Source of the DNA: Lachnospiraceae bacterium
GTDB taxonomy: Bacteria; Bacillota; Clostridia; Lachnospirales; Lachnospiraceae
Direction: 5' to 3'
Assembly: GCA_017620255.1 (NCBI GenBank)
Contig: JAFZQU010000031.1
Span: forward strand, 1-64,000
Length of the DNA: 64,000 nucleotides
In this document: piece by piece, positions 1-64,000 of the stretch
Numbering within the stretch: the stretch's first letter is position 1
How the letters are laid out: every line of letters starts with the position of its first letter
Notes under the pieces: model-generated
The model's database searches: none
Told to the model about the DNA's origin: nothing
The model's input: the letters and a program-made list of their open reading frames with translations, nothing else
Position numbers and translations under genes: made by a program

Positions 1-464
1 AAGCGCATATCTATGTATTTCTGAGCCCTGTCTTCAAAGCCGACCTTTTTATAGACCGGATAGCCTTCATCTGTTGCCATTAAATCTATTCGGCATAATT
101 TGTTTTCTTTCGCAAACTCTATCATGTTTTTCATCAGCTGTGTGCAGATGCCCTTTCCACGGTATTTGCTCTCTGTATATACACTGAGCACTTCTCCATC
201 AAGTCCATTGGGTAAAAACGGGTTCGCCGGCTTCTCAATGATCAGCAGATATGCCGCTGCCACCAACCGTCCTTCTGCCCTTGCAACAAATGCGATTAGT
301 TCTTTTCCAAGTCTTCTGTCAAAATATCCCGGAAGTTGTTCCTCCATACATTGCCGTTCATATTCACTGATAGTTCCGAAATCGTCTATCATATATGCAA
401 TTCTCAAACGAACCAACTCAGATATGTCGTCTTTACCGGCCATGTCAAAAATAACATTGCTCAT
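1..464 (-). CDS. GNAT family N-acetyltransferase (3' end outside window)
   Basis: Reading the minus strand from an ATG at 464 gives an open frame of 154 codons running off the left edge. A ribosome site GAGGAG lies 9 bases before the ATG. The protein begins MSNVIFDMAGKDDISELVRL and contains the stretch GEVLSVYTESKYRGKGICTQ, which is the GNAT acetyl-CoA pyrophosphate-binding motif (R-G-K-G-I-G/C), followed by a late YKKVGF motif typical of the GNAT C-terminal strand. The family transfers acetyl groups from acetyl-CoA to amines; the substrate cannot be read. The neighbour downstream of the gap at 465-534 is a second GNAT gene in the same direction. Confidence 0.85.
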   Translation of the reverse strand, partial: MSNVIFDMAGKDDISELVRLRIAYMIDDFGTISEYERQCMEEQLPGYFDRRLGKELIAFVARAEGRLVAAAYLLIIEKPANPFLPNGLDGEVLSVYTESKYRGKGICTQLMKNMIEFAKENKLCRIDLMATDEGYPVYKKVGFEDRAQKYIDMR

Positions 465-534
465 TAGTCATACTCCTCACAGTAGTACATAATATAAAAA
501 GTTAAAGATAGATCGATTATCTTAAAAGTTAAAA

Positions 535-1062
535 CTACTTCATCCTCTTCTCAAACCTGAACATTCCTTCCGGAAACCGATCATCTGGTTCGCCTATTTC
601 AGCATCGGGATCATTCGAATCCGGGTTATGACTATTATAGAACTCTACGATATGAAAACCACAGCGGTTCACGTAAAAGTGGATGTTTCTTTTTTCGAAA
701 TAAGGAGTAACCGTCTCCCAGACAGTTACCTCAGGATGCAGTTTCTCAACCTCGCACCAGGCAGCATAACCGATTCCTTTGCTATGAGCCTTCGGAGATA
801 CAAAAAGAAGATCCAGGTCCCCCTTTTCGCCATCCACTTTGATGACTACACCTCCGGCCGGCTTTCCATCACACATAATGCGATATGCTTCGCCTTCATC
901 TATAGACTTTTCAATAGTCTCTCGGGAAATGATCTGATCATCCTCTTCAAAATGATCGTCACGCATCCCAAACTCTTCCATTGCCCCGTAATTGAAGGCC
1001 TCTTGATTATCTTTTATAAACTGCTCGCGGTCCGATTGTTCGAGTTTTCTGAGTTCAACCAT
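535..1062 (-). CDS. GNAT family N-acetyltransferase
   Basis: 175 residues. The middle holds DLLFVSPKAHSKGIGYAAW, a clear GNAT motif A (hydrophobic strand, then S-K-G-I-G), and the end FYVNRCGFHIVEFYNSH is the usual C-terminal Y-x-x-x-G-F segment. The C-terminus is extended and acidic (NPDSNDPDAEIGEPDD). Its start overlaps the 3' end of the small gene at 1055-1333 by 8 bases, so the two are probably translationally coupled. The acceptor substrate is not evident. It is unlike its GNAT neighbour at 1-464 in sequence, so this is not a recent duplication. Confidence 0.85.
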   Translation of the reverse strand: MVELRKLEQSDREQFIKDNQEAFNYGAMEEFGMRDDHFEEDDQIISRETIEKSIDEGEAYRIMCDGKPAGGVVIKVDGEKGDLDLLFVSPKAHSKGIGYAAWCEVEKLHPEVTVWETVTPYFEKRNIHFYVNRCGFHIVEFYNSHNPDSNDPDAEIGEPDDRFPEGMFRFEKRMK

Positions 1063-1333
1063 TTTTATCCATCACAGTTCTGGGGTGCTGATAAACATCG
1101 ATGTCAACGGTAATCGGTTCGTCTGATATATTCAGATATCCCTTTTCTTTTCCGTCATGGAAGATCACACCATTATCATCATAGCTAAGTCGATCCGGTC
1201 TATGCGAAAAAGCCTCTGCAAGTTCTTTCCACCGGGTGACAGTACTTCCTTCCCTTAACTCGGTAAAAATCATATTCGAGCCATGATACCAGATTCCGTT
1301 CGGGTCAATTTTAAGTTCCGTCTTTATCCTCAC
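1055..1333 (-). CDS. Small ADP-ribosyltransferase-like protein, hypothetical
   Basis: 92 residues, with a GTG start at 1333 and no strong ribosome site; a weak AAGG lies further upstream. The N-terminus IWYHGSNMIFTELREGSTVT resembles the W/L-Y-H-G-S opening of ADP-ribosyltransferase-fold proteins, and later AEAFSHRPDRLS and DVYQHPRTVMDKNG look like conserved segments of this small clostridial family. I recognise the pattern but not an assigned function. The gene ends inside the start of the GNAT gene (8-base overlap), so the pair is likely an operon in which one enzyme may act with the other. A toxin or modification role is possible but not shown. Confidence 0.55.
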   Translation of the reverse strand: MRIKTELKIDPNGIWYHGSNMIFTELREGSTVTRWKELAEAFSHRPDRLSYDDNGVIFHDGKEKGYLNISDEPITVDIDVYQHPRTVMDKNG

Positions 1334-1368
1334 AACTACATGTAAAATACCTTGAATGTTAAACTATT

Positions 1369-1977
1369 TCATCTTTTTCTGAAATGAAGAAAAGAAAGTA
1401 TCCCGATGGGGAAAAAGTACACACACCACGCAACAAGAGCGAACCTTCCGCCGAGGCCATCGCCGCCAGACGACATCTTTGAGAATATTCCCGTCATTGG
1501 CATAAACGTGCAGCTGAAGTAGAACACTCCATGTATCATCATAAGTGCCTTGAGCCACTTGTCCGCTTTGTTCTCTGCTTTTATCGAAAGTCCTGTGAAG
1601 AAAGTCGAAAGAGCCATCATACCGTAGCCGAGCAGGTCGTAGTTAAAGATAAGCCCGAACTTGCCGAATTCTAACAGTTTTGCCGCCTGTTCGGTCAGTT
1701 GTTCGTTGTTTACCGTTGTCAGTTGTGCAAAGTAAACCAGCATAATAAAAGTGCCGTATATCGCCGCAAGAATCAAACCGGTATTCGCAGCGACTTTGCG
1801 GTCGTTTTCACATTCGTCGTGAAGACCTGCCGTCATCATAATAAACCCAAGCGGCAGGATAAGGCACACAAAGTAATATCCCATAGGATAGTTGATTATC
1901 AAAAACAGCGCAAACAGAAAAACTGTCACCGTCACTATCCACGAGCCCAATTTTGCTATTGTTTTGTTCAGATCCAT
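1369..1977 (-). CDS. Multi-pass membrane protein, unknown function
   Basis: 202 residues with about five to six hydrophobic segments (for example VTVFLFALFLIINY, YFVCLILPLGFIM, GLILAAIYGTFIMLVYF, and a last one near VAWCVYFFPIGILSFL) and a basic tail FRKR. It looks like an integral membrane protein of the DUF998 or DUF4386 kind (known for the type, not certain here). A good ribosome site (TTAGGAGAAAG) precedes the ATG. It sits 12 bases behind the truncated uvrB fragment and has no other visible promoter, so it is probably transcribed from the uvrB promoter and its LexA box. Confidence 0.7.
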   Translation of the reverse strand: MDLNKTIAKLGSWIVTVTVFLFALFLIINYPMGYYFVCLILPLGFIMMTAGLHDECENDRKVAANTGLILAAIYGTFIMLVYFAQLTTVNNEQLTEQAAKLLEFGKFGLIFNYDLLGYGMMALSTFFTGLSIKAENKADKWLKALMMIHGVFYFSCTFMPMTGIFSKMSSGGDGLGGRFALVAWCVYFFPIGILSFLHFRKR

Positions 1978-1989
1978 TTACTCTTTCTC

Positions 1990-2187
1990 CTAATTTAGAT
2001 TTCTTCGGGAACTGCGCCACAAGATATAGTGGTGTGTGATGTTTGCCATCGTGAAGGTCTTGCCGGAACCGGTCACGCCAAGAAGCGTCTGAAACTGGTT
2101 TCCTGCTTTAAAACCCTCTATCAATTCTTTTATGGCCTGCGGCTGATCGCCGGTAGGCTGATATTCAGAATGAAGTTTAAATTCCAT
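1990..2187 (-). pseudogene. uvrB: uvrB 5' fragment (excinuclease subunit B, truncated)
   Basis: The 65-codon frame starts with [19 protein letters not shown] and continues through [16 protein letters not shown], which is the strongly conserved N-terminus and Walker A region of UvrB. The real protein is about 660 residues. After residue ~50 the similarity stops abruptly and the frame continues as [15 protein letters not shown] to a stop. This is therefore a 5' remnant that keeps the natural promoter, LexA box and start but lost the rest, probably by recombination or insertion. A complete uvrB would be expected elsewhere in the genome. The short peptide is unlikely to be functional. Confidence 0.85.
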
Positions 2188-2193
2188 ACAAAC

Positions 2194-2221
2194 AGTATAC
2201 CATTTTTCGGGCGTTTTTCAA
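2194..2221 (-). promoter_or_regulatory. Sigma-A promoter of the uvrB remnant
   Basis: On the minus strand TTGAAA (2216-2221) and TATACT (2194-2199) are separated by 16 bases, a good vegetative promoter. It now reads through the uvrB fragment into the membrane-protein gene at 1369-1977. Confidence 0.7.
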
Positions 2222-2228
2222 TGTATGT

Positions 2229-2242
2229 CGAACATTTGTTCG
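2229..2242. promoter_or_regulatory. LexA (SOS) box
   Basis: CGAACATTTGTTCG is a perfect palindrome matching the Gram-positive LexA/DinR consensus CGAAC-N4-GTTCG. It lies just upstream of the -35 of the uvrB promoter, as in intact uvrB genes of Firmicutes. By position it should make the downstream membrane-protein gene DNA-damage inducible. Confidence 0.85.
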
Positions 2243-2266
2243 TGGTTTATCTGAATATGTTTCCCC

Positions 2267-3001
2267 TCAGTTACGCCTCCAGGTCATCCTGTATTTCAAA
2301 ACCTTCTTGGGGCACACATCCACACAGGCTCCACACTGGATGCATTCTGTGCAGTTTGCTTTTTTTCCTTCTGAAACCATACCCATCACATTAAGTCCCA
2401 TAGGACAGGACCTGCTGCACTTTCCGCAGGCAATACACGCGTCCCTGTCGGCTTCGATATGAAGTTGCGGCAAGTGCAGAAATCTTCCTATCAGGCTGCC
2501 GGTTACCATGAAGGGAGCCATCCAACAGATATAATGGCAAGTGGCTCTTCGTCCATGTATAAGAGCCGGCAGCACTAACAACAGCATAACTCCATAATAC
2601 ATGACATAGTTGTAAATACTTGTTATAGAGATCCCATGATCAGTCATGTAAAACGGATCTATCGTCACGTCATTTTTTCCAAGGATAAATGTGACTATGA
2701 TCGCTACGATCCAGATCAGCCATATCGCATACTTTATACAATTTCTAAAACCCTGTTTCGCCGGATTGGGATTACATGTAAAAAGACACTCCTGAAGTCC
2801 GCCTGCAGGGCACAGATATCCGCACCAGACCCGTCCCAGAAACATGGAGAGCACAAGCATTGCGGTGAATACGATAAAGCTTCCGTTCATTATATGTTCG
2901 GAAGCTGCCCGGATAATAAGGTATGGTGAAAAATACCATATGGTGACCGGAAAAAGAAGAAACGATACGATCAGCATCGTCTTTCTGACCCGCTGTCTCA
3001 T
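2267..3001 (-). CDS. NapH/CcoG-like membrane 4Fe-4S ferredoxin protein
   Basis: 244 residues. The N-terminal half has four to five membrane segments and the motif GRVWCGYLCPAGGLQE, the C-x3-C-P hallmark of NapH/FixG-type proteins. The C-terminal half carries two ferredoxin clusters, CIACGKCSRSCP and CTECIQCGACVDVCP, each with C-x2-C-x2-C-x3-C-P. The family moves electrons between membrane and cytoplasmic redox partners; which partner is not evident because no dehydrogenase or reductase lies next to it. It starts 3 bases after a PadR regulator gene in the same direction, so the two form an operon probably controlled by that regulator. Confidence 0.85.
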   Translation of the reverse strand: MRQRVRKTMLIVSFLLFPVTIWYFSPYLIIRAASEHIMNGSFIVFTAMLVLSMFLGRVWCGYLCPAGGLQECLFTCNPNPAKQGFRNCIKYAIWLIWIVAIIVTFILGKNDVTIDPFYMTDHGISITSIYNYVMYYGVMLLLVLPALIHGRRATCHYICWMAPFMVTGSLIGRFLHLPQLHIEADRDACIACGKCSRSCPMGLNVMGMVSEGKKANCTECIQCGACVDVCPKKVLKYRMTWRRN

Positions 3002-3004
3002 TTA

Positions 3005-3547
3005 TCAGACCCTCCTTTTCAGCAGTTTTTTTGCTTTGACACACCACTTAAGATAAGCTTCATACGTTTCAACCCCGAAGGAAGCTGTGAGAGAATAATA
3101 AACATGATCCTCTACATCAAGTGATCTCTCCAGCGTTTCACAGTATGTCTTCAAAACCTTCAGATCCTTCTTTATCTGTTCCTCAAATACCTCAATATTG
3201 CGTACCGATACTTCCCCGGTCTCCACTCCCCCGAAAAACAGTTTCAGAAGTGTCTCGTATTTGAGTTCATTACTTGCCTGCTCATCTCTGAGCCAGTCTT
3301 TTAGTTTGTCTCTGCCGCTCTCCGTAATACGGTAAGTTGTTCTTTCACGTCCGCCTACGGATGTGTCGCTTTTTGTGATCAGCCCCTGGTTTTCCATATC
3401 TTTCAGCGCCGGATATATATTACCGAAGCTTCCCTTCCAAAAAAAACTGATCGCACCGTCAATACGCTTCTTCATATCATATCCTGTAAGATCTTCATGA
3501 CTGAGAAGCCCCAGAATAACCATATCGATCCTTTTTTCCCTTGCCAT
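3005..3547 (-). CDS. PadR family transcriptional regulator
   Basis: 180 residues from the ATG at 3547, chosen because AAGGAG lies 6 bases before it; an upstream in-frame extension has no ribosome site and passes through the operator. The N-terminus is a winged helix (VILGLLSHEDLTGYDMKKRI, then GNIYPALKDMENQGLI), typical of PadR, and the C-terminal half is the helical Vir_act_alpha_C-like dimerisation part. PadR proteins repress their own operon and release DNA on binding small molecules. It very probably represses itself and the iron-sulphur protein gene that follows. Ligand unknown. Confidence 0.88.
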   Translation of the reverse strand: MAREKRIDMVILGLLSHEDLTGYDMKKRIDGAISFFWKGSFGNIYPALKDMENQGLITKSDTSVGGRERTTYRITESGRDKLKDWLRDEQASNELKYETLLKLFFGGVETGEVSVRNIEVFEEQIKKDLKVLKTYCETLERSLDVEDHVYYSLTASFGVETYEAYLKWCVKAKKLLKRRV

Positions 3548-3559
3548 TTTGTTCTCCTT

Positions 3560-3589
3560 ATATCTGTTTGATATATCTGTTAGATATAT
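3560..3589. promoter_or_regulatory. Probable PadR operator (two palindromes)
   Basis: Two overlapping AT-rich palindromes sit 13-42 bases before the padR ATG: ATATC-N5-GATAT (3560-3574) and ATATATCT-GTT-AGATATAT (3571-3589, perfect 8-bp arms). PadR-type boxes are palindromes of this kind. The position suggests autorepression. Confidence 0.65.
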
Positions 3590-3628
3590 TATCACCGGGT
3601 ATGGAAAATGGCAAGAAATTTCTGCAAC

Positions 3629-3655
3629 AAAAAAGGGCAGTTTTGACAACTGCCC
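3629..3655 (-). terminator. Intrinsic terminator downstream of tcdA
   Basis: Minus-strand stem GGGCAGTT/AACTGCCC (3635-3642 with 3648-3655), 5-base loop, followed by six T. It ends the tcdA transcript about 100 bases after its stop codon. Confidence 0.85.
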
Positions 3656-3755
3656 CTGCAAAACCCGGTTACTCTTTACTACGCCGTATCTTTATACCTC
3701 CGGATCCTTTTCTTCATAAGGCTTGTTCCAGGATCCGATCTCGATCAGAATGATA

Positions 3756-4505
3756 TCAGAGATCCTGTTGTACGCGCTCACCTGTGTTTTTACACAGATC
3801 GTTTATGACTTCACCTGCGATGATCAGTCCGGCAACCGACGGAACGAAGGCGGTTGAACCGGGAATGCTCCTTCTTTCCGTCTGCTCTTCAACCCTGATC
3901 GAAACATCTTCAAGAGGACGGATCGGCGGTTCCTTTGAATAGACCACTTTCAGTGAACCGATCCCGCGTTTTTTACACTCCTGCCTCATGACCTTCGCCA
4001 GGGGGCAGACCGAGGTCTCATAAATATCCGCGACTTCAAACGCCGCAGGATTCACTTTGTTACCGGCTCCCATGGAAGATATCACCGGAACGCCCGCCTT
4101 TTTGGCATTTTCCACGATAGCCAGTTTTCCCGTTACCGTATCAATGGCATCCACCACATAATCGTACGCACTGAAATCAAACTGATCCTGCGTATCCGGA
4201 AGATAAAAAGTCTTATATGCCCTGACCTTGCAGTCAGGTGAGATCTCTTTTACTCTCTCCTCTGCCACATCGACTTTATATCTGCCGATCGTTTTTTCCG
4301 TTGCCAGGATCTGTCTGTTGATATTGGTGATGGAGACCTTATCATTGTCGATCAGGTCAAGCGCTCCGATCCCTGAACGGGCAAGCGCCTCTACAACATA
4401 TCCGCCGACCCCGCCTATTCCAAACACAGCCACGCGGCAGGAAGATAAGTGTTCCATAGCTTCCGGTCCGTATAAAAGCTCTGTCCTCGAAAACCTGTTT
4501 AACAT
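3756..4505 (-). CDS. tcdA: tRNA threonylcarbamoyladenosine dehydratase TcdA (ThiF/E1-like)
   Basis: 249 residues from the ATG at 4505; a TTG one codon upstream is less likely because AAAGGA is spaced 8 bases from the ATG. The E1-like nucleotide-binding loop VAVFGIGGVGGYVVEALARS and the NINRQ motif are present, followed by DAIDTVTGKLAIVENAKK and SSMGAGNKVNP, which is the pattern of the YgdL/CsdL (TcdA) branch rather than ThiF or MoeB. TcdA cyclises t6A37 of ANN-decoding tRNAs using ATP. It lies downstream of copA with a 23-base gap, so it may be co-transcribed, although function does not link the two. Confidence 0.88.
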   Translation of the reverse strand: MLNRFSRTELLYGPEAMEHLSSCRVAVFGIGGVGGYVVEALARSGIGALDLIDNDKVSITNINRQILATEKTIGRYKVDVAEERVKEISPDCKVRAYKTFYLPDTQDQFDFSAYDYVVDAIDTVTGKLAIVENAKKAGVPVISSMGAGNKVNPAAFEVADIYETSVCPLAKVMRQECKKRGIGSLKVVYSKEPPIRPLEDVSIRVEEQTERRSIPGSTAFVPSVAGLIIAGEVINDLCKNTGERVQQDL

Positions 4506-4528
4506 CAAAACATCCTTTCGTCTGTCCC

Positions 4529-7057
4529 CTATGCGATCACGCCTGCGTATTCATAGCCGGCTTCTTCTACAGCCGCCCTGACTGCCGCTTCATCAACTTC
4601 CGCGGAACTTGTGATCGTAACAAGATTTTCCTCGTGGGACGCCGTTGCCGTCTCAATCCCGTCAATCGCCTCCAGGGCCTTTTTTACATGTGCCTCGCAG
4701 TGTGCACACATCATTCCGTTGACTTTGATCTTCATTTCTTTTTCCTCCGTTATCTGTATATTTGTTTCCTGTTCCGTTAAATTCCCTGTCACAGGGTTTT
4801 TGATCTTATGATCTCTCCTGCCGTCATACGGTCTGATCCGGTTTAAGCGCAGCGCGTTGGATACAACGCAAAAACTTGATAAGCCCATGGCGGCTGCTCC
4901 GAAAACGGGGCTGAGTTCCCATCCGAACGCGGCCACATAGCAGCCTGCGGCAAGCGGGATACACAGTGCATTATAGAAAAATGCCCAAAAGAGATTTTCA
5001 TATATGTTTTTCAGAGTGCTCCCGGATATCCTGATCGCTGCCGCAACATCCTTTATGCTGTTTTTCATCAGGACAACATCTGCGGCATCTATGGCGATAT
5101 CCGTACCGGCGCCGATCGCGATCCCAAGGTCGGCAGCAGTCAATGCCGGGGCATCGTTGATCCCGTCTCCCACCATGGCGACTTTTCCGTATTCCATCAG
5201 TTTCCTAATGACGGCTTCTTTCCCGTCAGGCTTTACAGACGCAACCACTTCGTCCACACCTGCCTGTCCGGCGATCGCTGCGGCAGTGACCGGGTTGTCT
5301 CCCGTGAGCATCACCACATGGATCCCCATCTGCTTCAGTTCCGCGATCGCCTCCGGGGAGTCTTCTTTAATGACATCCGCCACACCGATCATCCCGAGAA
5401 GCCTGCTGCCTCTTGCAAAGAGGACCGGTGTCTTTCCTTCTCCAGCTGTCCGCTCTATGGCGTCCCGGATATCCCGGCCGACCGTATGTACAATATCTTT
5501 TATGTATTTTTCACTGCCCCCGTAAAGAGTATCTTTGCCGGATGCAGCTTTCAGACCGTTTCCGGAAAGCACTTCAAACTCTGTCGTTTCTTCCAAAACG
5601 GTTTTCTTTTCCATCGCGTACTGCGTAATGGCTTTTGAGATCGGATGCTCGCTCTTTGACTCAAGTGCATATGCCGTCTTCAGTAATTCTTCTTCCGCAA
5701 CACCTTCCGATAAGCAGATGTCGGTTACGCTCATCTCACCGGTAGTGATCGTACCTGTTTTATCCAATGCAATGATCTGTGTCCGTCCGGCCTGTTCCAG
5801 AGAAGCTGCCGTTTTGAAAAGAATTCCGGTTTTAGCGGCAACCCCGTTTCCGACCATGATCGCCACCGGCGTTGCAAGTCCAAGCGCGCAGGGACAACTT
5901 ATAACCAGTACAGATACTGCTCTCGCGATCGCATAACCCGCGGTCTGTCCCACAAACAGCCATACAAAAAAAGTGATGAACGCGATCCCTATGATGACCG
6001 GAACAAACACCCCCGATACCCGGTCGGCGATCTTTGCAATGGGTGCTTTTGTTGCCGCCGCATCACTTACCATTTTTATGATGGCAGACAGCGTTGTATC
6101 TTCACCGACTCTCGTTGCCTTACAGACCATATATCCGGATGTATTGATCGTTGCGGCAGAGACAGTATCTCCCGCCTTTTTTTCTACCGGAACGCTCTCA
6201 CCGGTCAGCGCCGATTCGTTTACGGCACTTTCCCCTTCCGACACGATCCCGTCCACGGGGATGCTCTCACCGGGTCTTACAACAAACCTGTCTCCGACCT
6301 TAACTTCTTCAACAGGCACAATGCTTTCAACCCCGTCCCGTAGCAGAACCGCTGTTTTGGGAGAAAGATCCATGAGGCCCTTCAACGCGTTCGTTGTCTT
6401 CCCCTTGGATCTTGCCTCGAGCATTTTCCCTACCGTGATCAGTGTAAGGATCATCGCAGCCGCTTCAAAATAGAACTGCTGCATGTAATATGCAACCCGG
6501 TCCGTGTTGTTATGAAGCACGGCGTCTGACATGGCAAACAAAGCTGCCGTACTGTATGCAAACGCCGCCGTTGCGCCTAATGCCACCAGCGTGTCCATGT
6601 TGGGGGATCTGTGTATCAGTCCCTTAAACCCGCTGATAAAAAACTTCTGGTTGATCACCATGACCGCTCCGGATAAAAGGAGCTGGAACAGCCCCATTGC
6701 CACATGGTTTCCGTCAAGAAATCCCGGTAGCGGCCAGTTCCAGAGCATGTGTCCCATTGACACATACAAAAGCGGCAGTAAAAATACTGCCGAGGCTATG
6801 AGTCTCTTTTTCATTCCGGACGTCCCGGACTCTTTTACGGATTCCCGCGCTCCTTGATCACCCTGCTTACTTGCACCGTATCCGGCAGCCTCAACGGCTG
6901 CGATGATGTCTTCCGGACGAGCCGTTCCTTCCACGCCCATCGAGTTCGTAAGCAGACTTACCGCACAACTCTCCACGCCGTTAACGGCACACACCGCTTT
7001 CTCGACTCTCGTCTGGCAGGCGGCACAGCTCATTCCCGTTACGCTATACTGTTCCAT
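4529..7057 (-). CDS. copA: Copper P-type ATPase CopA with C-terminal CopZ domain
   Basis: 842 residues. An N-terminal heavy-metal domain carries [11 protein letters not shown] (C11, C14). Then come membrane segments, the TGES actuator loop, the ion-site motif CPC ([12 protein letters not shown]), the phosphorylation motif DKTGT and the hinge [10 protein letters not shown]. The P1B core ends near residue 740. Residues 775-842 form a second complete metallochaperone domain ([20 protein letters not shown]), which is normally the separate protein CopZ. The enzyme pumps Cu(I) out of the cell at the cost of ATP. It follows csoR by 24 bases and is controlled by it. The tail fusion and an internal start are described separately. 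Confidence 0.93.
4735..4748 (-). promoter_or_regulatory. copZ: Internal ribosome site and start for a free CopZ
   Basis: Within copA the minus strand has GGAGG (4744-4748), 8 bases, then ATG (4733-4735), in frame with copA codon 775. Translation from here would give a 68-residue CopZ-like copper chaperone ending at 4529. This spacing is ideal and unlikely to be chance in the middle of a gene. It suggests that copZ was once a separate gene and that both fused and free forms may be made. Confidence 0.65.
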
Positions 7058-7081
7058 ATTGCCTCCCTAACAACCTGCTGC

Positions 7082-7405
7082 CTATTTCATCAGTTTCTGC
7101 AAAGTTACGACCAGTTCATCGATCACTTCGTCATTGCCTTCCCTGATGTTTTCCGCCACGCAGGTTCTCATATGATCGGCAAGCAACGCTTTATTAAAGC
7201 TGTTCAGTGCGTTGGTGACTGCTGAAACCTGTATCAGGATATCCGTACAGTATGCATTGTTTTCAAGCATTCCTTCAATGCCTCTGACCTGCCCCTCGAT
7301 CCGCTTCAGACGGTTCATGAGATCCCTGTATTCTTTTTCGTCCCGTTCCTTGTGTTTCCCGGAGCAGCAGCAGGTTTCCTGTGTCTCATCAAAAAGATCT
7401 GACAT
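7082..7405 (-). CDS. csoR: CsoR family copper-sensing repressor
   Basis: 107 residues. After a Cys-rich N-terminus (TCCCSGKH) comes the family core RLKRIEGQVRGIEGMLENN, then YCTDILIQVSAVTNAL and LLADHMRTCV, which supply the Cys-His-Cys copper ligands of CsoR. CsoR tetramers leave DNA when Cu(I) binds. AAGGAG precedes the ATG. The gene lies directly before copA and after two TACCCC-type operators, so it represses csoR-copA and releases it under copper. The extra N-terminal CCC is not typical and may be an additional metal ligand. Confidence 0.92.
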   Translation of the reverse strand: MSDLFDETQETCCCSGKHKERDEKEYRDLMNRLKRIEGQVRGIEGMLENNAYCTDILIQVSAVTNALNSFNKALLADHMRTCVAENIREGNDEVIDELVVTLQKLMK

Positions 7406-7423
7406 ATGGCATCTCCTTCCAAT

Positions 7424-7476
7424 ATACCCCCAAGGGGTATCCTGTGCTACTCATCATATACCCTATAGGGGTATAT
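7424..7476. promoter_or_regulatory. Two CsoR operators in front of csoR-copA
   Basis: 7424-7440 is the perfect palindrome ATACCCC-CAA-GGGGTAT, and 7456-7476 contains TACCC-TATA-GGGGTA. Both match the known CsoR box (TACCCC-N-GGGGTA). They are about 33 bases apart, three helical turns, and flank the presumed promoter. Confidence 0.88.
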
Positions 7477-7496
7477 TGTCAAGTGTGTCCGGATCT

Positions 7497-7814
7497 CTAT
7501 TTCTTCTTTTCTTTGGGCGCCGGCAGTGCATCGTACATAACAGACAGTAGTTCCTTAAGGAATTCCTTATTCTCAATGTCATCCACCAGCAGCATTTCTT
7601 TTGCGCCTTCATAAGGCAGTTCCAACGCTGCCTCAGGCATCAGATCCGCAGCCGCTTTGATATTCTTGACCAGAAACCGGTCATCATAGATCCCGCCGAC
7701 TACTTTTCCCCGGTAATAGAGAATGTACTCTCCCATCATCGCCCTGTATGTGATATCATCCAGCTCCGACAGCTGTTCCAGTACAAAATCCAGATATTCT
7801 TTACCAGATGCCAT
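7497..7814 (-). CDS. TfoX N-terminal domain protein
   Basis: 105 residues. The pattern GKEYLDFVLEQL, ITYRAMMGEYILYYRGKVVG and DDRFLVKNIK is the TfoX_N domain. Only the N-terminal domain of the competence regulator TfoX is present; in Firmicutes such stand-alone proteins are common and their role is unknown. It ends in a lysine tail (PKEKKK). It starts 4 bases before the stop of the xylanase gene, in the same direction, so the two may be co-transcribed. Confidence 0.85.
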   Translation of the reverse strand: MASGKEYLDFVLEQLSELDDITYRAMMGEYILYYRGKVVGGIYDDRFLVKNIKAAADLMPEAALELPYEGAKEMLLVDDIENKEFLKELLSVMYDALPAPKEKKK

Positions 7815-7818
7815 ATCT

Positions 7819-9027
7819 TTATCCTCTTTTCATGTTTATTAAGACAGGTTCGGAGTCCGTCAGGCTTACGTCCGCCGTCATGCCCTCTGTACACAGATTG
7901 TATTCGCCCTTAAACGCATCGATGGAGGCGTATCCGGAGGCATCCGTTTTCACGGTGGTATCCGTGTGCCATTCCTCCCCGATCAGTTTCTTCAGCATCT
8001 GATAGGAAGGCTTTTCGGAATGGTCCTCCCTGACAAATCCGCTTGGCGCATGCAGCCATGCACCGTCTTTAAAATCCCATGTGGTGATGGCTTCCACGAG
8101 CGGATGTGCAAACAGGATCCTGTACATCTCTTCGATCTCTTTTGCCTGCCGTTCCTCTCCTTCCGGCGTGCTCGGCCATTCATCCACCTGCCAGTCGTTC
8201 AGATCCACGATATGTGCCGGCATGATCTCACCGGAGATCAGGGTGTTTTCCGTAAAATGGATCGGAAGAGAGAATACGGAAAACCTGTCCAGTACCTCTT
8301 CCAGTTTTTCCCTGCCCCAATATCCCTGGTGCTGGTGAGACTGGATGCCGATCGCGCTAAGCGGTACACCTGCATTCAGGCAGCCGTCTATCAGGATCTC
8401 ATAATTGACGGATGTGTTAAAATCATTCAGCAGCAGAACGGCCTCCGGATTACATGCATGTGCCTTTTCAAACACTTCCCGGATCAGAGCTACCCGTCCC
8501 TTCTCCTTACAGATCCTTGTGATGGCGTTATCATACTTATCAAAGATGGGCATGATGACCACTTCGTTGATAACATCCCACATATCGATCACGCCCTTAA
8601 ATCCCGTGACCTCCCGTTCGATCCTCTCAAGCTGTTTACGAAGGATCGTCTCATTGTCATAGCGCATAAGCCAGTCTGCACAGGCGGTATGCCAGCACAG
8701 GGGATGCCCCTTCACTTTTACGCCGCGGCTTTTCAGATACTGCGCCGTTTTCATCAGCATTTCTTTGTCTGTTTTTCCCTCTTCCGGTTCATAGTTTCCC
8801 CAATAGAAGGGCAGCGTGCCGTAGTTAAACAGGGCAAGCCAGCTTTCGGTCAGCTGTTTGTATTCTTCCCCGCCTTTCATGACATAGGGCATGAAATCAA
8901 ATGCGCCGCACCCGAACAGAAAACTGTGGCCAACCTGCCTGATCCGTATCTCTTTTCCGGCAAGCGCATTGCCCTGCTCATCCTGAAAACATATCCGTTT
9001 GTGAACTTTTCTGTGTGATATATCCAT
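7819..9027 (-). CDS. GH10 endo-1,4-beta-xylanase, intracellular type
   Basis: 402 residues with the GH10 barrel: KGHPLCWHT near 107-113, acid/base E155 in WDVINEVV, GIQSHQHQGYW near 227-237 and the nucleophile E260 in PIHFTENTL, then a late TTWDFKDGAWL. There is no signal peptide and a short beta-type domain at each end. Intracellular GH10 enzymes cut xylo-oligosaccharides after import. With the GH42 enzyme two genes away it suggests use of plant cell-wall oligomers, but no sugar transporter is in the window. Confidence 0.93.
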   Translation of the reverse strand: MDISHRKVHKRICFQDEQGNALAGKEIRIRQVGHSFLFGCGAFDFMPYVMKGGEEYKQLTESWLALFNYGTLPFYWGNYEPEEGKTDKEMLMKTAQYLKSRGVKVKGHPLCWHTACADWLMRYDNETILRKQLERIEREVTGFKGVIDMWDVINEVVIMPIFDKYDNAITRICKEKGRVALIREVFEKAHACNPEAVLLLNDFNTSVNYEILIDGCLNAGVPLSAIGIQSHQHQGYWGREKLEEVLDRFSVFSLPIHFTENTLISGEIMPAHIVDLNDWQVDEWPSTPEGEERQAKEIEEMYRILFAHPLVEAITTWDFKDGAWLHAPSGFVREDHSEKPSYQMLKKLIGEEWHTDTTVKTDASGYASIDAFKGEYNLCTEGMTADVSLTDSEPVLINMKRG

Positions 9028-9045
9028 GCCGGTCCGTCTCCCTTT

Positions 9046-10122
9046 TTATATATCTTCTTTTCTTAAAATGATCCCGCCGCCGATCACACGGTCCTCTTCA
9101 TCATAGAACACCGCAGACTGTCCGGGCGCTGCGCCCTTTACGGGCTCGTCAAACGTGATCCGTAAGCGGTCCTGTCCCGCTACTGTAAGCACTGCCGGAC
9201 TTGCGTTGTGATGATACCGGATCTTTGCAAGACAGTGTATATTTTCGCCTTCGCCGATCCCCGGTATGCTCAGATAGTTGCAGTCCCCGCAAAAGACCTC
9301 CCGGCTGTAAAGAGAAGATTCCGTTCCGATCGTGATCTCGTTTTTCACAGGATCGATCTTTGTTATAAATGCCGGAACACCCAGCGCGATCCCAAGACCT
9401 TTCCGCTGCCCGACGGTATAATGGATAATGCCCTTATGCCTTCCGATCACGTTTCCGGCCTCATCCACGAAGTTCCCTTCCCCGGGAACCGTTTCCTTTG
9501 CATTTGCCAGAATATAATCCGCATAACTCCCGTCCGGAACAAAGCAGATCTCCTGTGAATCCGGCTTGTCTGCTACGGGGATCCCGATCGAAGAAGCGAT
9601 CTTCCTGACTTCCTGTTTGCTGTAGGAGCCAAGCGGCATCAATGTCTTCTCAAGCATCTCCTGCGTGAGTTTATACAGCATATAGGTCTGGTCTTTTTCA
9701 GCATGCTCCGCACACTTTACGGTATATCTTCCGTTCCCGCATCTGACCACGGAAGCGTAGTGTCCCGTTGCCACATAGTCGGCCTGCATGACTTTTGCAA
9801 GATAGAGCATCTGCTCCCACTTCACAAACCGGTTGCATTCAATGCACGGATTGGGTGTCAGGCCATGTATGTAATCTCGGACGAAGGGGGCTGTAACATG
9901 TTCTTCAAACTGCGACAGGCAGTTCTGCACATGATAGCGGATCCCAAGCTTTGCCGCAACGTTTCTGGCATCATCGATCTCGCAGCACCTGCCTTCATCC
10001 CCGTCCTGCGACATCCACGAGCGAAGCGTTACCCCTATGACCTCATATCCTTCTTTTTGTAAAAGATATGCCGCAACAGCGCTGTCCACGCCGCCCGACA
10101 TACCGATCAAAACCTTTGCCAT
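9046..10122 (-). CDS. mnmA: tRNA 2-thiouridylase MnmA
   Basis: 358 residues. The N-terminal PP-loop GMSGGVDSAVAAYLL binds ATP, NPCIECNRFVKW holds the first catalytic cysteine, and PDSQEICFVPDGSYADYI the second. The rest is the conserved YTVGQRKGLG and the C-terminal barrel. MnmA puts sulphur at position 2 of U34 in tRNA Lys, Glu and Gln. The length is normal. It lies between the two glycosidase genes with short gaps, a housekeeping gene within an otherwise catabolic run. Confidence 0.95.
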   Translation of the reverse strand: MAKVLIGMSGGVDSAVAAYLLQKEGYEVIGVTLRSWMSQDGDEGRCCEIDDARNVAAKLGIRYHVQNCLSQFEEHVTAPFVRDYIHGLTPNPCIECNRFVKWEQMLYLAKVMQADYVATGHYASVVRCGNGRYTVKCAEHAEKDQTYMLYKLTQEMLEKTLMPLGSYSKQEVRKIASSIGIPVADKPDSQEICFVPDGSYADYILANAKETVPGEGNFVDEAGNVIGRHKGIIHYTVGQRKGLGIALGVPAFITKIDPVKNEITIGTESSLYSREVFCGDCNYLSIPGIGEGENIHCLAKIRYHHNASPAVLTVAGQDRLRITFDEPVKGAAPGQSAVFYDEEDRVIGGGIILRKEDI

Positions 10123-10147
10123 ATATGATCCTTTTTCTGCCCGTTGC

Positions 10148-12178
10148 TCATTTCAGACGAATGACCGCAACGCCCTTTCGTTCCAGTTTTACAAAATCCC
10201 CTGCCTGGTAGTTTCTGTCCGTCAGGATATCAGTGCCCTCTCTTTTCATGCGTACTTCCGTTGCCGTATCCTTATGATTCAGGATAAAGATAAACCGGTT
10301 CTCTTCATTCTCCCTGCACCTCACTTCCACATCCAGCGGTGCATTTAAGACCGGGTCGATAAACAGTGTTTCGCAGATGTCTCTCAGAAAAGTGGCATAA
10401 AATTCTTCGCTGGAATGCGTTCCCACATAGTAGGCAACGCCGTCGCCGTACCGGTTCTTTGTCAGGACCGGACTGCCCGCATAAAAATCACTCTCGTAGG
10501 TGGATATTTCTTCCGCGCCCGAAAGATGAATAAGATCACAAAGGATCTCGGCCGGGTACTGTGTGCCCTTGTAGATAAAACGGTTGCTCTCATCCGGCGG
10601 CAGGGCATCGGATTCCTCAACCCGGATCCCGAAGATATCCTTTTGTCTGCCGGGATATCCGCCGAGCAGGACACGGTCATTTTCATCCACATAACCGTTC
10701 AGATACGTAGCAAGATATGTTCCGCCGTTTTGCACGTACGCGCGGACTTTATCGTCATACCCTTCTTTATTCATGTAAAGAAGCGGTGCAATGACCAGAT
10801 CGTATGCTAAAAAGCGGGAATCCGTCCGGATGAAGTCCACGGAGATATTCTGCCTGAACAATGCCGAATAATAGGTTTCCACTTCCTTCAGATAATCAAT
10901 GCGCACGGAAGGTCCTGCCGACATTTCCAGTGCCCACCAGTTTTCCCAGTCAAAGACGATCGCCACCTTGGAATGCGTTCTTGTACCAAGCGTTGCCGCC
11001 CCGATCTTTTTCAGCTCCGCACCCAGTTCCGCCATCTCGTTGAAGACTCTGGTATGCTCGCTTCCGACATGGTCGATCAGCGCGCTGTGGTATTTCTCAC
11101 AGGCTCCCTGCGATCTGCGCATCTGGAAAAACTGTACCGTATCCGCCCCGTGTGCGATCGCCTGATAACTCCAGAGGCGCATGACACCCGGCCGTTTCAG
11201 TTTCGCATAAGGGTGCCAGTTACTGACACTCGGAGACTGTTCCATCAGCGCAAAAGGCATCCCGTCCTTCATGCCGCGGCAGACATCGTGGAATCCCGCG
11301 GGATAGGCCGGGGAACTGTCGCATTCCGGATAGTTGTCCCAGGACACAAAATCCATTTCCTGCGCCCATTTGAAATAATCAAGGCCCTTGTACCAGCCCA
11401 TCAGATTGGTCGTGACAGGGATATCCGGTGTGATCTTTTTCAGCGCCTTTTTCTCCAGTACAAAGCATTCCAGCATGCTGTCAGACTGGAACCGCATATA
11501 GTCAAGAGAGATCCCCTGGAAATTCGTCCGGATGCTTCCGTCAAAATCATAGACGAACGCTTCCGACCTAAGATCCGGCGGCACGATCTCTTCAAAATCA
11601 TAAAAAGTATGTCCCCAGAAAGAAGTGTTCCACACACGGTTCACTTCTTCGATCGTTCCATACCTTCTCATCAGCCATCTTCTGAAGGCCGCGGCACAGT
11701 TCTCACAATAGCAGGCGCCGCCGTATTCATTGGATACATGCCAGGCGACGATGTTGTCGTAGTCTTTGTACCGTTCCGCGATCGCCTTTGCCAGTTTGAC
11801 GGAGAATTTCCGATAGGTCGGCGAGTTCGGACAGGAGTTGTGTCTTGCGCCAAACTGCCGTTTGATCCCGGTCAGATCGGTGCGAAGGATATCCGGATAT
11901 TTGCGCGCCATCCAGGCCGGATGCGCGGCTGTGGAAGTCGCCATGCAGACGTTCAGGCCGTTTTCTTTTACATATTCCATGATCCGGTCCAGTTTTTCAA
12001 AATCAAAGACCGTATCACTGCGCTGCAGGGACGCCCAGCTGAATACATTTAAAGTGACCGTGTCCACGCCGGCCAGCGCAAACAGACGCATGTCCTCGGC
12101 CCAGACTTCTTCCGGCCACTGTTCCGGATTGTAATCGCCTCCGTACAGGATCTTATGAACCTTATCCGATCCGATCAT
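10148..12178 (-). CDS. GH42 beta-galactosidase
   Basis: 676 residues. The start YGGDYNPEQWPEEVWAED is diagnostic for GH42. The acid/base Glu is in WHVSNEYGG (about residue 150), next to a zinc-type cluster CYCENC, and the nucleophile Glu is in FALMEQSPS (about residue 312). A trimerisation domain and a small beta domain follow. There is no signal peptide, so it works in the cytoplasm on imported galactosides. Downstream lies mnmA; upstream, 28 bases away, the S41 protease gene ends. Confidence 0.93.
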   Translation of the reverse strand: MIGSDKVHKILYGGDYNPEQWPEEVWAEDMRLFALAGVDTVTLNVFSWASLQRSDTVFDFEKLDRIMEYVKENGLNVCMATSTAAHPAWMARKYPDILRTDLTGIKRQFGARHNSCPNSPTYRKFSVKLAKAIAERYKDYDNIVAWHVSNEYGGACYCENCAAAFRRWLMRRYGTIEEVNRVWNTSFWGHTFYDFEEIVPPDLRSEAFVYDFDGSIRTNFQGISLDYMRFQSDSMLECFVLEKKALKKITPDIPVTTNLMGWYKGLDYFKWAQEMDFVSWDNYPECDSSPAYPAGFHDVCRGMKDGMPFALMEQSPSVSNWHPYAKLKRPGVMRLWSYQAIAHGADTVQFFQMRRSQGACEKYHSALIDHVGSEHTRVFNEMAELGAELKKIGAATLGTRTHSKVAIVFDWENWWALEMSAGPSVRIDYLKEVETYYSALFRQNISVDFIRTDSRFLAYDLVIAPLLYMNKEGYDDKVRAYVQNGGTYLATYLNGYVDENDRVLLGGYPGRQKDIFGIRVEESDALPPDESNRFIYKGTQYPAEILCDLIHLSGAEEISTYESDFYAGSPVLTKNRYGDGVAYYVGTHSSEEFYATFLRDICETLFIDPVLNAPLDVEVRCRENEENRFIFILNHKDTATEVRMKREGTDILTDRNYQAGDFVKLERKGVAVIRLK

Positions 12179-12206
12179 GCGGACACGCTCCTTTCAAGGC
12201 AGGATC

Positions 12207-13448
12207 CTACAGTTTCTCTTTCAGGACTTCGATCGCTTTGATAAGCTGTGTATCCGTATCTTCCTCCAGATACAGATCCAGGTCAAAATCAACCTCCACA
12301 TCCGGTTCGAATCCCTCACCGTGGATGCAGGTACCGTTAGGTGTATAGTATCTTGCGATCGTGACTTTTACACCGCTTCCGTCTCCAAGCGGAAGGATCT
12401 GCTGCACGATCCCCTTACCGTATGTCTTGGTCCCGACAAGCGTGGCCCTGTCATAATCCCGCAGGGCGCCGCAGACGATCTCGGATGCGCTGGCACTGTT
12501 GCCGTTTACGAGTACCGCGATCGGTTTATCCCAGTGATGCGAAGCATCCGATCTGTATTCATCACGTTCACCGTATTTATCTTCCATATAGACCACAAGG
12601 CCTTCCGGCAGGATATAATCCGCCACGTCCACGGCAACATCCAGATTGCCGCCGGGATTGTCGCGCAGATCCAGTATAAGTGCATCCATTCCCTGTTCCT
12701 TCAGATCCTCCATGGCGTCCGTAAACTGTCTGGTCGTCACATCATCAAACTCACTGATGAAGATATAGCCGATGTTGTCCTCCAGCATTTCATGATCCAC
12801 GGTCACGTCCTCGACCTTCGCACGTGTGATGTCAAAATAGAGCGTCTTGTCTTCCCCGCTGCGCGCAATGCCGATATTTACCTTGGTCCCGGACTCGCCC
12901 CGGATCTTGCTGACAACAACGTTGATGTCCTGGCCGGTTATATCTTCGCCGTCCACTTCCATAATGATGTCTTCCGCAAGCAGACCCGCTTCCTCGGCCG
13001 GCGAACCCGGAATAGGGCGTACCACCTTGATCAACATCGATTCACTGTCCTGCTGCAGCACAGCACCGATGCCTTCGTAGACACCTTCGGAACTCTCCAT
13101 CATCTCACGGTATTCTTCTTCCGTGTAATATGTGGAATAGGGATCTCCCAGACCTTCCATGAGTCCTTTGTAGATCCCGTTCTTGAGTGCTTCCTCATCG
13201 ACATCCTCGTAGTAATACGTGTCGATCACGGCTTTCAGCGTATCCGCCTTGTCCGTGACTTCACTCGTGATCACGGATTCCGACGTCCCGCCGAAATTCA
13301 GAAGCGAAAGGATCGTGCCGTTACGGATCTTACGTGCAAGGCCGATCGTTAAAAAAAGCAAGGCAATGAAAACGGCAATTCCAGCCATGATCAGTGCCCC
13401 CTGCCACCTGCCCGCCCTGCGGGCTCTCTTCAGTTCTTCCCGGTCCAT
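12207..13448 (-). CDS. S41 carboxy-terminal processing protease (CtpA-like)
   Basis: 413 residues. One N-terminal membrane segment (GALIMAGIAVFIALLFLTIG) anchors it outside the cell. A PDZ domain (VYEGIGAVLQ to GEDKTLYFDI) is followed by the S41 protease core with the catalytic serine in NGNSASASEI and the lysine in GTKTYGKGIVQ. Such proteases cut C-termini of envelope proteins. It is the last gene behind ftsE-ftsX-M23 hydrolase in the same direction, an arrangement seen in many clostridia, which links it to cell-wall cleavage during division. Confidence 0.93.
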   Translation of the reverse strand: MDREELKRARRAGRWQGALIMAGIAVFIALLFLTIGLARKIRNGTILSLLNFGGTSESVITSEVTDKADTLKAVIDTYYYEDVDEEALKNGIYKGLMEGLGDPYSTYYTEEEYREMMESSEGVYEGIGAVLQQDSESMLIKVVRPIPGSPAEEAGLLAEDIIMEVDGEDITGQDINVVVSKIRGESGTKVNIGIARSGEDKTLYFDITRAKVEDVTVDHEMLEDNIGYIFISEFDDVTTRQFTDAMEDLKEQGMDALILDLRDNPGGNLDVAVDVADYILPEGLVVYMEDKYGERDEYRSDASHHWDKPIAVLVNGNSASASEIVCGALRDYDRATLVGTKTYGKGIVQQILPLGDGSGVKVTIARYYTPNGTCIHGEGFEPDVEVDFDLDLYLEEDTDTQLIKAIEVLKEKL

Positions 13449-13489
13449 TGTTTAACCTCTTTTCTATCTCTTCTGCAGACCGCAGTTTA

Positions 13490-14713
13490 TTATCCCAGGA
13501 AATTCCACGGGCTTACGTAGTTGCCGTCCCGCCTGACCGTAAAGTGCAGATGCGGTCCCGTGCTTCTGCCGGTCGAGCCGACCTTGGCGATCTTCTCGCC
13601 TCTCGCGACCATCTGCCCTTCCGATACGAGCAGCGCGCTGGCATGCATGTAAATGGTATACAGCCCGTCACCGTGATCGATCATGATATAGTTTCCCATC
13701 GTCGGGGAATAGGAAGCTTTCACGACCTCTCCGTCATACGCGGCAAGGATTGGCGATCCGCTCGGCGCCGCCATATCCACACCGTTATGAAACTGCTGGA
13801 TCCCGAGGATCGGATGGGTCCTCCATCCGTAATCATCCGATATCCTGGTATATTCCGGCGCCGGCCATTTGAACTGGCCGCCGTCATAAACGATCGCTTT
13901 CCGGTTCTCCTCTAACAGCCGCTTTTTCTCGGCTAAGATCGCCGCTTCCAGATCCTTGATGATCTGATCCTGTTCCGCGATCATCGCCTCGTATTCCCTG
14001 ATCGCGGCCTCTTTATCCTGGATATCCGTCTCGTATACGCCGATCTCTTCCTGCTTGGAAGCGATCAGGGTTTCCATTGCTTCCTGCTCATTATCAAGCG
14101 CTGCCTTGGCTTCGTTGAGCTGCCGCTGTTCCTCTTCCAGATCTGCCTTGATCGCCGCAATCTGATTGCGCGTGGAGATAAATTCATCCAGCATTCTTCT
14201 GTCATACGCGGATAAGCGGTTGATGAATTCCGCACGGTTCAAAAAATCCACAAAAGAATCCGAAGAAAGCAGCATGGTGATATAGGAATCGTTGCCGCGC
14301 TCGTACATGAACTTCACGCGCATCTTCATCGCTGCATACTGATCGTCGGCTTTTTTCTGCGCCTCTTCCAAGGCCTGGGTCGCGCCGGCAACAGCGATCT
14401 CCTTATCGGCGATCTGCTGCGTTAAAACTTCGATCTTTGCATTGATTTCAGACAGTTCGCCGTCCAGCTGTTCGATATATTCTTCCAGATTTCCTTTTGC
14501 GGACTCCAGATTCTTCAATACGCCTTTGACATCTGTCAGTCCCGATTTCAGGGAAGCCTTGCTCTGCTCCGCCTGTTTCTTACTCTCTTCGCTTTCCTTG
14601 ATAAAATCATTTGTCAGCGAAGAAGCTGAAACCTGAACAAGCATGCTCGGATCCGGACATAAGATGCTAAAAGCAATACATATTCCTATGATCGATCGTT
14701 TCAGATGCTTCAT
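13490..14713 (-). CDS. M23 peptidoglycan hydrolase with coiled coil (EnvC/CwlO-like)
   Basis: 407 residues. A signal peptide (SIIGICIAFSILCPDPSMLVQVSA) is followed by a long coiled coil, about residues 35-265, rich in E, K, Q and A. The C-terminal M23 (LytM) domain contains GWRTHPILGIQQFHNGVDMA and STGRSTGPHLHFTVR with the His and Asp zinc ligands. In this layout the coiled coil binds FtsX and the enzyme cuts wall peptides when FtsEX cycles ATP. It lies between ftsX and the S41 protease gene. Confidence 0.94.
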   Translation of the reverse strand: MKHLKRSIIGICIAFSILCPDPSMLVQVSASSLTNDFIKESEESKKQAEQSKASLKSGLTDVKGVLKNLESAKGNLEEYIEQLDGELSEINAKIEVLTQQIADKEIAVAGATQALEEAQKKADDQYAAMKMRVKFMYERGNDSYITMLLSSDSFVDFLNRAEFINRLSAYDRRMLDEFISTRNQIAAIKADLEEEQRQLNEAKAALDNEQEAMETLIASKQEEIGVYETDIQDKEAAIREYEAMIAEQDQIIKDLEAAILAEKKRLLEENRKAIVYDGGQFKWPAPEYTRISDDYGWRTHPILGIQQFHNGVDMAAPSGSPILAAYDGEVVKASYSPTMGNYIMIDHGDGLYTIYMHASALLVSEGQMVARGEKIAKVGSTGRSTGPHLHFTVRRDGNYVSPWNFLG

Positions 14714-14773
14714 AAAGACCCCTTACAAACTCCCGGTCAAGGCCAACTCCCCAGTTGCCTGTTTCCGGAAACA

Positions 14774-15673
14774 CTACACTTTCAGATGCTTGCGCACCGT
14801 AAAGACACTTCCGAGAAAACCGATGCCGACGCCTAAGATCAGCGCCACCGGTATTAACTGACGGAACAGTTCCTCTACCGGCATGAATTTCAGGATATCC
14901 GATAAGGCACTGAATTTCTGTCCCGCAACGATGATGACTTTGACATACAGATAATAGATCGCGATCAGCGGCACCGCGGCTCCGAACAGTCCGATCAGGA
15001 TCCCTTCGATCACGAACGGCGAGCGGACCACAAAGTCCTTGGCGCCGATCAGTTTCATGATCGCGATCTCCTCTTTACGGACCGCAATACCCATTGCTAC
15101 CGTATTGCTGATCAGGAAAAGCGAAACCGCCAACAGGATACCGATGATCACCAGAGAGATATAACTGATCAGTGTGTTGATATTCGTCAGGATATCTGCC
15201 GTTGCGTCCGACCGGTTTACCTCACGTACGCCGTCTGTCGCTTCCAGAAATGCCACAAGCGAAGACTGCTTGGCAACATCGTTCAGATAGATCTCATAAT
15301 TGTCCGATCCCTCCAGCGGATTGTCACCCTCATATCCGTCCGCGTACTCGCCCAGATAATCCACTTTGAAAGAAGCCCACGCCTCTTCCGCGGAAACATA
15401 TTTGACTTCGGAGACTTCCGGACGCGCCTTGACCAGATTGCCGATCTCCTGGATCCGCTCATCGCTGATCCCTTCATCAAAGAAGACCGTGACCGCCACA
15501 CCGGACTGTGCTTCCTTCACGCTGTACTGCACATTCACGACCAGCGCATAAAAAATCCCGAACAAAAACGTGCAGGCTGCGATCGTAGCGAGCGAAGCCA
15601 GCGAAAAGACTTTGTTCCGGAAGATATTCTTGACACCCTGTTTAAAGGTAAAAATTAATGTGCTAATCCTCAT
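14774..15673 (-). CDS. ftsX: Cell division protein FtsX
   Basis: 299 residues with the FtsX topology: one N-terminal membrane segment (VFSLASLATIAACTFLFGIF), a large outside domain of about 130 residues, then three membrane segments near the C-terminus (SYISLVIIGILLAVSLFLIS, then the last two). It transmits the ATPase cycle of FtsE to the outside hydrolase. It overlaps the end of ftsE by 11 bases, so the two are co-translated. Confidence 0.95.
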   Translation of the reverse strand: MRISTLIFTFKQGVKNIFRNKVFSLASLATIAACTFLFGIFYALVVNVQYSVKEAQSGVAVTVFFDEGISDERIQEIGNLVKARPEVSEVKYVSAEEAWASFKVDYLGEYADGYEGDNPLEGSDNYEIYLNDVAKQSSLVAFLEATDGVREVNRSDATADILTNINTLISYISLVIIGILLAVSLFLISNTVAMGIAVRKEEIAIMKLIGAKDFVVRSPFVIEGILIGLFGAAVPLIAIYYLYVKVIIVAGQKFSALSDILKFMPVEELFRQLIPVALILGVGIGFLGSVFTVRKHLKV

Positions 15674-16355
15674 CTATATACTCACCCTTTTCCTCATCAC
15701 TGATGATCACGCCTTTTTTGACCGTCACCACACGCTTGCGCATCGCATTCACGATCTCGCGGTTGTGCGTTACGACCAGGACAGTGGTTCCCCGTTTATT
15801 GATCTCCTCGAGCAGTTTCATGATCTCCCACGAATTACGCGGGTCGAGATTTCCCGTCGGCTCGTCCGCAAGCAGGATCGGCGGATTGTTCACAAGCGCC
15901 CTTGCAAGCGCGACTCTCTGCTGTTCGCCACCCGAAAGCTGTTTGGGCTTTGCTTTGTATTTGCTGGCCAGTCCGACAAGCGACAGCATCGCCGGCACGT
16001 TTTTACGGATCTGTCTCGTAGGCACTTCGATCACGCGCTGCGCAAAAGCAACGTTCTCATAAACGTTCCTGTCTTTCAGCAGGCGGAAGTCCTGAAACAC
16101 CACGCCGATATTTCTTCTGAATTTGGCGATCTTGCGTCTGCGCAGTTTGGACAGATCGTAATTGTTTACGATCACCCTTCCGCTCGTGGGCGTAAGTTCG
16201 CGCAGCAGCAGTTTGATCAGTGTAGACTTTCCGGATCCCGAATCGCCTACGATAAAAACAAATTCCCCTTTTTGAATGTGAAGCGTCACATCACTCAGAG
16301 CGGCCACGCCGGTCTGGTATGATTTGCTTACATTCTCCAATGTGATCATATCCAT
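15663..16355 (-). CDS. ftsE: Cell division ATP-binding protein FtsE
   Basis: 230 residues of an ABC ATPase: Walker A GDSGSGKSTL, signature LSGGEQQRVALARAL, Walker B ILLADEPTGNLDP and the switch histidine in LVVTHNREIV. The start MITLENVSKSYQTGVAALSD is typical for FtsE. It works with FtsX to activate the M23 hydrolase encoded downstream. The CdaR-type regulator gene ends 24 bases upstream. Confidence 0.95.
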   Translation of the reverse strand: MDMITLENVSKSYQTGVAALSDVTLHIQKGEFVFIVGDSGSGKSTLIKLLLRELTPTSGRVIVNNYDLSKLRRRKIAKFRRNIGVVFQDFRLLKDRNVYENVAFAQRVIEVPTRQIRKNVPAMLSLVGLASKYKAKPKQLSGGEQQRVALARALVNNPPILLADEPTGNLDPRNSWEIMKLLEEINKRGTTVLVVTHNREIVNAMRKRVVTVKKGVIISDEEKGEYIDED

Positions 16356-16379
16356 TTTTTCTCCCCTTATCTGTCAAGA

Positions 16380-17465
16380 TCAGAATTCTATGCTCTCCAT
16401 GTACTTCATATATTTGACGACCATCAGCGCGATCTTGAACGTGATGGCGTCTTCAAACACACGCAGATCCAGGTTCGTGGATTTCTGCAGTTTGTCCAGT
16501 CTGTATACCAGCGTGTTACGGTGAATGTAAAGCTGCCGGCTGGTCTCCGAAACATTCAGGCTGTTCTCGAAAAACTTGTTGATCGTTGTCAGTGTCTCTT
16601 CGTCAAAATCATCCGGTGACTTTCCGTCGAAGATCTCCTTGATGAACATCTTACAGAGCGGGATCGGCAACTGATAGATCAGGCGCCCGATACCGAGTTC
16701 GCTGTAGGCGATCACATCTCTCTCATCAAAGAAGATCCTGCCGACATCCAGCGCCATCTTGGCTTCTTTATAGGAACGGCTGACTTCCCGGATCTCCCCT
16801 ACTATGGTTCCGTAGGAAACATGCACATCCCTTGCCTTGTCCTTAAAGTGTGCAAGGATGGTCTTTGCACTGCGTTCCACTTCCTCATAACCCTCATCTT
16901 CCGCCAGTTCCCTGACGACGATGATGTTCTTCTCATCCACGGCCGTGATGAAATCCTTCGTCCGCTGTGCAAAGAGATTCCGGATGCTCTCCAACGCGTT
17001 CAGTTCCCTGTCGTTGACCGTTTCCACGATGATCACGACACGGCGCGCATCCGCTTCGATATGCAGCTTCTGCGAACGGTTGTAAATGTCCACAAGCAGA
17101 AGGTTATCAAGAAGCAGATTCTTGATAAAATTGTCCTTATCAAACCGTTCTTTGTATGCGATCAGGAGATTCTGGATCTGGAAGGCAGCGATCTTGCCGA
17201 CCATAAAAGAGTCTTCGGAACTCCCCTGTGCCACCAGAATATATTCCAGCTGCAGTTCATCATATACCTTAAAAAACTGATGACCCTGCATTTCCTGCGA
17301 ATCCGCCGGTGAATCCGTAAAATTGGACACGGCTTCCTCAAAATTACCCGGATCTTTCAGCGTGGAGGCTAAGACCTTACCCTCCGGGTCAATGACAGAC
17401 AACTCGATCCGCGTGATCCCTTTCAGGCCGTCGATGGTCGTCTGCAAGATTTGATTCGATATCAT
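16380..17465 (-). CDS. CdaR/PucR-type transcriptional regulator
   Basis: 361 residues. An N-terminal diacid-recognition or GAF-like region (ILQTTIDGLKGITRIELSVI) is followed by a GGDEF-like middle and a C-terminal helix-turn-helix of the PucR family (SLNVSETSRQLYIHRNTLVYRLDKLQ). CdaR-family proteins sense sugar diacids or related molecules, but in clostridia they stand upstream of ftsEX with an unknown signal. It is not next to glycerate genes here. I infer a link with cell-wall or growth control from position only. Confidence 0.85.
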   Translation of the reverse strand: MISNQILQTTIDGLKGITRIELSVIDPEGKVLASTLKDPGNFEEAVSNFTDSPADSQEMQGHQFFKVYDELQLEYILVAQGSSEDSFMVGKIAAFQIQNLLIAYKERFDKDNFIKNLLLDNLLLVDIYNRSQKLHIEADARRVVIIVETVNDRELNALESIRNLFAQRTKDFITAVDEKNIIVVRELAEDEGYEEVERSAKTILAHFKDKARDVHVSYGTIVGEIREVSRSYKEAKMALDVGRIFFDERDVIAYSELGIGRLIYQLPIPLCKMFIKEIFDGKSPDDFDEETLTTINKFFENSLNVSETSRQLYIHRNTLVYRLDKLQKSTNLDLRVFEDAITFKIALMVVKYMKYMESIEF

Positions 17466-17543
17466 GTTTCCACCCCAATACTTCTTTTGCGTTTTTTAAC
17501 GCCCATACCACCATAAGTTTAATACAAGTTACCAAAAAAATAA

Positions 17544-17586
17544 AGAGAGAATTGGTAATTTTCACTAAAAAATCACGAATTCTCTC
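17544..17586 (-). terminator. Intrinsic terminator of the WecG-like gene
   Basis: Minus-strand stem GAGAGAATT/AATTCTCTC (17578-17586 with 17545-17553) followed by TTTATTTTTTT. The 5' arm lies in the last codons of the gene, whose stop is at 17573. Confidence 0.8.
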
Positions 17587-18268
17587 CCTTGTGATCCTGT
17601 TCGTCACTAAAGCGTAATACCGTTCGTCTGAACAGCTTTTTCTGGATCCATTGCCTGAGCCGCTCAAGAGCGGATGGTTTCTTTTGATCCTGCCTGATAC
17701 AGCCCTCTCTTACGGACACCCACATTCTGGCGTTCAGCTTGGTCTTGTTTTCATATGCAAACTGTTCCTGCAACGGCGTGGGCAGCGCCGACAGAACAAC
17801 GTCCGAAAATGTGGAATTGATCTCGTTTACGATCACATCCTGATCTCCGGTCAGATTCTCATATGCGTAACTGCCCGTGATCGTAAGACCGGGTGCGATC
17901 TCTTTCAGGTCCTGCGTGATCTCTTCGACGGAGGATTCCTTCTGCGTCAGAAGAAAAGCACTGCGTCTTTCTTCTGAAAGCTTTTTCATGAGTTCCGTAT
18001 AGAACCGGCCTTCTTCCACTTCCGCAAGCCTGCCCCGTCCGCCGATCCCTGCTGCCTGCAGGATCTCAACAGAAACGGGAACGCACAGATCCATAGAGGA
18101 TAAGTAAGTCCTTAGGTCTTCATCTTCCGCCGCGTTCATCAGAACATCCATGGTCAGAAAGCTGACGGTGTTGACTTTGGCGTCCTGTAAAAAGGCATCG
18201 ACCATGCGCATGCTTTCGCGCACGGAATAGTCTTTTAATTCTGTTCCGAGGACCAACATTTTCTTCAT
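17573..18268 (-). CDS. WecG/TagA/CpsF family glycosyltransferase-like protein
   Basis: 231 residues from the ATG at 18268, which follows a GGTGGTGG site; an in-frame start 13 codons upstream would lie in the promoter spacer region. The pattern VNTVSFLTMDVLMNAA, SSMDLCVPVSVEILQAAGI and SDVVLSALPTPLQEQFAYE matches the WecG/TagA family, which adds N-acetylmannosamine to undecaprenyl-linked GlcNAc in teichoic-acid synthesis. The match is weaker than in typical members: the usual P-x-Q-E and K-x-x-A ends are only partly kept. It shares a promoter region with a divergent GT gene. Confidence 0.75.
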   Translation of the reverse strand: MKKMLVLGTELKDYSVRESMRMVDAFLQDAKVNTVSFLTMDVLMNAAEDEDLRTYLSSMDLCVPVSVEILQAAGIGGRGRLAEVEEGRFYTELMKKLSEERRSAFLLTQKESSVEEITQDLKEIAPGLTITGSYAYENLTGDQDVIVNEINSTFSDVVLSALPTPLQEQFAYENKTKLNARMWVSVREGCIRQDQKKPSALERLRQWIQKKLFRRTVLRFSDEQDHKGENS

Positions 18269-18297
18269 ATGTAACCACCACCAAATCAGTTCAAGAA

Positions 18298-18326
18298 AGT
18301 ATAGCAAGATTGAATTTCACTGTCAA
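18298..18326 (-). promoter_or_regulatory. Sigma-A promoter of the WecG-like gene
   Basis: TTGACA (18321-18326) and TATACT (18298-18303) on the minus strand with a 17-base spacer, close to perfect consensus. The start site would lie about 20 bases before the ATG at 18268. Confidence 0.85.
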
Positions 18327-18338
18327 CTGTGATAGAAT
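18310..18338 (+). promoter_or_regulatory. Possible leaderless promoter of the divergent GT gene
   Basis: Plus strand TTGAAT (18310-18315), 17 bases, TAGAAT (18333-18338). The expected start site falls at or next to the ATG at 18346, so the transcript would have almost no leader. The site interleaves with the minus-strand promoter. Confidence 0.4.
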
Positions 18339-18345
18339 TCGAAGC

Positions 18346-19758
18346 ATGAAAAATGAACGAGCCAAAGCGCTGATCCCATGGGCGCTTTTCATATTCTGCA
18401 GTGCCTGCTTTCTGTCTCTTGTCTTCAACAGGAACGTCTGGATGGATGAGGCATTCACGGCAACCCTGATACGGACCGATCTGGCCGGTGTTCTCAGCCG
18501 TTCCATGCAGGACACTCTCCCGCCTTTATACAATATCCTCTTAAAACTGATCACGGATGTGCTCGGATATTCCGTTCCCGTGATGAAATTCACATCCACC
18601 CTGCCGATGATCTGCACCCTGCTGCTGATAGTGACTGTGTTCAGAAGACGGCACGGGCTGTTTGCCTGCTGCCTCTTTATGCTCTGCATCACCTTTATGC
18701 CGCTCATGCTGTATTACGGCGTGGAGATCCGGATGTATTCGCTCGGATTCTTCTTTGCCACCGCAAGCGCTATCTATGCATACGAAGTGCTGTGCGAGAG
18801 TACGTTTCGTAAATGGGCCGCATTTACCATTTTCAGTGTGCTGGCCGGTTACTCGCATCACTTTGCTTTTGTGACCGTCGGCATGGTCTACTTCTTCCTT
18901 CTTCTGTATTATATCATAAAAGACAGACCGAATATCCGCCGCTTTCTGTTCTGCCTGCTTGCCACCGCACTGCTTTACCTGCCGTGCCTGCTCGTTACCC
19001 TGCAGCAGTTAAAACGTGTGAGCGGCTATTTTTCCATGCCGGATGTAACGCTCCACCTGTTCATCCAGTATGCACTCTATCCGTACACCACGGGGTTCAG
19101 ACCTCTCTCCCTGCTGTTGGCCCTTCTTACGGCAGCCCTGTTCGTATATACCCTGATCGCGGCGGTTAAGACAAAGCAGCTGCTCCACATGTACACCCTG
19201 TTCTGTTTTACGATCTATTATCTGGTCCTGCTCTTTGGCACAGCCGTTTCCAAGATCATGACAGCCAACATCTTTGTGGACAGATATCTGTTCTTTTCCT
19301 GCGGCCTGATCTGGCTTTTCTTTTCTGTTGAGATCTCTTACCTCTTTGCGCACAAGGGTTCTTTACAGGCACACAAATGGGCCTGGGTGTCCCTGCTCTT
19401 CGTCGTACTCATCGGGGTCAGCACATACCGTACACAATGGGACCTGGAATACGGTACCGATCCGTCCGAAATGATCCGGTATCTTGATACCCACGTAAAA
19501 CCGGGACAGGGCCTGCTAACCTATGCGGATTCCGAAGCGCTCTACTGGTGTCTGCCGTTTTACGCACCCGCGCTGCAGGCCTATAAGACAGAGCAGGAAG
19601 CCGCAAATGCTCTGGAATCGGGTGAGATCGATACACTCTGGCTCGCCGTGGATGAAGGATACAGCCTGCCGGGTGAGAGCCCGGGCAGTGATCCTCCGGT
19701 CTTTGACGGCGACTTCCGGTTTGACCGCTATCATTTTTCGTTATATCATCTTCCGTAA
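18346..19758 (+). CDS. Membrane glycosyltransferase, GT39/PMT-like (ArnT type)
   Basis: 470 residues from the ATG at 18346; a TTG at 18310 is in frame but lies in promoter sequence. The protein has about ten to eleven membrane segments and an early outside motif WMDEAFTATL (the D-E of GT-C enzymes), then YYGVEIRMYSLGFFFA, which is the E-x-R-x-Y of the family. The C-terminal ~90 residues are soluble. Such enzymes use polyprenyl-phosphate sugars to modify envelope polymers. No clear ribosome site precedes the ATG. It is divergent from the WecG-like gene, in keeping with a joint envelope role. Confidence 0.8.
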   Translation: MKNERAKALIPWALFIFCSACFLSLVFNRNVWMDEAFTATLIRTDLAGVLSRSMQDTLPPLYNILLKLITDVLGYSVPVMKFTSTLPMICTLLLIVTVFRRRHGLFACCLFMLCITFMPLMLYYGVEIRMYSLGFFFATASAIYAYEVLCESTFRKWAAFTIFSVLAGYSHHFAFVTVGMVYFFLLLYYIIKDRPNIRRFLFCLLATALLYLPCLLVTLQQLKRVSGYFSMPDVTLHLFIQYALYPYTTGFRPLSLLLALLTAALFVYTLIAAVKTKQLLHMYTLFCFTIYYLVLLFGTAVSKIMTANIFVDRYLFFSCGLIWLFFSVEISYLFAHKGSLQAHKWAWVSLLFVVLIGVSTYRTQWDLEYGTDPSEMIRYLDTHVKPGQGLLTYADSEALYWCLPFYAPALQAYKTEQEAANALESGEIDTLWLAVDEGYSLPGESPGSDPPVFDGDFRFDRYHFSLYHLP

Positions 19759-19768
19759 GGGATCCTGT

Positions 19769-19795
19769 TAAGAATTCTGCCGTTTCGGACGATAT
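19769..19795 (+). promoter_or_regulatory. Sigma-D (sigma-28) type promoter before yjfB
   Basis: TAAG (19769-19772), 15 bases, GACGATAT (19788-19795), against the consensus TAAA-N15-GCCGATAT: 3 of 4 and 7 of 8 matches at exact spacing. It suggests that the next gene belongs to the motility regulon. Confidence 0.65.
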
Positions 19796-19831
19796 AAAAT
19801 ATACAAAATTGGGAAAGGAGTGTGATCATGT

Positions 19832-20008
19832 ATGGATATTGCAGCATTATCCATGGCGATGGCACAGGATCGTGTCATGACTGAAGTGGGAACTGCACTG
19901 CTTAGCAAAGCGATTGACCAGGGACAGGAAAACGGTGACACACTGACCAAGATGATGGAGCAATCCGTCAATCCCGATGTTGGAGGGAATATTGATATTT
20001 CTCTCTGA
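19832..20008 (+). CDS. YjfB family protein (putative motility protein)
   Basis: 58 residues: starts MDIAALSMAMAQDRVMTEVG, continues with LSKAIDQGQENGDTLTKMM and ends GGNIDISL. This is the pattern of the YjfB family (annotated as putative motility protein), which has a conserved I-A-A-L-S-M start, Q-D and an end in I-D-I/V. The start at 19832 is preferred over ATG 19828, which meets a stop after 18 codons; AAAGGAG lies 11 bases before it. It sits alone between a sigma-D-type promoter and a terminator. Function unknown, but the family is found in flagellated Firmicutes. Confidence 0.85.
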   Translation: MDIAALSMAMAQDRVMTEVGTALLSKAIDQGQENGDTLTKMMEQSVNPDVGGNIDISL

Positions 20009-20024
20009 AGCAGGTCAAATGACC

Positions 20025-20062
20025 AAAAAGGAACTGTGGATGAACCGCAGTTCCTTTTTTAT
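20025..20062 (+). terminator. Intrinsic terminator of yjfB
   Basis: Stem AAGGAACTG with CAGTTCCTT (arms within 20025-20036 and 20048-20060) followed by a T run. Confidence 0.85.
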
Positions 20063-20089
20063 TATTATCTATGCTGTTTTTATTCCGTA

Positions 20090-21094
20090 TCACTGTCCCA
20101 GCAGTTGCATGATCCGCTCAAACGCGAAGATCAGGAACAGACAGATCGCCGCGCCGATCACGCCGGTCGCAGATATCACGGACTGTTTCGGCACGTCTTC
20201 TTCCTCTGTCAGGTCTGCTGTCGCCGGGACTTCTGTCCCTGCGGATCCGGAAAAAGGAAGGATGCTCCGGACATGACCGAGTGTTCCTTCTCTTTTCAGG
20301 ATCGCAATGTAGACAACCACGGCAAGGGCCGTAGCGATCGTTGCCGGGACCAGCAGTGCGCCCGAAATGAAAAGCAGGTTTGAAGGTGTTACGGTCTGCT
20401 CAGCTTCTTCCACCAGATCGGAGAAGTGTTCGCCCATCATCTTATATGCTGCTTCCACGGCAAGCATCTGCAGTACGTTCAGACTGTTGACCGCTATGTG
20501 CATGATCAGGGAAGGAAGCAGGGAACCTGTCGCTTCCACCAGAAGAGCTCCCACGATCCCGATCACCATCGCATAACCGAACTGATTCAGGTTCATATGA
20601 AACAGCCCGAATAAAAAGGCTGTCCAGAGAATGGATGCAAAGATCCGTTTGCTCCGCTTAAACCCGGAAAACAGGATCCCCCTGAATACCGCTTCTTCAC
20701 AGAAGGGTCCGAGGATCCCGATCACAAACAGCAAAAACGGCGCCGGGATATCCTCCACTCTCGTAAACAGATCGGCAGCCACATTTTTCTCAAACAGCTG
20801 AGAAAAGGCGTTTAAAAAATACAGCAGCGGCTGGATCAGAAGCGTTAAGAGCAGCGTGAACCCGATCGTCGAGCCACGTACCGGCTTAAGCGGGATCCAT
20901 TCCGCTATATCGCAGTGAAACAGCAAAAGAAAGATGATCCCGGGGATCAGGACACTCAGTTCTCCCAGGGTAAGCGCAACCATCACATTGACCGACATAC
21001 GCTGTGCAAGCAGGGAGATCACTCCCGACACGGCAAGGTATGTAACGACCATGATCAGAAAAAGCGCGTTCATTTTCTTACACGGCTGTTTCAT
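20090..21094 (-). CDS. CPBP family intramembrane metalloprotease
   Basis: 334 residues with eight or so membrane segments. The CPBP motifs are visible: GPFCEEAVFRGILFSGFKR (E-E-x3-R), FGLFHMNLNQF (F-x3-H) and a later IMHIAVNSLNVLQ (H-x3-N). These are the active-site residues of type II CAAX prenyl endopeptidase homologues. In bacteria the family often processes or gives immunity to peptides; the role here is unknown. Its start overlaps the RidA stop (ATGA), so they form one transcript. Confidence 0.9.
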   Translation of the reverse strand: MKQPCKKMNALFLIMVVTYLAVSGVISLLAQRMSVNVMVALTLGELSVLIPGIIFLLLFHCDIAEWIPLKPVRGSTIGFTLLLTLLIQPLLYFLNAFSQLFEKNVAADLFTRVEDIPAPFLLFVIGILGPFCEEAVFRGILFSGFKRSKRIFASILWTAFLFGLFHMNLNQFGYAMVIGIVGALLVEATGSLLPSLIMHIAVNSLNVLQMLAVEAAYKMMGEHFSDLVEEAEQTVTPSNLLFISGALLVPATIATALAVVVYIAILKREGTLGHVRSILPFSGSAGTEVPATADLTEEEDVPKQSVISATGVIGAAICLFLIFAFERIMQLLGQ

Positions 21095-21468
21095 TGAAGT
21101 GCGACTGCCTCCACTTCGATCAGCACATCTTTGGGCAGACGCGCCACTTCCACGCAGCTGCGGGAAGGAAAATCGCCTGTAAAGAATGTCTGGTATACTT
21201 TGTTTACCGCGGCAAAATCATCCATGTTCTTGATGAACACGGTGGTCTTTACCACTTTATCCATGCTGCTTCCGGCTGCTTCCAGCAGGTTTTTCACATT
21301 GGTCAGAGCCTGTTTTGCCTGGTTCTCGATCCCTTCAACGATCTCACCGGTCGCCGGGATCACCGGGATCATACCGGAGGTATAGATCATCCCGTTGACT
21401 TCAATGGCCTGTGAATACGGCCCGATCGCCGCGGGTGCTTTGTCGGTTGCGATTACATGTTTTTCCAT
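21091..21468 (-). CDS. ridA: RidA family enamine/imine deaminase
   Basis: 125 residues from the ATG at 21468 (AGAGG is 8 bases before it; another in-frame ATG two codons upstream is too close to that site). The family is clear: AIGPYSQAIEVNGMIYTSG, then TKQALTNV-type helix and the end FPSRSCVEVARLPKDVLIEV with the conserved arginine and glutamate. RidA removes reactive 2-aminoacrylate made by pyridoxal enzymes. It overlaps the protease gene by 4 bases. Confidence 0.93.
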   Translation of the reverse strand: MEKHVIATDKAPAAIGPYSQAIEVNGMIYTSGMIPVIPATGEIVEGIENQAKQALTNVKNLLEAAGSSMDKVVKTTVFIKNMDDFAAVNKVYQTFFTGDFPSRSCVEVARLPKDVLIEVEAVALQ

Positions 21469-21489
21469 ATACATATCCTCTCTTTTTTA

Positions 21490-22323
21490 TCATTTCAGCA
21501 GGATGGAATCCTGCGTGATCTCTATCCGGCGTTCCTTGTACAGTTTTCCGACCGCCCGTTTGAATTCCGCTTTGCTCATCCCGAATTCCTGTCTGATCAC
21601 TTCCGGCGCCGCCTTATCATTAAACGGCAGTTTCCCGTCATAAGTCCTGATCACTTCCACGATCCGCAGGGCGTCTTCTTCCATTTGCTCATGCGCTACT
21701 TTGCGTAAGCTCAGGGTGAGTTTTCCGTCCTCTTTCACTTCGGCGACACGCGCATGGATCACCTCTCCCACACGTACGTCCTTCACCAGTTCCCTGCGCG
21801 GGATCAGTGCACTGTAACGGTCATCCACGGCTGCAAACGCACCGAAATTCTGACTGATCAGATAGATCCTGGCTTCAACATTCTCACCTTTTGTATAGGG
21901 GGGATCCGTTTGCAGATACTCGTAGACATTCATGGTAAGCGCAAGTCTTCCTGTCTTGTCGATATACAGCGCTACCAGGATCTCCTCGTTTTCTTCCGGT
22001 TTTTTGGTCTGTTCACGGAACGGGAGCAGCAGGTCCTTTTCCAGTCCCCAGTCCACAAATGCACCGATCCTGCCGATGCTTTTTACGCGTAATCTGGCAA
22101 CCTCGTGCAGACGGATCTTAGGTGTTACGGTTGTTGCGATCCTTCTGTCTGATGAATCCAGATACAAAAAAGCATCGATCTCATCGCCCGTCTTCATGCC
22201 CTGCGGTACATATTTGGATGGCAGAAGAACGGATTCATCGCTGTCTGCGGACTCTGCCAGATAGATCCCGTGTTCGGTTTTTCTAACGGCTGTAAGCCGG
22301 TTCATCTCTCCGAGTTTTAACAT
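21490..22323 (-). CDS. cvfB: CvfB family S1-domain RNA-binding protein
   Basis: 277 residues. Three S1-like units can be seen (KYVPQGMKTGDEIDAFLYLD; KSIGRIGAFVDWGLEKDLLL; VGEVIHARVAEVKEDGKLTL) and the C-terminus is a winged helix (EVIRQEFGMSKAEFKRAVGKL), the organisation of CvfB. In Staphylococcus CvfB binds RNA and affects virulence and haemolysin genes. In this organism its targets are not known. It is upstream of ridA in the same direction with a 15-base gap. Confidence 0.9.
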   Translation of the reverse strand: MLKLGEMNRLTAVRKTEHGIYLAESADSDESVLLPSKYVPQGMKTGDEIDAFLYLDSSDRRIATTVTPKIRLHEVARLRVKSIGRIGAFVDWGLEKDLLLPFREQTKKPEENEEILVALYIDKTGRLALTMNVYEYLQTDPPYTKGENVEARIYLISQNFGAFAAVDDRYSALIPRRELVKDVRVGEVIHARVAEVKEDGKLTLSLRKVAHEQMEEDALRIVEVIRTYDGKLPFNDKAAPEVIRQEFGMSKAEFKRAVGKLYKERRIEITQDSILLK

Positions 22324-22427
22324 GATATGCCCTGTAATGCCCGTAAATGATCATTTTTGATTATAGCATATAAAGCATAGATGCGGTAAAATAGTTTTAT
22401 CAGCCAATCATCTACAGGAGAAGGTAT

Positions 22428-23924
22428 ATGCAAAAATATGTCATGGCACTCGATGCCGGCACGACAAGCAATCGTGCCATTTTGTTCGACGAACACGGCG
22501 AGATCTGTTCTGTGGCACAGAAAGAGTTTACGCAGATCTTTCCCAAGCCCGGATGGGTAGAACACAACGCTTCCGAGATCTGGTCCACGCAGCTTGGCGT
22601 GTGTGTGGAAGCGATGAGCAAGATCGGTGCGACCTGCGATCAGATCGCTGCGATCGGGATCACGAACCAGCGTGAGACAGTAGTCGTCTGGGATAAGAAA
22701 ACCGGCGACCCCATATGCAACGCCATTGTCTGGCAATGCCGGAGGACCAGTGAATACTGTGATTCCCTGGTGGAAAAGGGTCTGACGGATCTGTTCCGCA
22801 AAAAGACCGGCCTGATCATCGACGCATACTTTTCAGCCACAAAACTGCGCTGGATCCTGCTGAATGTTCCCGGCGCCATGGAACGTGCCAAAGCCGGCGA
22901 GCTGTTATTTGGAACGATCGAAACCTGGCTCATCTGGAAGCTTACCAGAGGCCGGGTCCATGTGACCGACTATTCCAATGCAAGCCGGACCATGTTATTC
23001 AATATCAACACGCTGACCTGGGATGACGAGATCCTCGACATGCTGGAGATCCCGAAATGTATCCTTCCGACGCCTGTACCGAACAGTCAGATCTACGGGA
23101 TGACCGATGAGGCTTTCTTCGGCGGACCGATCCCGATCTCGGGTGCGGCAGGCGACCAGCAGGCTGCCCTGTTCGGACAGACCTGTTTTGAAAAGGGTGA
23201 AGCCAAAAACACCTACGGAACAGGATGTTTCCTCCTCATGAATACAGGTGAGCAGCCCATCTATTCCGGAAACGGGCTTGTCACCACGATCGCATGGGGT
23301 CTTGACGGTAAAGTCTACTATGCGCTTGAGGGATCGATCTTTGTGGCCGGCGCCGCGATCCAGTGGCTGCGGGATGAGATGCGCATGATCGACTCCGCAA
23401 TGGATTCCGATTACATGGCCAGAAAAGTAAAAGACACGAACGGATGCTATGTCGTACCTGCCTTTACCGGCCTGGGCGCACCTTATTGGGACCAGTACGC
23501 AAGAGGCGCGATCGTCGGACTGACCAGAGGTGTCAATAAATATCATATCATCCGCGCAACATTGGAATCGATCGCTTTTTCGGCCGAAGAAGTGATCCGC
23601 GCCATGGAATCCGATTCCGGTATTTCCCTTACTTCCCTGAAGGTCGACGGCGGTGCTTCCGCCAACAACTTCCTGATGCAGGCACAGGCAGACATCACGG
23701 GTGCACCGGTGAAACGTCCTGCCTGCGTGGAAACGACCGCCATGGGTGCGGCCTATCTGGCCGGTCTTGCGGTAGGCTACTGGAAAAACAAAGAAGATGT
23801 CCTGTCCAACTGGCAGATCGATACGACTTTTATGCCCATGATCACGGATGAAGACAGGCGCACGAAGATCGAAGGCTGGAAGAAAGCGGTAACACGTGCG
23901 TTTGACTGGGCAAAGGATGAATAA
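22428..23924 (+). CDS. glpK: Glycerol kinase
   Basis: 498 residues, full length. The N-terminus [20 protein letters not shown] is the phosphate-binding motif, followed by [14 protein letters not shown] and the family signature near [19 protein letters not shown]. It phosphorylates glycerol to glycerol-3-phosphate. AGGAGAAGG precedes the ATG. It begins a three-gene operon with a flavoprotein G3P dehydrogenase 12 bases downstream. No glpF or glpP is within the window. Confidence 0.96.
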
Positions 23925-23936
23925 AGGAGACAAACA

Positions 23937-25421
23937 ATGAACAACTATGATGTGATCATCATCGGTGCCGGTGTGACCGGTTCCGCCATTGCCAGAGAAC
24001 TGTCCCGTTATAAGCTGAAGACAGTCGTTCTAGACAGAAATTCCGATATCGGCGAAGGAACATCCAAAGCCAACAGCGGGATCGTCCATGCCGGCTTCGA
24101 TGCCACTCCGGGTACCCTGAAAGCAAAACTGAATGTACAGGGCTCCGAGATGATGCCGGAACTTGCAAAGGATCTCGGGATCCCGTTCATGCGAAACGGC
24201 TCCATGGTCGTGGCTCTGTCCGATGAAGATATCCCGCATATGCATAAGCTTTATGAGCGCGGCCTGGAAAACGGCGTGAAGGACCTGCGCATTCTCTCTG
24301 CAGAAGAAGCCAGGGAGATGGAACCCAACCTGTCCGATGATACGAAAGCTGCTTTGTTCGCACCGACAGGCGGGATCATCTGTCCCTTCCGGCTGACCTC
24401 TGCCATGGCTGAAAACGCCTTTATCAATCATGTGGAATTTCATCTTCTGACGGAAGTTACAAACATTACCAGGCTGGGTGATGTATACTGTATCGACGCG
24501 ATACGGCATGAAGAGTTCGGTGACGGGAAAGAGAATGTAAAATATGAAGCAAAATGTGTTGTCAACGCCGCCGGCGTATATGCCGACAAGTTCCACAACA
24601 TGATGGCGAAAGACAAACTGACCATCACACCCAGAAAAGGCGAATACTGTTTGCTTGATGTGACGGCAGGCAACCACGTCGGCAGGACGATCTTCCGTAT
24701 GCCTTCCGCTCTGGGAAAAGGCATCCTGGTTTCTCCCACGATCCACGGGAATCTTCTGGTCGGGCCGACAGCTACGGATCTGGATGACAAAGAAGGAACC
24801 TTTACGACACGTGAGGGCCTGGATACCGTAAACACGCCCGGCGCTTCCGCAGTAAAAGACCTTCCCATGCATGAAGTCATCACCAGTTTTGCCGGATTGA
24901 GACCGCACGGTGACAGAGGCGATTTCGTGATCGGTGAGATCAACGGCTGCCCGAACTTTATCGATGCTGCCGCGATCGAATCTCCGGGTCTCACCGCTTC
25001 CCCCGCGATCGGTGTCATGGTGGCGGATCTGATCCGTGAACACTTGCAGCCGGAAAAAAACGATGACTTTATCCCGACACTCAAGCCATTTACATACATG
25101 AAGTTTTTATCACCCGAAGAACAGAAAGCCCTGATCGAAAAAGACAGTACCTACGGTAACATCATCTGTCGCTGCGCATCGGTTTCAGAAGGCGAGATCC
25201 TGGAAACGATCCGGCGGCCTCTTGGCGCACGTACACTGGACGGTGTGAAACGCCGCACCGGTGCCAATATGGGAAGATGTCAGGGCGGTTTCTGCTACCC
25301 GAAAGTAATGGAGATACTGAGCCGGGAACTCGGCGTCGGGATCGATCAGATCACAAAAAAAGGCAGAGGCTCGGAGATCCTGACAGGGGTGATCAAAGAG
25401 ACGGAGGTGGAACATGACTGA
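23937..25421 (+). CDS. glpA: GlpA-like FAD glycerol-3-phosphate dehydrogenase with BFD [2Fe-2S] domain
   Basis: 494 residues. FAD-binding start VIIIGAGVTGSAIARELSRY, DAO fold through the middle (NSGIVHAGFDATPG; AAAIESPGLTASPAIGVMVA), and a C-terminal BFD-type cluster domain with IICRCASVSEGEI and RRTGANMGRCQGGFC, four cysteines for a [2Fe-2S] cluster. In clostridia this is the first subunit of the glycerol oxidation system, giving dihydroxyacetone phosphate. The following gene overlaps by 8 bases. Confidence 0.92.
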   Translation: MNNYDVIIIGAGVTGSAIARELSRYKLKTVVLDRNSDIGEGTSKANSGIVHAGFDATPGTLKAKLNVQGSEMMPELAKDLGIPFMRNGSMVVALSDEDIPHMHKLYERGLENGVKDLRILSAEEAREMEPNLSDDTKAALFAPTGGIICPFRLTSAMAENAFINHVEFHLLTEVTNITRLGDVYCIDAIRHEEFGDGKENVKYEAKCVVNAAGVYADKFHNMMAKDKLTITPRKGEYCLLDVTAGNHVGRTIFRMPSALGKGILVSPTIHGNLLVGPTATDLDDKEGTFTTREGLDTVNTPGASAVKDLPMHEVITSFAGLRPHGDRGDFVIGEINGCPNFIDAAAIESPGLTASPAIGVMVADLIREHLQPEKNDDFIPTLKPFTYMKFLSPEEQKALIEKDSTYGNIICRCASVSEGEILETIRRPLGARTLDGVKRRTGANMGRCQGGFCYPKVMEILSRELGVGIDQITKKGRGSEILTGVIKETEVEHD

Positions 25422-26907
25422 CAGAGTATATGATGCGATCATCGTCGGCGGCGGACCGGCCGGCCTTGCTGCCGCACTTTCATTAAAAGAAAACGGGATC
25501 GACGACATCCTGATCCTGGAACGCGACAAAGAACTCGGCGGGATCCTGAACCAGTGTATCCACAACGGATTCGGTCTCCATACGTTTCATGAAGAACTGA
25601 CAGGTCCGGAATATGCACAGCGTTATATCGACATGACCCTTGAGGCCGGTATTCCGTACCAGTTAAATACAATGGTCATGAACATCCGTCCCTATGAAGA
25701 CCGGGGCTGTGTCTGGAAAGAGATCACGGCCATGAGTTCCGAATACGGCATGCAGGTATTGCATGCACGCTCCGTGATCCTCTCCATGGGTTGCAGGGAA
25801 AAGCCGCGCGGCGCACTCAATATCCCGGGATACAGACCTGCAGGGATCTATTCCGCGGGAACCGCACAGAAATTCGTAAACATCGACGGATATATGCCGG
25901 GCCGGGAAGTCGTGATCCTCGGCTCCGGAGATATCGGGCTCATCATGGCAAGACGCATGACGCTCGAAGGCGCCAAAGTGAAGCTTGTTGCTGAGATCAT
26001 GCCCTATTCGGGCGGATTAAAACGTAACATCGTACAGTGCCTGGATGATTTTCACATCCCGCTTCTCTTAAGCCACACCGTTACAAAGATCTTTGGTGAA
26101 AAACGCGTGGAAGCTGTGGAGATCGCAAAAGTGGATGAGAACCTGAAGCCCGTCCCGGGTACCGAAGAAATCGTGAAATGCGACACGCTCCTTCTTTCGG
26201 TCGGGCTGATCCCCGAAAACGAACTGTCCAGAAACATGGGACTTGATATGTCAAAAGCAACCAGAGGCGCCGTTGTGGATGACAGTCTGCAGACCAGCTG
26301 TCCGGGTGTGTTTGCCTGCGGCAACGTTTTGCATGTGCATGACCTTGTCGACAACGTTTCCAAGGAAGCAGTCAACGCAGGAAAACATGCTGCCGCATAT
26401 ATCCGTGCCTTCAGCAGTCAGACCCCTGCGCTTAAGAATGCCGTAGATCCCGACACCCCGCTGATGCAGAAATTCGCTGCAAGAAATGCAACCAGAAACG
26501 GTGTGAATCCGAATGACGTGACCAAGAATCCCGACGGCAGCATGACGTATACACTGCCCTGCATCAACTGTCCTGCAGGCTGTATCGTAAATGTGACCGT
26601 CAAAGACGAGGAAGTTGTATCCGTTTCCGGGAATACATGTGAACGCGGCGAGACCTATGCCAGAAATGAAGTGACGGCCCCTGTCCGGATCGTCACCTCC
26701 AATGTTAATGTCAACGGCGGTGACAAAGCGGTCGTTTCCGTAAAGACAGCGGAAGCGATCCCCAAGGATAAGATCTTTGCCTGCGTCAATGCAATGCGTG
26801 ATCTTTCCGTGCAGGCACCCGTAACTATCGGGGATGTGATCATTCCCAATGTGGCAGATACCGGTACCGACCTGATCGCAACTGCCTGTGTAGCGCTGTC
26901 AGAGTGA
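25414..26907 (+). CDS. GlpB-like FAD oxidoreductase fused to DUF1667
   Basis: 497 residues. Residues 1-~340 are a pyridine nucleotide-disulphide-type flavoprotein (IIVGGGPAGLAAALSLKEN; VVILGSGDIGLIMARRM; GVFACGNVLHVHDLVD). Residues ~365-497 are a DUF1667 domain: TLPCINCPAGCIVNV, SGNTCERGETYARNE and TSNVNVNGGDKAVVS, with four cysteines. In most clostridia DUF1667 is a separate small gene directly after the flavoprotein, so this is a fusion. It should be the partner of the GlpA-like subunit, passing electrons to NAD or a quinone-like acceptor. It ends 8 bases before the convergent cysteine-protease gene. Confidence 0.9.
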   Translation: MTDRVYDAIIVGGGPAGLAAALSLKENGIDDILILERDKELGGILNQCIHNGFGLHTFHEELTGPEYAQRYIDMTLEAGIPYQLNTMVMNIRPYEDRGCVWKEITAMSSEYGMQVLHARSVILSMGCREKPRGALNIPGYRPAGIYSAGTAQKFVNIDGYMPGREVVILGSGDIGLIMARRMTLEGAKVKLVAEIMPYSGGLKRNIVQCLDDFHIPLLLSHTVTKIFGEKRVEAVEIAKVDENLKPVPGTEEIVKCDTLLLSVGLIPENELSRNMGLDMSKATRGAVVDDSLQTSCPGVFACGNVLHVHDLVDNVSKEAVNAGKHAAAYIRAFSSQTPALKNAVDPDTPLMQKFAARNATRNGVNPNDVTKNPDGSMTYTLPCINCPAGCIVNVTVKDEEVVSVSGNTCERGETYARNEVTAPVRIVTSNVNVNGGDKAVVSVKTAEAIPKDKIFACVNAMRDLSVQAPVTIGDVIIPNVADTGTDLIATACVALSE

Positions 26908-26915
26908 CACCGCTC

Positions 26916-29900
26916 CTATTTGATGATCTTATAAGTGATGCGGGTTTCCCCTTCATACGTTCCCTCTCCCCTGATGATACAGGTGAGCCTTGTGCCGATG
27001 GGAACGATATCCGAAGCTGCGACCGGGGTTCCCGCATCGATCTTTTTGTTGCCGATGACCACTGTATCGGCATAGACATATAAGAGCACATAATCGGAAG
27101 AAGACAAAGCTTTTCCGTTCGTATCCTTGATCGCCGGTTTGGACATCCAGCCGTTTTTCTTCGTTGCATATTTCCGGTCGGCGATCGAGACACTACCACC
27201 GCCAGGCGCAAGCATTTGTGTCAGATCCTGTTTTACGATCGTAAACGATACCGATATTTGTCCGCAGTAATTTCCCTTTCCTTTGATCCGGGCTTTCGCC
27301 TGATCGCCCACAGCCCGGTTATCCGTATAGGAGACTGTGTAATCTTTTCCATAGTCCAGCACCGTTTCATTTACTTCCCCGGGATAGAGAGTAAGATTGA
27401 CAGCAGGTGCTGCGCCGCCCTTCCTGAACGGAACGGGCAGTCCGCCGTTGATCGTGACGTATGCGGGTATACCTGTCAGGTCTTTTGCCTTGATCCTGAA
27501 CGTGACTCTGGTCTTTCCTCCGTAATTCCCCAGACCTGCAACAACAAGACTTGCACTTCCGGCTTTCGTATTGTTTTTATACGATCCGGGCACGATCTCA
27601 TAGTCCGTTCCGTAAACAAGCCCACGCGCCTTCAGATCAGCAGGCAACAGTTCCACGGGATTTTCATCATAGGTCTTTTCACTTGCCGTGAACCTGACCT
27701 TTGAGATCATCTTGTCTGTTACACGGTAAGTCAGTCCGGGTTGGTTATAACTCTCCTTGTAATTGTTGAGTCCGGTCAGTACAACATGGATCTTCGTTCC
27801 CGCTTTTACAATATCTTCCGCGTCAACAGCATCTCCTGCGGATCTTGCAGTGCCGTTAACGGTAACGGTATCTTCCGCATAGAAATACAAAGTGTAAAAA
27901 TCACGGTTTGCGGTCAACTTCTTCCCGTTTTTGTCATAGACAAGCGGTACGGACTTCCATGCACTCCTTCTCTTCATATACTGCCTGTCCGGTACCTCTG
28001 CCGAACCGATGGCATCACTGAGTGCAGCCTGCCTGATCGTAAACGTCTGCACAGGGGCCGTGCCTGCATAGTTCCCCATGAACCGGACCGTCATCTGCGG
28101 TGTTTTATTTGATACATATTCCGTGTTGTTTTTAAAGTATCTTGTATAGTCTTTGTTTTCAACAAGTGTAACCGTTTCTCCGTCACTCTTTTCAAAGGTG
28201 ACCCGGATCTCCGGTCTGGCACCCGTTTTATCGTATACAGCTGTCCATTCCGGATCCGATACGGAAGAGATCTGTATCTTTCCGGCCGTATACGGACAAG
28301 CTTTGATCCTGTATATCACCGTCTTCGTTCCGACATATCTTCCCATACCCTGTATCAGGATCCTGCCGGTTCCTGCATCTGTATCGCTGCTGTAGGACAG
28401 CGTGTAATCGGTGCCTTCCGTCAGGTTCGTATAAGCTGATCTGTTATCTGCCCGGTAGCGGACAAACGGAACAGGATCCACCCTGTTTCCGCCGTCATAG
28501 ATCTGGTCCGGGATGGGCTCGACCGTGACCTTACCGATCGGGATCGTTTCACCGATCGCAAAAGATTTCGAAAGCGATCCTGCATAATCGCCCTTGCCTA
28601 TGATCCTTACCGTTCCGGTCTTTCCGTTTACTTCCGTTATCTCATAACTGTAGTCCCTGTTTTTTATGAGCAGGACTTTTTCCCGACCAAACAGGATTGA
28701 GACCTCAGTGACAGGGTCATACGCTTTGTCTGATCTGTATTGTTGCGCTACAGTTTTGACCGTGGCATCTTCAAGCGTTCTCGGTGCCAGTGTAAACGGG
28801 ATATTTGTAACCTTTGTCCCCGTAAAGTCTCCTTTACCGGCAAGTTCTATCAGATAGAGGCCGGCATGCTCTGCAGCAACTACCGGTTCTTCGCCATCGA
28901 TCGGCTGCGGATCCTCTGCATTTTCGGCGGGGTGGTAGCGCAGTTCATAATCCGTATTCCTAAGAAGCGTCTCTGTATCGTAAGTCAGAACAGCTTCCGG
29001 CAGATGTCTGTTCCTGTCGTATACTGCGTAGGCATCTCCCTTTGCTTCCACACTCACTTTGCTGACCGGGATCGATGTGATCGCAAAATCCGCGGTGACC
29101 GTATCGGAATAGTTCCCGGTTCCGCTGATGGTCACGCTTCCCTCTCTTCCGGCTACTGTCATGGAAAATATTGTATAGTCCGTGTTCTTCGTTAAGTTGA
29201 TCTGCGTTTCATCCACATGGAACGAAACACTTTGGATCGGATCATAATCATCCGTTTCGGAATATTCCTGCGTCTGCGTTTCAACCGTGACCGTCTGCAG
29301 GGATCTTGGCAGGACCCGTACGCCGACCGGGGTTTCCACACGGCCGGTAAATCCGCCCACGCCCTGTATGATCATCTGATACAGGCCTGCATCCGTTACA
29401 GCGCTTAACGCTTCCGCACCTTCATTCTTCTGCAGTCTTCCATCCTCTGTTTCCGTCGCGGGAATATAAGAGACCGTATAATCCGTGCCGTTTTGCAGCA
29501 GAAGTTCTCCCAGAAGCATCTGTACTGCCGGGGTATGAGGAAGGGAATCATACGTCAGTGAAACCGCCGTTTCACTGTACGAAAGATCTTCTGTATGTAA
29601 GGAAAGATCCAGGGATTCATTCCAGTCTGTTGTATATGCCTTCAGACGGAATGCGATATTAGAACTGTTGCCATCCGTCCAGGTATCAGCGTCCTTGCGG
29701 AAATATGTCTGTGCACTTTCTGTCTTTGTTGTATATTTGCATCGGGGACTGCCCGTTTCCTCATAGCTGGCATCGCCGTATACACTAACCGTATCCTCAC
29801 TCACGGCCACGTCCCATACGACCGTATAATCACTGCCGGGCACCAAACAGATCTGCTGTTCCAGCGGAACGGTATAGTATCCTGCATACTTTGTGGTACC

Positions 29901-31448
29901 GCTCTGTGAAAGGAGAAGTGTGCCGGATGTCGGATCGTTTGTTTTCTGCGGATTCATATAGACACTGACCGTATAGTTAACATTCGCACTCTTTAAGGCG
30001 ATCCCGACTGCCTCGAGTTTTTCGATCTGATCAGAGGTTGTATGATAGCGCGCAGCAACATGCCGTACAACATAAGCCTTGGTCCCGACAGCCCCGTCGT
30101 ACTGATAAACGTGATCGTAACGGTCAGCATCTTCAAACTCAAACACCTTGACGGTCCGTACTGTAGTTCCTTTATCCTGAAAAGTCTTGTTCTCATAAGA
30201 GATCCAGACATATCCGTCGTCACCGTACCCTGTTCCGTAACTGTTCTTGACAAGCCATGCGCCGTCGTTTTCAGGCAATACCGGTTCTTCACCGTTTGCG
30301 ATAGCGCTTACGTTGACGGGAATGTCTTTGAAACTCTCACGCGGATAGTTATCATCCCACCCGACGACCGATACGGCGTGGTTGTTGGTCGTGTCGCTAT
30401 AGTTATACATACAGCAGGAATCAGCGGTCCGAAGCGATGCGTCCGTATAGGAGGAATCATAATTCCGGCTCATATAAATATCGATCCCGAGGGAACCGTG
30501 TTCCATGATGGCGCGCTTTACACCTTCCCTGTCCGTCAACGGGATAAAATATCCGTTGGTCAGATGCACGGTATCCGCAAACGCATACTCGTTCGGGATC
30601 TCATCCATTTCCCTCTGGGATGTCTTTGCACTGTCATACCGCATGGTCTCATGCAGACTCTCTTCCCCGAATCCGGTCCAGCGGTTCAGGGCCAGTACAG
30701 CCGTCAATCCGTTGCCGCCAAGCTGCACCTTTGTTTTGCCGTATACGGTTGTATAATCGTCTGCCGTATCACCGCGATCCGAAATAACAGGCTGGCTGCT
30801 TCCCGATCCGTCTCCTCCGCGCGGTCCGTTATAGGCAAATTCCACGAGCTGCAATTCGGAAAGATCTTTTTCACCTTCTCCTGCCATTAAGAGAGAAGAT
30901 TCCGCAGCGGAAGCGGCCTGGAAGGCCCAGCACGCACCCCACCCGGACTGGTTCTTGACGGAAGAAACGGCCCCGTTGTCTCTCGCATCATAACTGACAG
31001 GTAAAACCGTACTGCGAAGACGCGCTTTGGCAGCATAAGATGAATACACGGTGCTTTTCCATGTCCCGTCAATCTCTATATCCGGGATCTCTGCTTGCGG
31101 TTCATAGTATGGTACATCCGGATCGATGATATCCGAAAGCGAAAGAGGACCTGAAAGCATATCATCATTTTCCTCATCCGCGTCATCTGTTTCTTCCTGC
31201 TCCACGGATTCTTCCAAAGCCTCCGTTGGAACGGCAGTCTCTTCCGGTTCTTCAGGCTCCACCGCCTCTTCAGGGATCAACTGCTCCCCGGGTTCTTCCG
31301 CAGGCAGACCCGTTTCCGGCGTATCCCTTACAAAACCTGCCGGTTCTTCCTGCGCAGCAAAAACAGCGTCAGTGTTCCACCCAAGGAACATTGCCGCGAT
31401 CAGCAGGATTGCTATGCTCTTTTTCAGATATCTTTTTGCCTGTTTCAT
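26916..31448 (-). CDS. Secreted C1 (papain-like) cysteine protease with surface repeats
   Basis: 1510 residues. Signal peptide (SIAILLIAAMFLGWNTDAVFA), then an acidic linker rich in E and P (about 30-125). The C1 protease follows: catalytic Cys in SGWGACWAFQAA, His in NNHAVSVVGWDDN, Asn in WLVKNSYGTGYGDDGYVW. Next is a lectin-like beta domain (about 440-605). The remaining ~880 residues are repeated units of ~80-100 residues, each with Y-x-x-D-Y-x-x-x-Y and G-x-G-N/D-Y-x-G-x-x-x-x-x-F-x-I. There is no LPxTG motif and no SLH domain. It is next to a second giant protein with the same repeats. Target proteins unknown. Confidence 0.9.
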   Translation of the reverse strand: MKQAKRYLKKSIAILLIAAMFLGWNTDAVFAAQEEPAGFVRDTPETGLPAEEPGEQLIPEEAVEPEEPEETAVPTEALEESVEQEETDDADEENDDMLSGPLSLSDIIDPDVPYYEPQAEIPDIEIDGTWKSTVYSSYAAKARLRSTVLPVSYDARDNGAVSSVKNQSGWGACWAFQAASAAESSLLMAGEGEKDLSELQLVEFAYNGPRGGDGSGSSQPVISDRGDTADDYTTVYGKTKVQLGGNGLTAVLALNRWTGFGEESLHETMRYDSAKTSQREMDEIPNEYAFADTVHLTNGYFIPLTDREGVKRAIMEHGSLGIDIYMSRNYDSSYTDASLRTADSCCMYNYSDTTNNHAVSVVGWDDNYPRESFKDIPVNVSAIANGEEPVLPENDGAWLVKNSYGTGYGDDGYVWISYENKTFQDKGTTVRTVKVFEFEDADRYDHVYQYDGAVGTKAYVVRHVAARYHTTSDQIEKLEAVGIALKSANVNYTVSVYMNPQKTNDPTSGTLLLSQSGTTKYAGYYTVPLEQQICLVPGSDYTVVWDVAVSEDTVSVYGDASYEETGSPRCKYTTKTESAQTYFRKDADTWTDGNSSNIAFRLKAYTTDWNESLDLSLHTEDLSYSETAVSLTYDSLPHTPAVQMLLGELLLQNGTDYTVSYIPATETEDGRLQKNEGAEALSAVTDAGLYQMIIQGVGGFTGRVETPVGVRVLPRSLQTVTVETQTQEYSETDDYDPIQSVSFHVDETQINLTKNTDYTIFSMTVAGREGSVTISGTGNYSDTVTADFAITSIPVSKVSVEAKGDAYAVYDRNRHLPEAVLTYDTETLLRNTDYELRYHPAENAEDPQPIDGEEPVVAAEHAGLYLIELAGKGDFTGTKVTNIPFTLAPRTLEDATVKTVAQQYRSDKAYDPVTEVSILFGREKVLLIKNRDYSYEITEVNGKTGTVRIIGKGDYAGSLSKSFAIGETIPIGKVTVEPIPDQIYDGGNRVDPVPFVRYRADNRSAYTNLTEGTDYTLSYSSDTDAGTGRILIQGMGRYVGTKTVIYRIKACPYTAGKIQISSVSDPEWTAVYDKTGARPEIRVTFEKSDGETVTLVENKDYTRYFKNNTEYVSNKTPQMTVRFMGNYAGTAPVQTFTIRQAALSDAIGSAEVPDRQYMKRRSAWKSVPLVYDKNGKKLTANRDFYTLYFYAEDTVTVNGTARSAGDAVDAEDIVKAGTKIHVVLTGLNNYKESYNQPGLTYRVTDKMISKVRFTASEKTYDENPVELLPADLKARGLVYGTDYEIVPGSYKNNTKAGSASLVVAGLGNYGGKTRVTFRIKAKDLTGIPAYVTINGGLPVPFRKGGAAPAVNLTLYPGEVNETVLDYGKDYTVSYTDNRAVGDQAKARIKGKGNYCGQISVSFTIVKQDLTQMLAPGGGSVSIADRKYATKKNGWMSKPAIKDTNGKALSSSDYVLLYVYADTVVIGNKKIDAGTPVAASDIVPIGTRLTCIIRGEGTYEGETRITYKIIK

Positions 31449-31454
31449 TTTGGT

Positions 31455-34400
31455 TTATTTCCACCATTCGATCAGTTTGCTTCCGATCGAATAGCTGATC
31501 TGCTTTGTTCCGCCGTAATTACTGTCTTCCGGCGCATATAAAAGGGCTGTGACCTTTCCTTTTGACCAGCCTGCAGGATAGGAATAACTGGCCGGATCGA
31601 TCACGCAGTCCTCTCCGTATACAAGATCCGTGTTTCCTACTCTGATATATACGAAATCACCTGCCGTAAGGGTCAACGCATGTCCGTTGTCATAGGTCTT
31701 TGTTTTGATCATATACTTCACTTTCGACAGGCTTGCCTTGACGATCCGGTATGTACAGGACATCCTGTCTGTTCTGTATTTTCCCGTTCCTGTCACAGTG
31801 ATCTTTATCACGGTACCCGCATCCGGAATGTCCGTAGCCTGGACCGCATCATTCACATGGCGTTCCGCAGGCACATCGCGATACTGCGTTACCATGCTGT
31901 CTTTCAATGAATAGTATGTATAAGTTATATCGGTATAATCCGTTCCGGATCTTAATGCTTTCCCATCGGCATCCGTTAAAACAGGAGCCACTTTCCATGC
32001 ATTTCTGGATGCTTTATACACTTTATCCACGGCAGTCATCGTGATCTTAGCATTCGTAAAATCACTGGCCGTGATCTGATAATTGCCCGTGATCCTTCCT
32101 GTATAATTCCCGCGTCCGCTGACCGTAATGGCCGGTTTGCTCCTGGGTGCGGTATCCGTCAGCACGCCCGTATTTATATATCCGATGATATAATCTTTCC
32201 CGAGCTCCAGCTTTCTTCCGTTATCGTACAGGTTCACGACCGGTTTGGCGCCGCCCTTGCAATAACTGCAGGCGATCTCCGAAAGGTCATGGATCGCGAT
32301 CTCTTCGGCAGGGTTTTCCACCGTGTGATAGCTCATCGTGATCCGGCCTGCACCGGGCGTGGAATGGATGTCATAAGCAGCTATCCGGAACGGCTTTTTC
32401 AAAGTCCCCGTATATCCGTTGATGCCGGTCAGTATAACGTTTGCGATCCCTGCTTTGTCAATTTTCTCATAACTTACCGTGTAGTCTCCGGTCTTTCCGT
32501 CTGTGCTGCATGTAAGTCGATGATCGCCATACAGAACAAAGGCTGCCGAATCCGCTGTAGAGAAATCCTGCCGCACATCTACTTCCATTCCCGTATACAC
32601 TTTCTGCTGCAATTGATAGACCTTTGCTTTGGAAAGCGGTTTACCGGTGATCTGAAAACCAACCGTGATATTGCCCGTAAATCCGCTTCCTTCTCTTGCC
32701 TGGACAAGAATGCCCGCAGTGCCGACTTCTGTATTGTTATAATACGTTACAAGACAGTCCTTATCAGAGTCCGCGGATTCCGACCAGGTCAGGGTTTTGC
32801 CTTTGTATGTCAGCTTCAGATCCGGCTTGATCTCAGAGCCCGTATAATCCTGCTTTGCGATCTTTGCAACCGATACGGAAGAGAGCAGGACCTGCTTTGT
32901 AATAGCCTCATACACTGTACATGTTCCGGTATATCCGCCTTTTCCCGTCACGGTGATGGGATAAACGCCGGGACTCAGATAAGCCCCGCTGCCGGTCAGG
33001 GGGTAGGAAAGCGTATAGTCGGTCCCGTTTGCCAGCCGTTTTCCGTTCCGCATGATCACCGGATTTCCCTTGATCGTCCTGCCGGTGTAGGAAGCCGTGA
33101 CCGGGCTGACCTCGATATCTTTATCCGTTATATTTTTAGCCAGAATGTGGAACTCCACCTTTTGGGTCCCGGTATAATTCCCCATCCCTTTGACCGTGAT
33201 CGTCGGTACCTTGTTCGTACCGGCGTCCACTCTTGTGTTGTTGCTGTAACTGACCGTATAATCCCTGCCCGGGACCAGCTCAGCCGTTTCCTGTGTGCCT
33301 TCATATGTAACACTGTCATAGACCCTGACTGCCGGAGCGATCGCGGCACCGGTGTAGATCTGATCACCCGGTGGTAAAACGTAGAATCCTCTTCCGGTCT
33401 CCTCAAAGTGCGGGAAAAGATCCAGCTCTTTTTGCGAAAGCAGCATGGACGGTAATACCTGCACGCCTTCTCCGTTTTCCTGCGTATACCAGCCGGAAAA
33501 TGCCGCGTTATCCCGCTCCGGATCATCCGGCCAGGAAAGACTTTTTTCCGCAAGTGCATCGCCTATGGTCTTGCCGTAGGAAAGCCCCGTATACTCAAAG
33601 GCAGTCGTATCGTGGAAAATGATCCTGCAGGACTGAACATTGATGGCAAGTGTATCCGAATATCCTGCGATCTCGGCACGGACCCTGGCTTTACCGTCTT
33701 TCAGTGCCGTAACGGTCCCGTTGCTGACACCGACGACAAGCGGCTGTGTGCTTTCCCAATGTATCGTGGTATCGCTTGTTGTATCCTTCGGCCAGTATTC
33801 GAATGACAGGTTCATGCTCTGTCCTTTTAACAGATCCGTTCCGTTTATACTGGTCAATTCCGCACGATAAACAGGTGCGATCACGGTCACTTCGCATACA
33901 GCGGTGATAGACGTGTTTGCAACCGCTTTTGCCGTGATCATAGCTGTTCCGCTGCCAACAGCCTTGACCAGGCCGTTTGCATCCACCGTTGCAACCGCCT
34001 TGTTGGAAGACGTCCAGGTGACGCGCTGCGCATCCGTGGTATTTGCCGGCACATAACTGACGGCAAGCTGCAGCTCGCTGTGATTTGCGAGCTTATCTTC
34101 CGCGGAAAGGCCTGTTCCGTTTGCAACGATCGTATCGCTCCTCCGCATCGTGTCCTCCGTGCGGTTCAGCAGGATCTCTCGGAGCGGGTTTTTCACCGTA
34201 ATGTTACAGACCACCTCATTACCGTCAAACTTTGCCTTGATCACGGCAGTACCCGGTGCAAGGGCTTCCACAACCCCTTGGGATACGCGGGCAACAGACG
34301 GATCGGAGCTGCTCCATGTTACCTGGGCGGGATCCAGTGCCGTGCCGTTTACGGACGCAGTCAGCTCCAGTGTATTTCCCACATTGATCGTCGCGCTGGT

Positions 34401-36011
34401 TCTGCTCAGTGTCAGCCCCGGCATGTTATCGTACACCGGGATCTTAAAGATAAAATCAGCTGTGAGCGCACCGGCCTGACTGTACACTTTTCTGGTATTG
34501 AAGGATTCCGACGACGGCGCCTGAATGTTCTGCATATACTGATGGGTATAGACGTCATTTTCCGCATTCGGGTTCACATTGAACTTTTGCAGATATCCCG
34601 TATCCTGCCCTTTTTTGATATAGTTGTTCCCGATCGTTGCCGCACCGCCCTGCAGGGATTTGTAGCGGGTATTCCAGCCATGGTCCTTCGCATACTGCAG
34701 ACCGCTCCGGATCACTTCCGCATCCGTTGATCCGGATGCCCCGACATTGAAATAGTTATAATATCCCTTGAACTTTCCGTCGTAGCCGCTGTAAGTTCCG
34801 GAGATCAGCGGCGAAGTGCCTGCGCCCTGCTCCTGGAATACACGCGTAGCAAGATGGGTCGGACTCACGCCCTGGGATCTTCCGATGTTATAGAAAGCGG
34901 TTGCATAACTGACCGAGGGCTGATCCGCAAGTACGCCTTTCATAAAAGTTCCGTTCAGGAAATTCTGGATCGCCTCGACCGTATGGCAGGAGCTGTTAAA
35001 CGTCAGTTGTTCAAACTGGAAGATGTAGTTCTCTGACAGGAAATTCCTCGGATCCATATAGAACGTGACACCGGATCTCGTTGCATAAGCCCAGTTCTTC
35101 TGTCCTGTCTGGTTCCCGACAAACCCTCTGTTTGTATTATCATCATTGATATAGATCCAGCTCTTGTTGCCCATTTCGTTTGAAACGGCGCTTTCAAAAT
35201 CAAGGCCTGTACGAAGCGGCACAAAAGTCCAGTTGGGATGTGCGTTTTTCAGTTTGTTCAACGCAGCCTGATAGCCTGCCGGAAACTGCAGGATATCCGC
35301 ATATCCGTCCGGGGTCTCAAGACGTTCCGGGTCCGCTGCGTCCACAAGATCCAAAAGCGGGGCATATGTCCTGCGCCACGCGCTCCAGTCCTCATCAGCA
35401 TAGACCAGGTAATCTGACAGGATATAGCCTTCCATGTAATCCTGTCCCACAAAGAACCCGCCATAGTAAAACAGTCCTGCTTCGGTGATCGAAACACCGC
35501 CCAGATAGACGGTCGATGCACAATCCAGCGTCGCGACCACATCCGCCGACGGATCAGGCTGCGCATAAACGGCACAGGCATCCGTCAGATAGACAACTGC
35601 CATAACAGTCTTTTCCGCGGCAAGGGCAGCAAAAGCCTCTTCCGCTTCCTGCCGCTCCTCTTCCGGAAGGATGATCTCCGGCTCCTCATCAGGCTCCGGT
35701 TCTTCCGCATCCGTATCCGGTTCCGTTTCCGTGATCTCTTCCGCTTTGCTCTCTTCTGCGCTGTCTGTCTCCAAAACGGTTTCCTGGGAACCGTCCCGGC
35801 TGTCTTTTTCTTCATCCCGGTCCGGCCCTGTCTCATCCCTGTCCGGATCTGTCTTTTCCTCACCGGGATCCGCATAGGTGCGCTCCGGCATTTCATAAGA
35901 CTCTTCCACCTGTTCGGCTGCATAAACCGTATACACAGGTGTCAGGACCGTCTGCGCCAGCAGCGCAAAAGCCGCGGCGGCTATGATCACCTTATTTACT
36001 GCTCTCCTCAT
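31455..36011 (-). CDS. Secreted glucosaminidase with Big2, Flg_new and surface repeats
   Basis: 1518 residues. Signal peptide (ANKVIIAAAAFALLAQTVLT-type, cut near VYAAE), an acidic linker of E, D and P (40-130), an SH3-like segment (138-215), then a glucosaminidase domain (~245-490; NPNAEN at its end) with the likely catalytic Glu in RVFQEQGAG. Three Big2 Ig-like domains (LELTASVNGTALDPAQVTW and two more) and a Flg_new repeat (AFSGWYTQENGEG) follow. The last ~600 residues are the same repeat family as the downstream protease gene. No sortase or SLH anchor; it ends SKLIEWWK. It should cleave peptidoglycan outside the cell. It is only 6 bases upstream of the protease gene. Confidence 0.9.
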   Translation of the reverse strand: MRRAVNKVIIAAAAFALLAQTVLTPVYTVYAAEQVEESYEMPERTYADPGEEKTDPDRDETGPDRDEEKDSRDGSQETVLETDSAEESKAEEITETEPDTDAEEPEPDEEPEIILPEEERQEAEEAFAALAAEKTVMAVVYLTDACAVYAQPDPSADVVATLDCASTVYLGGVSITEAGLFYYGGFFVGQDYMEGYILSDYLVYADEDWSAWRRTYAPLLDLVDAADPERLETPDGYADILQFPAGYQAALNKLKNAHPNWTFVPLRTGLDFESAVSNEMGNKSWIYINDDNTNRGFVGNQTGQKNWAYATRSGVTFYMDPRNFLSENYIFQFEQLTFNSSCHTVEAIQNFLNGTFMKGVLADQPSVSYATAFYNIGRSQGVSPTHLATRVFQEQGAGTSPLISGTYSGYDGKFKGYYNYFNVGASGSTDAEVIRSGLQYAKDHGWNTRYKSLQGGAATIGNNYIKKGQDTGYLQKFNVNPNAENDVYTHQYMQNIQAPSSESFNTRKVYSQAGALTADFIFKIPVYDNMPGLTLSRTSATINVGNTLELTASVNGTALDPAQVTWSSSDPSVARVSQGVVEALAPGTAVIKAKFDGNEVVCNITVKNPLREILLNRTEDTMRRSDTIVANGTGLSAEDKLANHSELQLAVSYVPANTTDAQRVTWTSSNKAVATVDANGLVKAVGSGTAMITAKAVANTSITAVCEVTVIAPVYRAELTSINGTDLLKGQSMNLSFEYWPKDTTSDTTIHWESTQPLVVGVSNGTVTALKDGKARVRAEIAGYSDTLAINVQSCRIIFHDTTAFEYTGLSYGKTIGDALAEKSLSWPDDPERDNAAFSGWYTQENGEGVQVLPSMLLSQKELDLFPHFEETGRGFYVLPPGDQIYTGAAIAPAVRVYDSVTYEGTQETAELVPGRDYTVSYSNNTRVDAGTNKVPTITVKGMGNYTGTQKVEFHILAKNITDKDIEVSPVTASYTGRTIKGNPVIMRNGKRLANGTDYTLSYPLTGSGAYLSPGVYPITVTGKGGYTGTCTVYEAITKQVLLSSVSVAKIAKQDYTGSEIKPDLKLTYKGKTLTWSESADSDKDCLVTYYNNTEVGTAGILVQAREGSGFTGNITVGFQITGKPLSKAKVYQLQQKVYTGMEVDVRQDFSTADSAAFVLYGDHRLTCSTDGKTGDYTVSYEKIDKAGIANVILTGINGYTGTLKKPFRIAAYDIHSTPGAGRITMSYHTVENPAEEIAIHDLSEIACSYCKGGAKPVVNLYDNGRKLELGKDYIIGYINTGVLTDTAPRSKPAITVSGRGNYTGRITGNYQITASDFTNAKITMTAVDKVYKASRNAWKVAPVLTDADGKALRSGTDYTDITYTYYSLKDSMVTQYRDVPAERHVNDAVQATDIPDAGTVIKITVTGTGKYRTDRMSCTYRIVKASLSKVKYMIKTKTYDNGHALTLTAGDFVYIRVGNTDLVYGEDCVIDPASYSYPAGWSKGKVTALLYAPEDSNYGGTKQISYSIGSKLIEWWK

Positions 36012-36033
36012 CTTTTTCCCCTGTATCTGTTTC

Positions 36034-37770
36034 TTACTGCTCAGTTTCTTTCTCTTTTTCTGCGGCCCGCGCCAGTTCCTCTTCCTCTAACTGCCGGTAA
36101 GCCACTTTTCCGACCAGCGTCTTTGGCAGGTTGTCTCTGAATTCCAGTTCTTTGGGCATCGCATATTTGGCGATATGTTTGGCCGCATAGGTCATCAGTT
36201 CTTCTTTCAGCTGTTCGGACGGTGCCACACCGCTCGCCGGAACGATAAACACTTTGACCCGCTGCATCTTTAAGGAATCCGGTACGCCGATCACACAGCT
36301 CATGGATACTTTTTCATGCGCGTCAAAAATGTTTTCCAGCTGTGCCGGATATACGTTATACCCGGACGTGATGATCATACGTTTATTGCGTCCCTTGAAA
36401 TAGATAAATCCTTCCGGATCCATCGTTCCCAGATCTCCCGTATAGACCCATGTCAGCCCATCCGCGTGTGTACGCAGTGTTTTTGCCGTCTCGTCCGGAT
36501 GGTTCAGGTAACCCTGCATGACCGTCGGTCCCGCAAGCAGTATCTCGCCCTCTTCGCCATAAGGCAGTTCCTCATCTGTATCGGGTTTTACGATCTTGAT
36601 GTAGGTGTCCGGGAACGGCAGGCCGATGCTGCCTTCCTTGAACATATGCGGCGGTGTCAGGCAGCATGCGGTCACGGTCTCCGTTGTGCCGTAGCCTTCA
36701 CGTACCTGAACAGCGGAATTATGATCATACAGGAACTTGTCCAGTTTTTTCTTCAGTTCCACCGAGAGAGAATCGCCGCCGGAAAATACCCCTTTCAGAC
36801 TGGAAAGGTCTGCCTTTTCCATATCGGGAAGCCGCAACAGCGCCTCAAAAAGCGTCGGAACACCTGCGATGAAATTGCATTTATATTTTACGATCAGTTT
36901 CGAATAACTCTTTGCCGTAAAACGGGGTACCAGTACACATCTTCCGCCGCTTGATAGCATGGAGTGGATGCATACGCCAAGGCCGAATCCGTGGAACAGC
37001 GGCATGGCAGACAGCATCTTGTCGCCCGGACGGAACATCGGATTTGCGGCCACGATCTGCTGACTTAGCGCATTAAAATTCCCGTTGGTCAGAAGGATCC
37101 CTTTGGTGGTGCCGGTTGTACCGCCGGAATACAAAATGGCTGCGACATCATCATATCCTCTGCCACTCGCATGATGCCAGAAGCACGCCTTGTTGAGCCG
37201 CATGAACTCGTCCCATCTGATGACCGGTGCATCCTCCGGGATCTTTTTCATTTTCCGTCCTTCGGTCAGCATGTAGCCGGCACGCATCGGTCTCGAAAGC
37301 GCATCCTTGATGCTGGCGATGATAATGTTCACAACACCTGTATTTTCACGGATCGCTTCGAATTTTCCGTAAAACTGGTCCAGTGTGACCACCGTAACGG
37401 ATTGGGATTCGTTCAGATAGAATTCCAGTTCCGCTTCGCTCGAGAGGGGGTGCACCATGTTGGCAACGCCTCCCACAAGGTTCAGGGCATACAGCATATA
37501 GATCGCCTGCGGACAGTTCGGCATGGCGATCGTTACCCTGTCATTTTCACGCACGCCGATGGTGCGCAGAGACCTCGCGCATTTCTGTATATTCTCGATC
37601 AGTTCCCTGTATGTCGTTGATTTTCCCATAAAATCAAACGCGATATTTTTCGGATACTGCTCCGCGATCCGCTCGACCGCTTCATACATGGATCCCCGGA
37701 AATAGTCCAGCGTAAACGGGACATCCCCCAGATGCTCTTTCCATGGTGTTTTTGCTGTTATTTCTGTCAT
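36034..37770 (-). CDS. AMP-forming acyl-CoA synthetase
   Basis: 578 residues from the ATG at 37770, with GGAG 8 bases before it; a longer in-frame start at 37800 overlaps the upstream stop and lacks a site. The adenylation motif YSGGTTGTTKGILLTNGN and GYGTTETVTACCLTP are present, then YTGDLGTMDPEGFIYFKGR and the C-terminal lysine in GKVAYRQLE. The family activates carboxylic acids as acyl-AMP and then acyl-CoA; chain length cannot be read. It follows the E2-like acyltransferase by 23 bases, which suggests a two-step acyl transfer. It ends in a K/E-rich tail. Confidence 0.9.
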   Translation of the reverse strand: MTEITAKTPWKEHLGDVPFTLDYFRGSMYEAVERIAEQYPKNIAFDFMGKSTTYRELIENIQKCARSLRTIGVRENDRVTIAMPNCPQAIYMLYALNLVGGVANMVHPLSSEAELEFYLNESQSVTVVTLDQFYGKFEAIRENTGVVNIIIASIKDALSRPMRAGYMLTEGRKMKKIPEDAPVIRWDEFMRLNKACFWHHASGRGYDDVAAILYSGGTTGTTKGILLTNGNFNALSQQIVAANPMFRPGDKMLSAMPLFHGFGLGVCIHSMLSSGGRCVLVPRFTAKSYSKLIVKYKCNFIAGVPTLFEALLRLPDMEKADLSSLKGVFSGGDSLSVELKKKLDKFLYDHNSAVQVREGYGTTETVTACCLTPPHMFKEGSIGLPFPDTYIKIVKPDTDEELPYGEEGEILLAGPTVMQGYLNHPDETAKTLRTHADGLTWVYTGDLGTMDPEGFIYFKGRNKRMIITSGYNVYPAQLENIFDAHEKVSMSCVIGVPDSLKMQRVKVFIVPASGVAPSEQLKEELMTYAAKHIAKYAMPKELEFRDNLPKTLVGKVAYRQLEEEELARAAEKEKETEQ

Positions 37771-37793
37771 GATATGTTCTCCGTTCCGCGATC

Positions 37794-38666
37794 CTAGCAT
37801 TCAACTTCCACATGCAGCGGCTGCTCGAGAAGTTCCGGTTGTTCCAACAGTTTTCGGATCAGTTTCATGCTCCTGCTGTAGTAATATCCGTCTGCCAGAC
37901 GTTCGTCTATGGTCACTCCGAGATCGACGCTCGGCCGCATTTCCACGTTCCCGTTCTCATCATAGAACGGACGGTCCTTGATCTCTCCGATCAGTACGAT
38001 CATGGAGCAGGTGCCCCAGTTGGTCAGATGATGATAACCGCTTTTCAAACGGATGGATCCCAGATTGGAGATCACGACCGAAGAGTAGTACGGATCCGTT
38101 TCGATCAGGGAAGACGGTACCCAGCCGTGTTTATCCAGCCACATCATAAAATGCAGGGCGGCTTTGGACAAAAACCGCGGGATCCTGTTGAACATGTCCA
38201 TAGCATCGGTGGAACTGTCAACCTTTTCGGAACGGCAGTACATGACCTGTTCCTGAATGTACTGATGGACTGTTTCCAGCGTGTCCGTATCCTTCATGTG
38301 TAAAAAGGCAAGCGCCTCTGCACCGTGGTCCGAAAACTGCTTCTTGACGACAAACGCCGCCGACACTTCATTTCTCTGATAGAAATTGTCGTTTGCGATA
38401 AAACGGTTCATCTTGGGGCGCAGCGTGATCATACGCACCAGTGCCGTCACGATCAGCTGGAACAGATTGTATTTATATTCCGGATTCCCCGCGTTTTTCT
38501 TTTCCAGATACGCATTAATGTTGGTCAGGTCGATCCGTTCGCTGATAAAAGCCTCATTATCGCAGCGTCTCGGATAGATGACGCCCGTCACAAAATGCAG
38601 GGAATCCAGTTCCCTGAGCAGGCGTCCGTCCTTTCTGTCTCCAAACCGTCTTTTTTGTTTTTCCAT
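37794..38666 (-). CDS. E2-like (CAT-fold) acyltransferase, catalytic His missing
   Basis: 290 residues from the ATG at 38666, preceded by GGAGAG. The fold is that of 2-oxoacid dehydrogenase E2 or chloramphenicol acetyltransferase catalytic domains: ERIDLTNINAYLEKKN, VISNLGSIRLKSGYHHLTNW and a final DLGVTIDERLADGYYYSRS. In active members that last motif reads D-H-R-x-x-D-G; here it reads D-E-R-L-A-D-G, with Glu where the catalytic His should be. There is no lipoyl domain. Paired with an acyl-CoA synthetase, it may move acyl groups by another mechanism or serve as a binding subunit. Confidence 0.8.
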   Translation of the reverse strand: MEKQKRRFGDRKDGRLLRELDSLHFVTGVIYPRRCDNEAFISERIDLTNINAYLEKKNAGNPEYKYNLFQLIVTALVRMITLRPKMNRFIANDNFYQRNEVSAAFVVKKQFSDHGAEALAFLHMKDTDTLETVHQYIQEQVMYCRSEKVDSSTDAMDMFNRIPRFLSKAALHFMMWLDKHGWVPSSLIETDPYYSSVVISNLGSIRLKSGYHHLTNWGTCSMIVLIGEIKDRPFYDENGNVEMRPSVDLGVTIDERLADGYYYSRSMKLIRKLLEQPELLEQPLHVEVEC

Positions 38667-38815
38667 AATCTCTCCGTTCCGGATCTGTAGTCTGACCCTT
38701 GCGGCCTTATAAATCCGCATAAAAATTCATTTTATTATACCACAAAAATCATTGAATTACATCCTGCAAATGATATACTTATACTGTTGTTATCTATGAA
38801 ACAGAGGTGATCGGA

Positions 38816-39943
38816 ATGTTTGCAACACAGGATCAGAAACGTAATGCGTTTATGCTGACCGGTTCCTTCGCTGATGAAGGGTATGACTGGTGGTGGCATT
38901 CTTTCACGGCTGTGAATGATCAGACCGGTGAAGAAAGATCTTTTTTTATAGAATTCTTTACCTGCAATCCGGAACGCGGCGGCCATGATCCCGTTCTCGG
39001 GCAGGATGCCTACAACCTGCTGACCGGCAAGTTCCCTTCCTATGTCATGGTAAAAGCCGGCTGGTGGGGTGAAGATGCGGTTCAGTTGCACAGGTTTTTC
39101 GGCTGGGATGGCATTGATCTTCATAAACGTGCACCGTTCAGTATGGAAATGGATGACTGCTTTGTCAGCGAATACGAGCTGCGCGGCTCCGTTCATGTCA
39201 AGGAAGAGGATGTGAGGGAGCATCCGGAATGGATGTGCGATGCGGGTTCCATGGAATGGGATCTGAAACTGAATAAAATGATCCCCTTCAATGTCGGTTA
39301 CGGCGCCGGAAAACTCTTCAGAACCCTGAAAGCATTCTCCATGTACTGGCATGCGGAAGGTATGAAAACACTCTACAGCGGTACCGTGACCGCAAACGGC
39401 GTTAAATATTCCGTATATCCCGGAAGATCTTACGGATATGCAGACAAGAACTGGGGCGAGGATTTCACAAGTCCCTGGGTCTGGCTTTCAGGCTGGGATC
39501 TCACAAGCAAATTGAGCGGTAAAAAACTCATCGATTCTGTCTTTGACATCGGTGGCGGCTGTCCGGTCGTATTCGGCGTTCCGCTGAAACGCAAACTGCT
39601 CAGCGCGTTCTACTATGAAGGGGAAGAATTCGAGTTTAACTTTTCCAAATTCTGGACTTTTACGCGGACGAAATTCCGCTGCAGGGAAACGGATGATGCG
39701 CTCATCTGGCATGTGCGGACACAGAACCGCACGGCACTGATGGACGTAAAGATCAAGTGCCTGAAAAAAGATATGCTTCTTATCAATTACGAAGCGCCAA
39801 ACGGAAGTAAAAAACACAACCGGCTATGGAACGGGGGCAACGGACGCGGCATCATCTCGCTGTACGAAAAGCACCCCGGCGGTCTCTATCTTGTCGATGA
39901 GATCAGGTGCGCACACGTCGGCTGTGAATACGGAGAAATGTAG
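38816..39943 (+). CDS. Tocopherol cyclase-like protein
   Basis: 375 residues from the ATG at 38816; the GTG at 38807 is part of the ribosome site AGAGGTGA. Motifs such as SFFIEFFTCNP, AFSMYWHAEGMKTLYSGTVT and VYPGRSYGYADKNWGEDF match the tocopherol-cyclase-like (lipocalin-like double barrel) family found also in gut clostridia. Plants use the family for tocopherol cyclisation; in anaerobic bacteria the substrate is not known and is probably another lipid or terpenoid. It is followed after 8 bases by a CPBP protease gene. Confidence 0.75.
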   Translation: MFATQDQKRNAFMLTGSFADEGYDWWWHSFTAVNDQTGEERSFFIEFFTCNPERGGHDPVLGQDAYNLLTGKFPSYVMVKAGWWGEDAVQLHRFFGWDGIDLHKRAPFSMEMDDCFVSEYELRGSVHVKEEDVREHPEWMCDAGSMEWDLKLNKMIPFNVGYGAGKLFRTLKAFSMYWHAEGMKTLYSGTVTANGVKYSVYPGRSYGYADKNWGEDFTSPWVWLSGWDLTSKLSGKKLIDSVFDIGGGCPVVFGVPLKRKLLSAFYYEGEEFEFNFSKFWTFTRTKFRCRETDDALIWHVRTQNRTALMDVKIKCLKKDMLLINYEAPNGSKKHNRLWNGGNGRGIISLYEKHPGGLYLVDEIRCAHVGCEYGEM

Positions 39944-39951
39944 GAGGAAAC

Positions 39952-40851
39952 ATGGAAGAAAACAAAAAGTATTTTTTTGATCATTTCCTGGTTGTAATGA
40001 TACTGGGCGTCGCTTTGTCGTTTATCGGCGGCCTCATCGGCATCCCGCTTGAGTATATCGGGACTAAAGTAGCCGACTCCACCCCGGATCTGTATGCCGT
40101 CTGTTTATACGGCTCTACGATCGGATGCTGGATCGCCGTGTTGCTGTTTATGGTCCTCTTTAAACCGGACCGCCCCCTGATCAAGGCGATCTTTTGCGGC
40201 AAGGGTAATACGCTCCGGCTGTTTCTGATAGGGATCGTACTGGGATTTGCGGCAAACGGTTCCTGTATCCTGGTATCTGCCCTGCGCAGGGATATCTCCC
40301 TCTACTATGATCCGTCCGGCCTGTTTTTCCTGATCGCGGGCTTCATTGCCGTACTGATCCAGTCAGGCTCTGAAGAACTGGTCTGCAGGCATCTGATGCA
40401 GCAGCATTTAAGACGCCGTTACGGAAAACCCTGGCTGGAGATCCTGCTGCCGGCGCTCACGTTTGCCGCCCTGCATCTGGCCAACCCGGGTATCTCTGTA
40501 TTAGCCGTGGCCAATCTCCTTGTATGCGGGATCATGATGGGTTCTTTCGTTTACTATTTTGATTCCCTGTGGCTGGCGATCGGGGTGCACACCATGTGGA
40601 ATTTTACGCAGAACATGATCTTCGGTCTGCCCAATTCCGGTATCGTCCTGCCGCTCTCCATCTTTCGTCTGGACGCCGCAAGCGCAACGGATTCCTTCTC
40701 CTACAACGTCGATTTCGGCGTGGAAGGATCTCTGATGGCACTTCTGGTACAGCTTATCATTATCGGTTTTGTGATCGTACTGGGACGGAAAAAGAAGGCT
40801 AAAGAGATGCCTGCTGCTTTGCACGAACAAGGATCAGCTGAGCCGCAATAG
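39952..40851 (+). CDS. CPBP family intramembrane metalloprotease
   Basis: 299 residues, about eight membrane segments. GSEELVCRHLMQQHLRRRYG gives the E-E-x3-R motif, LTFAALHLANPG the F-x3-H, and GVHTMWNFTQNM the H-x3-N. AGGAGG precedes the ATG. It follows the tocopherol-cyclase-like gene as a pair. It is a different branch from the CPBP gene at 20090-21094. Its last 53 bases overlap the convergent xdhC gene. Confidence 0.9.
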   Translation: MEENKKYFFDHFLVVMILGVALSFIGGLIGIPLEYIGTKVADSTPDLYAVCLYGSTIGCWIAVLLFMVLFKPDRPLIKAIFCGKGNTLRLFLIGIVLGFAANGSCILVSALRRDISLYYDPSGLFFLIAGFIAVLIQSGSEELVCRHLMQQHLRRRYGKPWLEILLPALTFAALHLANPGISVLAVANLLVCGIMMGSFVYYFDSLWLAIGVHTMWNFTQNMIFGLPNSGIVLPLSIFRLDAASATDSFSYNVDFGVEGSLMALLVQLIIIGFVIVLGRKKKAKEMPAALHEQGSAEPQ

Positions 40852-41824
40852 ACACCGCGATCTCCGCGGGGGTTTTGGATTGTATGGGCAGACCGATCGG
40901 TGCGGTGATCCTGTCGATCTCCGCTTCCGTATAGCCGTCTTCCATCAGACGTGCGCGTGTATCCGCTATCTTGCTCCTGCTTCCGATCACGCCGATATAG
41001 CAGGCAGGTGTTTTCAGCGCTTCAAACATTGCCCGGTAATCATTCCGGTGCCCTCTGGTCATAATACAGACAAAATCATCTTTCGTGATCTTCTCTGTCA
41101 CCGGACTCATTTCATCGACCGGCAGGCAGACTGTTTCCGCCAGATGATCAAACAGGGCTGCATCCGCATAATCTTCCCTGTCTTCCACGACCACACAGGC
41201 AAAATCACACCTTGCAAGGACCGGCACCAGCTCTCTTGCGATATGGCCGCCGCCGAATATATATACGCATCCGGGCCGGACGATCTTTTCCACATAAAAC
41301 GTTCTGTCCTGATACGAAAATGTCTGCGGCTGTTCAGGTAACTGCTTCAAAACCGCATCCGGCAGATCGTCACCTGCAAAACGGCCGTCTGCAGATCTTG
41401 CCGCGATCGCACCGTCCGCCATTTCCGTAGTCTCTGTGATCAAAAAACACTCACTGTGTTTTGCAAACAGTGTCTCTATCAGATCGCACATCTGCAGGAT
41501 CCCGGCATCCTTCCCGGCACAAAAACGGAAAAACACATTGGCGTCTCCGCCGCAGATCATACCGATATCCGCAACGTCATTTTTATGCAGGCTGAAATAT
41601 TCACTGCGGCTCATTCTCTCGGAAAGCACTTTCCCGGCCACTGCGATACTTTCATATTCGATCGCACCACCGCCGATCGTTCCGCACAGGCGTCCCTGTT
41701 TTGTCACCAGCATTCTGGCACCGCTGCCTCTCGGAACAGAGCCGGACGTGGCCACGATCGTCACAAGGACCACATCCTCCCCTGCCCGGATCATATCATG
41801 TAATTTTCGGAAGAGTTCACGCAT
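40799..41824 (-). CDS. XdhC/CoxI family molybdenum-enzyme maturation protein
   Basis: 341 residues. The N-terminal XdhC/CoxI part has TIVATSGSVPRGSGARMLVT and LCGTIGGGAIEYES; the C-terminal part is a Rossmann fold (VYIFGGGHIARELVPVLARC; FVCIMTRGHRNDYRAM; IGVIGSRSKIADTRARL). The family inserts sulphurated or selenated molybdenum cofactor into hydroxylases. No xanthine dehydrogenase or other molybdenum enzyme is in the window. It is convergent with, and overlaps, the CPBP gene by 53 bases. Confidence 0.9.
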   Translation of the reverse strand: MRELFRKLHDMIRAGEDVVLVTIVATSGSVPRGSGARMLVTKQGRLCGTIGGGAIEYESIAVAGKVLSERMSRSEYFSLHKNDVADIGMICGGDANVFFRFCAGKDAGILQMCDLIETLFAKHSECFLITETTEMADGAIAARSADGRFAGDDLPDAVLKQLPEQPQTFSYQDRTFYVEKIVRPGCVYIFGGGHIARELVPVLARCDFACVVVEDREDYADAALFDHLAETVCLPVDEMSPVTEKITKDDFVCIMTRGHRNDYRAMFEALKTPACYIGVIGSRSKIADTRARLMEDGYTEAEIDRITAPIGLPIQSKTPAEIAVSIAAQLILVRAKQQASL

Positions 41825-41825
41825 C

Positions 41826-42164
41826 TTATATCATCCCGTTCAAAAAAGAGTCCACATCCGACTGTGACATGCCAACTTTGAAATTGTTGGACAGGATCTG
41901 TTCCGCAAGTGCAGACGCATCCTCATCAGATACCGGTTCATTGTTGACCGGTTCCGCGTTCACGGGCCCGTTATCCCCGCTTTCCTGTGTACTGTCCTCA
42001 GTCATATCATACGGAATACGGTCCTCATCGTTTTTTTCCGGATGATCCGGATCGATCCGGCGCGCCTTCTGTACGTCATAGGTTCCGTTCTTAATGATCG
42101 TCTCCCTGCCAAGTCGCGATAAGATCTGCAATCTCTCTTTTTCTTTACTCTTGTCTTTACCCAC
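41826..42164 (-). CDS. Hypothetical acidic protein
   Basis: 112 residues, not recognised. A basic start (MGKDKSKEKERLQILSRLGR) is followed by a long acidic, disordered middle and a short folded end (SDEDASALAEQILSNNF, then VGMSQSDVDSFLNGMI). The M-S-Q-x-D-V-D end resembles N-terminal targeting peptides of some flagellar switch proteins (M-S-Q-x-E-I-D), but here at the C-terminus. It lies 9 bases after the lysine-rich gene in the same direction, so the acidic and the basic protein may act together. Confidence 0.6.
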   Translation of the reverse strand: MGKDKSKEKERLQILSRLGRETIIKNGTYDVQKARRIDPDHPEKNDEDRIPYDMTEDSTQESGDNGPVNAEPVNNEPVSDEDASALAEQILSNNFKVGMSQSDVDSFLNGMI

Positions 42165-42173
42165 CGCGATTCC

Positions 42174-42620
42174 TCACTTCAACATCCCGGAAAGCATTCC
42201 CTTGATCGTTTTATTGTTCATAAGCGTCGAAAGCAGATCCCCCATATCGGACTGCTCACCTTTTAACAGGGCCATGGCTGATTTTTTCGTATCGGCATCC
42301 GCTTCACGGTACAGTGTAACCAGCTTCTGCTCTGTCGCAGTCAGTTTCATGCCTGCTGCCGTTGTAGTCTTCTTTGCTGCTGTTGTCTTTTTTGCTGCAG
42401 TCGTTTTCTTTGCGGGCGTTGTTTTCTTTGCTGCTGTTGTTTTCTTTGCCGCAGTCGTCTTCTTCGCCGTTGTTGTCTTCTTCGCTGTCGTTGTTTTCTT
42501 TGCGGGTGTTGTCTTCTTCGCTGTCGTTGTTTTCTTTGCGGGTGTTGTCTTCTTCGCTGCAGTCGTTTTCTTTGCCGTTGTTGTTTTCTTTGTCGTGGTT
42601 CCTGTCTTCTTCTGTGCCAT
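42174..42620 (-). CDS. Histone H1-like lysine/threonine repeat protein
   Basis: 148 residues. Residues 11-88 are thirteen copies of KKTTxA (x is T, A or P), a strongly basic tail like bacterial histone H1 homologues. Residues 90-148 form a compact helical domain (KLTATEQKLVTLYREADADT, then LMNNKTIKGMLSGMLK). Such AKKTT tails bind DNA or RNA in other bacteria. GGAGG precedes the ATG. The next gene encodes an acidic protein. I infer a nucleoid-binding role; a role in binding another polyanion is possible. Confidence 0.8.
   Translation of the reverse strand: MAQKKTGTTTKKTTTAKKTTAAKKTTPAKKTTTAKKTTPAKKTTTAKKTTTAKKTTAAKKTTAAKKTTPAKKTTAAKKTTAAKKTTTAAGMKLTATEQKLVTLYREADADTKKSAMALLKGEQSDMGDLLSTLMNNKTIKGMLSGMLK
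42357..42590 (-). repeat. Thirteen 18-bp coding repeats (KKTTxA)
   Basis: In-frame 18-base units encode the lysine-threonine tail. Synonymous variation between units shows they are not very recent copies, but the length is likely to vary between strains by slippage. Confidence 0.9.
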
Positions 42621-42661
42621 GTGTACCTCCCAAAATGTTAATGCTGTTAACTGCCATTATA

Positions 42662-43333
42662 CTACCAGATAAACGGCAGTACTTTATGTTTGACGCGTTC
42701 TTTATACGCGGAATACCCTTTCAGCCCCTCTTCGAGCACTTTTTCCTCATTCCGGATCCTTTTTGCGATGATCGGTATGTAGGCAAGCATGATCACAAAA
42801 GATAAGACCGAACCCAATACAAAGGGCATGGAAAGGAATAAAAGGAGCGTGGTCATATACATCGGGTGACGCACCACCCCGTACAGTCCGGTATCGATCA
42901 CTTCCTGATCTTTCTGCACCTCGACCGTTCGTGAGAGATAAGTATTTTCTCTCAGCACTTCCGCATACAATACATATCCGGTCAGAAAGACCACAGCGCC
43001 TGCATAACTGACCCAGTCCGGCAAAACGATCCAGCCAAACCGGAAATTCAGTCCGGCAACAACAAACGCGGCAAGAAACATCAGACCGCTGAGCAATAGG
43101 ACCGTCTTCTGTTCGCTCTGTTCTTCCTTAGCGTTCAGTCTCTTTCGCAGAAGATCCGGATTTTTAAACATCAGGATAAAGCCGGCCACGATCATCGGGA
43201 TAAACAGGATCCCCATCAAAAGCCATCCCTGCCAATAGGAAAAAGACCACGCGGGTAAAAACAGCAGGAGCCCGGTCAAAAGGATCCCTGCCAGTACTTT
43301 TGTGATCGCCTGTGTAAACAGTTTTGCATCCAT
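42662..43333 (-). CDS. Isoprenylcysteine carboxyl methyltransferase (ICMT) family membrane protein
   Basis: 223 residues with five to six membrane segments. The end GVVRHPMYMTTLLLFLSMPF with later RNEEKVLEEGLKGYSAYKER is the conserved SAM-binding motif (R-H-P-x-Y and E-E-x3-E-x6-Y) of the ICMT/PEMT-like family. Bacterial members methylate lipids or unknown membrane substrates. It lies between a hydrolase gene (13 bases upstream) and the lysine-rich gene. Confidence 0.85.
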   Translation of the reverse strand: MDAKLFTQAITKVLAGILLTGLLLFLPAWSFSYWQGWLLMGILFIPMIVAGFILMFKNPDLLRKRLNAKEEQSEQKTVLLLSGLMFLAAFVVAGLNFRFGWIVLPDWVSYAGAVVFLTGYVLYAEVLRENTYLSRTVEVQKDQEVIDTGLYGVVRHPMYMTTLLLFLSMPFVLGSVLSFVIMLAYIPIIAKRIRNEEKVLEEGLKGYSAYKERVKHKVLPFIW

Positions 43334-43346
43334 ATCTGTATCTCCG

Positions 43347-43901
43347 CTAAAATGTGTTTTTCAGGAACTGTTCTGTTTTTTGCATCACATCCTGCAGGGT
43401 CCGCAGATCCTGTTCCGTATTGCCGCACTCCAGCGAATGGTTGCAGTCCGGATAAGTATGCAGCGGGATCTGCTTTGCCGCCGCCATTTTCTTTAATTCC
43501 GCCACGTCCGAGCAAGGGTCCGCATCCCCGATAAAAGCGATACAGGTCTCAGATGGATAGGAAAAGGTTGCAGTAACAGGCGTATACCAGATCTGTCCGG
43601 TTTCTACATCATGTTCTGCTGCATATTTCGCAAGTGCCGTTGTCCCGATACTCTTTCCGATGAAAACGATCTTTTTGTATTCCTTAAGATCTATCTTTAA
43701 GAGGTGTTCTTCCGCCTGCAGAATAACCTCTTTTGCGACCTCATCAAGCGTACCCGTTTCCAGCGGAAGATCATGATAAGTGATCGCGTTCACTTCGTAT
43801 CCCATGCTCTGTGCCAGTCTTGCACTGTAATATAAAAGCGGCTTATCCTTATGATATCCCATACCGGGGAAGATTACGGCCAGTTTCTTTTCGTTATGCA
43901 T
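43347..43901 (-). CDS. Alpha/beta-hydrolase fold protein
   Basis: 184 residues. The opening KLAVIFPGMGYHKDKPLLYY and the nucleophile elbow IVFIGKSIGTTALAKYAAEH (G-K-S-I-G) are typical of small alpha/beta hydrolases, and the ends FIGDADPCSD and CNHSLE supply the Asp and His. It is short for the fold but all three catalytic parts are there. The substrate is unknown. It is the last host gene before the integrated element. Confidence 0.85.
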   Translation of the reverse strand: MHNEKKLAVIFPGMGYHKDKPLLYYSARLAQSMGYEVNAITYHDLPLETGTLDEVAKEVILQAEEHLLKIDLKEYKKIVFIGKSIGTTALAKYAAEHDVETGQIWYTPVTATFSYPSETCIAFIGDADPCSDVAELKKMAAAKQIPLHTYPDCNHSLECGNTEQDLRTLQDVMQKTEQFLKNTF

Positions 43902-43946
43902 GATCCATGCCTTTCATAGTACCCGAGTATGTTAATTATATCACAA

Positions 43947-43976
43947 AAAGAGAGCTTCATCGAAGCTCTCTTTTTT
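43947..43976. terminator. Bidirectional terminator, formerly of tRNA-Gln
   Basis: Stem GAGAGCTTC (43950-43958) with GAAGCTCTC (43962-43970), loop of 3, flanked by AAAAA on the left and TTTTTT on the right. Before integration it must have ended the minus-strand tRNA-Gln transcript; it now lies 17 kb from the intact tRNA. Confidence 0.85.
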
Positions 43977-43978
43977 CG

Positions 43979-44020
43979 CAGGGCTAGGAGGATTCGAACC
44001 TCCAAATGACGGAGTCAGAG
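43979..44020 (-). repeat. attachment site copy (left), 3' fragment of tRNA-Gln
   Basis: 42 bp identical to 61101-61142: from the anticodon loop to the discriminator base of tRNA-Gln on the minus strand. The sequence to its right (AACCTTGCC) no longer fits a tRNA, so this copy is not functional. Confidence 0.95.
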
Positions 44021-44082
44021 AACCTTGCCTATTGCCCTGAATACATAGTATTTATCATGCTTTTCAGCAATTCACGTTTTTT

Positions 44083-44105
44083 GATTGACCTATGAATTGA
44101 CCTAT
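44083..44105 (+). repeat. Integrase arm-type sites, left end
   Basis: Two copies of ATTGACCTAT (44084-44093 and 44096-44105). The same ten bases occur twice near the right end, in the same direction. Paired short repeats just inside both ends are what arm-binding sites of a tyrosine integrase look like. Confidence 0.65.
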
Positions 44106-44144
44106 CTTTTTTTCGAAATTTCTGTATAAATCGCTTCACTCTAC

Positions 44145-44768
44145 TTATCGCAATCCAAACGCATCCTCAACGATTCTATCCAGATATTCCTTCTTGGAAA
44201 AATCACTTCCGTCTGCAAAAAAAGCATTATATGCAACTAATGCGGTGCGAAAATATCCGGCATTCTTTTCAAACAGTTCCCTGTTTAACGGATAACCGGC
44301 CTCATCAATAAACTGACAGCAGAATGTGACGACTGTTCTGGTATTTCCTTCCCTGAAGGGATGTACTTTCCATATCCGGGCAAGGCACTCTGCAAACGAA
44401 TGAGCCCGTTCCAACGGCTTAATCCTATCCCAGTCAGTATCCCTCATATCTTTAAGTGCGTAACTCAAGTCATCGACTATATCAAACGGATCTGCATATT
44501 CGATTGACATTCCGCCCAAAATATCTTCTTCCTTGTATATGGAAATAGTTCTGATCGATCCGGCCCATTCATACAGATCCTGGAATATCACCTCATGCAT
44601 TTTAAGCAAATGAGGTGTGTGATAATCCCCTTCGAGCGGATGAAGTGCTATATCCTTTAATCTAAGCGAAACATAATTGGCTTCTGCACCTTTAAGCGTC
44701 TCCTCATCTCTTATATCCAGCCTGTTTTTTAGAACTGATGAATCATCATACAGGTAAGGATCACGCAT
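44145..44768 (-). CDS. Fic family protein (AMPylating toxin)
   Basis: 207 residues. The active-site loop is HPFREGNTRTVVTF near residue 135, preceded by the family's GDYHTPHLLKMHEVIFQDLY and LYEWAGSIRT. Fic enzymes move AMP from ATP to target proteins. The canonical H-P-F-x-E-G-N-G-R-x-x-R has Thr for the last Gly and Val for the final Arg; the H, F, E, G, N and first R are kept, so activity is likely. The start overlaps the small antitoxin gene by 8 bases. It is the leftmost gene of the element, where stabilising toxin-antitoxin pairs are common. Confidence 0.9.
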   Translation of the reverse strand: MRDPYLYDDSSVLKNRLDIRDEETLKGAEANYVSLRLKDIALHPLEGDYHTPHLLKMHEVIFQDLYEWAGSIRTISIYKEEDILGGMSIEYADPFDIVDDLSYALKDMRDTDWDRIKPLERAHSFAECLARIWKVHPFREGNTRTVVTFCCQFIDEAGYPLNRELFEKNAGYFRTALVAYNAFFADGSDFSKKEYLDRIVEDAFGLR

Positions 44769-44937
44769 TCGCTGTCTCCTTCATCTTGTATTTCTTATCC
44801 AGATATTTCTTTGCATCTTCAAAAGTTATTTCACCATTCTTTTCCTTCTCTATATACTTTTTGAAATCCTCTGTTGGCTCTAGCCCATCGACCTTAATCA
44901 TTCCGATGGCATAGTCCCATGCCTGTGAATTTGTCAT
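44761..44937 (-). CDS. VbhA-like antitoxin of the Fic protein
   Basis: 58 residues: MTNSQAWDYAIGMIKVDGLE, then PTEDFKKYIEKEKNGEITFE and DAKKYLDKKYKMKETANA. The G-L-x-P-x7-Y-x6-G-E-I-T pattern with a final helix is the VbhA antitoxin domain. VbhA blocks Fic with a helix carrying S/T-x3-E-G; the aligned positions here read M-I-K-V-D-G, so the blocking Glu is Asp and the Ser is lost. It is translated before and overlapping fic (ATGCGTGA), the usual type II order. It is shorter than most automatic gene-length cut-offs. Confidence 0.8.
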   Translation of the reverse strand: MTNSQAWDYAIGMIKVDGLEPTEDFKKYIEKEKNGEITFEDAKKYLDKKYKMKETANA

Positions 44938-45077
44938 AATATTAGCCCCTTTATTGCATAACTGTGATTATCAATAATTATTTAAATTATACCATAAGGT
45001 CCATAAAAATACACTCGAATCATATCCTATACAAGTTACTATCTGAAATAGTAAACGCAAGTATTACTCAGCAGTTA

Positions 45078-45107
45078 TGCCGACCTCGCCTTACGACGAA
45101 GTCGGCA
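45078..45107. terminator. Hairpin at the end of the cargo operon
   Basis: TGCCGAC (45078-45084) with GTCGGCA (45101-45107), 36 bases after the stop of the 437-residue gene. No T run follows on either strand, so it is a weak terminator or an RNA 3' protector. Confidence 0.5.
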
Positions 45108-45142
45108 CATAATATGAAAAGAGAGTATTGAGTGATTTTTCT

Positions 45143-46456
45143 TTATACCGCTTCCTGCTCCGCAAACAGTCTCTCCATCTGCTCCTCGCTCAATTCCTCA
45201 TGATATTCCTTTCTCTCCATAAATCGCTTCTCCTGAAGCTTATCCATATATTTCTTATGTTCCATCTGCCTTTTGTGCAAAGCGTCCACAGCTGCCTTTT
45301 CATCCGCTTTTCTCTTCCTTGCCCTTGCTTCCTGCCGCCGTCTTTCTTCCTGTCTTCTGGTGGCATTGCTTTGATTTCGATTTTCAGACGTTCTAATTTC
45401 CATAGTCGTATCATCCCCGCTAACCTTTACACCCAGACCGTTTTGTTTCATGGACAGATCCACATGTTGTATTGTACCTGCTCCCCCGCTTTCACGAAGA
45501 AAAACTCCCGTGGATCTGATCACTCCATCTCTGTACCCGTCTGTTCCACCAAGTGAAAACTCTGTCTGTTGTTCTCCGAGATATATGGCACCGATATCCG
45601 CTTCCTTCAGATCCATAAGCACGTCTTTACCGTTCTCATCCTTGCACCATACCTTTAGTTTTGAGAATATCTCATCGTTCTCATCGATCCATCCGTTACC
45701 GTCACTGTCATATTCACGAAGCTCGCCAAATCCGTCACCGCTCTTTGTTCCGAACAGTTCATTGCCGTCATCTATTTTTCCGTTGTCGTCCTTATCCAAG
45801 GCAAGAAAGCCCGAACCCTTTCCAAGCATGGATATTTCATCCTCGATCCCGTCAGCATCAAGGTCAAACTTAAAAGTCTGATCCCGCACATCCGCTGTAT
45901 TAGATCCTATATTGACAATGAGCGGATCAAACAAGGCATCTGCCATAGTCGGGACACTCACGTTCATATATTCCATGTAGCTCCTGCTCATAAGAATATT
46001 TACATTAAAATCAATCGTCCGGCCGTCTTCCGTACATGCCTTACCGCAAGCATGAAATCCAGTTTCTTCGGTTTCAGAATATGTGACCATGCGCGTGGAA
46101 TATCCGCCGATACCTGCTCCGCCCATCATTCCAAAAGAGGCAAATCTCTTAAACATCGCGGCCAATGTGTTGTTTTGAAAAGCCGATGCGCTTGCTCCTG
46201 TTCCAAACAGGTTTCCGGAAGTAATTTTCCCGAGCCCCTTGAAATATCCGATATCATCCATATTGTACGCACCCATCCCATTGTTATCCTTACCGGATTG
46301 ATACGTGTCCCTTGTAAGGGCAGTATCTTTATTGGTTCCGTACCTATTGATCATTCCCATAAAACTGCTTTGATATCCGGCCAATCTGTTAGTTATTCCG
46401 GTCTGCGTATAGTTTCTTCCCGATAACATGTTTACTGTGCTGTCTGCTATTCTCAT
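45143..46456 (-). CDS. Cargo protein with EF-hand/VCBS-like calcium domain, no Sec signal
   Basis: 437 residues. N-terminus MRIADSTVNMLSGRNYTQTG is polar with no signal peptide. Residues ~195-305 hold a calcium-type domain: FDLDADGIEDE, LDKDDNGKIDDGNELFG, DSDGNGWIDENDEIF and AIYLGEQQTEFSL, the pattern known from RTX/VCBS-type exported proteins. The last ~95 residues are a charged coiled coil (R/E/K rich). A strong GGAGG precedes the ATG. It is last in the cargo row, behind hairpin leader A. Function unknown; exported proteins with this domain are common, so secretion without Sec is suspected. Confidence 0.75.
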   Translation of the reverse strand: MRIADSTVNMLSGRNYTQTGITNRLAGYQSSFMGMINRYGTNKDTALTRDTYQSGKDNNGMGAYNMDDIGYFKGLGKITSGNLFGTGASASAFQNNTLAAMFKRFASFGMMGGAGIGGYSTRMVTYSETEETGFHACGKACTEDGRTIDFNVNILMSRSYMEYMNVSVPTMADALFDPLIVNIGSNTADVRDQTFKFDLDADGIEDEISMLGKGSGFLALDKDDNGKIDDGNELFGTKSGDGFGELREYDSDGNGWIDENDEIFSKLKVWCKDENGKDVLMDLKEADIGAIYLGEQQTEFSLGGTDGYRDGVIRSTGVFLRESGGAGTIQHVDLSMKQNGLGVKVSGDDTTMEIRTSENRNQSNATRRQEERRRQEARARKRKADEKAAVDALHKRQMEHKKYMDKLQEKRFMERKEYHEELSEEQMERLFAEQEAV

Positions 46457-46501
46457 GTTTCTACCTCCAGTTCATTTTCTTGTCTGTTTGCACTTTGTCC
46501 G

Positions 46502-46554
46502 AAAAAAGACTGCGCTCAAAGTTCAATCCTTTGAACGCAGCCACCTTCCTTAGC
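46502..46554 (-). promoter_or_regulatory. Leader hairpin A (GGA loop or terminator)
   Basis: Minus strand: CTGCG-TTCAAAG pairs with CTTTGAG-CGCAG and is followed by TTTTTT, an intrinsic terminator (arms 46510-46521, 46529-46540). The same bases can instead form GTTCAA-AGGA-TTGAAC (46521-46536) with GGA in the loop. A second GGA lies in GCTAAGGA (46547-46554). It is 45-100 bases before the ATG of the 437-residue gene and 63 bases behind the stop of the upstream gene. Confidence 0.6.
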
Positions 46555-46602
46555 TTTTATTATGATTTTTAACAGTATTATGTCTCAGATTTCTGTGAGG
46601 TT

Positions 46603-48792
46603 CTAGATTATGCTCATCTCCATGAGTTTCTCTACAAATCGCTCATAGAAAGCCCTCTCCTTCTCCCTTGCCGCAAGCACCTTCGTGCTCCTTGTTGTAT
46701 TCGGCTCCAGGGGATGGTCAAGAGCATAAATGGCGTCCTGCGCTGCCTGGATGGCCGAGCTTATCGTACTCCCCAGAACATCATCTGGATCATATCCGTT
46801 ATACTGGCGAATAAATCGCTGTATCATAAATTGCGGGATATGATCAAGCTTACCGGTGGCCGATAACCCCTGTCCGTCCATTCCGATTTCATCTGCAACC
46901 TCCAGCCATGCTCTTTTTACATTCTCCGGTGCATTCTTCCCGATACCCCAAAATGCCTGTTCTCTCATTGCACGAACTCTGTCTCTGTAATCTGTGAACG
47001 TTTTATCTCCTGTACTGTTTATGCCCAGAGCTCTCTGGTTTGCTTCTATTTGGGCATTCCAGTTATCCCACATTTCCTGCTCCGTAAATACCTTGCCGAT
47101 AAAATGAGTATTATTGATATATTCTGCAAAAGGCTCGGTCAGGAGATCTCCCAGATTCTTTCCCTCTTGTAATCCCTTCTCAACATTTATCTTTCCATTA
47201 TCGGTGGAATCGAAATATGCACGGAATCCGTCAATATCAAAATCATCCTTCATGAAATCCTTCCAGAACTTCTCCTGTGGAGCGAACGTTAGATTCTGAT
47301 CCTTGGAAAAACCATTTAGAAACTTCTGAACCTTTTCATAACTGTCCGGGGAATCATAAGTTAGACTCCATAAATCCCTCTGCGATATCTTTCCCCCTTC
47401 ATCTTTTATTTCCTTACAGGAAATCCCCTTATCAGTATAGGCTGTGATATATCTGGTATTCACCGGAACAATCTCACCGGTATCAGGATTCGTGTACTGA
47501 TTGTGTTTTGAAACAATTGTTTCGGATATCGGATCGGTTGTGTTGTCAGAATCGACATATCCGTTTTTCAAAACGTTGATCTTTTTCCTGGTCTCAACAT
47601 CATCGAGATCCGCAAACAAGAGTGAGAATGCTTCTTCAGAGAATCCGCTTCCCCTCATTGCCCTGTCGAAAAAAGAGTTTATGGCGTCAAATATCTTATT
47701 CGCAAGACTTGCAAGAGAAGGCGCCGAATCACTGTACTCTTCAGCATACTGGCCTAACAAGCTGACACGATCTCCTCTGTCAAATATCCCGTCGAAATAG
47801 CTTGTATCCGTAAAATAGCTACTTGCTATCAGATCAGCAGTTTCATCCGTCTGCCTGATATACATGCACATTGCCGCAAACTCAGGGTAATCCATATCCT
47901 TCGGATCCAGCTCATACGGATCAAATACTCTTTCGAACGCCTCGCCGTTTTCATCAATGCCTGTTATCGTATATGTTTTATCCTTGCCGTCAGAATTGAT
48001 GATTATATTGAATGACTGCTCCGTTTCCCTGTAAGAATAGATCACTTCTCCATTGGAATTCTGCTGTACATAAGACTCCTTGGTCTTGATATTGGCTGTA
48101 ATGCATCTGGTGTATGCAGCCGGATCTCCATATCCTTTGCTGGCAATCGGAATACATGTGGCATCCATGTCACTTGACACCTCACTTTTCCTGGATACTT
48201 CTGTGATCATGTTCGTGCCATTATCAAGCCTTGTTTCAGCCCAACGTTCAAGTCCGGCAACAATGTTCTCACAGTTAAGTCCTTGATCATATGCCTGCGG
48301 AATGCCTAAAAATGTCTCTTTTGCATTTTGCAGTATCGCGGTCCAGTCTCTGTTCTTTGTCCATGCCATATCAGGATCGGAAAGATTACTGCAAAATCCA
48401 TTATATTCCGCCTGTGCCCCATACGCTGTCATTTTTCCGAACGATTTAATGCCGGTATTATCGATAAGCCCCTTATCATCCATATAACTCATCAGTGCGA
48501 ACATCTCCACTTTTGTAGCATTATGCGGATCAACATCATTTACTCTAACCTCATAATCTCCGACTTTGATGATAGGATCTTCTTCTGTTGATGAGTCCGC
48601 ATATTGGGCAATATACCCTATGTTACCAATCGTCATAACTCCGATATTTTTACCTTGGTCAGATGAAGCGGTCCGTGAAGTAGCACTCCCCATAAATTCT
48701 TGCCCGATAGAGTCCTCTCCACGATTTGATTTCGAGCCAAAGCTTCCATACTGGTACGTTTGATTAAAACTTGTTTGTACTGCAAATGACAT
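46603..48792 (-). CDS. Large cargo protein, unknown family, no Sec signal
   Basis: 729 residues from the ATG at 48792, chosen because AAAGGAGGG lies 6 bases before it; the upstream in-frame extension runs through leader hairpin B. The protein begins MSFAVQTSFNQTYQYGSFGS, polar and Ser/Gln/Tyr-rich, with no signal peptide or membrane segment. I do not recognise the whole. A late region (RALGINSTGDKTFTDYRDRV; KLDHIPQFMIQRFIRQYNGY) looks well folded. It is the first gene behind a LytTR-box promoter and is followed by the calcium-domain protein gene. An exported structural or effector protein is my inference. Confidence 0.7.
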   Translation of the reverse strand: MSFAVQTSFNQTYQYGSFGSKSNRGEDSIGQEFMGSATSRTASSDQGKNIGVMTIGNIGYIAQYADSSTEEDPIIKVGDYEVRVNDVDPHNATKVEMFALMSYMDDKGLIDNTGIKSFGKMTAYGAQAEYNGFCSNLSDPDMAWTKNRDWTAILQNAKETFLGIPQAYDQGLNCENIVAGLERWAETRLDNGTNMITEVSRKSEVSSDMDATCIPIASKGYGDPAAYTRCITANIKTKESYVQQNSNGEVIYSYRETEQSFNIIINSDGKDKTYTITGIDENGEAFERVFDPYELDPKDMDYPEFAAMCMYIRQTDETADLIASSYFTDTSYFDGIFDRGDRVSLLGQYAEEYSDSAPSLASLANKIFDAINSFFDRAMRGSGFSEEAFSLLFADLDDVETRKKINVLKNGYVDSDNTTDPISETIVSKHNQYTNPDTGEIVPVNTRYITAYTDKGISCKEIKDEGGKISQRDLWSLTYDSPDSYEKVQKFLNGFSKDQNLTFAPQEKFWKDFMKDDFDIDGFRAYFDSTDNGKINVEKGLQEGKNLGDLLTEPFAEYINNTHFIGKVFTEQEMWDNWNAQIEANQRALGINSTGDKTFTDYRDRVRAMREQAFWGIGKNAPENVKRAWLEVADEIGMDGQGLSATGKLDHIPQFMIQRFIRQYNGYDPDDVLGSTISSAIQAAQDAIYALDHPLEPNTTRSTKVLAAREKERAFYERFVEKLMEMSII

Positions 48793-48819
48793 GTTTGAGC
48801 CCTCCTTTTGAGTAATAAA

Positions 48820-48870
48820 ACAGCGCCTGATTTCAGTTTCACTCCATTGAAATCCGACGCTGTCCATAGC
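48820..48870 (-). promoter_or_regulatory. Leader hairpin B (GGA loop or terminator-like)
   Basis: Minus strand: ACAGCG...CGCTGT (48858-48863 with 48820-48825) enclosing GATTTCA/TGAAATC, followed by TTTTATT. Alternative: TTTCA-ATGGAG-TGAAA (48837-48852), GGA in a hexaloop. GCTATGGA lies at 48863-48870. All this is in the leader between the promoter at 48920 and the ATG at 48792. Confidence 0.65.
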
Positions 48871-48919
48871 ATTTATTTTTCGGTTGTATGATTTGGTTAT
48901 CGGTTCATTCCTAAGATTC

Positions 48920-48969
48920 ATTATACGTTCAGCATAAACAGACCATAAAATATCATAAAACGACTATAA
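48920..48969 (-). promoter_or_regulatory. Promoter with LytTR box 1 (before the 729-residue gene)
   Basis: Minus strand: TTATAGTCG (48961-48969) and TTATGGTCT (48940-48948) are 21 bases apart; a third partial copy TTATGCTG is at 48930-48937. TATAAT (48920-48925) is a perfect -10, with the proximal box covering the -35. This is the layout of LytTR-activated promoters such as those of AgrA. Confidence 0.7.
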
Positions 48970-50244
48970 GATGGTCACGGCAGTAAATTCTTTTTCATCA
49001 CAGGAAATTGCAAAACTGCCATCATACTTATCGATCACGCCCTGAACATTTGACAACCCGATCCCTTGTCCGTCCCTTGAACCGTTCTGGACATGGTTAT
49101 CTGTAATATCCACCTTTTGAACGACCGGATTCCTTACAGTAAAGATCATCTTGGAATCCTTCTCAACAAGTTTCACCTGTATAGATGCAGGTTTCCCGCA
49201 CGTCTTCGCTTTTTCACATTCATGTATTGCGTTTTCAAGAAGATTTCCCATAACTATGACAATATCATCATCCGAAAGTCGGATATTACACATATCACTG
49301 ATGGTGAAGACCATTCCTATATCTTCGCTTTTGGCGATCCGATAAAACTGATTCAGAACGGCATTTACAACCGGATGCCCTGCATTGACTTCCGACATTT
49401 CCACAGCGATGCTTTTCGTCAATTGTTCTGTGAACTCTATAGCCGTCTCCACGTCTCCGTTTTTGAGCAATTCCTCAACCGTAGCCAGTTGTTTTTTATA
49501 ATCATGAAGTTTCCGTCCCTGCCGTTCATAAAGAGACTGCATATCGTGAAAAGCACGAAGTTGGTTCTGCTTGCTCTCTATCTGTATTTCCGATAAACGT
49601 AGCTTTTCATCTTTCATCAACGAATCCTGCAATAGGAACATGGAAAAAATGTTTACCGCAAGCAACACAGCTGAAACTATGCCTTGAAAAATCCCAACGC
49701 CAGCCGGTGACACAAAAAACATATAAAAAAACAATCCCACAATCATTGTGACAAGAGGTACCCATATGTACGATCTCAGCATCACATGTTCTTTTTTCAA
49801 GCATTCCTTAATTCGATGCAGCTTTTTTCGAAGGACAAACTCTATACAAAACGCAATGAGGCAGGACAAACACGCCATCAGATTTAAAAAAGTCGGATTA
49901 TTGCTTCGGCTGAGCTGAAGCGGCACACATACCAAGATCTGTGTAAGGATTTGTAAAAGTACTGCCGCACCGGAAAAAAATACGCTCATGATCCAATCAG
50001 ATCTGTAACAGATCCTGACAAAAAGCATATGTATAGCAATATATGTTATCAGTTTTATCGAATAATATTCATTTGGTATCTTTTCAAACAGCGCAGAATT
50101 TCCGCCTACAGAAAGCGCAAGCAGAATAAACGAAATCAGTTTTTGAATCTTCCCCCATTTAAAAAAAATAAAGGAATCATAATAATAGATGCACAGTGCT
50201 GTTTCAAATACACAAGTGCTTATAAATACCAACCATGCAGTCAT
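48964..50244 (-). CDS. AgrC-like GHKL sensor histidine kinase
   Basis: 426 residues. Six to seven membrane segments fill residues 1-~205, then a short helical linker with the phosphate-accepting His in RKLHDYKKQLATVEELL, and an ATP-binding GHKL domain with the N-box VMGNLLENAIHECEKAK and the G-box DGQGIGLSNVQGVIDKY. This is the AgrC/NatK type paired with LytTR regulators and usually senses peptides. It overlaps the regulator gene by 4 bases (ATGA). No AgrB or AgrD is nearby, so its ligand is unknown. Its end overlaps LytTR box 1. Confidence 0.9.
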   Translation of the reverse strand: MTAWLVFISTCVFETALCIYYYDSFIFFKWGKIQKLISFILLALSVGGNSALFEKIPNEYYSIKLITYIAIHMLFVRICYRSDWIMSVFFSGAAVLLQILTQILVCVPLQLSRSNNPTFLNLMACLSCLIAFCIEFVLRKKLHRIKECLKKEHVMLRSYIWVPLVTMIVGLFFYMFFVSPAGVGIFQGIVSAVLLAVNIFSMFLLQDSLMKDEKLRLSEIQIESKQNQLRAFHDMQSLYERQGRKLHDYKKQLATVEELLKNGDVETAIEFTEQLTKSIAVEMSEVNAGHPVVNAVLNQFYRIAKSEDIGMVFTISDMCNIRLSDDDIVIVMGNLLENAIHECEKAKTCGKPASIQVKLVEKDSKMIFTVRNPVVQKVDITDNHVQNGSRDGQGIGLSNVQGVIDKYDGSFAISCDEKEFTAVTIL

Positions 50245-50951
50245 AGTTTTTTCCCCTCATACAGTGTATACTCTTGTTTAACCTGCTTATATCTGGCTTT
50301 TGGTACCGATATCTGTCTATCATTATCAAGCGTCAGGATATAACTGTTGATATTTCTGATATGTTCCATGTTCACAAGAAAGCTTTTATGTGTCCTCAAA
50401 AAGCCCTGCGCCTTGAGCCGTTCCTCAAGTTCTTCCAGTTTTTCATAGATCTGGTATGTCCGATCCTTTAGTTGAATCAAACACTTATGCCCTTCTGTTT
50501 CAATCAAGATGATCTCTGATGTCTTCAACCGAATATTTCCTTCAACGCAGTCAAAGCAAATCGTTTTGGATCTTCTTTGCAGTTCATTGCAGATATCATC
50601 CATACATTCTGAAAATGTACGATCAAGGTCATCCTTGATCAGAAAGCGACTCGCTCGCACCTTGTATCCGTCCAATGCAAAGCTCATAAACGATGTCACA
50701 AGAATGATCGGAACATCTTCAAGTCTCTCCCGGATTCTTTTGGCTACCGTCAGACCATCCATCGCGTCCATATTGATATCCAAAAAAATGATATCCACAG
50801 TTTTCCCTTTGCGGATGGCATCAAGCATTTCGACACCTGATCGATATCCTGATACCGCAAATTCCATATGATTTTTCCTAGCATATTCGTCAATAAGCGT
50901 TTTCAGCCTTGCAATGTCCTCTAAATCATCGTCACAAATAAAAACCTTCAT
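50241..50951 (-). CDS. LytTR family response regulator
   Basis: 236 residues. Receiver domain with D58 as phospho-acceptor in DIIFLDINMDAMDG and the acidic pocket ICDDDLED at the start; C-terminal LytTR DNA-binding domain (KTICFDCVEGNIRLKTSEII; FLRTHKSFLVNMEHIRNI). It is the partner of the kinase. LytTR proteins bind 9-bp direct repeats about 21 bp apart, and three such sites lie in this cargo, one before its own gene, so it probably activates itself, the 729-residue gene and the 249-residue gene. Confidence 0.92.
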   Translation of the reverse strand: MKVFICDDDLEDIARLKTLIDEYARKNHMEFAVSGYRSGVEMLDAIRKGKTVDIIFLDINMDAMDGLTVAKRIRERLEDVPIILVTSFMSFALDGYKVRASRFLIKDDLDRTFSECMDDICNELQRRSKTICFDCVEGNIRLKTSEIILIETEGHKCLIQLKDRTYQIYEKLEELEERLKAQGFLRTHKSFLVNMEHIRNINSYILTLDNDRQISVPKARYKQVKQEYTLYEGKKL

Positions 50952-50986
50952 AATCTCCCCGCTTTCATTTTTCTGGAAAATTAAAC

Positions 50987-51033
50987 AGCGCCGGTCTCAA
51001 TGCTCAATCCATTGATCTGGCGCCATCCATAGC
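50987..51033 (-). promoter_or_regulatory. Leader hairpin C (GGA loop or terminator-like)
   Basis: Minus strand: GGCGCC (51019-51024) pairs with GGCGCT (50987-50992) around TCAATG/CATTGA, then TTTAATTTT. Alternative small stem TCAA-TGGA-TTGA (51004-51015). GCTATGGA at 51026-51033. A tiny frame M-V-Q-K-L-W-M-A-P-D-Q-W-I-E-H runs through it. It precedes the response-regulator ATG by 36 bases. Confidence 0.62.
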
Positions 51034-51057
51034 TTCTGAACCATATATAATCTATTT

Positions 51058-51134
51058 ATTCTATCGTCTCAAGATTTCCTGAAATAAACCCCTATTGCGT
51101 GAATCGACTATAATATGACATAAAACGACCATAA
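51058..51134 (-). promoter_or_regulatory. Promoter with LytTR box 2 (before the response regulator)
   Basis: TTATGGTCG (51126-51134) and TTATAGTCG (51105-51113) on the minus strand, 21 bases apart, then GATTCACGCAAT and a -10-like TAGAAT (51058-51063), 42 bases from the proximal box. The same geometry and the GATTCACG-AAT core recur in box 3. Confidence 0.7.
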
Positions 51135-51143
51135 TATACGAAT

Positions 51144-51165
51144 CGGGCCACAAAAACGTGACCCG
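51144..51165. terminator. Hairpin after the 316-residue gene
   Basis: CGGGCCAC (51144-51151) with GTGACCCG (51158-51165), 54 bases behind the stop at 51219. It has no T run after it on the minus strand. It lies directly before LytTR box 2. Confidence 0.5.
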
Positions 51166-51218
51166 AAAGGATATATATTGAATGGTAGTACCATACAATA
51201 CCTGTTAAGATTTCTCTT

Positions 51219-52169
51219 CTACGAAATCACGGCGTGCTGCCGTCTGTATGTGTCATTATCTTTCTGAACAAGTTCCATTTCTACCTGACGGAGTTCAACC
51301 GCTATTTCTTTCTTTTTTTGCTCATTTGCCATGTTCATTTCCTGCTCCAAACGAGCTTTCTTTTCTTTCAGTTCCCTTATCTCACGATCAACCCGGTCCG
51401 TGTTCATTGTAGTCGATTCGCTCTTCTTAGAATCCTCAGAAACCTTTTTCCCTGATTCAGAAAGTGACGCAACATATGATTTTGCTGAATTCTGCATTTC
51501 CTCAGCAAAGCCCTCAGGGATCTTCTCCGGTTCATAATACCTGATGTCGCCTCTTCCCATCTCCAGTTTGATATCCTGAAGCCTATTTACGGCCTTGGCA
51601 ACCATCTCGCTCTCTTTTTGGTGCTGCAGGCCAAATCTTGATTCCACATAGTCATCAAATTCCTGCTGAAGAATCAACAACTCATCTTCTTTGGAAAGCT
51701 TTCTGTATCCATCTTCTGAATCCGGATCAGCTATATATCTGATTCTGGTACCGTCATCATGTCCGGAAACTACTTCCTTGGCCATCGTCTGAAAACTATT
51801 CATGATGATATTCTTCTTATCTTCAATCGTGATATTCTTATCCGGGTCTTCCTCTTTCAGCTTGGCTATTTCATCCTGTACTTCTCTTGACAAACGGTTT
51901 CTGAAGTTCTCAATCGGCTGATGTTCTGCATAAAACTCCATCTGCTTCTGTTCCGCCTCCAAGTCCACGCTCCCGTGAAGTTTGCTTCCGTGCAACGCTC
52001 TGAGGCCTTCTTCTGAAATATTCAGCTTTATCACCGGAAGGTCTTTGCCTGCTTCAGTATCTTTAAACTTTACAGGCTGATTATTCTGCTCCTTAGCCAA
52101 ATCAAATAGGTTTATCTGAGGCCGCTGATAATGAAATCCTTCAACGTTTCCAAATAAGTGTACCTGCAT
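51219..52169 (-). CDS. Cargo protein, unknown, acidic/helical, no Sec signal
   Basis: 316 residues, not assigned. It starts MQVHLFGNVEGFHYQRPQIN and has LNISEEGLRALHGSKLHGSV, a segment I associate with hypothetical proteins of Lachnospiraceae. The last ~85 residues are a charged coiled coil (ELKEKKARLEQEMNMANEQK and beyond). No signal peptide or membrane segment. CAGGAGGG precedes the ATG. It follows the 320-residue gene by 20 bases, so it shares that transcript. Confidence 0.65.
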   Translation of the reverse strand: MQVHLFGNVEGFHYQRPQINLFDLAKEQNNQPVKFKDTEAGKDLPVIKLNISEEGLRALHGSKLHGSVDLEAEQKQMEFYAEHQPIENFRNRLSREVQDEIAKLKEEDPDKNITIEDKKNIIMNSFQTMAKEVVSGHDDGTRIRYIADPDSEDGYRKLSKEDELLILQQEFDDYVESRFGLQHQKESEMVAKAVNRLQDIKLEMGRGDIRYYEPEKIPEGFAEEMQNSAKSYVASLSESGKKVSEDSKKSESTTMNTDRVDREIRELKEKKARLEQEMNMANEQKKKEIAVELRQVEMELVQKDNDTYRRQHAVIS

Positions 52170-52189
52170 ACGCTACCCTCCTGTTCCGA

Positions 52190-53152
52190 TCAAACTCTGT
52201 AATCCATAGCATGATACTTTATTGCATTCAGCATATTTGATATCTGTGAACGGAAACCCGATATATCCTGACCTAGCATCCTTGCAAGATCACTGCTGCC
52301 ATAATTCCCGTAAGCCATATAAGCGGGTGTTACAAGTTTCTTATATTTCTCCATAAGCTCATCAACAGATGATTTGTCCGTGATATCAGTGTTCGCAAAG
52401 GCATCGTTAATCTTGCTGATAAGATCCTTATTTGTTGCAGAATTAGTGGGTGATATCATACCACCCATCAATGCGCCATCGGTCACGCCCATCGTGGAAC
52501 GTACCTGATCAAGCACTTCTTTGCTTATAGGCTGACCCATTCCATAATACTCAGATGCTTTGGTTCCCGTTACCTGCACGGCGCCGTTCCTTGCAAGTGT
52601 ATCCTTTTCAAGTTGAACCAGCGCATCGTTATAATCCTGCATAGCCTTGTTTACTACTGCGGCCTGCTTTTCCGTGAGATTCTGACTCGCATATTCCCTG
52701 ACTGCATTTGTTGCAATACCCATTTCCGCGTAGTTTCTGTATGATATGTTTGTATTCTTCCCGATACCGCATCCTATGCTGTCAGCCGCCGCTTTCATTA
52801 CAGATCGGCACTCTTCAAGTTCTTCTTTTGTGAAAGTCTCTCCGCCGACCGTATAATTACCGTTACTATCTGTAACAAGCGGCATGTCCTTTCTGAAAAA
52901 CACGTCATTCGAGTAATTGCAATATGCGCCTTTACCCGCTTTAATGCCTTCCAGGCCTGCACCTTCAAGAGAAACGCTTTCTCTGTAGGAGCCGTTCTGT
53001 TTGGATTCTTCAACCAGATTCTTTGAGGATGCTTTCATTTCATCCCACTTTTCCTTAAGGGCAGACTGGTTAATCTTATATGTATATGGTTCGTTGTTGA
53101 CTCTCTGGGGAATTATTTCGGTAGTATTTAAGGTATATAGATTGATTGACAT
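52190..53152 (-). CDS. Cargo protein, unknown, sigma-D-driven
   Basis: 320 residues starting MSINLYTLNTTEIIPQRVNN, a polar N-terminus without a signal peptide. The middle is helical with KAAADSIGCGIGKNTNISYR, and the end SQISNMLNAIKYHAMDYRV is hydrophobic and basic. The style (M-x-I-N-x-Y, helical middle) recalls DUF3879/DUF4885-type proteins seen near flagellar genes, but I cannot confirm it. It has AAGGAGGG before the ATG, a GGA-hairpin in the leader and a sigma-D promoter 80-110 bases upstream. Confidence 0.7.
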   Translation of the reverse strand: MSINLYTLNTTEIIPQRVNNEPYTYKINQSALKEKWDEMKASSKNLVEESKQNGSYRESVSLEGAGLEGIKAGKGAYCNYSNDVFFRKDMPLVTDSNGNYTVGGETFTKEELEECRSVMKAAADSIGCGIGKNTNISYRNYAEMGIATNAVREYASQNLTEKQAAVVNKAMQDYNDALVQLEKDTLARNGAVQVTGTKASEYYGMGQPISKEVLDQVRSTMGVTDGALMGGMISPTNSATNKDLISKINDAFANTDITDKSSVDELMEKYKKLVTPAYMAYGNYGSSDLARMLGQDISGFRSQISNMLNAIKYHAMDYRV

Positions 53153-53181
53153 GCGTTTAACCCTCCTTGGTGTTCAAAAAT

Positions 53182-53199
53182 CCTTCATTCCATTGAAAG
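53182..53199 (-). promoter_or_regulatory. Leader hairpin D (GGA in loop)
   Basis: Minus strand CTTTCA-ATGGAA-TGAAGG: a 6-bp stem with a hexaloop carrying ATGGA. It is 30 bases before the ATG at 53152 and within a transcript from the sigma-D promoter. The ribosome site AAGGAGGG is a second possible GGA site. Unlike A-C it has no terminator form. Confidence 0.6.
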
Positions 53200-53233
53200 A
53201 TATCTTTTCGTCTGATAACACTTATCTAAATAT

Positions 53234-53261
53234 ATATCGGCATATCTTTATACAGTATTTA
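53234..53261 (-). promoter_or_regulatory. Sigma-D (sigma-28) promoter of the 320-residue gene
   Basis: Minus strand TAAA (53258-53261), 16 bases, GCCGATAT (53234-53241): perfect -35 and -10 elements at an accepted spacing. It places a mobile-element gene under the flagellar sigma factor of the host. Confidence 0.8.
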
Positions 53262-53272
53262 TAGTATTCACT

Positions 53273-53308
53273 CCGGGCACCCGTAATCAGGTAAGAACGG
53301 ATGCCCCG
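53273..53308. terminator. Hairpin after the 249-residue gene
   Basis: CCGGGCACCCGT (53273-53284) with ACGGATGCCCCG (53297-53308), 23 bases after the stop at 53332, with two mismatches. It separates this gene from the sigma-D promoter. There is no T run. Confidence 0.5.
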
Positions 53309-53331
53309 AATGAACAAAACAGAAAAATGGC

Positions 53332-54081
53332 CTAAAAGAAGCTGTTAAATCCATAGCCGGAATACAAGCCGCCATAGCCACCGTACCCGTCAAAACCGCC
53401 AAAGGCATTATAGTATGATCCGTTGCTTCCGTATACACTTCCACCGTAAAGCTGCTGTGTATTGGCAGATAACTGAACTCTCGCGGCAGAGGAAGATACG
53501 ATCTGTGCATATGATCCATTCCCGTTGAACAATGATTTTACCGTATTCATGTCCGCTTTCTTAAAAGCTTCCTCATCAATCGACAGCTTTCCATCAACGC
53601 CTACATTGATTCCTGCTGCCGACAGACTGTTCTTCATGATCCCAGTCATTCTTGTCATGCTGGAACCGGTTGTCCTGATATTGGCGTTATCCGTTTTCGA
53701 AAGCGCTGTAACCGTGTCATTATAATTACTTACAAAATCGGAAACCGCCTTATAGGTCTTGTCAGCATCATATGCGTCCTTGTTGCCAAAAAGACTGTTC
53801 TTTCCCGTATCAGTAAGAACCTTTGCGGATGATGTAAGTTCTGCCGCCTCATTTCCTACAGTTCTTATCGCTGTCTGGGCATTATTCGCAGGCGTCTTTA
53901 AGCGATTATATGCGCTCATATTCTGAAGCTGATTGTTTCCTGATGTTCTGGAATAAGCCTTCGCCAGCTTTGAATATGCATTGGATCTTATACTGGACAG
54001 TTGAGAATAGCTGTTAAAAATGGAATTCGCATATCCGCCGTATCCAAGAATTGCCCCTATATTACTGTTGGTTCTGAACAT
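53332..54081 (-). CDS. FliD C-terminal-like protein, no Sec signal
   Basis: 249 residues. Residues ~105-205 (KAVSDFVSNYNDTVTALSK; TGIMKNSLSAAGINVG; DGKLSIDEEAFKKAD; TVKSLFNGNGSYA) match the C-terminal pattern of FliD, the flagellar hook cap, including the D-G-K-L-S-I/L-D-E-E-x-x-K/L block. The FliD N-terminal domain is missing. The N-terminus is Ser/Asn/Tyr-rich and the end is a G/Y/F-rich tail (GGFDGYGGYGGLYSGYGFNS). Flagellar-type export, not Sec, would suit it. It is first behind LytTR box 3. Confidence 0.7.
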   Translation of the reverse strand: MFRTNSNIGAILGYGGYANSIFNSYSQLSSIRSNAYSKLAKAYSRTSGNNQLQNMSAYNRLKTPANNAQTAIRTVGNEAAELTSSAKVLTDTGKNSLFGNKDAYDADKTYKAVSDFVSNYNDTVTALSKTDNANIRTTGSSMTRMTGIMKNSLSAAGINVGVDGKLSIDEEAFKKADMNTVKSLFNGNGSYAQIVSSSAARVQLSANTQQLYGGSVYGSNGSYYNAFGGFDGYGGYGGLYSGYGFNSFF

Positions 54082-54137
54082 ATTCTTTTGCCTCCCTTCT
54101 GTAACGAATTCAGAAACGCCATAACAGTGCCTCTAAA

Positions 54138-54214
54138 ACTATAATCGCCCATTTTCAAATTAAATCAACCGCCATTACGTGAATCGCCTATAAATTGACG
54201 TAAAAAGACTATAA
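54138..54214 (-). promoter_or_regulatory. Promoter with LytTR box 3 (before the FliD-like gene)
   Basis: TTATAGTCT (54206-54214) and TTATAGGCG (54185-54193) on the minus strand, 21 bases apart, then GATTCACGTAAT and a -10-like TATAGT (54138-54143), again 42 bases from the proximal box, as in box 2. Confidence 0.7.
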
Positions 54215-54216
54215 AG

Positions 54217-54240
54217 GCCGGGTCACGGTGATGACCCGGC
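54217..54240. terminator. Hairpin after mobA
   Basis: GCCGGGTCA (54217-54225) with TGACCCGGC (54232-54240), 30 bases after the mobA stop at 54270, a perfect 9-bp stem followed by a partial T stretch (CTTTATAGTCTTTTT) on the minus strand. It separates the mobility module from the cargo. Confidence 0.7.
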
Positions 54241-54269
54241 ACATTTATGCAATGGAGCCCCATCAAAAC

Positions 54270-55898
54270 TCAATGATCGAAATCTATATCCAGATCCCGG
54301 TATATCGATGTCGTCTGTGACTGCTCAGGCTCCGGTTCCGGAATAGAATTCACTTTGATCAACTCTTTATATTTCCGATAATAGATAAAAACATTTTCGG
54401 GGATTCTGTCTTCCGGAGGAAACTCGGCTTCATTTATAGCCTGCATCTCTTCCAGCAACTGACGGAGATTATGTACATCCTGTCGAACCAGCAACACTTC
54501 ATAAACGTTGAGTGGAACTACATAATAATTTCCGCCGATATCAACAGAATCCATAAAATCAGTATTCAAAACGGAAGCCGCCCCGTTTTTTCCGCTCTGA
54601 CTGCTCAGAATATACATGGATGGACCTTCTTTCCCGACAGAATCCGTTCCTCTATCGATTGAACTCTGTAAAGGTTTCAGTACGGGCGGATCCTGTTGTG
54701 CCATATTTGTAACAGCCACGTCTTCTAACAGTCCCGGTGTAATGAGCCAGTATCTCATGATCATTTCATCTCTGACCTTAACAAAAAAATCACTAAACCG
54801 CATTTCATAGGTGACGGCTAGATCATCTTTCATGGTAACGAAAATGTTTTCATCTGCCAGTTTTTTAGCATAATCAACGCTGATCAGTTTCGGGAAGATA
54901 TGATCACGTGCCTTGTTGAAATCAAAGCATTCTCCCAGTTCATCCCGTTGACGTACTATACGCTCTTCCTCTGTTTCTATATGTATAGGCTGCTCCATCG
55001 GAATTTCTTCATCCGCAATAGAGGCTTCAACATCGGCATAATAATCCTCAAGTTCCTTTCTCTCACGCTCCTCTTGTTCCTGCAATGCTTGCAGTCGTTT
55101 AAATTCCTGAATGAGCATTTCTTTTCCAATATTCATATAGAAAGTCTTATTCAGATTCGAATCTCTGACTTTCTCTCCATTTTCATTTTCAAAGGTAATA
55201 TGCTTCCGATTTTCTTCCCATGTGGTGTGCCACCCGCTATCCGTCATCCGGTCAATAAACTCCTCCCGGCTGAGGCAACCCTCCATAGCCTTTACTACGG
55301 CCAATCCGCAGTCTGCAACAAAACTCTTCCCGGATTCCTCCTGCAGCATATGATACTTGTCCTTCGACCAGCCGGAAATTGTTCCTGGCTCAATGGAAGT
55401 GCCGTTGAAATGATGTCCTTTTTCTGCAACGGACAATCCTCTTTCCCGACACATTTCGTTTGTCAGTTCTTTCATTCGCTGGAGATCTTTCTTGGAAGTG
55501 TGGATCTTGTGACCGTCCAGATAGGAAACGGTATTGGTAACCATGTGAATATGGATATGATCTTTGTCCATGTGTATTGCAAACAGCGTCTGAAATCCGG
55601 CAAACCATTTTTCCACAAATTCCCTGGCAAAATCAAACGCCTCTTCAACGGTGATCTTCTCATCCGGATGAAAACTGATCACCGAATGTCTGTACATGCG
55701 TCCTCTGTCTTTTCCCCACAGTTTCTTTTCATCAACAAACGCTTTGTATATACTGTCCCAGTTGATATCTGTCGGCGACGGACCGGTCATCGCAATCAGA
55801 TCCTCTCTGACTTTTGCATCGCCGAGGACGTACTCGATGCAATTTCTCATCGCCCCGTGTGTTTTTGTTGTGTTATTGATTTCCTTATTGATTGCCAT
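54270..55898 (-). CDS. mobA: MobA-type relaxase (MOB-P family)
   Basis: 542 residues. The N-terminal relaxase domain has GAMRNCIEYVLG (catalytic Tyr), YRHSVISFHPDEKIT and the metal motif AIHMDKDHIHIHMVTNT (H-x-D-x-x-H-x-H-x-H). The C-terminal ~280 residues are helical and acidic. It nicks oriT and carries the strand into the recipient, using another element's conjugation pore. GGGAGGAGG precedes the ATG. Its start lies inside mobC by 52 bases. Nothing suggests damage. Confidence 0.93.
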   Translation of the reverse strand: MAINKEINNTTKTHGAMRNCIEYVLGDAKVREDLIAMTGPSPTDINWDSIYKAFVDEKKLWGKDRGRMYRHSVISFHPDEKITVEEAFDFAREFVEKWFAGFQTLFAIHMDKDHIHIHMVTNTVSYLDGHKIHTSKKDLQRMKELTNEMCRERGLSVAEKGHHFNGTSIEPGTISGWSKDKYHMLQEESGKSFVADCGLAVVKAMEGCLSREEFIDRMTDSGWHTTWEENRKHITFENENGEKVRDSNLNKTFYMNIGKEMLIQEFKRLQALQEQEERERKELEDYYADVEASIADEEIPMEQPIHIETEEERIVRQRDELGECFDFNKARDHIFPKLISVDYAKKLADENIFVTMKDDLAVTYEMRFSDFFVKVRDEMIMRYWLITPGLLEDVAVTNMAQQDPPVLKPLQSSIDRGTDSVGKEGPSMYILSSQSGKNGAASVLNTDFMDSVDIGGNYYVVPLNVYEVLLVRQDVHNLRQLLEEMQAINEAEFPPEDRIPENVFIYYRKYKELIKVNSIPEPEPEQSQTTSIYRDLDIDFDH

Positions 55899-56239
55899 AT
55901 CGGTGATACCTCCTCCCGTATGGTCGATATTTCGTGATAAAGTCTGTCAAAGGTTTCCTGCCCAGGTAATTCACCTGTCGCATTGGCTACATGAGCCATT
56001 TGGTTGACGTTAGTTCCCATTCCTCTTAACTGCTTATCAATATCATCAAGCAGCCGGTTCTGCAGGATCACATCCTTCATACTGTCAGCACCCATAATCT
56101 CGGCACCCAGCGTTGCGTTGATCACATATGACTGTAGCGTCTGACCTGACAGACGGACATTGTCCATCAGCCGTTCATATTCTGTTGGCGAAAACCGAAC
56201 GCTGATCAGTTTGTTTCTTGTGCGGTTTGGTCTGCTCAT
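55847..56239 (-). CDS. mobC: MobC-type relaxosome protein
   Basis: 130 residues from the ATG at 56239 (AAAGGAG before it); the longer frame runs into the G+C-rich oriT-like region. It has RNKLISVRFSPTEYERLMDN, a ribbon-helix-helix, and RLLDDIDKQLRGMGTNVNQM, the C-terminal motif of MobC (N-x-N-Q-x-A). It helps the relaxase to find and open oriT. It overlaps mobA by 52 bases. Confidence 0.92.
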   Translation of the reverse strand: MSRPNRTRNKLISVRFSPTEYERLMDNVRLSGQTLQSYVINATLGAEIMGADSMKDVILQNRLLDDIDKQLRGMGTNVNQMAHVANATGELPGQETFDRLYHEISTIREEVSPIWQSIRKSITQQKHTGR

Positions 56240-56269
56240 ATGATCAACTCCTTTCTGGGTAATCCAAAA

Positions 56270-56429
56270 GGGCGGCGCCCTGTTGGTCAGGTGCAGGGCA
56301 GATGCCCTAGCGTGGGGGTGAAGGCCGGCAGAAAGATCCGGTGGATCTTTGCGGACGGTTGTAACCCGAATGCGTGCCGGGTGTGCAGAGGGCAGAGCCC
56401 TTGTCGGGGGTTCCGAGGGGGCAGCGCCC
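56270..56429. repeat. Four short GGGC-GCCC palindromes
   Basis: GGGCGGCGCCC (56270-56280), AGGGCAGATGCCCT (56295-56308), AGGGCAGAGCCCT (56389-56401) and GGGCAGCGCCC (56419-56429). They share the GGGC-(3 or 4)-GCCC form and lie in the most G+C-rich part of the element. Confidence 0.7.
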
Positions 56430-56501
56430 ACCGGCAAGTTTAGGATGACGGCGAGTAGCCGTTATCCGGTGCGAAGTGGCTTGCCACTTTGCGAAACTTG
56501 C

Positions 56502-56561
56502 CTTACGATTACCCGAAGCCGATTTAGAAGCTTAGGCGGTCGGCGACAGGGTAATCGTAAG
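56502..56561. promoter_or_regulatory. oriT candidate: 13-bp inverted repeat
   Basis: CTTACGATTACCC (56502-56514) and GGGTAATCGTAAG (56549-56561), perfect arms separated by 34 bases. Such a repeat a few hundred bases from mobC is a good oriT recognition structure, but I cannot identify the nick site. Confidence 0.5.
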
Positions 56562-56569
56562 TGGTTTTA

Positions 56570-56619
56570 GGATCCGGCCGGCATACATTAATCGAAAATG
56601 ATCACAACCGGCCGGATCC
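56570..56619. repeat. 12-bp inverted repeat near parM
   Basis: GGATCCGGCCGG (56570-56581) and CCGGCCGGATCC (56608-56619), perfect arms with 26 bases between. It may be part of the oriT or of a partition site. Confidence 0.6.
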
Positions 56620-56647
56620 GTGGCATTAGCGCACCATCTGTTCAGGA

Positions 56648-56688
56648 TGTGTCGTAAAAAATCGGTTCTCTTCGATTTTTGTGACACA
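56648..56688 (-). terminator. Stem-loop behind parM
   Basis: Inner AAAAATCG/CGATTTTT with outer TGTGTC/GACACA. On the minus strand the stem ends in CGATTTTTT, so it can act as the parM terminator, 46 bases after the stop at 56734. Confidence 0.6.
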
Positions 56689-56733
56689 ATCCGATTTGTT
56701 TGTGCGATAATGCCACGATGCTGTGAAGAGGTG

Positions 56734-57747
56734 TCACCTCGAAGCAGCATCCCGCGCAATTTTGCCCGCTAGATGCTTCACGAACCCTTCCGCATTAGCA
56801 AACCTGGCATCTTCGTAACTCTTTTCGAAGTTAGCAAACTTACCGAAGCGCGATTCCAACTCTTCACGGATCAGATATGATGTACCGCCGGTAAAATGAA
56901 GCTCCAGCGTATCATAGTTCTTCCAATTCTTTTTCAGAGCAGACTCGATATCATCAACAAAAATACGTACTGCATCGTCGATCACAGCCTTCGAATACTT
57001 CTGTTTCTCTTCATCATGCTGTTTGACGTATCCTCTCCGGATTGCATCGATCACCTGCTGGTCAGAAACCTCGATCTCATGATCCTGCAGCCTTTTCTGT
57101 ACATCTGCAATCAGACGACGTCCGCCGAGCTTATTGGTATGCGCATCCTCGATCACAACAATGCCATCATGAACGGAAGTCATGTTCATATTGAGGCCCC
57201 CGATATCAATAATCGCTGCGTCCATACCGGGTCTGAAGCATTCCGGATGCCGATCCTTGTAACCAATAGCTTCCGCACAGACCAGCCGCTTATCGATCGT
57301 AAAGCTGATCCTTTTACCGTCAACGACACATGCGATCAGACCTTTAGGAACAATGCTCTTGCAATACTCGTCACGCTCTTCCACGTTCATGAAAATCGTA
57401 AGCGGGCAGCCGATCACAACATTAACGGTATCTCCGTCACTGACATTTCTTGCAATACCATAAAGCGTGCAGACCTTATTCACTTTGCTGTTCTTTGAGA
57501 ACGAGTCATCAGCTTTGACGGGCAGTTCGCCGGATCCGATCGTATATTCCATTCCGATTCCGGTTGCATTGCTTGAAAAAGTATGTACACCTGTGAGCAG
57601 ATCGGTTCCGCCGTTTGTTCCTATACCCATAGCAGTTGGAAAACTGTCTCTTCTGAGAGTTTCTCCCGTTATTCCTTTTTCTAAAACACAGATTTTTGTG
57701 TCAGACTTTCCGCAGTCAATCGCTGCGAGCAATGTATTTCGTGTCAT
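56734..57747 (-). CDS. parM: ParM/StbA family actin-like partition protein
   Basis: 337 residues. Actin-fold motifs: LLAAIDCGKSDTKICVLEK (phosphate 1), DAAIIDIGGLNMNMTSV (phosphate 2) and LELHFTGGTSYLIREEL (adenosine). It resembles plasmid ParM/Alp proteins that push DNA copies apart as filaments. Plasmids need this; an integrated element does not, so it may act while excised or replicating. It follows a 118-residue gene by 12 bases, which may encode its adaptor. Confidence 0.88.
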   Translation of the reverse strand: MTRNTLLAAIDCGKSDTKICVLEKGITGETLRRDSFPTAMGIGTNGGTDLLTGVHTFSSNATGIGMEYTIGSGELPVKADDSFSKNSKVNKVCTLYGIARNVSDGDTVNVVIGCPLTIFMNVEERDEYCKSIVPKGLIACVVDGKRISFTIDKRLVCAEAIGYKDRHPECFRPGMDAAIIDIGGLNMNMTSVHDGIVVIEDAHTNKLGGRRLIADVQKRLQDHEIEVSDQQVIDAIRRGYVKQHDEEKQKYSKAVIDDAVRIFVDDIESALKKNWKNYDTLELHFTGGTSYLIREELESRFGKFANFEKSYEDARFANAEGFVKHLAGKIARDAASR

Positions 57748-57759
57748 ATTATTTCCTCC

Positions 57760-58116
57760 TTAAACGAAATGTGTATCTTGTGTTGGATCGCTCAGCTTCG
57801 CTGGCTGGTAATCCTGTGACAATAGCGGTTTATTATAATTCGTCGGCTGTACCGGGCCGCTTTGCTGCCCGGATATTTGTGGCATAGCTTGCGGAAGAAC
57901 TTCATAGGTGTTGTATATTTGAAGAAACTTCACAAAATCCTTAGCCGCACGCTTGGTGTCCGGTTGAAATCCGGCAATACGGATCATGGCCTTCACGGAT
58001 CCATACACGATCCGGGACATGTCTTTTCCGGCAACTTCCATCAGCGTGGCTGCTTCTGGAAACTCTGTCGCCATTTCGCTGTCAGGGCCCGCGATCCGGT
58101 ACTTTTTTTCCTGCAT
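57760..58116 (-). CDS. Small ParM-linked protein, unknown (possible adaptor)
   Basis: 118 residues from the ATG at 58116 with GGAGGAG before it; the longer in-frame start at 58173 lies inside the integrase. MQEKKYRIAGPDSEMATEFP is followed by a helical part (AGKDMSRIVYGSVKAMIRIA; TKRAAKDFVKFLQIYNTYEV) and a Pro/Gln/Thr-rich tail. No ribbon-helix-helix of ParR is obvious. It is directly upstream of parM in the same operon. Confidence 0.6.
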   Translation of the reverse strand: MQEKKYRIAGPDSEMATEFPEAATLMEVAGKDMSRIVYGSVKAMIRIAGFQPDTKRAAKDFVKFLQIYNTYEVLPQAMPQISGQQSGPVQPTNYNKPLLSQDYQPAKLSDPTQDTHFV

Positions 58117-58132
58117 AGACACTCCTCCTTTC

Positions 58133-59362
58133 TTAATATGATGTATTCCTTTTGTTAGTGGGAATCGGAACAAATTGTTTCGTCGTGGTTCCGACCTTTA
58201 TCTTCTTCCTTGCCGCGATATAGTACTGCATCGTCGTGGATTCCAGATCCCCGATATATGCTGCGATTTCCTTCACACCTGCTCCGCTGTCATACATTCT
58301 CGTCGCAAAGGTTCTCCGCAAAACATGCAGTCCACTGATTTCAGAGTCAAACCCCAGCTTCTTGTAAATCGTTGCCATACAATGTTCCAGCATTGTCGCT
58401 GTATAGGGATTTCCGTTCTTCGAGCGGCAGATCAGATCATCTCTGTTTCCCGGGTTGGCTTCAAATATCAATGCCAGATCGTTTCGGGCCGTATCACTCA
58501 GCTGAAGAACTCTAGCCTTCTGATTCTTAGTCGTGCCTTCTACCGCTTTATAATTGTTTTCCCCATCTTTTTTGTTACGGTTAAGGACCATAGACGTACT
58601 CTTATTTATGGTAAGAAGACCGTTTTGACTGTCAAAATCTCTCCATCTGAGACTGATCAGTTCTCCGACTCTCATCCCGGTATGCAAAAGCAGCCTTCCA
58701 TACAACCCGCCGGCATACCGGTACCGTCCGTTTGACCAAAGCTTCAGGCATTCATCTTCAAACAGAGCCTCTTCATCTTCAGACAAAACAATTACATCCG
58801 CTTCCGATTCACTTCGGGTCTCTATTTTTGCCAAGCGTTTCATCACGGCTTTTTTTATGATCCGAACAGGGTTCGAAGTAAGGTCTCCACGGGTCATCCC
58901 CCACTCATAAGCTGCATTCAGAACATCTAACGCCTTTTTTATGGAAGAAACGGACAAATCCTTTTTGATCAGGCTATTGATATGTGCTTCTATATCAGCC
59001 GACGTTACGGACAATACACGCATTTTCCCAATCGGAAATTTCCCGATCTGATTTCTGATCGTGATCTCTCTTCTGTCTGCAGATTTAGGTTTTAGTTCTT
59101 CGCCCCTCATTTGGAAATAAAGATGACGCGTGCACAATTCTTCAACCGTATCCTGGTCCGTAATGACCGTACGGTATTTTTTCTCGTGCCACGCCTCCTC
59201 TTTCTCTTTCATTAGCCGCATACAAACTACGCGGTTTTGCGCTGTGACAGTCAGCGTCTTCCGCTTACCGTCATCCTTGAGGCCTACTCCTTTACGATAT
59301 GTAACTGTCCCGTCCGGGTTATCCTTAAAGGAACCCAGACCCTTAACACCTCGTTTTGCCAT
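58133..59362 (-). CDS. int: Tyrosine recombinase integrase
   Basis: 409 residues. An arm-binding N-terminus (KGLGSFKDNPDGTVTYRKGV), a SAM-like core domain (IKKDLSVSSIKKALDVLNAA) and the catalytic domain: first Arg in LLHTGMRVGELISLRW, H-x-x-R in HVLRRTFAT, the nucleophile Tyr in LESTTMQYYIA. It is the element's integrase acting at tRNA-Gln. It follows the excisionase by 9 bases and shares its promoter. Confidence 0.95.
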   Translation of the reverse strand: MAKRGVKGLGSFKDNPDGTVTYRKGVGLKDDGKRKTLTVTAQNRVVCMRLMKEKEEAWHEKKYRTVITDQDTVEELCTRHLYFQMRGEELKPKSADRREITIRNQIGKFPIGKMRVLSVTSADIEAHINSLIKKDLSVSSIKKALDVLNAAYEWGMTRGDLTSNPVRIIKKAVMKRLAKIETRSESEADVIVLSEDEEALFEDECLKLWSNGRYRYAGGLYGRLLLHTGMRVGELISLRWRDFDSQNGLLTINKSTSMVLNRNKKDGENNYKAVEGTTKNQKARVLQLSDTARNDLALIFEANPGNRDDLICRSKNGNPYTATMLEHCMATIYKKLGFDSEISGLHVLRRTFATRMYDSGAGVKEIAAYIGDLESTTMQYYIAARKKIKVGTTTKQFVPIPTNKRNTSY

Positions 59363-59371
59363 TTTTTTACC

Positions 59372-59587
59372 TTATACAGTGAATGATTTGTACTCGTATT
59401 GATCCAACCATTCGTTCAGCGCCTTGGAAGTAACAATATACCGCCCGCCGAGCTTAATTGATGGAAAGCCCTTGCTTTTGATCAACGCATATGCTTTATC
59501 TCTTCCAATATGAAGTCTGCTTGCGAGATCTTTTGCTGACATCACGGAATAGTCTTCCTGCTTCTGGTTTTGTGAGTTATTTCCCAT
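59372..59587 (-). CDS. xis: Excisionase/helix-turn-helix protein
   Basis: 71 residues from the ATG at 59587 with GAGGAGGAG before it; the frame upstream is A+T-rich operator DNA. The core is MSAKDLASRLHIGRDKAYAL then IKLGGRYIVTSKALNEWLDQ, the winged-helix pattern of excisionases of Tn916 type (with a Lys-rich wing). It should bias the integrase to excision. It is first in the xis-int-118aa-parM operon. Confidence 0.88.
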   Translation of the reverse strand: MGNNSQNQKQEDYSVMSAKDLASRLHIGRDKAYALIKSKGFPSIKLGGRYIVTSKALNEWLDQYEYKSFTV

Positions 59588-59658
59588 ATACTCCTCCTCT
59601 CTCTGGTCTACACTCAGCTTTTTCTTATACGTCCTGATTTGTTTTTGATTCTTTTGAT

Positions 59659-59749
59659 GGTTCCTGAATAGGAACCTTTGTTTACTTATTATAAGGTTCT
59701 TTTTTAGGAACGTCAAGTACTTTTTTGAAAAAAGTTCAAATTTAGGAAC
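59659..59749. promoter_or_regulatory. Three 16-bp repressor operators
   Basis: GTTCCTGAATAGGAAC (59660-59675), GTTCTTTTTTAGGAAC (59696-59711) and GTTCAAATTTAGGAAC (59734-59749). All have GTTC-N7-GGAAC with centres 36 and 38 bases apart, between the divergent xis and Xre genes. It looks like a phage-type switch. Confidence 0.8.
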
Positions 59750-59821
59750 AAAAATTGTTTCAGACCGCAAAATCTGTGCTATTATTAGTTTGTAAATGCT
59801 GTCACAGAAAGGATTACAGAT

Positions 59822-60358
59822 ATGACTTTAGGCGAGAAAATCAAATACTATAGAGGTTCTTTGGGAATAACGCAGTCTCAATTTTCAGAAACGTCCGGGA
59901 TCGGACTGAGCATAATTAAAAAGCTGGAACGCAATTTCATGAATCCCAAGCCAAAACTCTTGAAGGAAGTAGCGGACGCGCTCGGCGTGAGCATATATGA
60001 ATTCACGGATTTTGACATATTGACTGTATCTGACGTTATGTCTCTGATCACAAAGATGGATGAACAGGTAGATATGGAATTCCATGCGGAATATGATAAG
60101 GAAGGAAACCCTGTCCCGGAATCCATCCAAATATCATTTAAGCATCCGGCTATCAACCGTCAGCTTGCTCAATTGATCAAAATCAAAGATCTTCAGGGGA
60201 AAAATGAATCAGAAAAAGGCAAAACAACAAATCCCGCCGAATTAGAGGCATATACGAAATTGAATGAGGATCTCGAAGAAATGCGGCTGTCCATTTGCAG
60301 GGAGCCGATCGTCGTTTCCAAAAAGCAGCAGAATGGGCATGTTCAGGTCAAAGTATAA
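59822..60358 (+). CDS. Xre family repressor
   Basis: 178 residues. The N-terminal helix-turn-helix is LGEKIKYYRGSLGITQSQFS with TSGIGLSIIKKLERNFMNPK. The rest is helical with an acidic stretch (EAYTKLNEDLEEMRLS). It should bind the three operators next to its gene and hold the xis-int operon off. It is followed by an overlapping gene (TAATG). Confidence 0.88.
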   Translation: MTLGEKIKYYRGSLGITQSQFSETSGIGLSIIKKLERNFMNPKPKLLKEVADALGVSIYEFTDFDILTVSDVMSLITKMDEQVDMEFHAEYDKEGNPVPESIQISFKHPAINRQLAQLIKIKDLQGKNESEKGKTTNPAELEAYTKLNEDLEEMRLSICREPIVVSKKQQNGHVQVKV

Positions 60359-60885
60359 TGATGGAAGCAAAAAGCTTTAATGAAATCTCAATGAACGGCA
60401 GAATGGCATATCTTATTCTATGCGTCGAAAGATATGTCAAAACAAAATATCCAGATAAAGACTGGTCTGTGTTATCTCAGTGGATGTGGGATTCCACCTC
60501 CGAGTATTGGGATGAATGGGACAGCAAATTCATGGAGATCATCCCCGAATTTCTCTTTGAGTTTGATTCATATGAGGAATCTGACTTCGAATGCATATCG
60601 GAAGATGAATACAACTACTTCTCGTCACTGTATGACGGTCTGTCGGATGAATTCAACAGCCTTCTACTCAAACTCCACGAACTACAACAGGTATACTGTT
60701 ATGAATCCATACCCGGAAATGGAATGGATGCATCAAAAATCGCTATAGAAGCCTGCAGTATCCTTGAGAATAATAACATTGCACTTCCCGAACTTGAAAA
60801 AGTTGCATTCTCTCGGTTTTCAGAGAAGAAGGGCTGGGGAAATAATTTTGACGGCACAAGGATTTCGCTGATTCTAAATCAATGA
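60358..60885 (+). CDS. Hypothetical acidic protein coupled to the Xre repressor
   Basis: 175 residues, not recognised. It starts MMEAKSFNEISMNGRMAYLI and has the acidic middle FLFEFDSYEESDFECISEDE, then a helical end. Translation is coupled: its ATG overlaps the Xre stop by one base (TAATG). It may modulate the repressor, act as antirepressor, or be an immunity or defence protein. It is rich in Trp near the start (DWSVLSQWMWDST). Confidence 0.65.
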   Translation: MMEAKSFNEISMNGRMAYLILCVERYVKTKYPDKDWSVLSQWMWDSTSEYWDEWDSKFMEIIPEFLFEFDSYEESDFECISEDEYNYFSSLYDGLSDEFNSLLLKLHELQQVYCYESIPGNGMDASKIAIEACSILENNNIALPELEKVAFSRFSEKKGWGNNFDGTRISLILNQ

Positions 60886-60897
60886 AAGCCTGTTTCT

Positions 60898-60930
60898 GAT
60901 TGACCTATTTTTTGATTCAAATTGACCTAT
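60898..60930 (+). repeat. Integrase arm-type sites, right end
   Basis: ATTGACCTAT at 60899-60908 and 60921-60930, 22 bases apart, the same sequence and direction as the pair at 44084-44105. Confidence 0.65.
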
Positions 60931-61068
60931 CTTTCAGAACGAACCCGATTTTTGACGTTTTTTGACGAAAAATCTTCCTGATTTTTACCGGCAGAACAAA
61001 CCGGGACAAACCAGGAAGACACCCGAAACATATCCAAAAATCGCGCATAAACACTGAATTTATGGCAC

Positions 61069-61094
61069 AAAAAAGGAACCGGATTCCCGGTTCC
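61069..61094 (-). terminator. Element-borne terminator for tRNA-Gln
   Basis: Stem GGAACCGG (61075-61082) with CCGGTTCC (61087-61094), 4-base loop, six T after it on the minus strand. It is 7 bases outside the tRNA 3' end and belongs to the element, replacing the host terminator at 43947-43976. Confidence 0.85.
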
Positions 61095-61100
61095 CATTTA

Positions 61101-61142
61101 CAGGGCTAGGAGGATTCGAACCTCCAAATGACGGAGTCAGAG
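61101..61142 (-). repeat. attachment site copy (right)
   Basis: 42 bp identical to 43979-44020, forming the 3' part of the intact tRNA from the anticodon loop onward. Confidence 0.95.
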
Positions 61143-61172
61143 TCCGTTGCCTTACCGTTTGGCGATAGCCCT
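61101..61172 (-). tRNA. tRNA-Gln (anticodon CTG)
   Basis: 72 bases, minus strand. Acceptor stem AGGGCTA/TAGCCCT, D-arm with GGTAAGGC, anticodon stem ACGGA/TCCGT with loop CTCTGAC giving anticodon CTG, T-arm GGAGG-TTCGAAT-CCTCC, and discriminator G. CCA is not encoded. The gene is intact: its 5' half is host DNA and its 3' half is the copy brought by the element. Confidence 0.93.
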
Positions 61173-61192
61173 ATGTCTCGTCAACAAACGAT

Positions 61193-61221
61193 ATTATAAA
61201 CTATGCCTTTCCCGTTTGCAA
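61193..61221 (-). promoter_or_regulatory. tRNA-Gln promoter
   Basis: TTGCAA (61216-61221), 17 bases, TATAAT (61193-61198) on the minus strand; the tRNA begins 20 bases downstream. Confidence 0.85.
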
Positions 61222-61233
61222 GCATTTTTTAGG

Positions 61234-62166
61234 TCATATCCTGATCCAGCCGGGTAAAGTCTTTGTCTCGCTGTCTTCTCCCGCCAGATACGCGGAAGGA
61301 TAAATGGTCAGATGGTCAGGGTGACGGTTCAGGATCGCGGCCCAGGCAGAGAACGTGGAATTGGCGATGATATTGTGCCTGCAGGAGCTCATCAGCTGCA
61401 GATCGCGGAAACTGTCAGATCCCGTGTTATGATCCACGATCACCTTATTTTCAAGCCAGTTGAAAGCATGTCTGATAAAATCACTGTCGTCGGAAAAAAT
61501 GTAAAACCGCGGGGAATCACACGCTTCCATGATCCGTCCGACTGCTTTTTTGTAATAGTCTTCACCCAGATCCCGGAACTGTCCGGCGTAGGCAGTCAGA
61601 TAATCTCCGCGCCTTACGTGGATCGACACAGACGTTTCCTCCTGCATCTCCTGCAACAGGGCAGCATTCTTTTCCCCGTAGTTTTGATCAAAGACCAGTT
61701 CCTTCTGCAACTTGTCGGTCCGGTCGCGATAGTAGCATTCTTCCACCCAGAAACCGATCAGATACCAGTCTTTTGACGTATCCAGATGCATGATCTCTTC
61801 ATAAGGGATCTCCTGTATCATGCGGTTAAGAATGAAAGGCTTTCTCTTTTCGGCGGTAAAGATGCGCAGGATCCGGTTCGGATATCTGCGGAATCTCTCA
61901 AATGCACGTCCGTGCTTTTTGCTCATGTTGGGCAGTTGTCCTGTCAGTTTCAGGATCTCGCCATAGGAAGCTTCTTCGATCGAAAAAGCGGACAGGTCAT
62001 GTGAAAAGCATTTCTCAAGTTCATAGCCGTGATGATCATCATTGGCGTAAAACCAGGTGAGATCCGCTTTGACCTGTGTGTCCGGATAGGTTTCCTGCAT
62101 CCGTCTGTATAGATTGTACTGGAACATCTGGTTTCCGAGACCCGATGTGAATCGTACTATGATCAT
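61234..62166 (-). CDS. GT11 alpha-1,2-fucosyltransferase
   Basis: 310 residues. MIIVRFTSGLGNQMFQYNLY is the N-terminal GT11 motif and SVSIHVRRGDYLTAYAGQ the GDP-fucose-binding H-x-R-R-G-D motif. Then FYIFSDDSDFIRHAF and NTIANSTFSAWAAILN-type C-terminal motifs. It adds fucose in alpha-1,2 linkage, probably to a surface polysaccharide; it could also be a GT11 enzyme for another sugar. It is 2 bases after the aminotransferase gene. Confidence 0.9.
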   Translation of the reverse strand: MIIVRFTSGLGNQMFQYNLYRRMQETYPDTQVKADLTWFYANDDHHGYELEKCFSHDLSAFSIEEASYGEILKLTGQLPNMSKKHGRAFERFRRYPNRILRIFTAEKRKPFILNRMIQEIPYEEIMHLDTSKDWYLIGFWVEECYYRDRTDKLQKELVFDQNYGEKNAALLQEMQEETSVSIHVRRGDYLTAYAGQFRDLGEDYYKKAVGRIMEACDSPRFYIFSDDSDFIRHAFNWLENKVIVDHNTGSDSFRDLQLMSSCRHNIIANSTFSAWAAILNRHPDHLTIYPSAYLAGEDSETKTLPGWIRI

Positions 62167-62168
62167 AC

Positions 62169-63290
62169 TTATTTACCGTCAGACAGCGAAAGGATCAGAT
62201 CACAGATCCTGTCCACATCCGATATCTCAAGCACTGCAGACATCGGAAGCGTCAGAACACGCTCCGCTGTCCACGCGGCAACTTTCACATCCGCATCTGC
62301 AAATCTTCCCTTGTAACATTCCATCTGAGAAGTCAGAGGATAGAAATACTTTCGTGCAAAGATCTGATGCATGGCCAGAACATCCTTGATCTCATCCCTT
62401 GTGTGGCCAAACTGTTTCTCATTCACCACGATCGGGAAATATGCGTAGTTCTGTTCAACGTCCTTTTGCGGCTCGCATAAGATCAGTCCCCTTACGCCTG
62501 AGAGCCTCTCCCGGTATCTCTTCCAGACCACGGCGCGCTTCTCTATCTCTTCCGGAAAATGCACGAGATTGCAGCGTCCCATGACTGCCTGGAACTCGTT
62601 CATTTTGGCATTCGGTCCGATCGTATCCACGATCTCTTCATCCTTTATACCGAAGTCGCGCATTCTGTATAACAGCGATACAAGTTCTTCGTTGTCTGTC
62701 GTGACCGCTCCGCCCTCGATCGTATGGAACACTTTTGTCGCATGGAAAGAAAACATGGAAGCGTCTCCGAAACTGCCGACACCTTTTCCGCGATAGGTCA
62801 CGCCAAAGGCATGTGCTGCGTCGTAGATCACTTTCAGATGATGTTTTTTGGCGATCTCTTCGATCGAGTCCACGTCGCAGAGATTGCCATATACATGAAC
62901 GGGAATGATCGCACTGGTCTTCTCCGTGATCAGGTCCTCAATACGGTTTACGTCGATCGTATAGTTCTTCGGATCGATGTCACAGAATACCGGCGTTAGT
63001 CCGTTCCTGACGATCGCCTGTGTGGTCGAAACGAATGTGAACGGCGTCGTGATCACCTCGCCCTGCAGTCCCAGAGCCTGTATGCACAATTCCAGGGCCA
63101 GATGTCCGTTTGTGAACAGGGAAACGTACGGTACCTTCAGAAACGTTGCCAGTTCCCTGCTGAGCGCCTCATGATTTTCACCCATATTGGTGAGCCACAC
63201 GCTGTCCCAGAGCGGGCGGATCTTCTCAACATATTCTTCAAACGGCGGCATGGAGGAGCGCGCCACCAGGATCGTTTTTTCTTCCTTCAT
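62169..63290 (-). CDS. DegT/DnrJ/EryC1 family sugar aminotransferase
   Basis: 373 residues. FTNGHLALELCIQALGLQGE, EVITTPFTFVSTTQAIVRNG and the PLP lysine in FSFHATKVFHTIEGGAV define the family. The family transaminates NDP-keto-sugars to amino sugars for glycans. It lies between the GT11 and GT2 genes, so it belongs to a surface-glycan cluster that continues beyond the right edge. Confidence 0.9.
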   Translation of the reverse strand: MKEEKTILVARSSMPPFEEYVEKIRPLWDSVWLTNMGENHEALSRELATFLKVPYVSLFTNGHLALELCIQALGLQGEVITTPFTFVSTTQAIVRNGLTPVFCDIDPKNYTIDVNRIEDLITEKTSAIIPVHVYGNLCDVDSIEEIAKKHHLKVIYDAAHAFGVTYRGKGVGSFGDASMFSFHATKVFHTIEGGAVTTDNEELVSLLYRMRDFGIKDEEIVDTIGPNAKMNEFQAVMGRCNLVHFPEEIEKRAVVWKRYRERLSGVRGLILCEPQKDVEQNYAYFPIVVNEKQFGHTRDEIKDVLAMHQIFARKYFYPLTSQMECYKGRFADADVKVAAWTAERVLTLPMSAVLEISDVDRICDLILSLSDGK

Positions 63291-63301
63291 GATTTCTTCC
63301 T

Positions 63302-64000
63302 TCAGTTGTCCGTTTTACCCGTGATCTTCTCAAAGATCGCGCGCATGCTGTATGTAAACAGGGTACTCTCTTTATCTTTCAGCACGACATGCGTGATAAA
63401 GTAGTCATACATGTCATTCAGAAACTGTCTGTTTTCTTTATTTGGCTTTTTCAGATACCGTGACAGGGCAAGATTGAAACTGCGTTTTGCAACGGAGCGC
63501 CCGTAGTCACTGATCTCCCGGTACTGTTCGATCCACTGCATCAGCGTCTTGCTTAAGTAACAGTCGTCCTTTGCGATATCCCTGCCTGCTGCCACGCTCG
63601 TCCAGCTCCCGCTCTCTTTGCGCTTTACGAAGCGCCAGACTGCCATGGTATCGTCCATCCGGTAAATGTCTCCCTGCAGGAGCAGAAAGAGCAGGATCAC
63701 GGCATCGTCGACAAAATCATGCGCGCGGTAGAGGATCGTGTAATCAAATTTCCCGTTTTTATATATGTTTCTGGATACGAGCGTCGCATAGTGTCCGGGC
63801 CATTTCCCGGAAACCTGAAAATCCCTGTAGGTATATTTTCCGCTCCAGTCATACAAAGACCAGGCCTGCAGGGCATCCGGGTCTTCGTGATCCCTGTCGT
63901 TCTCATCGATCAGCCGGCTGCTGTGCGTGACTCCGATATAGGCAGGGTTTGCACGCAGAAAGTCCACCTGTTTCTGCAGCTTCAGGGGATCGCTCCAATA
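63302..64000 (-). CDS. GT2 family glycosyltransferase, C-terminal part
   Basis: Open to the right edge. The frame begins YWSDPLKLQKQVDFLRANPA, the part after the metal-binding D-D of GT-A enzymes (usually D-D-Y-W-x-D-P-x-K), so the N-terminal third lies outside the window. The rest is typical GT2: YRAHDFVDDAVILLFLLLQG, then a C-terminal helical part. It is the first visible gene of the glycan cluster. Confidence 0.85.
   Translation of the reverse strand, partial: YWSDPLKLQKQVDFLRANPAYIGVTHSSRLIDENDRDHEDPDALQAWSLYDWSGKYTYRDFQVSGKWPGHYATLVSRNIYKNGKFDYTILYRAHDFVDDAVILLFLLLQGDIYRMDDTMAVWRFVKRKESGSWTSVAAGRDIAKDDCYLSKTLMQWIEQYREISDYGRSVAKRSFNLALSRYLKKPNKENRQFLNDMYDYFITHVVLKDKESTLFTYSMRAIFEKITGKTDN

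What the first reader, a model, noticed from the sequence alone, without database searches (positions are those of the whole stretch)
45143..54214. Mobile element cargo built like a flagellar-regulon add-on
Seen: seven cargo genes in one direction with a LytTR/GHKL two-component pair, five proteins without Sec signals (one FliD C-terminal-like, one calcium-domain), three LytTR-box promoters, a near-perfect sigma-D promoter and GGA-loop leaders. Known: sigma-D and CsrA control late flagellar genes in Firmicutes, and proteins with polar N-termini can leave by the flagellar export path. Inferred: the element uses the host flagellar system to export or regulate its own proteins. I know of no described system with this make-up.
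Basis: partly seen in the sequence, partly recalled or inferred. Interest (0 to 1): 0.82.

Follow-up and report, generated by a model that had tools for sequence, protein, structure and literature searches.

The report
Mobile element carrying flagellum-linked genes
A small piece of mobile DNA in a Lachnospiraceae bacterium carries a set of probably exported proteins whose genes have the switches of the host's flagellum control system, including an RNA element that matched no family in the Rfam library and also precedes many related genes in other members of this bacterial family.

Summary
Window 43979-61142 is a 17.1-kb integrative mobilizable element at tRNA-Gln with exact 42-bp att repeats. 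It carries seven same-direction cargo genes: five polar proteins without signal peptides and a LytTR/GHKL pair. Three LytTR boxes sit 41-42 bp before flagellar-sigma-like -10 sites; a consensus sigma-D promoter precedes gene B. The GGA-loop leaders are a real RNA element: two potential ANGGAN hexaloop hairpins, the second overlapping an intrinsic terminator (57 copies; 13 of 17 pairs covary; no Rfam match). In 348 family genomes the leader, DUF6033 proteins (some follow it) and cargo protein E are nearly confined to genomes with FlhA (34 of 35, 118 of 119, 95 of 97). CsrA is encoded in 34 of 35 leader-matched genomes. Gene B has another leader type: a GGA hairpin plus a GGA on the Shine-Dalgarno site. 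Protein E carries a FrpC-like calcium self-cleaving module, reported to act outside cells. So the cargo looks like an add-on to the host's late flagellar regulon. Regulation is well supported by sequence; export through the flagellar apparatus is likely but unproven; CsrA as binder and the direction of control are inferred, and folding alone favours the terminator.

The parts
43979..44020 (.). attL: exact 42-bp copy of the 3' end of tRNA-Gln
61101..61142 (.). attR inside tRNA-Gln (CUG), gene 61100-61173
58133..59362 (-). tyrosine integrase (PF00589 E 2e-19)
59372..59770 (-). HTH_17 excisionase-like protein
59822..60358 (+). HTH_3 repressor-like protein
54270..55898 (-). MobA/VirD2-type relaxase with DUF5688
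55847..56437 (-). MobC/NikA-like mobilization protein (frame as listed; its true start is probably further in)
56734..57747 (-). ParM/actin-like protein
54177..54217 (-). LytTR box before gene A (half-sites 54210 and, by eye, 54189)
54142..54148 (-). weak sigma-D-like -10 (GCGATTA), 41 bp after the proximal half-site
   Evidence: counted by eye
53332..54081 (-). gene A, 249 aa, FliD_C-like (PF07195 E 2e-7)
53234..53261 (-). sigma-D promoter of B, TAAA-N17-CCGATAT
53180..53201 (-). B leader hairpin, hexaloop ATGGAA; a second ANGGAN hexaloop (AAGGAG, 3-bp stem) lies on the Shine-Dalgarno site
52190..53152 (-). gene B, 320 aa, unknown family; relatives 24-98% identical
51219..52169 (-). gene C, 316 aa, unknown
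51097..51137 (-). LytTR box before the regulator gene (half-sites 51130 and 51109)
51061..51067 (-). sigma-D-like -10 ACGATAG
50981..51036 (-). two-hairpin/terminator leader of the regulator gene (R1, 53.0 bits)
50241..50951 (-). LytTR response regulator
48964..50244 (-). GHKL-type sensor kinase
48932..48972 (-). LytTR box before D (half-sites 48965 and 48944)
48897..48903 (-). sigma-D-like -10 CCGATAA
48816..48873 (-). two-hairpin/terminator leader of D (R1, 48.2 bits)
46603..48792 (-). gene D, about 729 aa, unknown; matched in 7 of 37 genus genomes, own genome included, two of them only by fragments
46500..46557 (-). two-hairpin/terminator leader of E, between D and E, without a promoter of its own (R1, 74.3 bits)
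45143..46456 (-). gene E, 437 aa: MRI-type N-terminus and a FrpC-like calcium self-processing module with Asp-Pro at 177-178

Best explanation
The element carries an add-on to the host's late flagellar regulon. The cargo is transcribed by the flagellar sigma factor (sigma-D/28) from promoters that, for A, the regulator gene and D, also carry boxes for the element's own LytTR regulator. Four transcripts (regulator, D, E, B) can form two ANGGAN hexaloop hairpins, the kind of site that a CsrA dimer binds (dimer spacing recalled). In B the second lies on the ribosome-binding site, as I recall for flagellin mRNA of Bacillus (translational control). In the regulator, D and E leaders the second hairpin shares its 5' strand with an intrinsic terminator, so binding should decide between stopping and reading through (probably antitermination). 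The products lack Sec signals, have polar N-termini and most likely leave through the flagellar export apparatus; E would then bind calcium outside, cleave itself at Asp-Pro and may link itself to a neighbour. Shown by sequence: promoters, leaders, covariation of the terminator and first hairpin, co-occurrence, domain. Inferred: CsrA as binder, formation of the second hairpin, direction of control, export route, activity of E.
For: Leader on 57 copies: 13 of 17 pairs change on both sides (6 of 500 shuffles reach that), 160 such cells, score 0.49 (0 of 500 each); on the unfitted seed alignment of 21: 9 of 17 pairs (15 of 500), 24 cells (0 of 500). ANGGAN in 56 of 57 for each loop. Of 37 distant leaders kept, 32 have [ACT]CGATA within 45 nt upstream against 3% of background windows (32 of 40 if the three dropped ones count); 25 of those 32 have TAAA/TAAG/TAAT at N16-17, no control made for that. 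Genomes matched at E <= 1e-4: 34 of 35 have FlhA, 34 of 35 CsrA, the exception being the same genome, G152, whose match I judge false. DUF6033: 118 of 119 in FlhA genomes; E family: 95 of 97. E homologs of other genera: 14 of 15 have a -10 site within 300 nt upstream, background 0.18. B leader stems change in step among relatives. E: FrpC module E 1e-5; Asp-Pro in 20 of 20 domain-level rows, window included. N-termini of 31 leader-following proteins: S/T/N/Q/G 0.40 against 0.25 in 31 controls, p 2e-8; 0 of 31 with a membrane-like segment against 13 of 31. Host csrA lies directly after a FliW gene.
Against: No expression, binding or secretion data. Folding favours the terminator in all eight leaders of this type that I folded; with both GGA loops forced open, most kept the terminator's outer stem with a larger loop, and only the D leader showed the second hairpin. 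That hairpin is conserved but does not beat shuffles (54 of 500 as high on cells paired). The seed was picked with a GGA pattern, so loop invariance is partly built in; A6 is fitted to the model. ANTAR proteins recognise the same layout and exist in 33 of 35 leader-matched genomes. The leader is absent from the six host flagellin loci and the csrA locus searched, was found in 1 of 10 DUF6033 loci and in 4 of 15 E loci of other genera, two of these weak. Charge of N-termini does not differ from controls (p 0.36). 66 FlhA genomes lack DUF6033 and 89 lack E; co-occurrence may reflect shared descent, not corrected for. 5 of 37 leaders fail the -10 test. Two B orthologs have only 3-bp GGA hairpins and one has none. 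FrpC calcium ligands were not mapped on E.
Confidence: 0.64

Rival explanations
1. The leaders are targets of an ANTAR protein, not CsrA: a phosphorylated ANTAR dimer binds the two hexaloops and prevents the terminator.
For: Same layout as in the ANTAR paper: two hairpins, hexaloops with A at 1 and G at 4, the second at the 5' base of the terminator (PMC3369931, passages). ANTAR in 33 of 35 leader-matched genomes.
Against: No ANTAR match in G096 (99% complete) and G235 (88% complete), which have clear leaders. Loop positions 3 and 5 (GGA) are fixed, which that paper does not require (but see the seed bias). In four B orthologs, two of them 98% identical, a GGA hexaloop lies on the Shine-Dalgarno site; CsrA competing with ribosomes there is described in PMC4347634 (passages). 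CsrA is missing only in G152.
Confidence: 0.17
2. The proteins are regulated with flagella but act inside the cell, for example as anti-sigma, chaperone or motility-tuning factors by which the element adjusts host motility.
For: Some short members of the wider set are charged and coiled-coil-like by eye; three LytTR-only proteins also follow the leader (L099, L107, L123).
Against: E has a module reported to work only outside cells in RTX proteins (PMC7078468, passages); N-termini are polar and unlike control proteins; A resembles an axial protein.
Confidence: 0.2
3. The proteins are exported by another Sec-independent route and only share the sigma-D programme.
For: Sigma-D drives genes outside the flagellum in other Firmicutes (recalled). 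Flagellar export of a Bacillus toxin was proposed, and Sec found instead (PMC3009653, start of abstract in a listing).
Against: No secretion gene among the 15 element proteins scanned; DUF6033 and E families are almost absent (1 and 2) from the 164 family genomes without FlhA.
Confidence: 0.2
4. The terminated leaders are small RNAs that titrate CsrA, letting the element loosen the host's flagellin control.
For: A terminated D or regulator leader would be a roughly 70-nt RNA with two GGA sites (lengths read); an element copy adds several sites; the terminator fold is the favoured one.
Against: In the terminator fold the second GGA is partly paired; of the 37 leaders kept, each has a reading frame nearby downstream; a FliW gene is present in this host.
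Confidence: 0.14

Closest known systems
Late flagellar (sigma-28/sigma-D) regulon of Firmicutes with CsrA-FliW control of flagellin
   Same: Same promoter type (Butyrivibrio -35 TAAA, -10 MCGATAa; PMC3720852, passages); the host has CsrA and FliW; the B leader is built like the flagellin leader of Bacillus as I recall it.
   Different: Targets are unknown accessory proteins on a mobile element, with LytTR boxes added, and three leaders lie on a terminator instead of the ribosome site.
ANTAR two-hairpin antiterminators
   Same: Two hexaloop hairpins, the second exclusive with an intrinsic terminator.
   Different: Loops are ANGGAN with GGA in all 57 copies (seed chosen by GGA); genes are flagellum-linked; two leader genomes lack an ANTAR match.
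FrpC/ApxIVA self-processing module
   Same: E aligns over about 108 residues with EF-hand-like loops (E 1e-5) and has a conserved Asp-Pro before them.
   Different: E is a short protein of a flagellated Gram-positive lineage; no RTX repeats seen; activity untested.
TwoAYGGAY RNA motif
   Same: Two GGA loops (name and loops recalled); listed from human gut, gamma-Proteobacteria and Clostridiales (PMC2864571 table).
   Different: It was not among the Rfam matches to 46000-55000 at E 5, which were three apparent chance hits.

Membership tests
Integrative mobilizable element | Integrase, att repeats at a tRNA, relaxase | tested here: met
   42-bp exact repeat, integrase, relaxase, MobC
sigma-D regulon | TAAA/CGATA promoter at conserved spacing | tested here: met
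   B in the window; 32 of 37 distant leaders with -10; D, regulator and A have weak -35, E none
sigma-D regulon | Transcription depends on sigD | not testable with these tools
   needs RNA-seq or reporter
CsrA target leader | Two ANGGA sites at dimer spacing | tested here: met
   56 of 57 per site; 14-18 nt between GGAs; dimer spacing recalled
CsrA target leader | Sites displayed in hairpin loops | tested here: inconclusive
   first hairpin paired in 91% of cells with covariation; second possible but not favoured by folding
CsrA target leader | CsrA encoded in the genome | tested here: met
   34 of 35; own genome yes
CsrA target leader | CsrA binds the RNA | not testable with these tools
   needs a binding assay
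ANTAR target | A1/G4 hexaloop pair overlapping a terminator | tested here: met
   second hairpin with the same reservation as above
ANTAR target | ANTAR protein in every genome with the leader | tested here: not met
   absent in 2 of 35, one of them 99% complete
Flagellar export substrate | Polar N-terminus, no Sec signal or membrane segment | tested here: met
Flagellar export substrate | Occurs only with FlhA | tested here: met
   118 of 119 for DUF6033, 95 of 97 for E; A-D not tested; shared descent not excluded
Flagellar export substrate | Secretion lost without FlhA | not testable with these tools
   needs a mutant secretome
FrpC self-processing module | Asp-Pro bond followed by EF-hand-like sites | tested here: met
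FrpC self-processing module | All calcium ligands and spacing as in FrpC | tested here: inconclusive
   the alignment starts 18 residues after the Pro; ligands not mapped
Agr-like peptide quorum sensing | AgrB-type processing protein and peptide gene | tested here: inconclusive
   no AgrB-type match among the 15 window proteins scanned; no search for a peptide gene

The most novel reading that the evidence does not exclude
A family-wide RNA switch in Lachnospiraceae lets CsrA control transcription termination (antitermination by two GGA hairpins, the second exclusive with the terminator), coupling many unknown secreted proteins to flagellar assembly; mobile elements spread such modules, adding a LytTR gate and a calcium-triggered clip-and-link protein sent out through the flagellum.
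Probability: 0.36. Interest if true: 0.9.

Novelty: new variant of a known kind. Interest (0 to 1): 0.75.

Why it matters
It would give a function frame to many unnamed proteins of Lachnospiraceae, add an RNA element that matched nothing in Rfam, extend CsrA from blocking ribosomes to steering terminators, and show mobile DNA plugging its cargo into the flagellar assembly programme. It also suggests that flagella of these bacteria may serve as an export route for a varied, horizontally moving protein set.

Tried and rejected
A plasmid search with B and viral-contig searches with A and with the E alignment gave no relative. Rfam at E 5: three apparent chance hits. PDB by sequence for A: none. 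The E protein in plasmids gave seven distant hits, two of them annotated as calcium-binding. Searching the six host flagellin loci and the csrA locus with R1 gave nothing.

Rows dropped: of the 40 fetched leader matches I left out three before the A6 and -10 counts: L113 and L114 (second loop lacks GGA, no -10 site, ligase gene downstream) and L115 (GGA present, but poor first hairpin, no -10 site, flippase-like gene downstream). This was a judgement; four kept ones also lack a CGAT-type -10 site. The genomes behind them (G152, G297, G339) stay in the 35; without them FlhA and CsrA are 32 of 32 and ANTAR 30 of 32. For the N-terminus test nine of 40 downstream proteins were left out (those three, three LytTR proteins, three with doubtful starts); starts of some others were picked by rule and may be wrong. 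For the E promoter count I set aside the five nearest loci (L135-L139, where E usually follows D); with them it is 15 of 20. R1 counts over genomes are lower bounds: strict filters and only 16 candidates scored per genome.

Considered and rejected: chance GGA hairpins; a purely element-private system (leaders occur elsewhere in the own genome and in other genera).

Odds: on rechecking I lowered the main reading from 0.66 to 0.64 and the novel case from 0.40 to 0.36, since one search shows that the second hairpin rarely wins even when the loops are forced open; the ANTAR rival rose slightly because the seed bias also weakens the fixed-GGA argument.

Papers: passages seen of PMC3720852, PMC3369931, PMC4347634, PMC7078468, PMC2864571; others only as listings with abstract starts. 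DUF6033 is in no held paper. I saw no paper on this leader in the listings, which cover only the held open library.
Full report
1. What is there. The finding lies in an integrative mobilizable element, 43979-61142. Its ends are an exact 42-bp repeat of the 3' part of tRNA-Gln (CUG). It has a tyrosine integrase, an excisionase-like HTH protein, a repressor-like HTH protein, MobC, a relaxase and a ParM-like protein. Seven cargo genes run on the minus strand: A, B, C, LytTR regulator, GHKL kinase, D, E. All 37 genomes of the genus searched have FlhA. Of the four named loci with gene B in genome contigs, three are titled Lachnospiraceae MAGs, one from sheep rumen, and one Bacillota. The host has CsrA, a FliW gene directly before csrA and six Flagellin_N matches.

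2. Promoters. Three 41-nt LytTR boxes have half-sites 21 bp apart and sit 41-42 bp before sigma-D-like -10 sites (A counted by eye): 54189 to 54148, 51109 to 51067, 48944 to 48903. Upstream stretches of relatives show what looks like the same layout (by eye). B has a consensus promoter, TAAA-N17-CCGATAT. A host flagellin gene has a TAAA/TCGATAA pair at about the same distance (by eye). The published Butyrivibrio consensus is TAAA and MCGATAa (PMC3720852).

3. Leaders. In relatives several of the same genes occur in larger, reshuffled clusters with the same leaders. Aligned, the leader is: hairpin P1 (GCT-ANGGAN-AGC), then a terminator hairpin T followed by U's. The 5' strand of T could instead pair as P2 (TTCA-ANGGAN-TGAA), with GGA in the loop. 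T is the lower-energy fold in the eight leaders of this type that I folded; with the GGA loops forced open, only the D leader showed P2, the others mostly keeping T's outer stem. So P2 would need a bound protein. Model R1, searched over 348 family genomes, matched 49 at E 0.01 and 35 at E 1e-4. I fetched the 40 matches at E 5.6e-5 or better that were not already held and kept 37. 32 of the 37 have a -10 site within 45 nt upstream; background 3%. On 57 copies (37 plus 20 from the clusters) 13 of 17 pairs of T and P1 change on both sides (6 of 500 shuffles), with 160 such cells (0 of 500); that alignment is fitted to the model, but the unfitted seed of 21 points the same way (9 pairs, 15 of 500; 24 cells, 0 of 500). 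P2 is conserved but nearly invariant and does not beat shuffles. Loops are ANGGAN in 56 of 57 for each hairpin, GGAs 14-18 nt apart; the seed had been picked by GGA.

4. Which protein. The layout equals the ANTAR antiterminator (PMC3369931), and the loops fit CsrA sites (GGA in hairpin loops, PMC4347634). Three points favour CsrA: CsrA is in 34 of 35 leader-matched genomes, the exception being a match I judge false; ANTAR has no match in two genomes with clear leaders; and in B a second ANGGAN hexaloop falls on the Shine-Dalgarno site in four of seven orthologs (two of them 98% identical), with stems that change in step. The regulator, D and E leaders do not cover the ribosome site, so control there should act on termination. 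Direction is inferred: binding P1 and P2 would weaken T. The leader was not found at the six host flagellin loci or the csrA locus, in 9 of 10 DUF6033 loci or in 11 of 15 E loci of other genera searched, so it marks a part of the flagellum-linked genes, not all.

5. Genes behind the leader. They are mostly unnamed proteins with polar N-termini, among them DUF6033-type proteins (two in the own genome, by Pfam match or position), FliD_C-like proteins (L110 by eye; L128 E 4e-5, just under Pfam's cut-off) and three LytTR-only proteins. DUF6033 occurs in 119 of 348 genomes, 118 with FlhA. The E family occurs in 97, 95 with FlhA. The exceptions, G270 (both lists) and G363, are draft genomes. E homologs of other genera (14 of 15) and DUF6033 genes (8 of 10) have a -10 site within 300 nt upstream, background 0.18. 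Shared descent could inflate these associations; I did not correct for it.

6. Protein E. Its middle aligns with the FrpC self-processing module (E 1e-5). An Asp-Pro pair precedes it in all seven rows of A2 and in the 20 domain-level rows from the 20 best loci (19 as DPL, one as DPI; window included). In RTX proteins that module cuts Asp-Pro and links to Lys only at extracellular calcium (PMC7078468, passages). Most of the 20 E homologs start with an MRI/MKI-type motif, reminiscent by eye of a host Flagellin_N protein that starts MSMRITNS (L046). This makes an extracellular site likely.

7. Judgement. Regulation by the host flagellar programme: strong on sequence evidence. CsrA as partner: likely. 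Export by the flagellum: likely but open. What the secreted set does for the element or host is unknown; adhesion, filament decoration or competition are all possible. Structure prediction could not be run.

Noticed in passing
window 44145-44937: Fic/DOC family protein (PF02661) with a small upstream ORF (58 aa), an antitoxin-like pair inside the element next to attL.
   Followed up: no
L113 and L114 (G152, G297): Nearly identical leader-like terminators without the second GGA before a D-Ala-D-Ala-ligase-like gene in two genera; probably an unrelated attenuator.
   Followed up: partly
L030, L032, L036, L011 and window 52190-53152: Two seemingly unrelated families (B and a 195-aa family) often end in a similar C-terminal motif, [IM]D[YF][RK][VIL].
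   Followed up: no
L097, L101, L104, L116, L030:6662-7249, L034:2336-2971: One small family (QKELDYLRRTNP-like motif, by eye) occurs in these loci, mostly right behind the leader, in several genera; two members scanned have no Pfam family above cut-off.
   Followed up: partly
L009:12853-13562: The LytTR regulator of this relative is split into two frames.
   Followed up: no
window 42174-42620: Lys/Ala/Thr-rich repetitive protein, histone-like in composition, just outside the element.
   Followed up: no
L003:2954-3613: The own genome holds a lone FliD_C-like relative of A (32% identical) with no cargo-like neighbours in the 10 kb read.
   Followed up: partly
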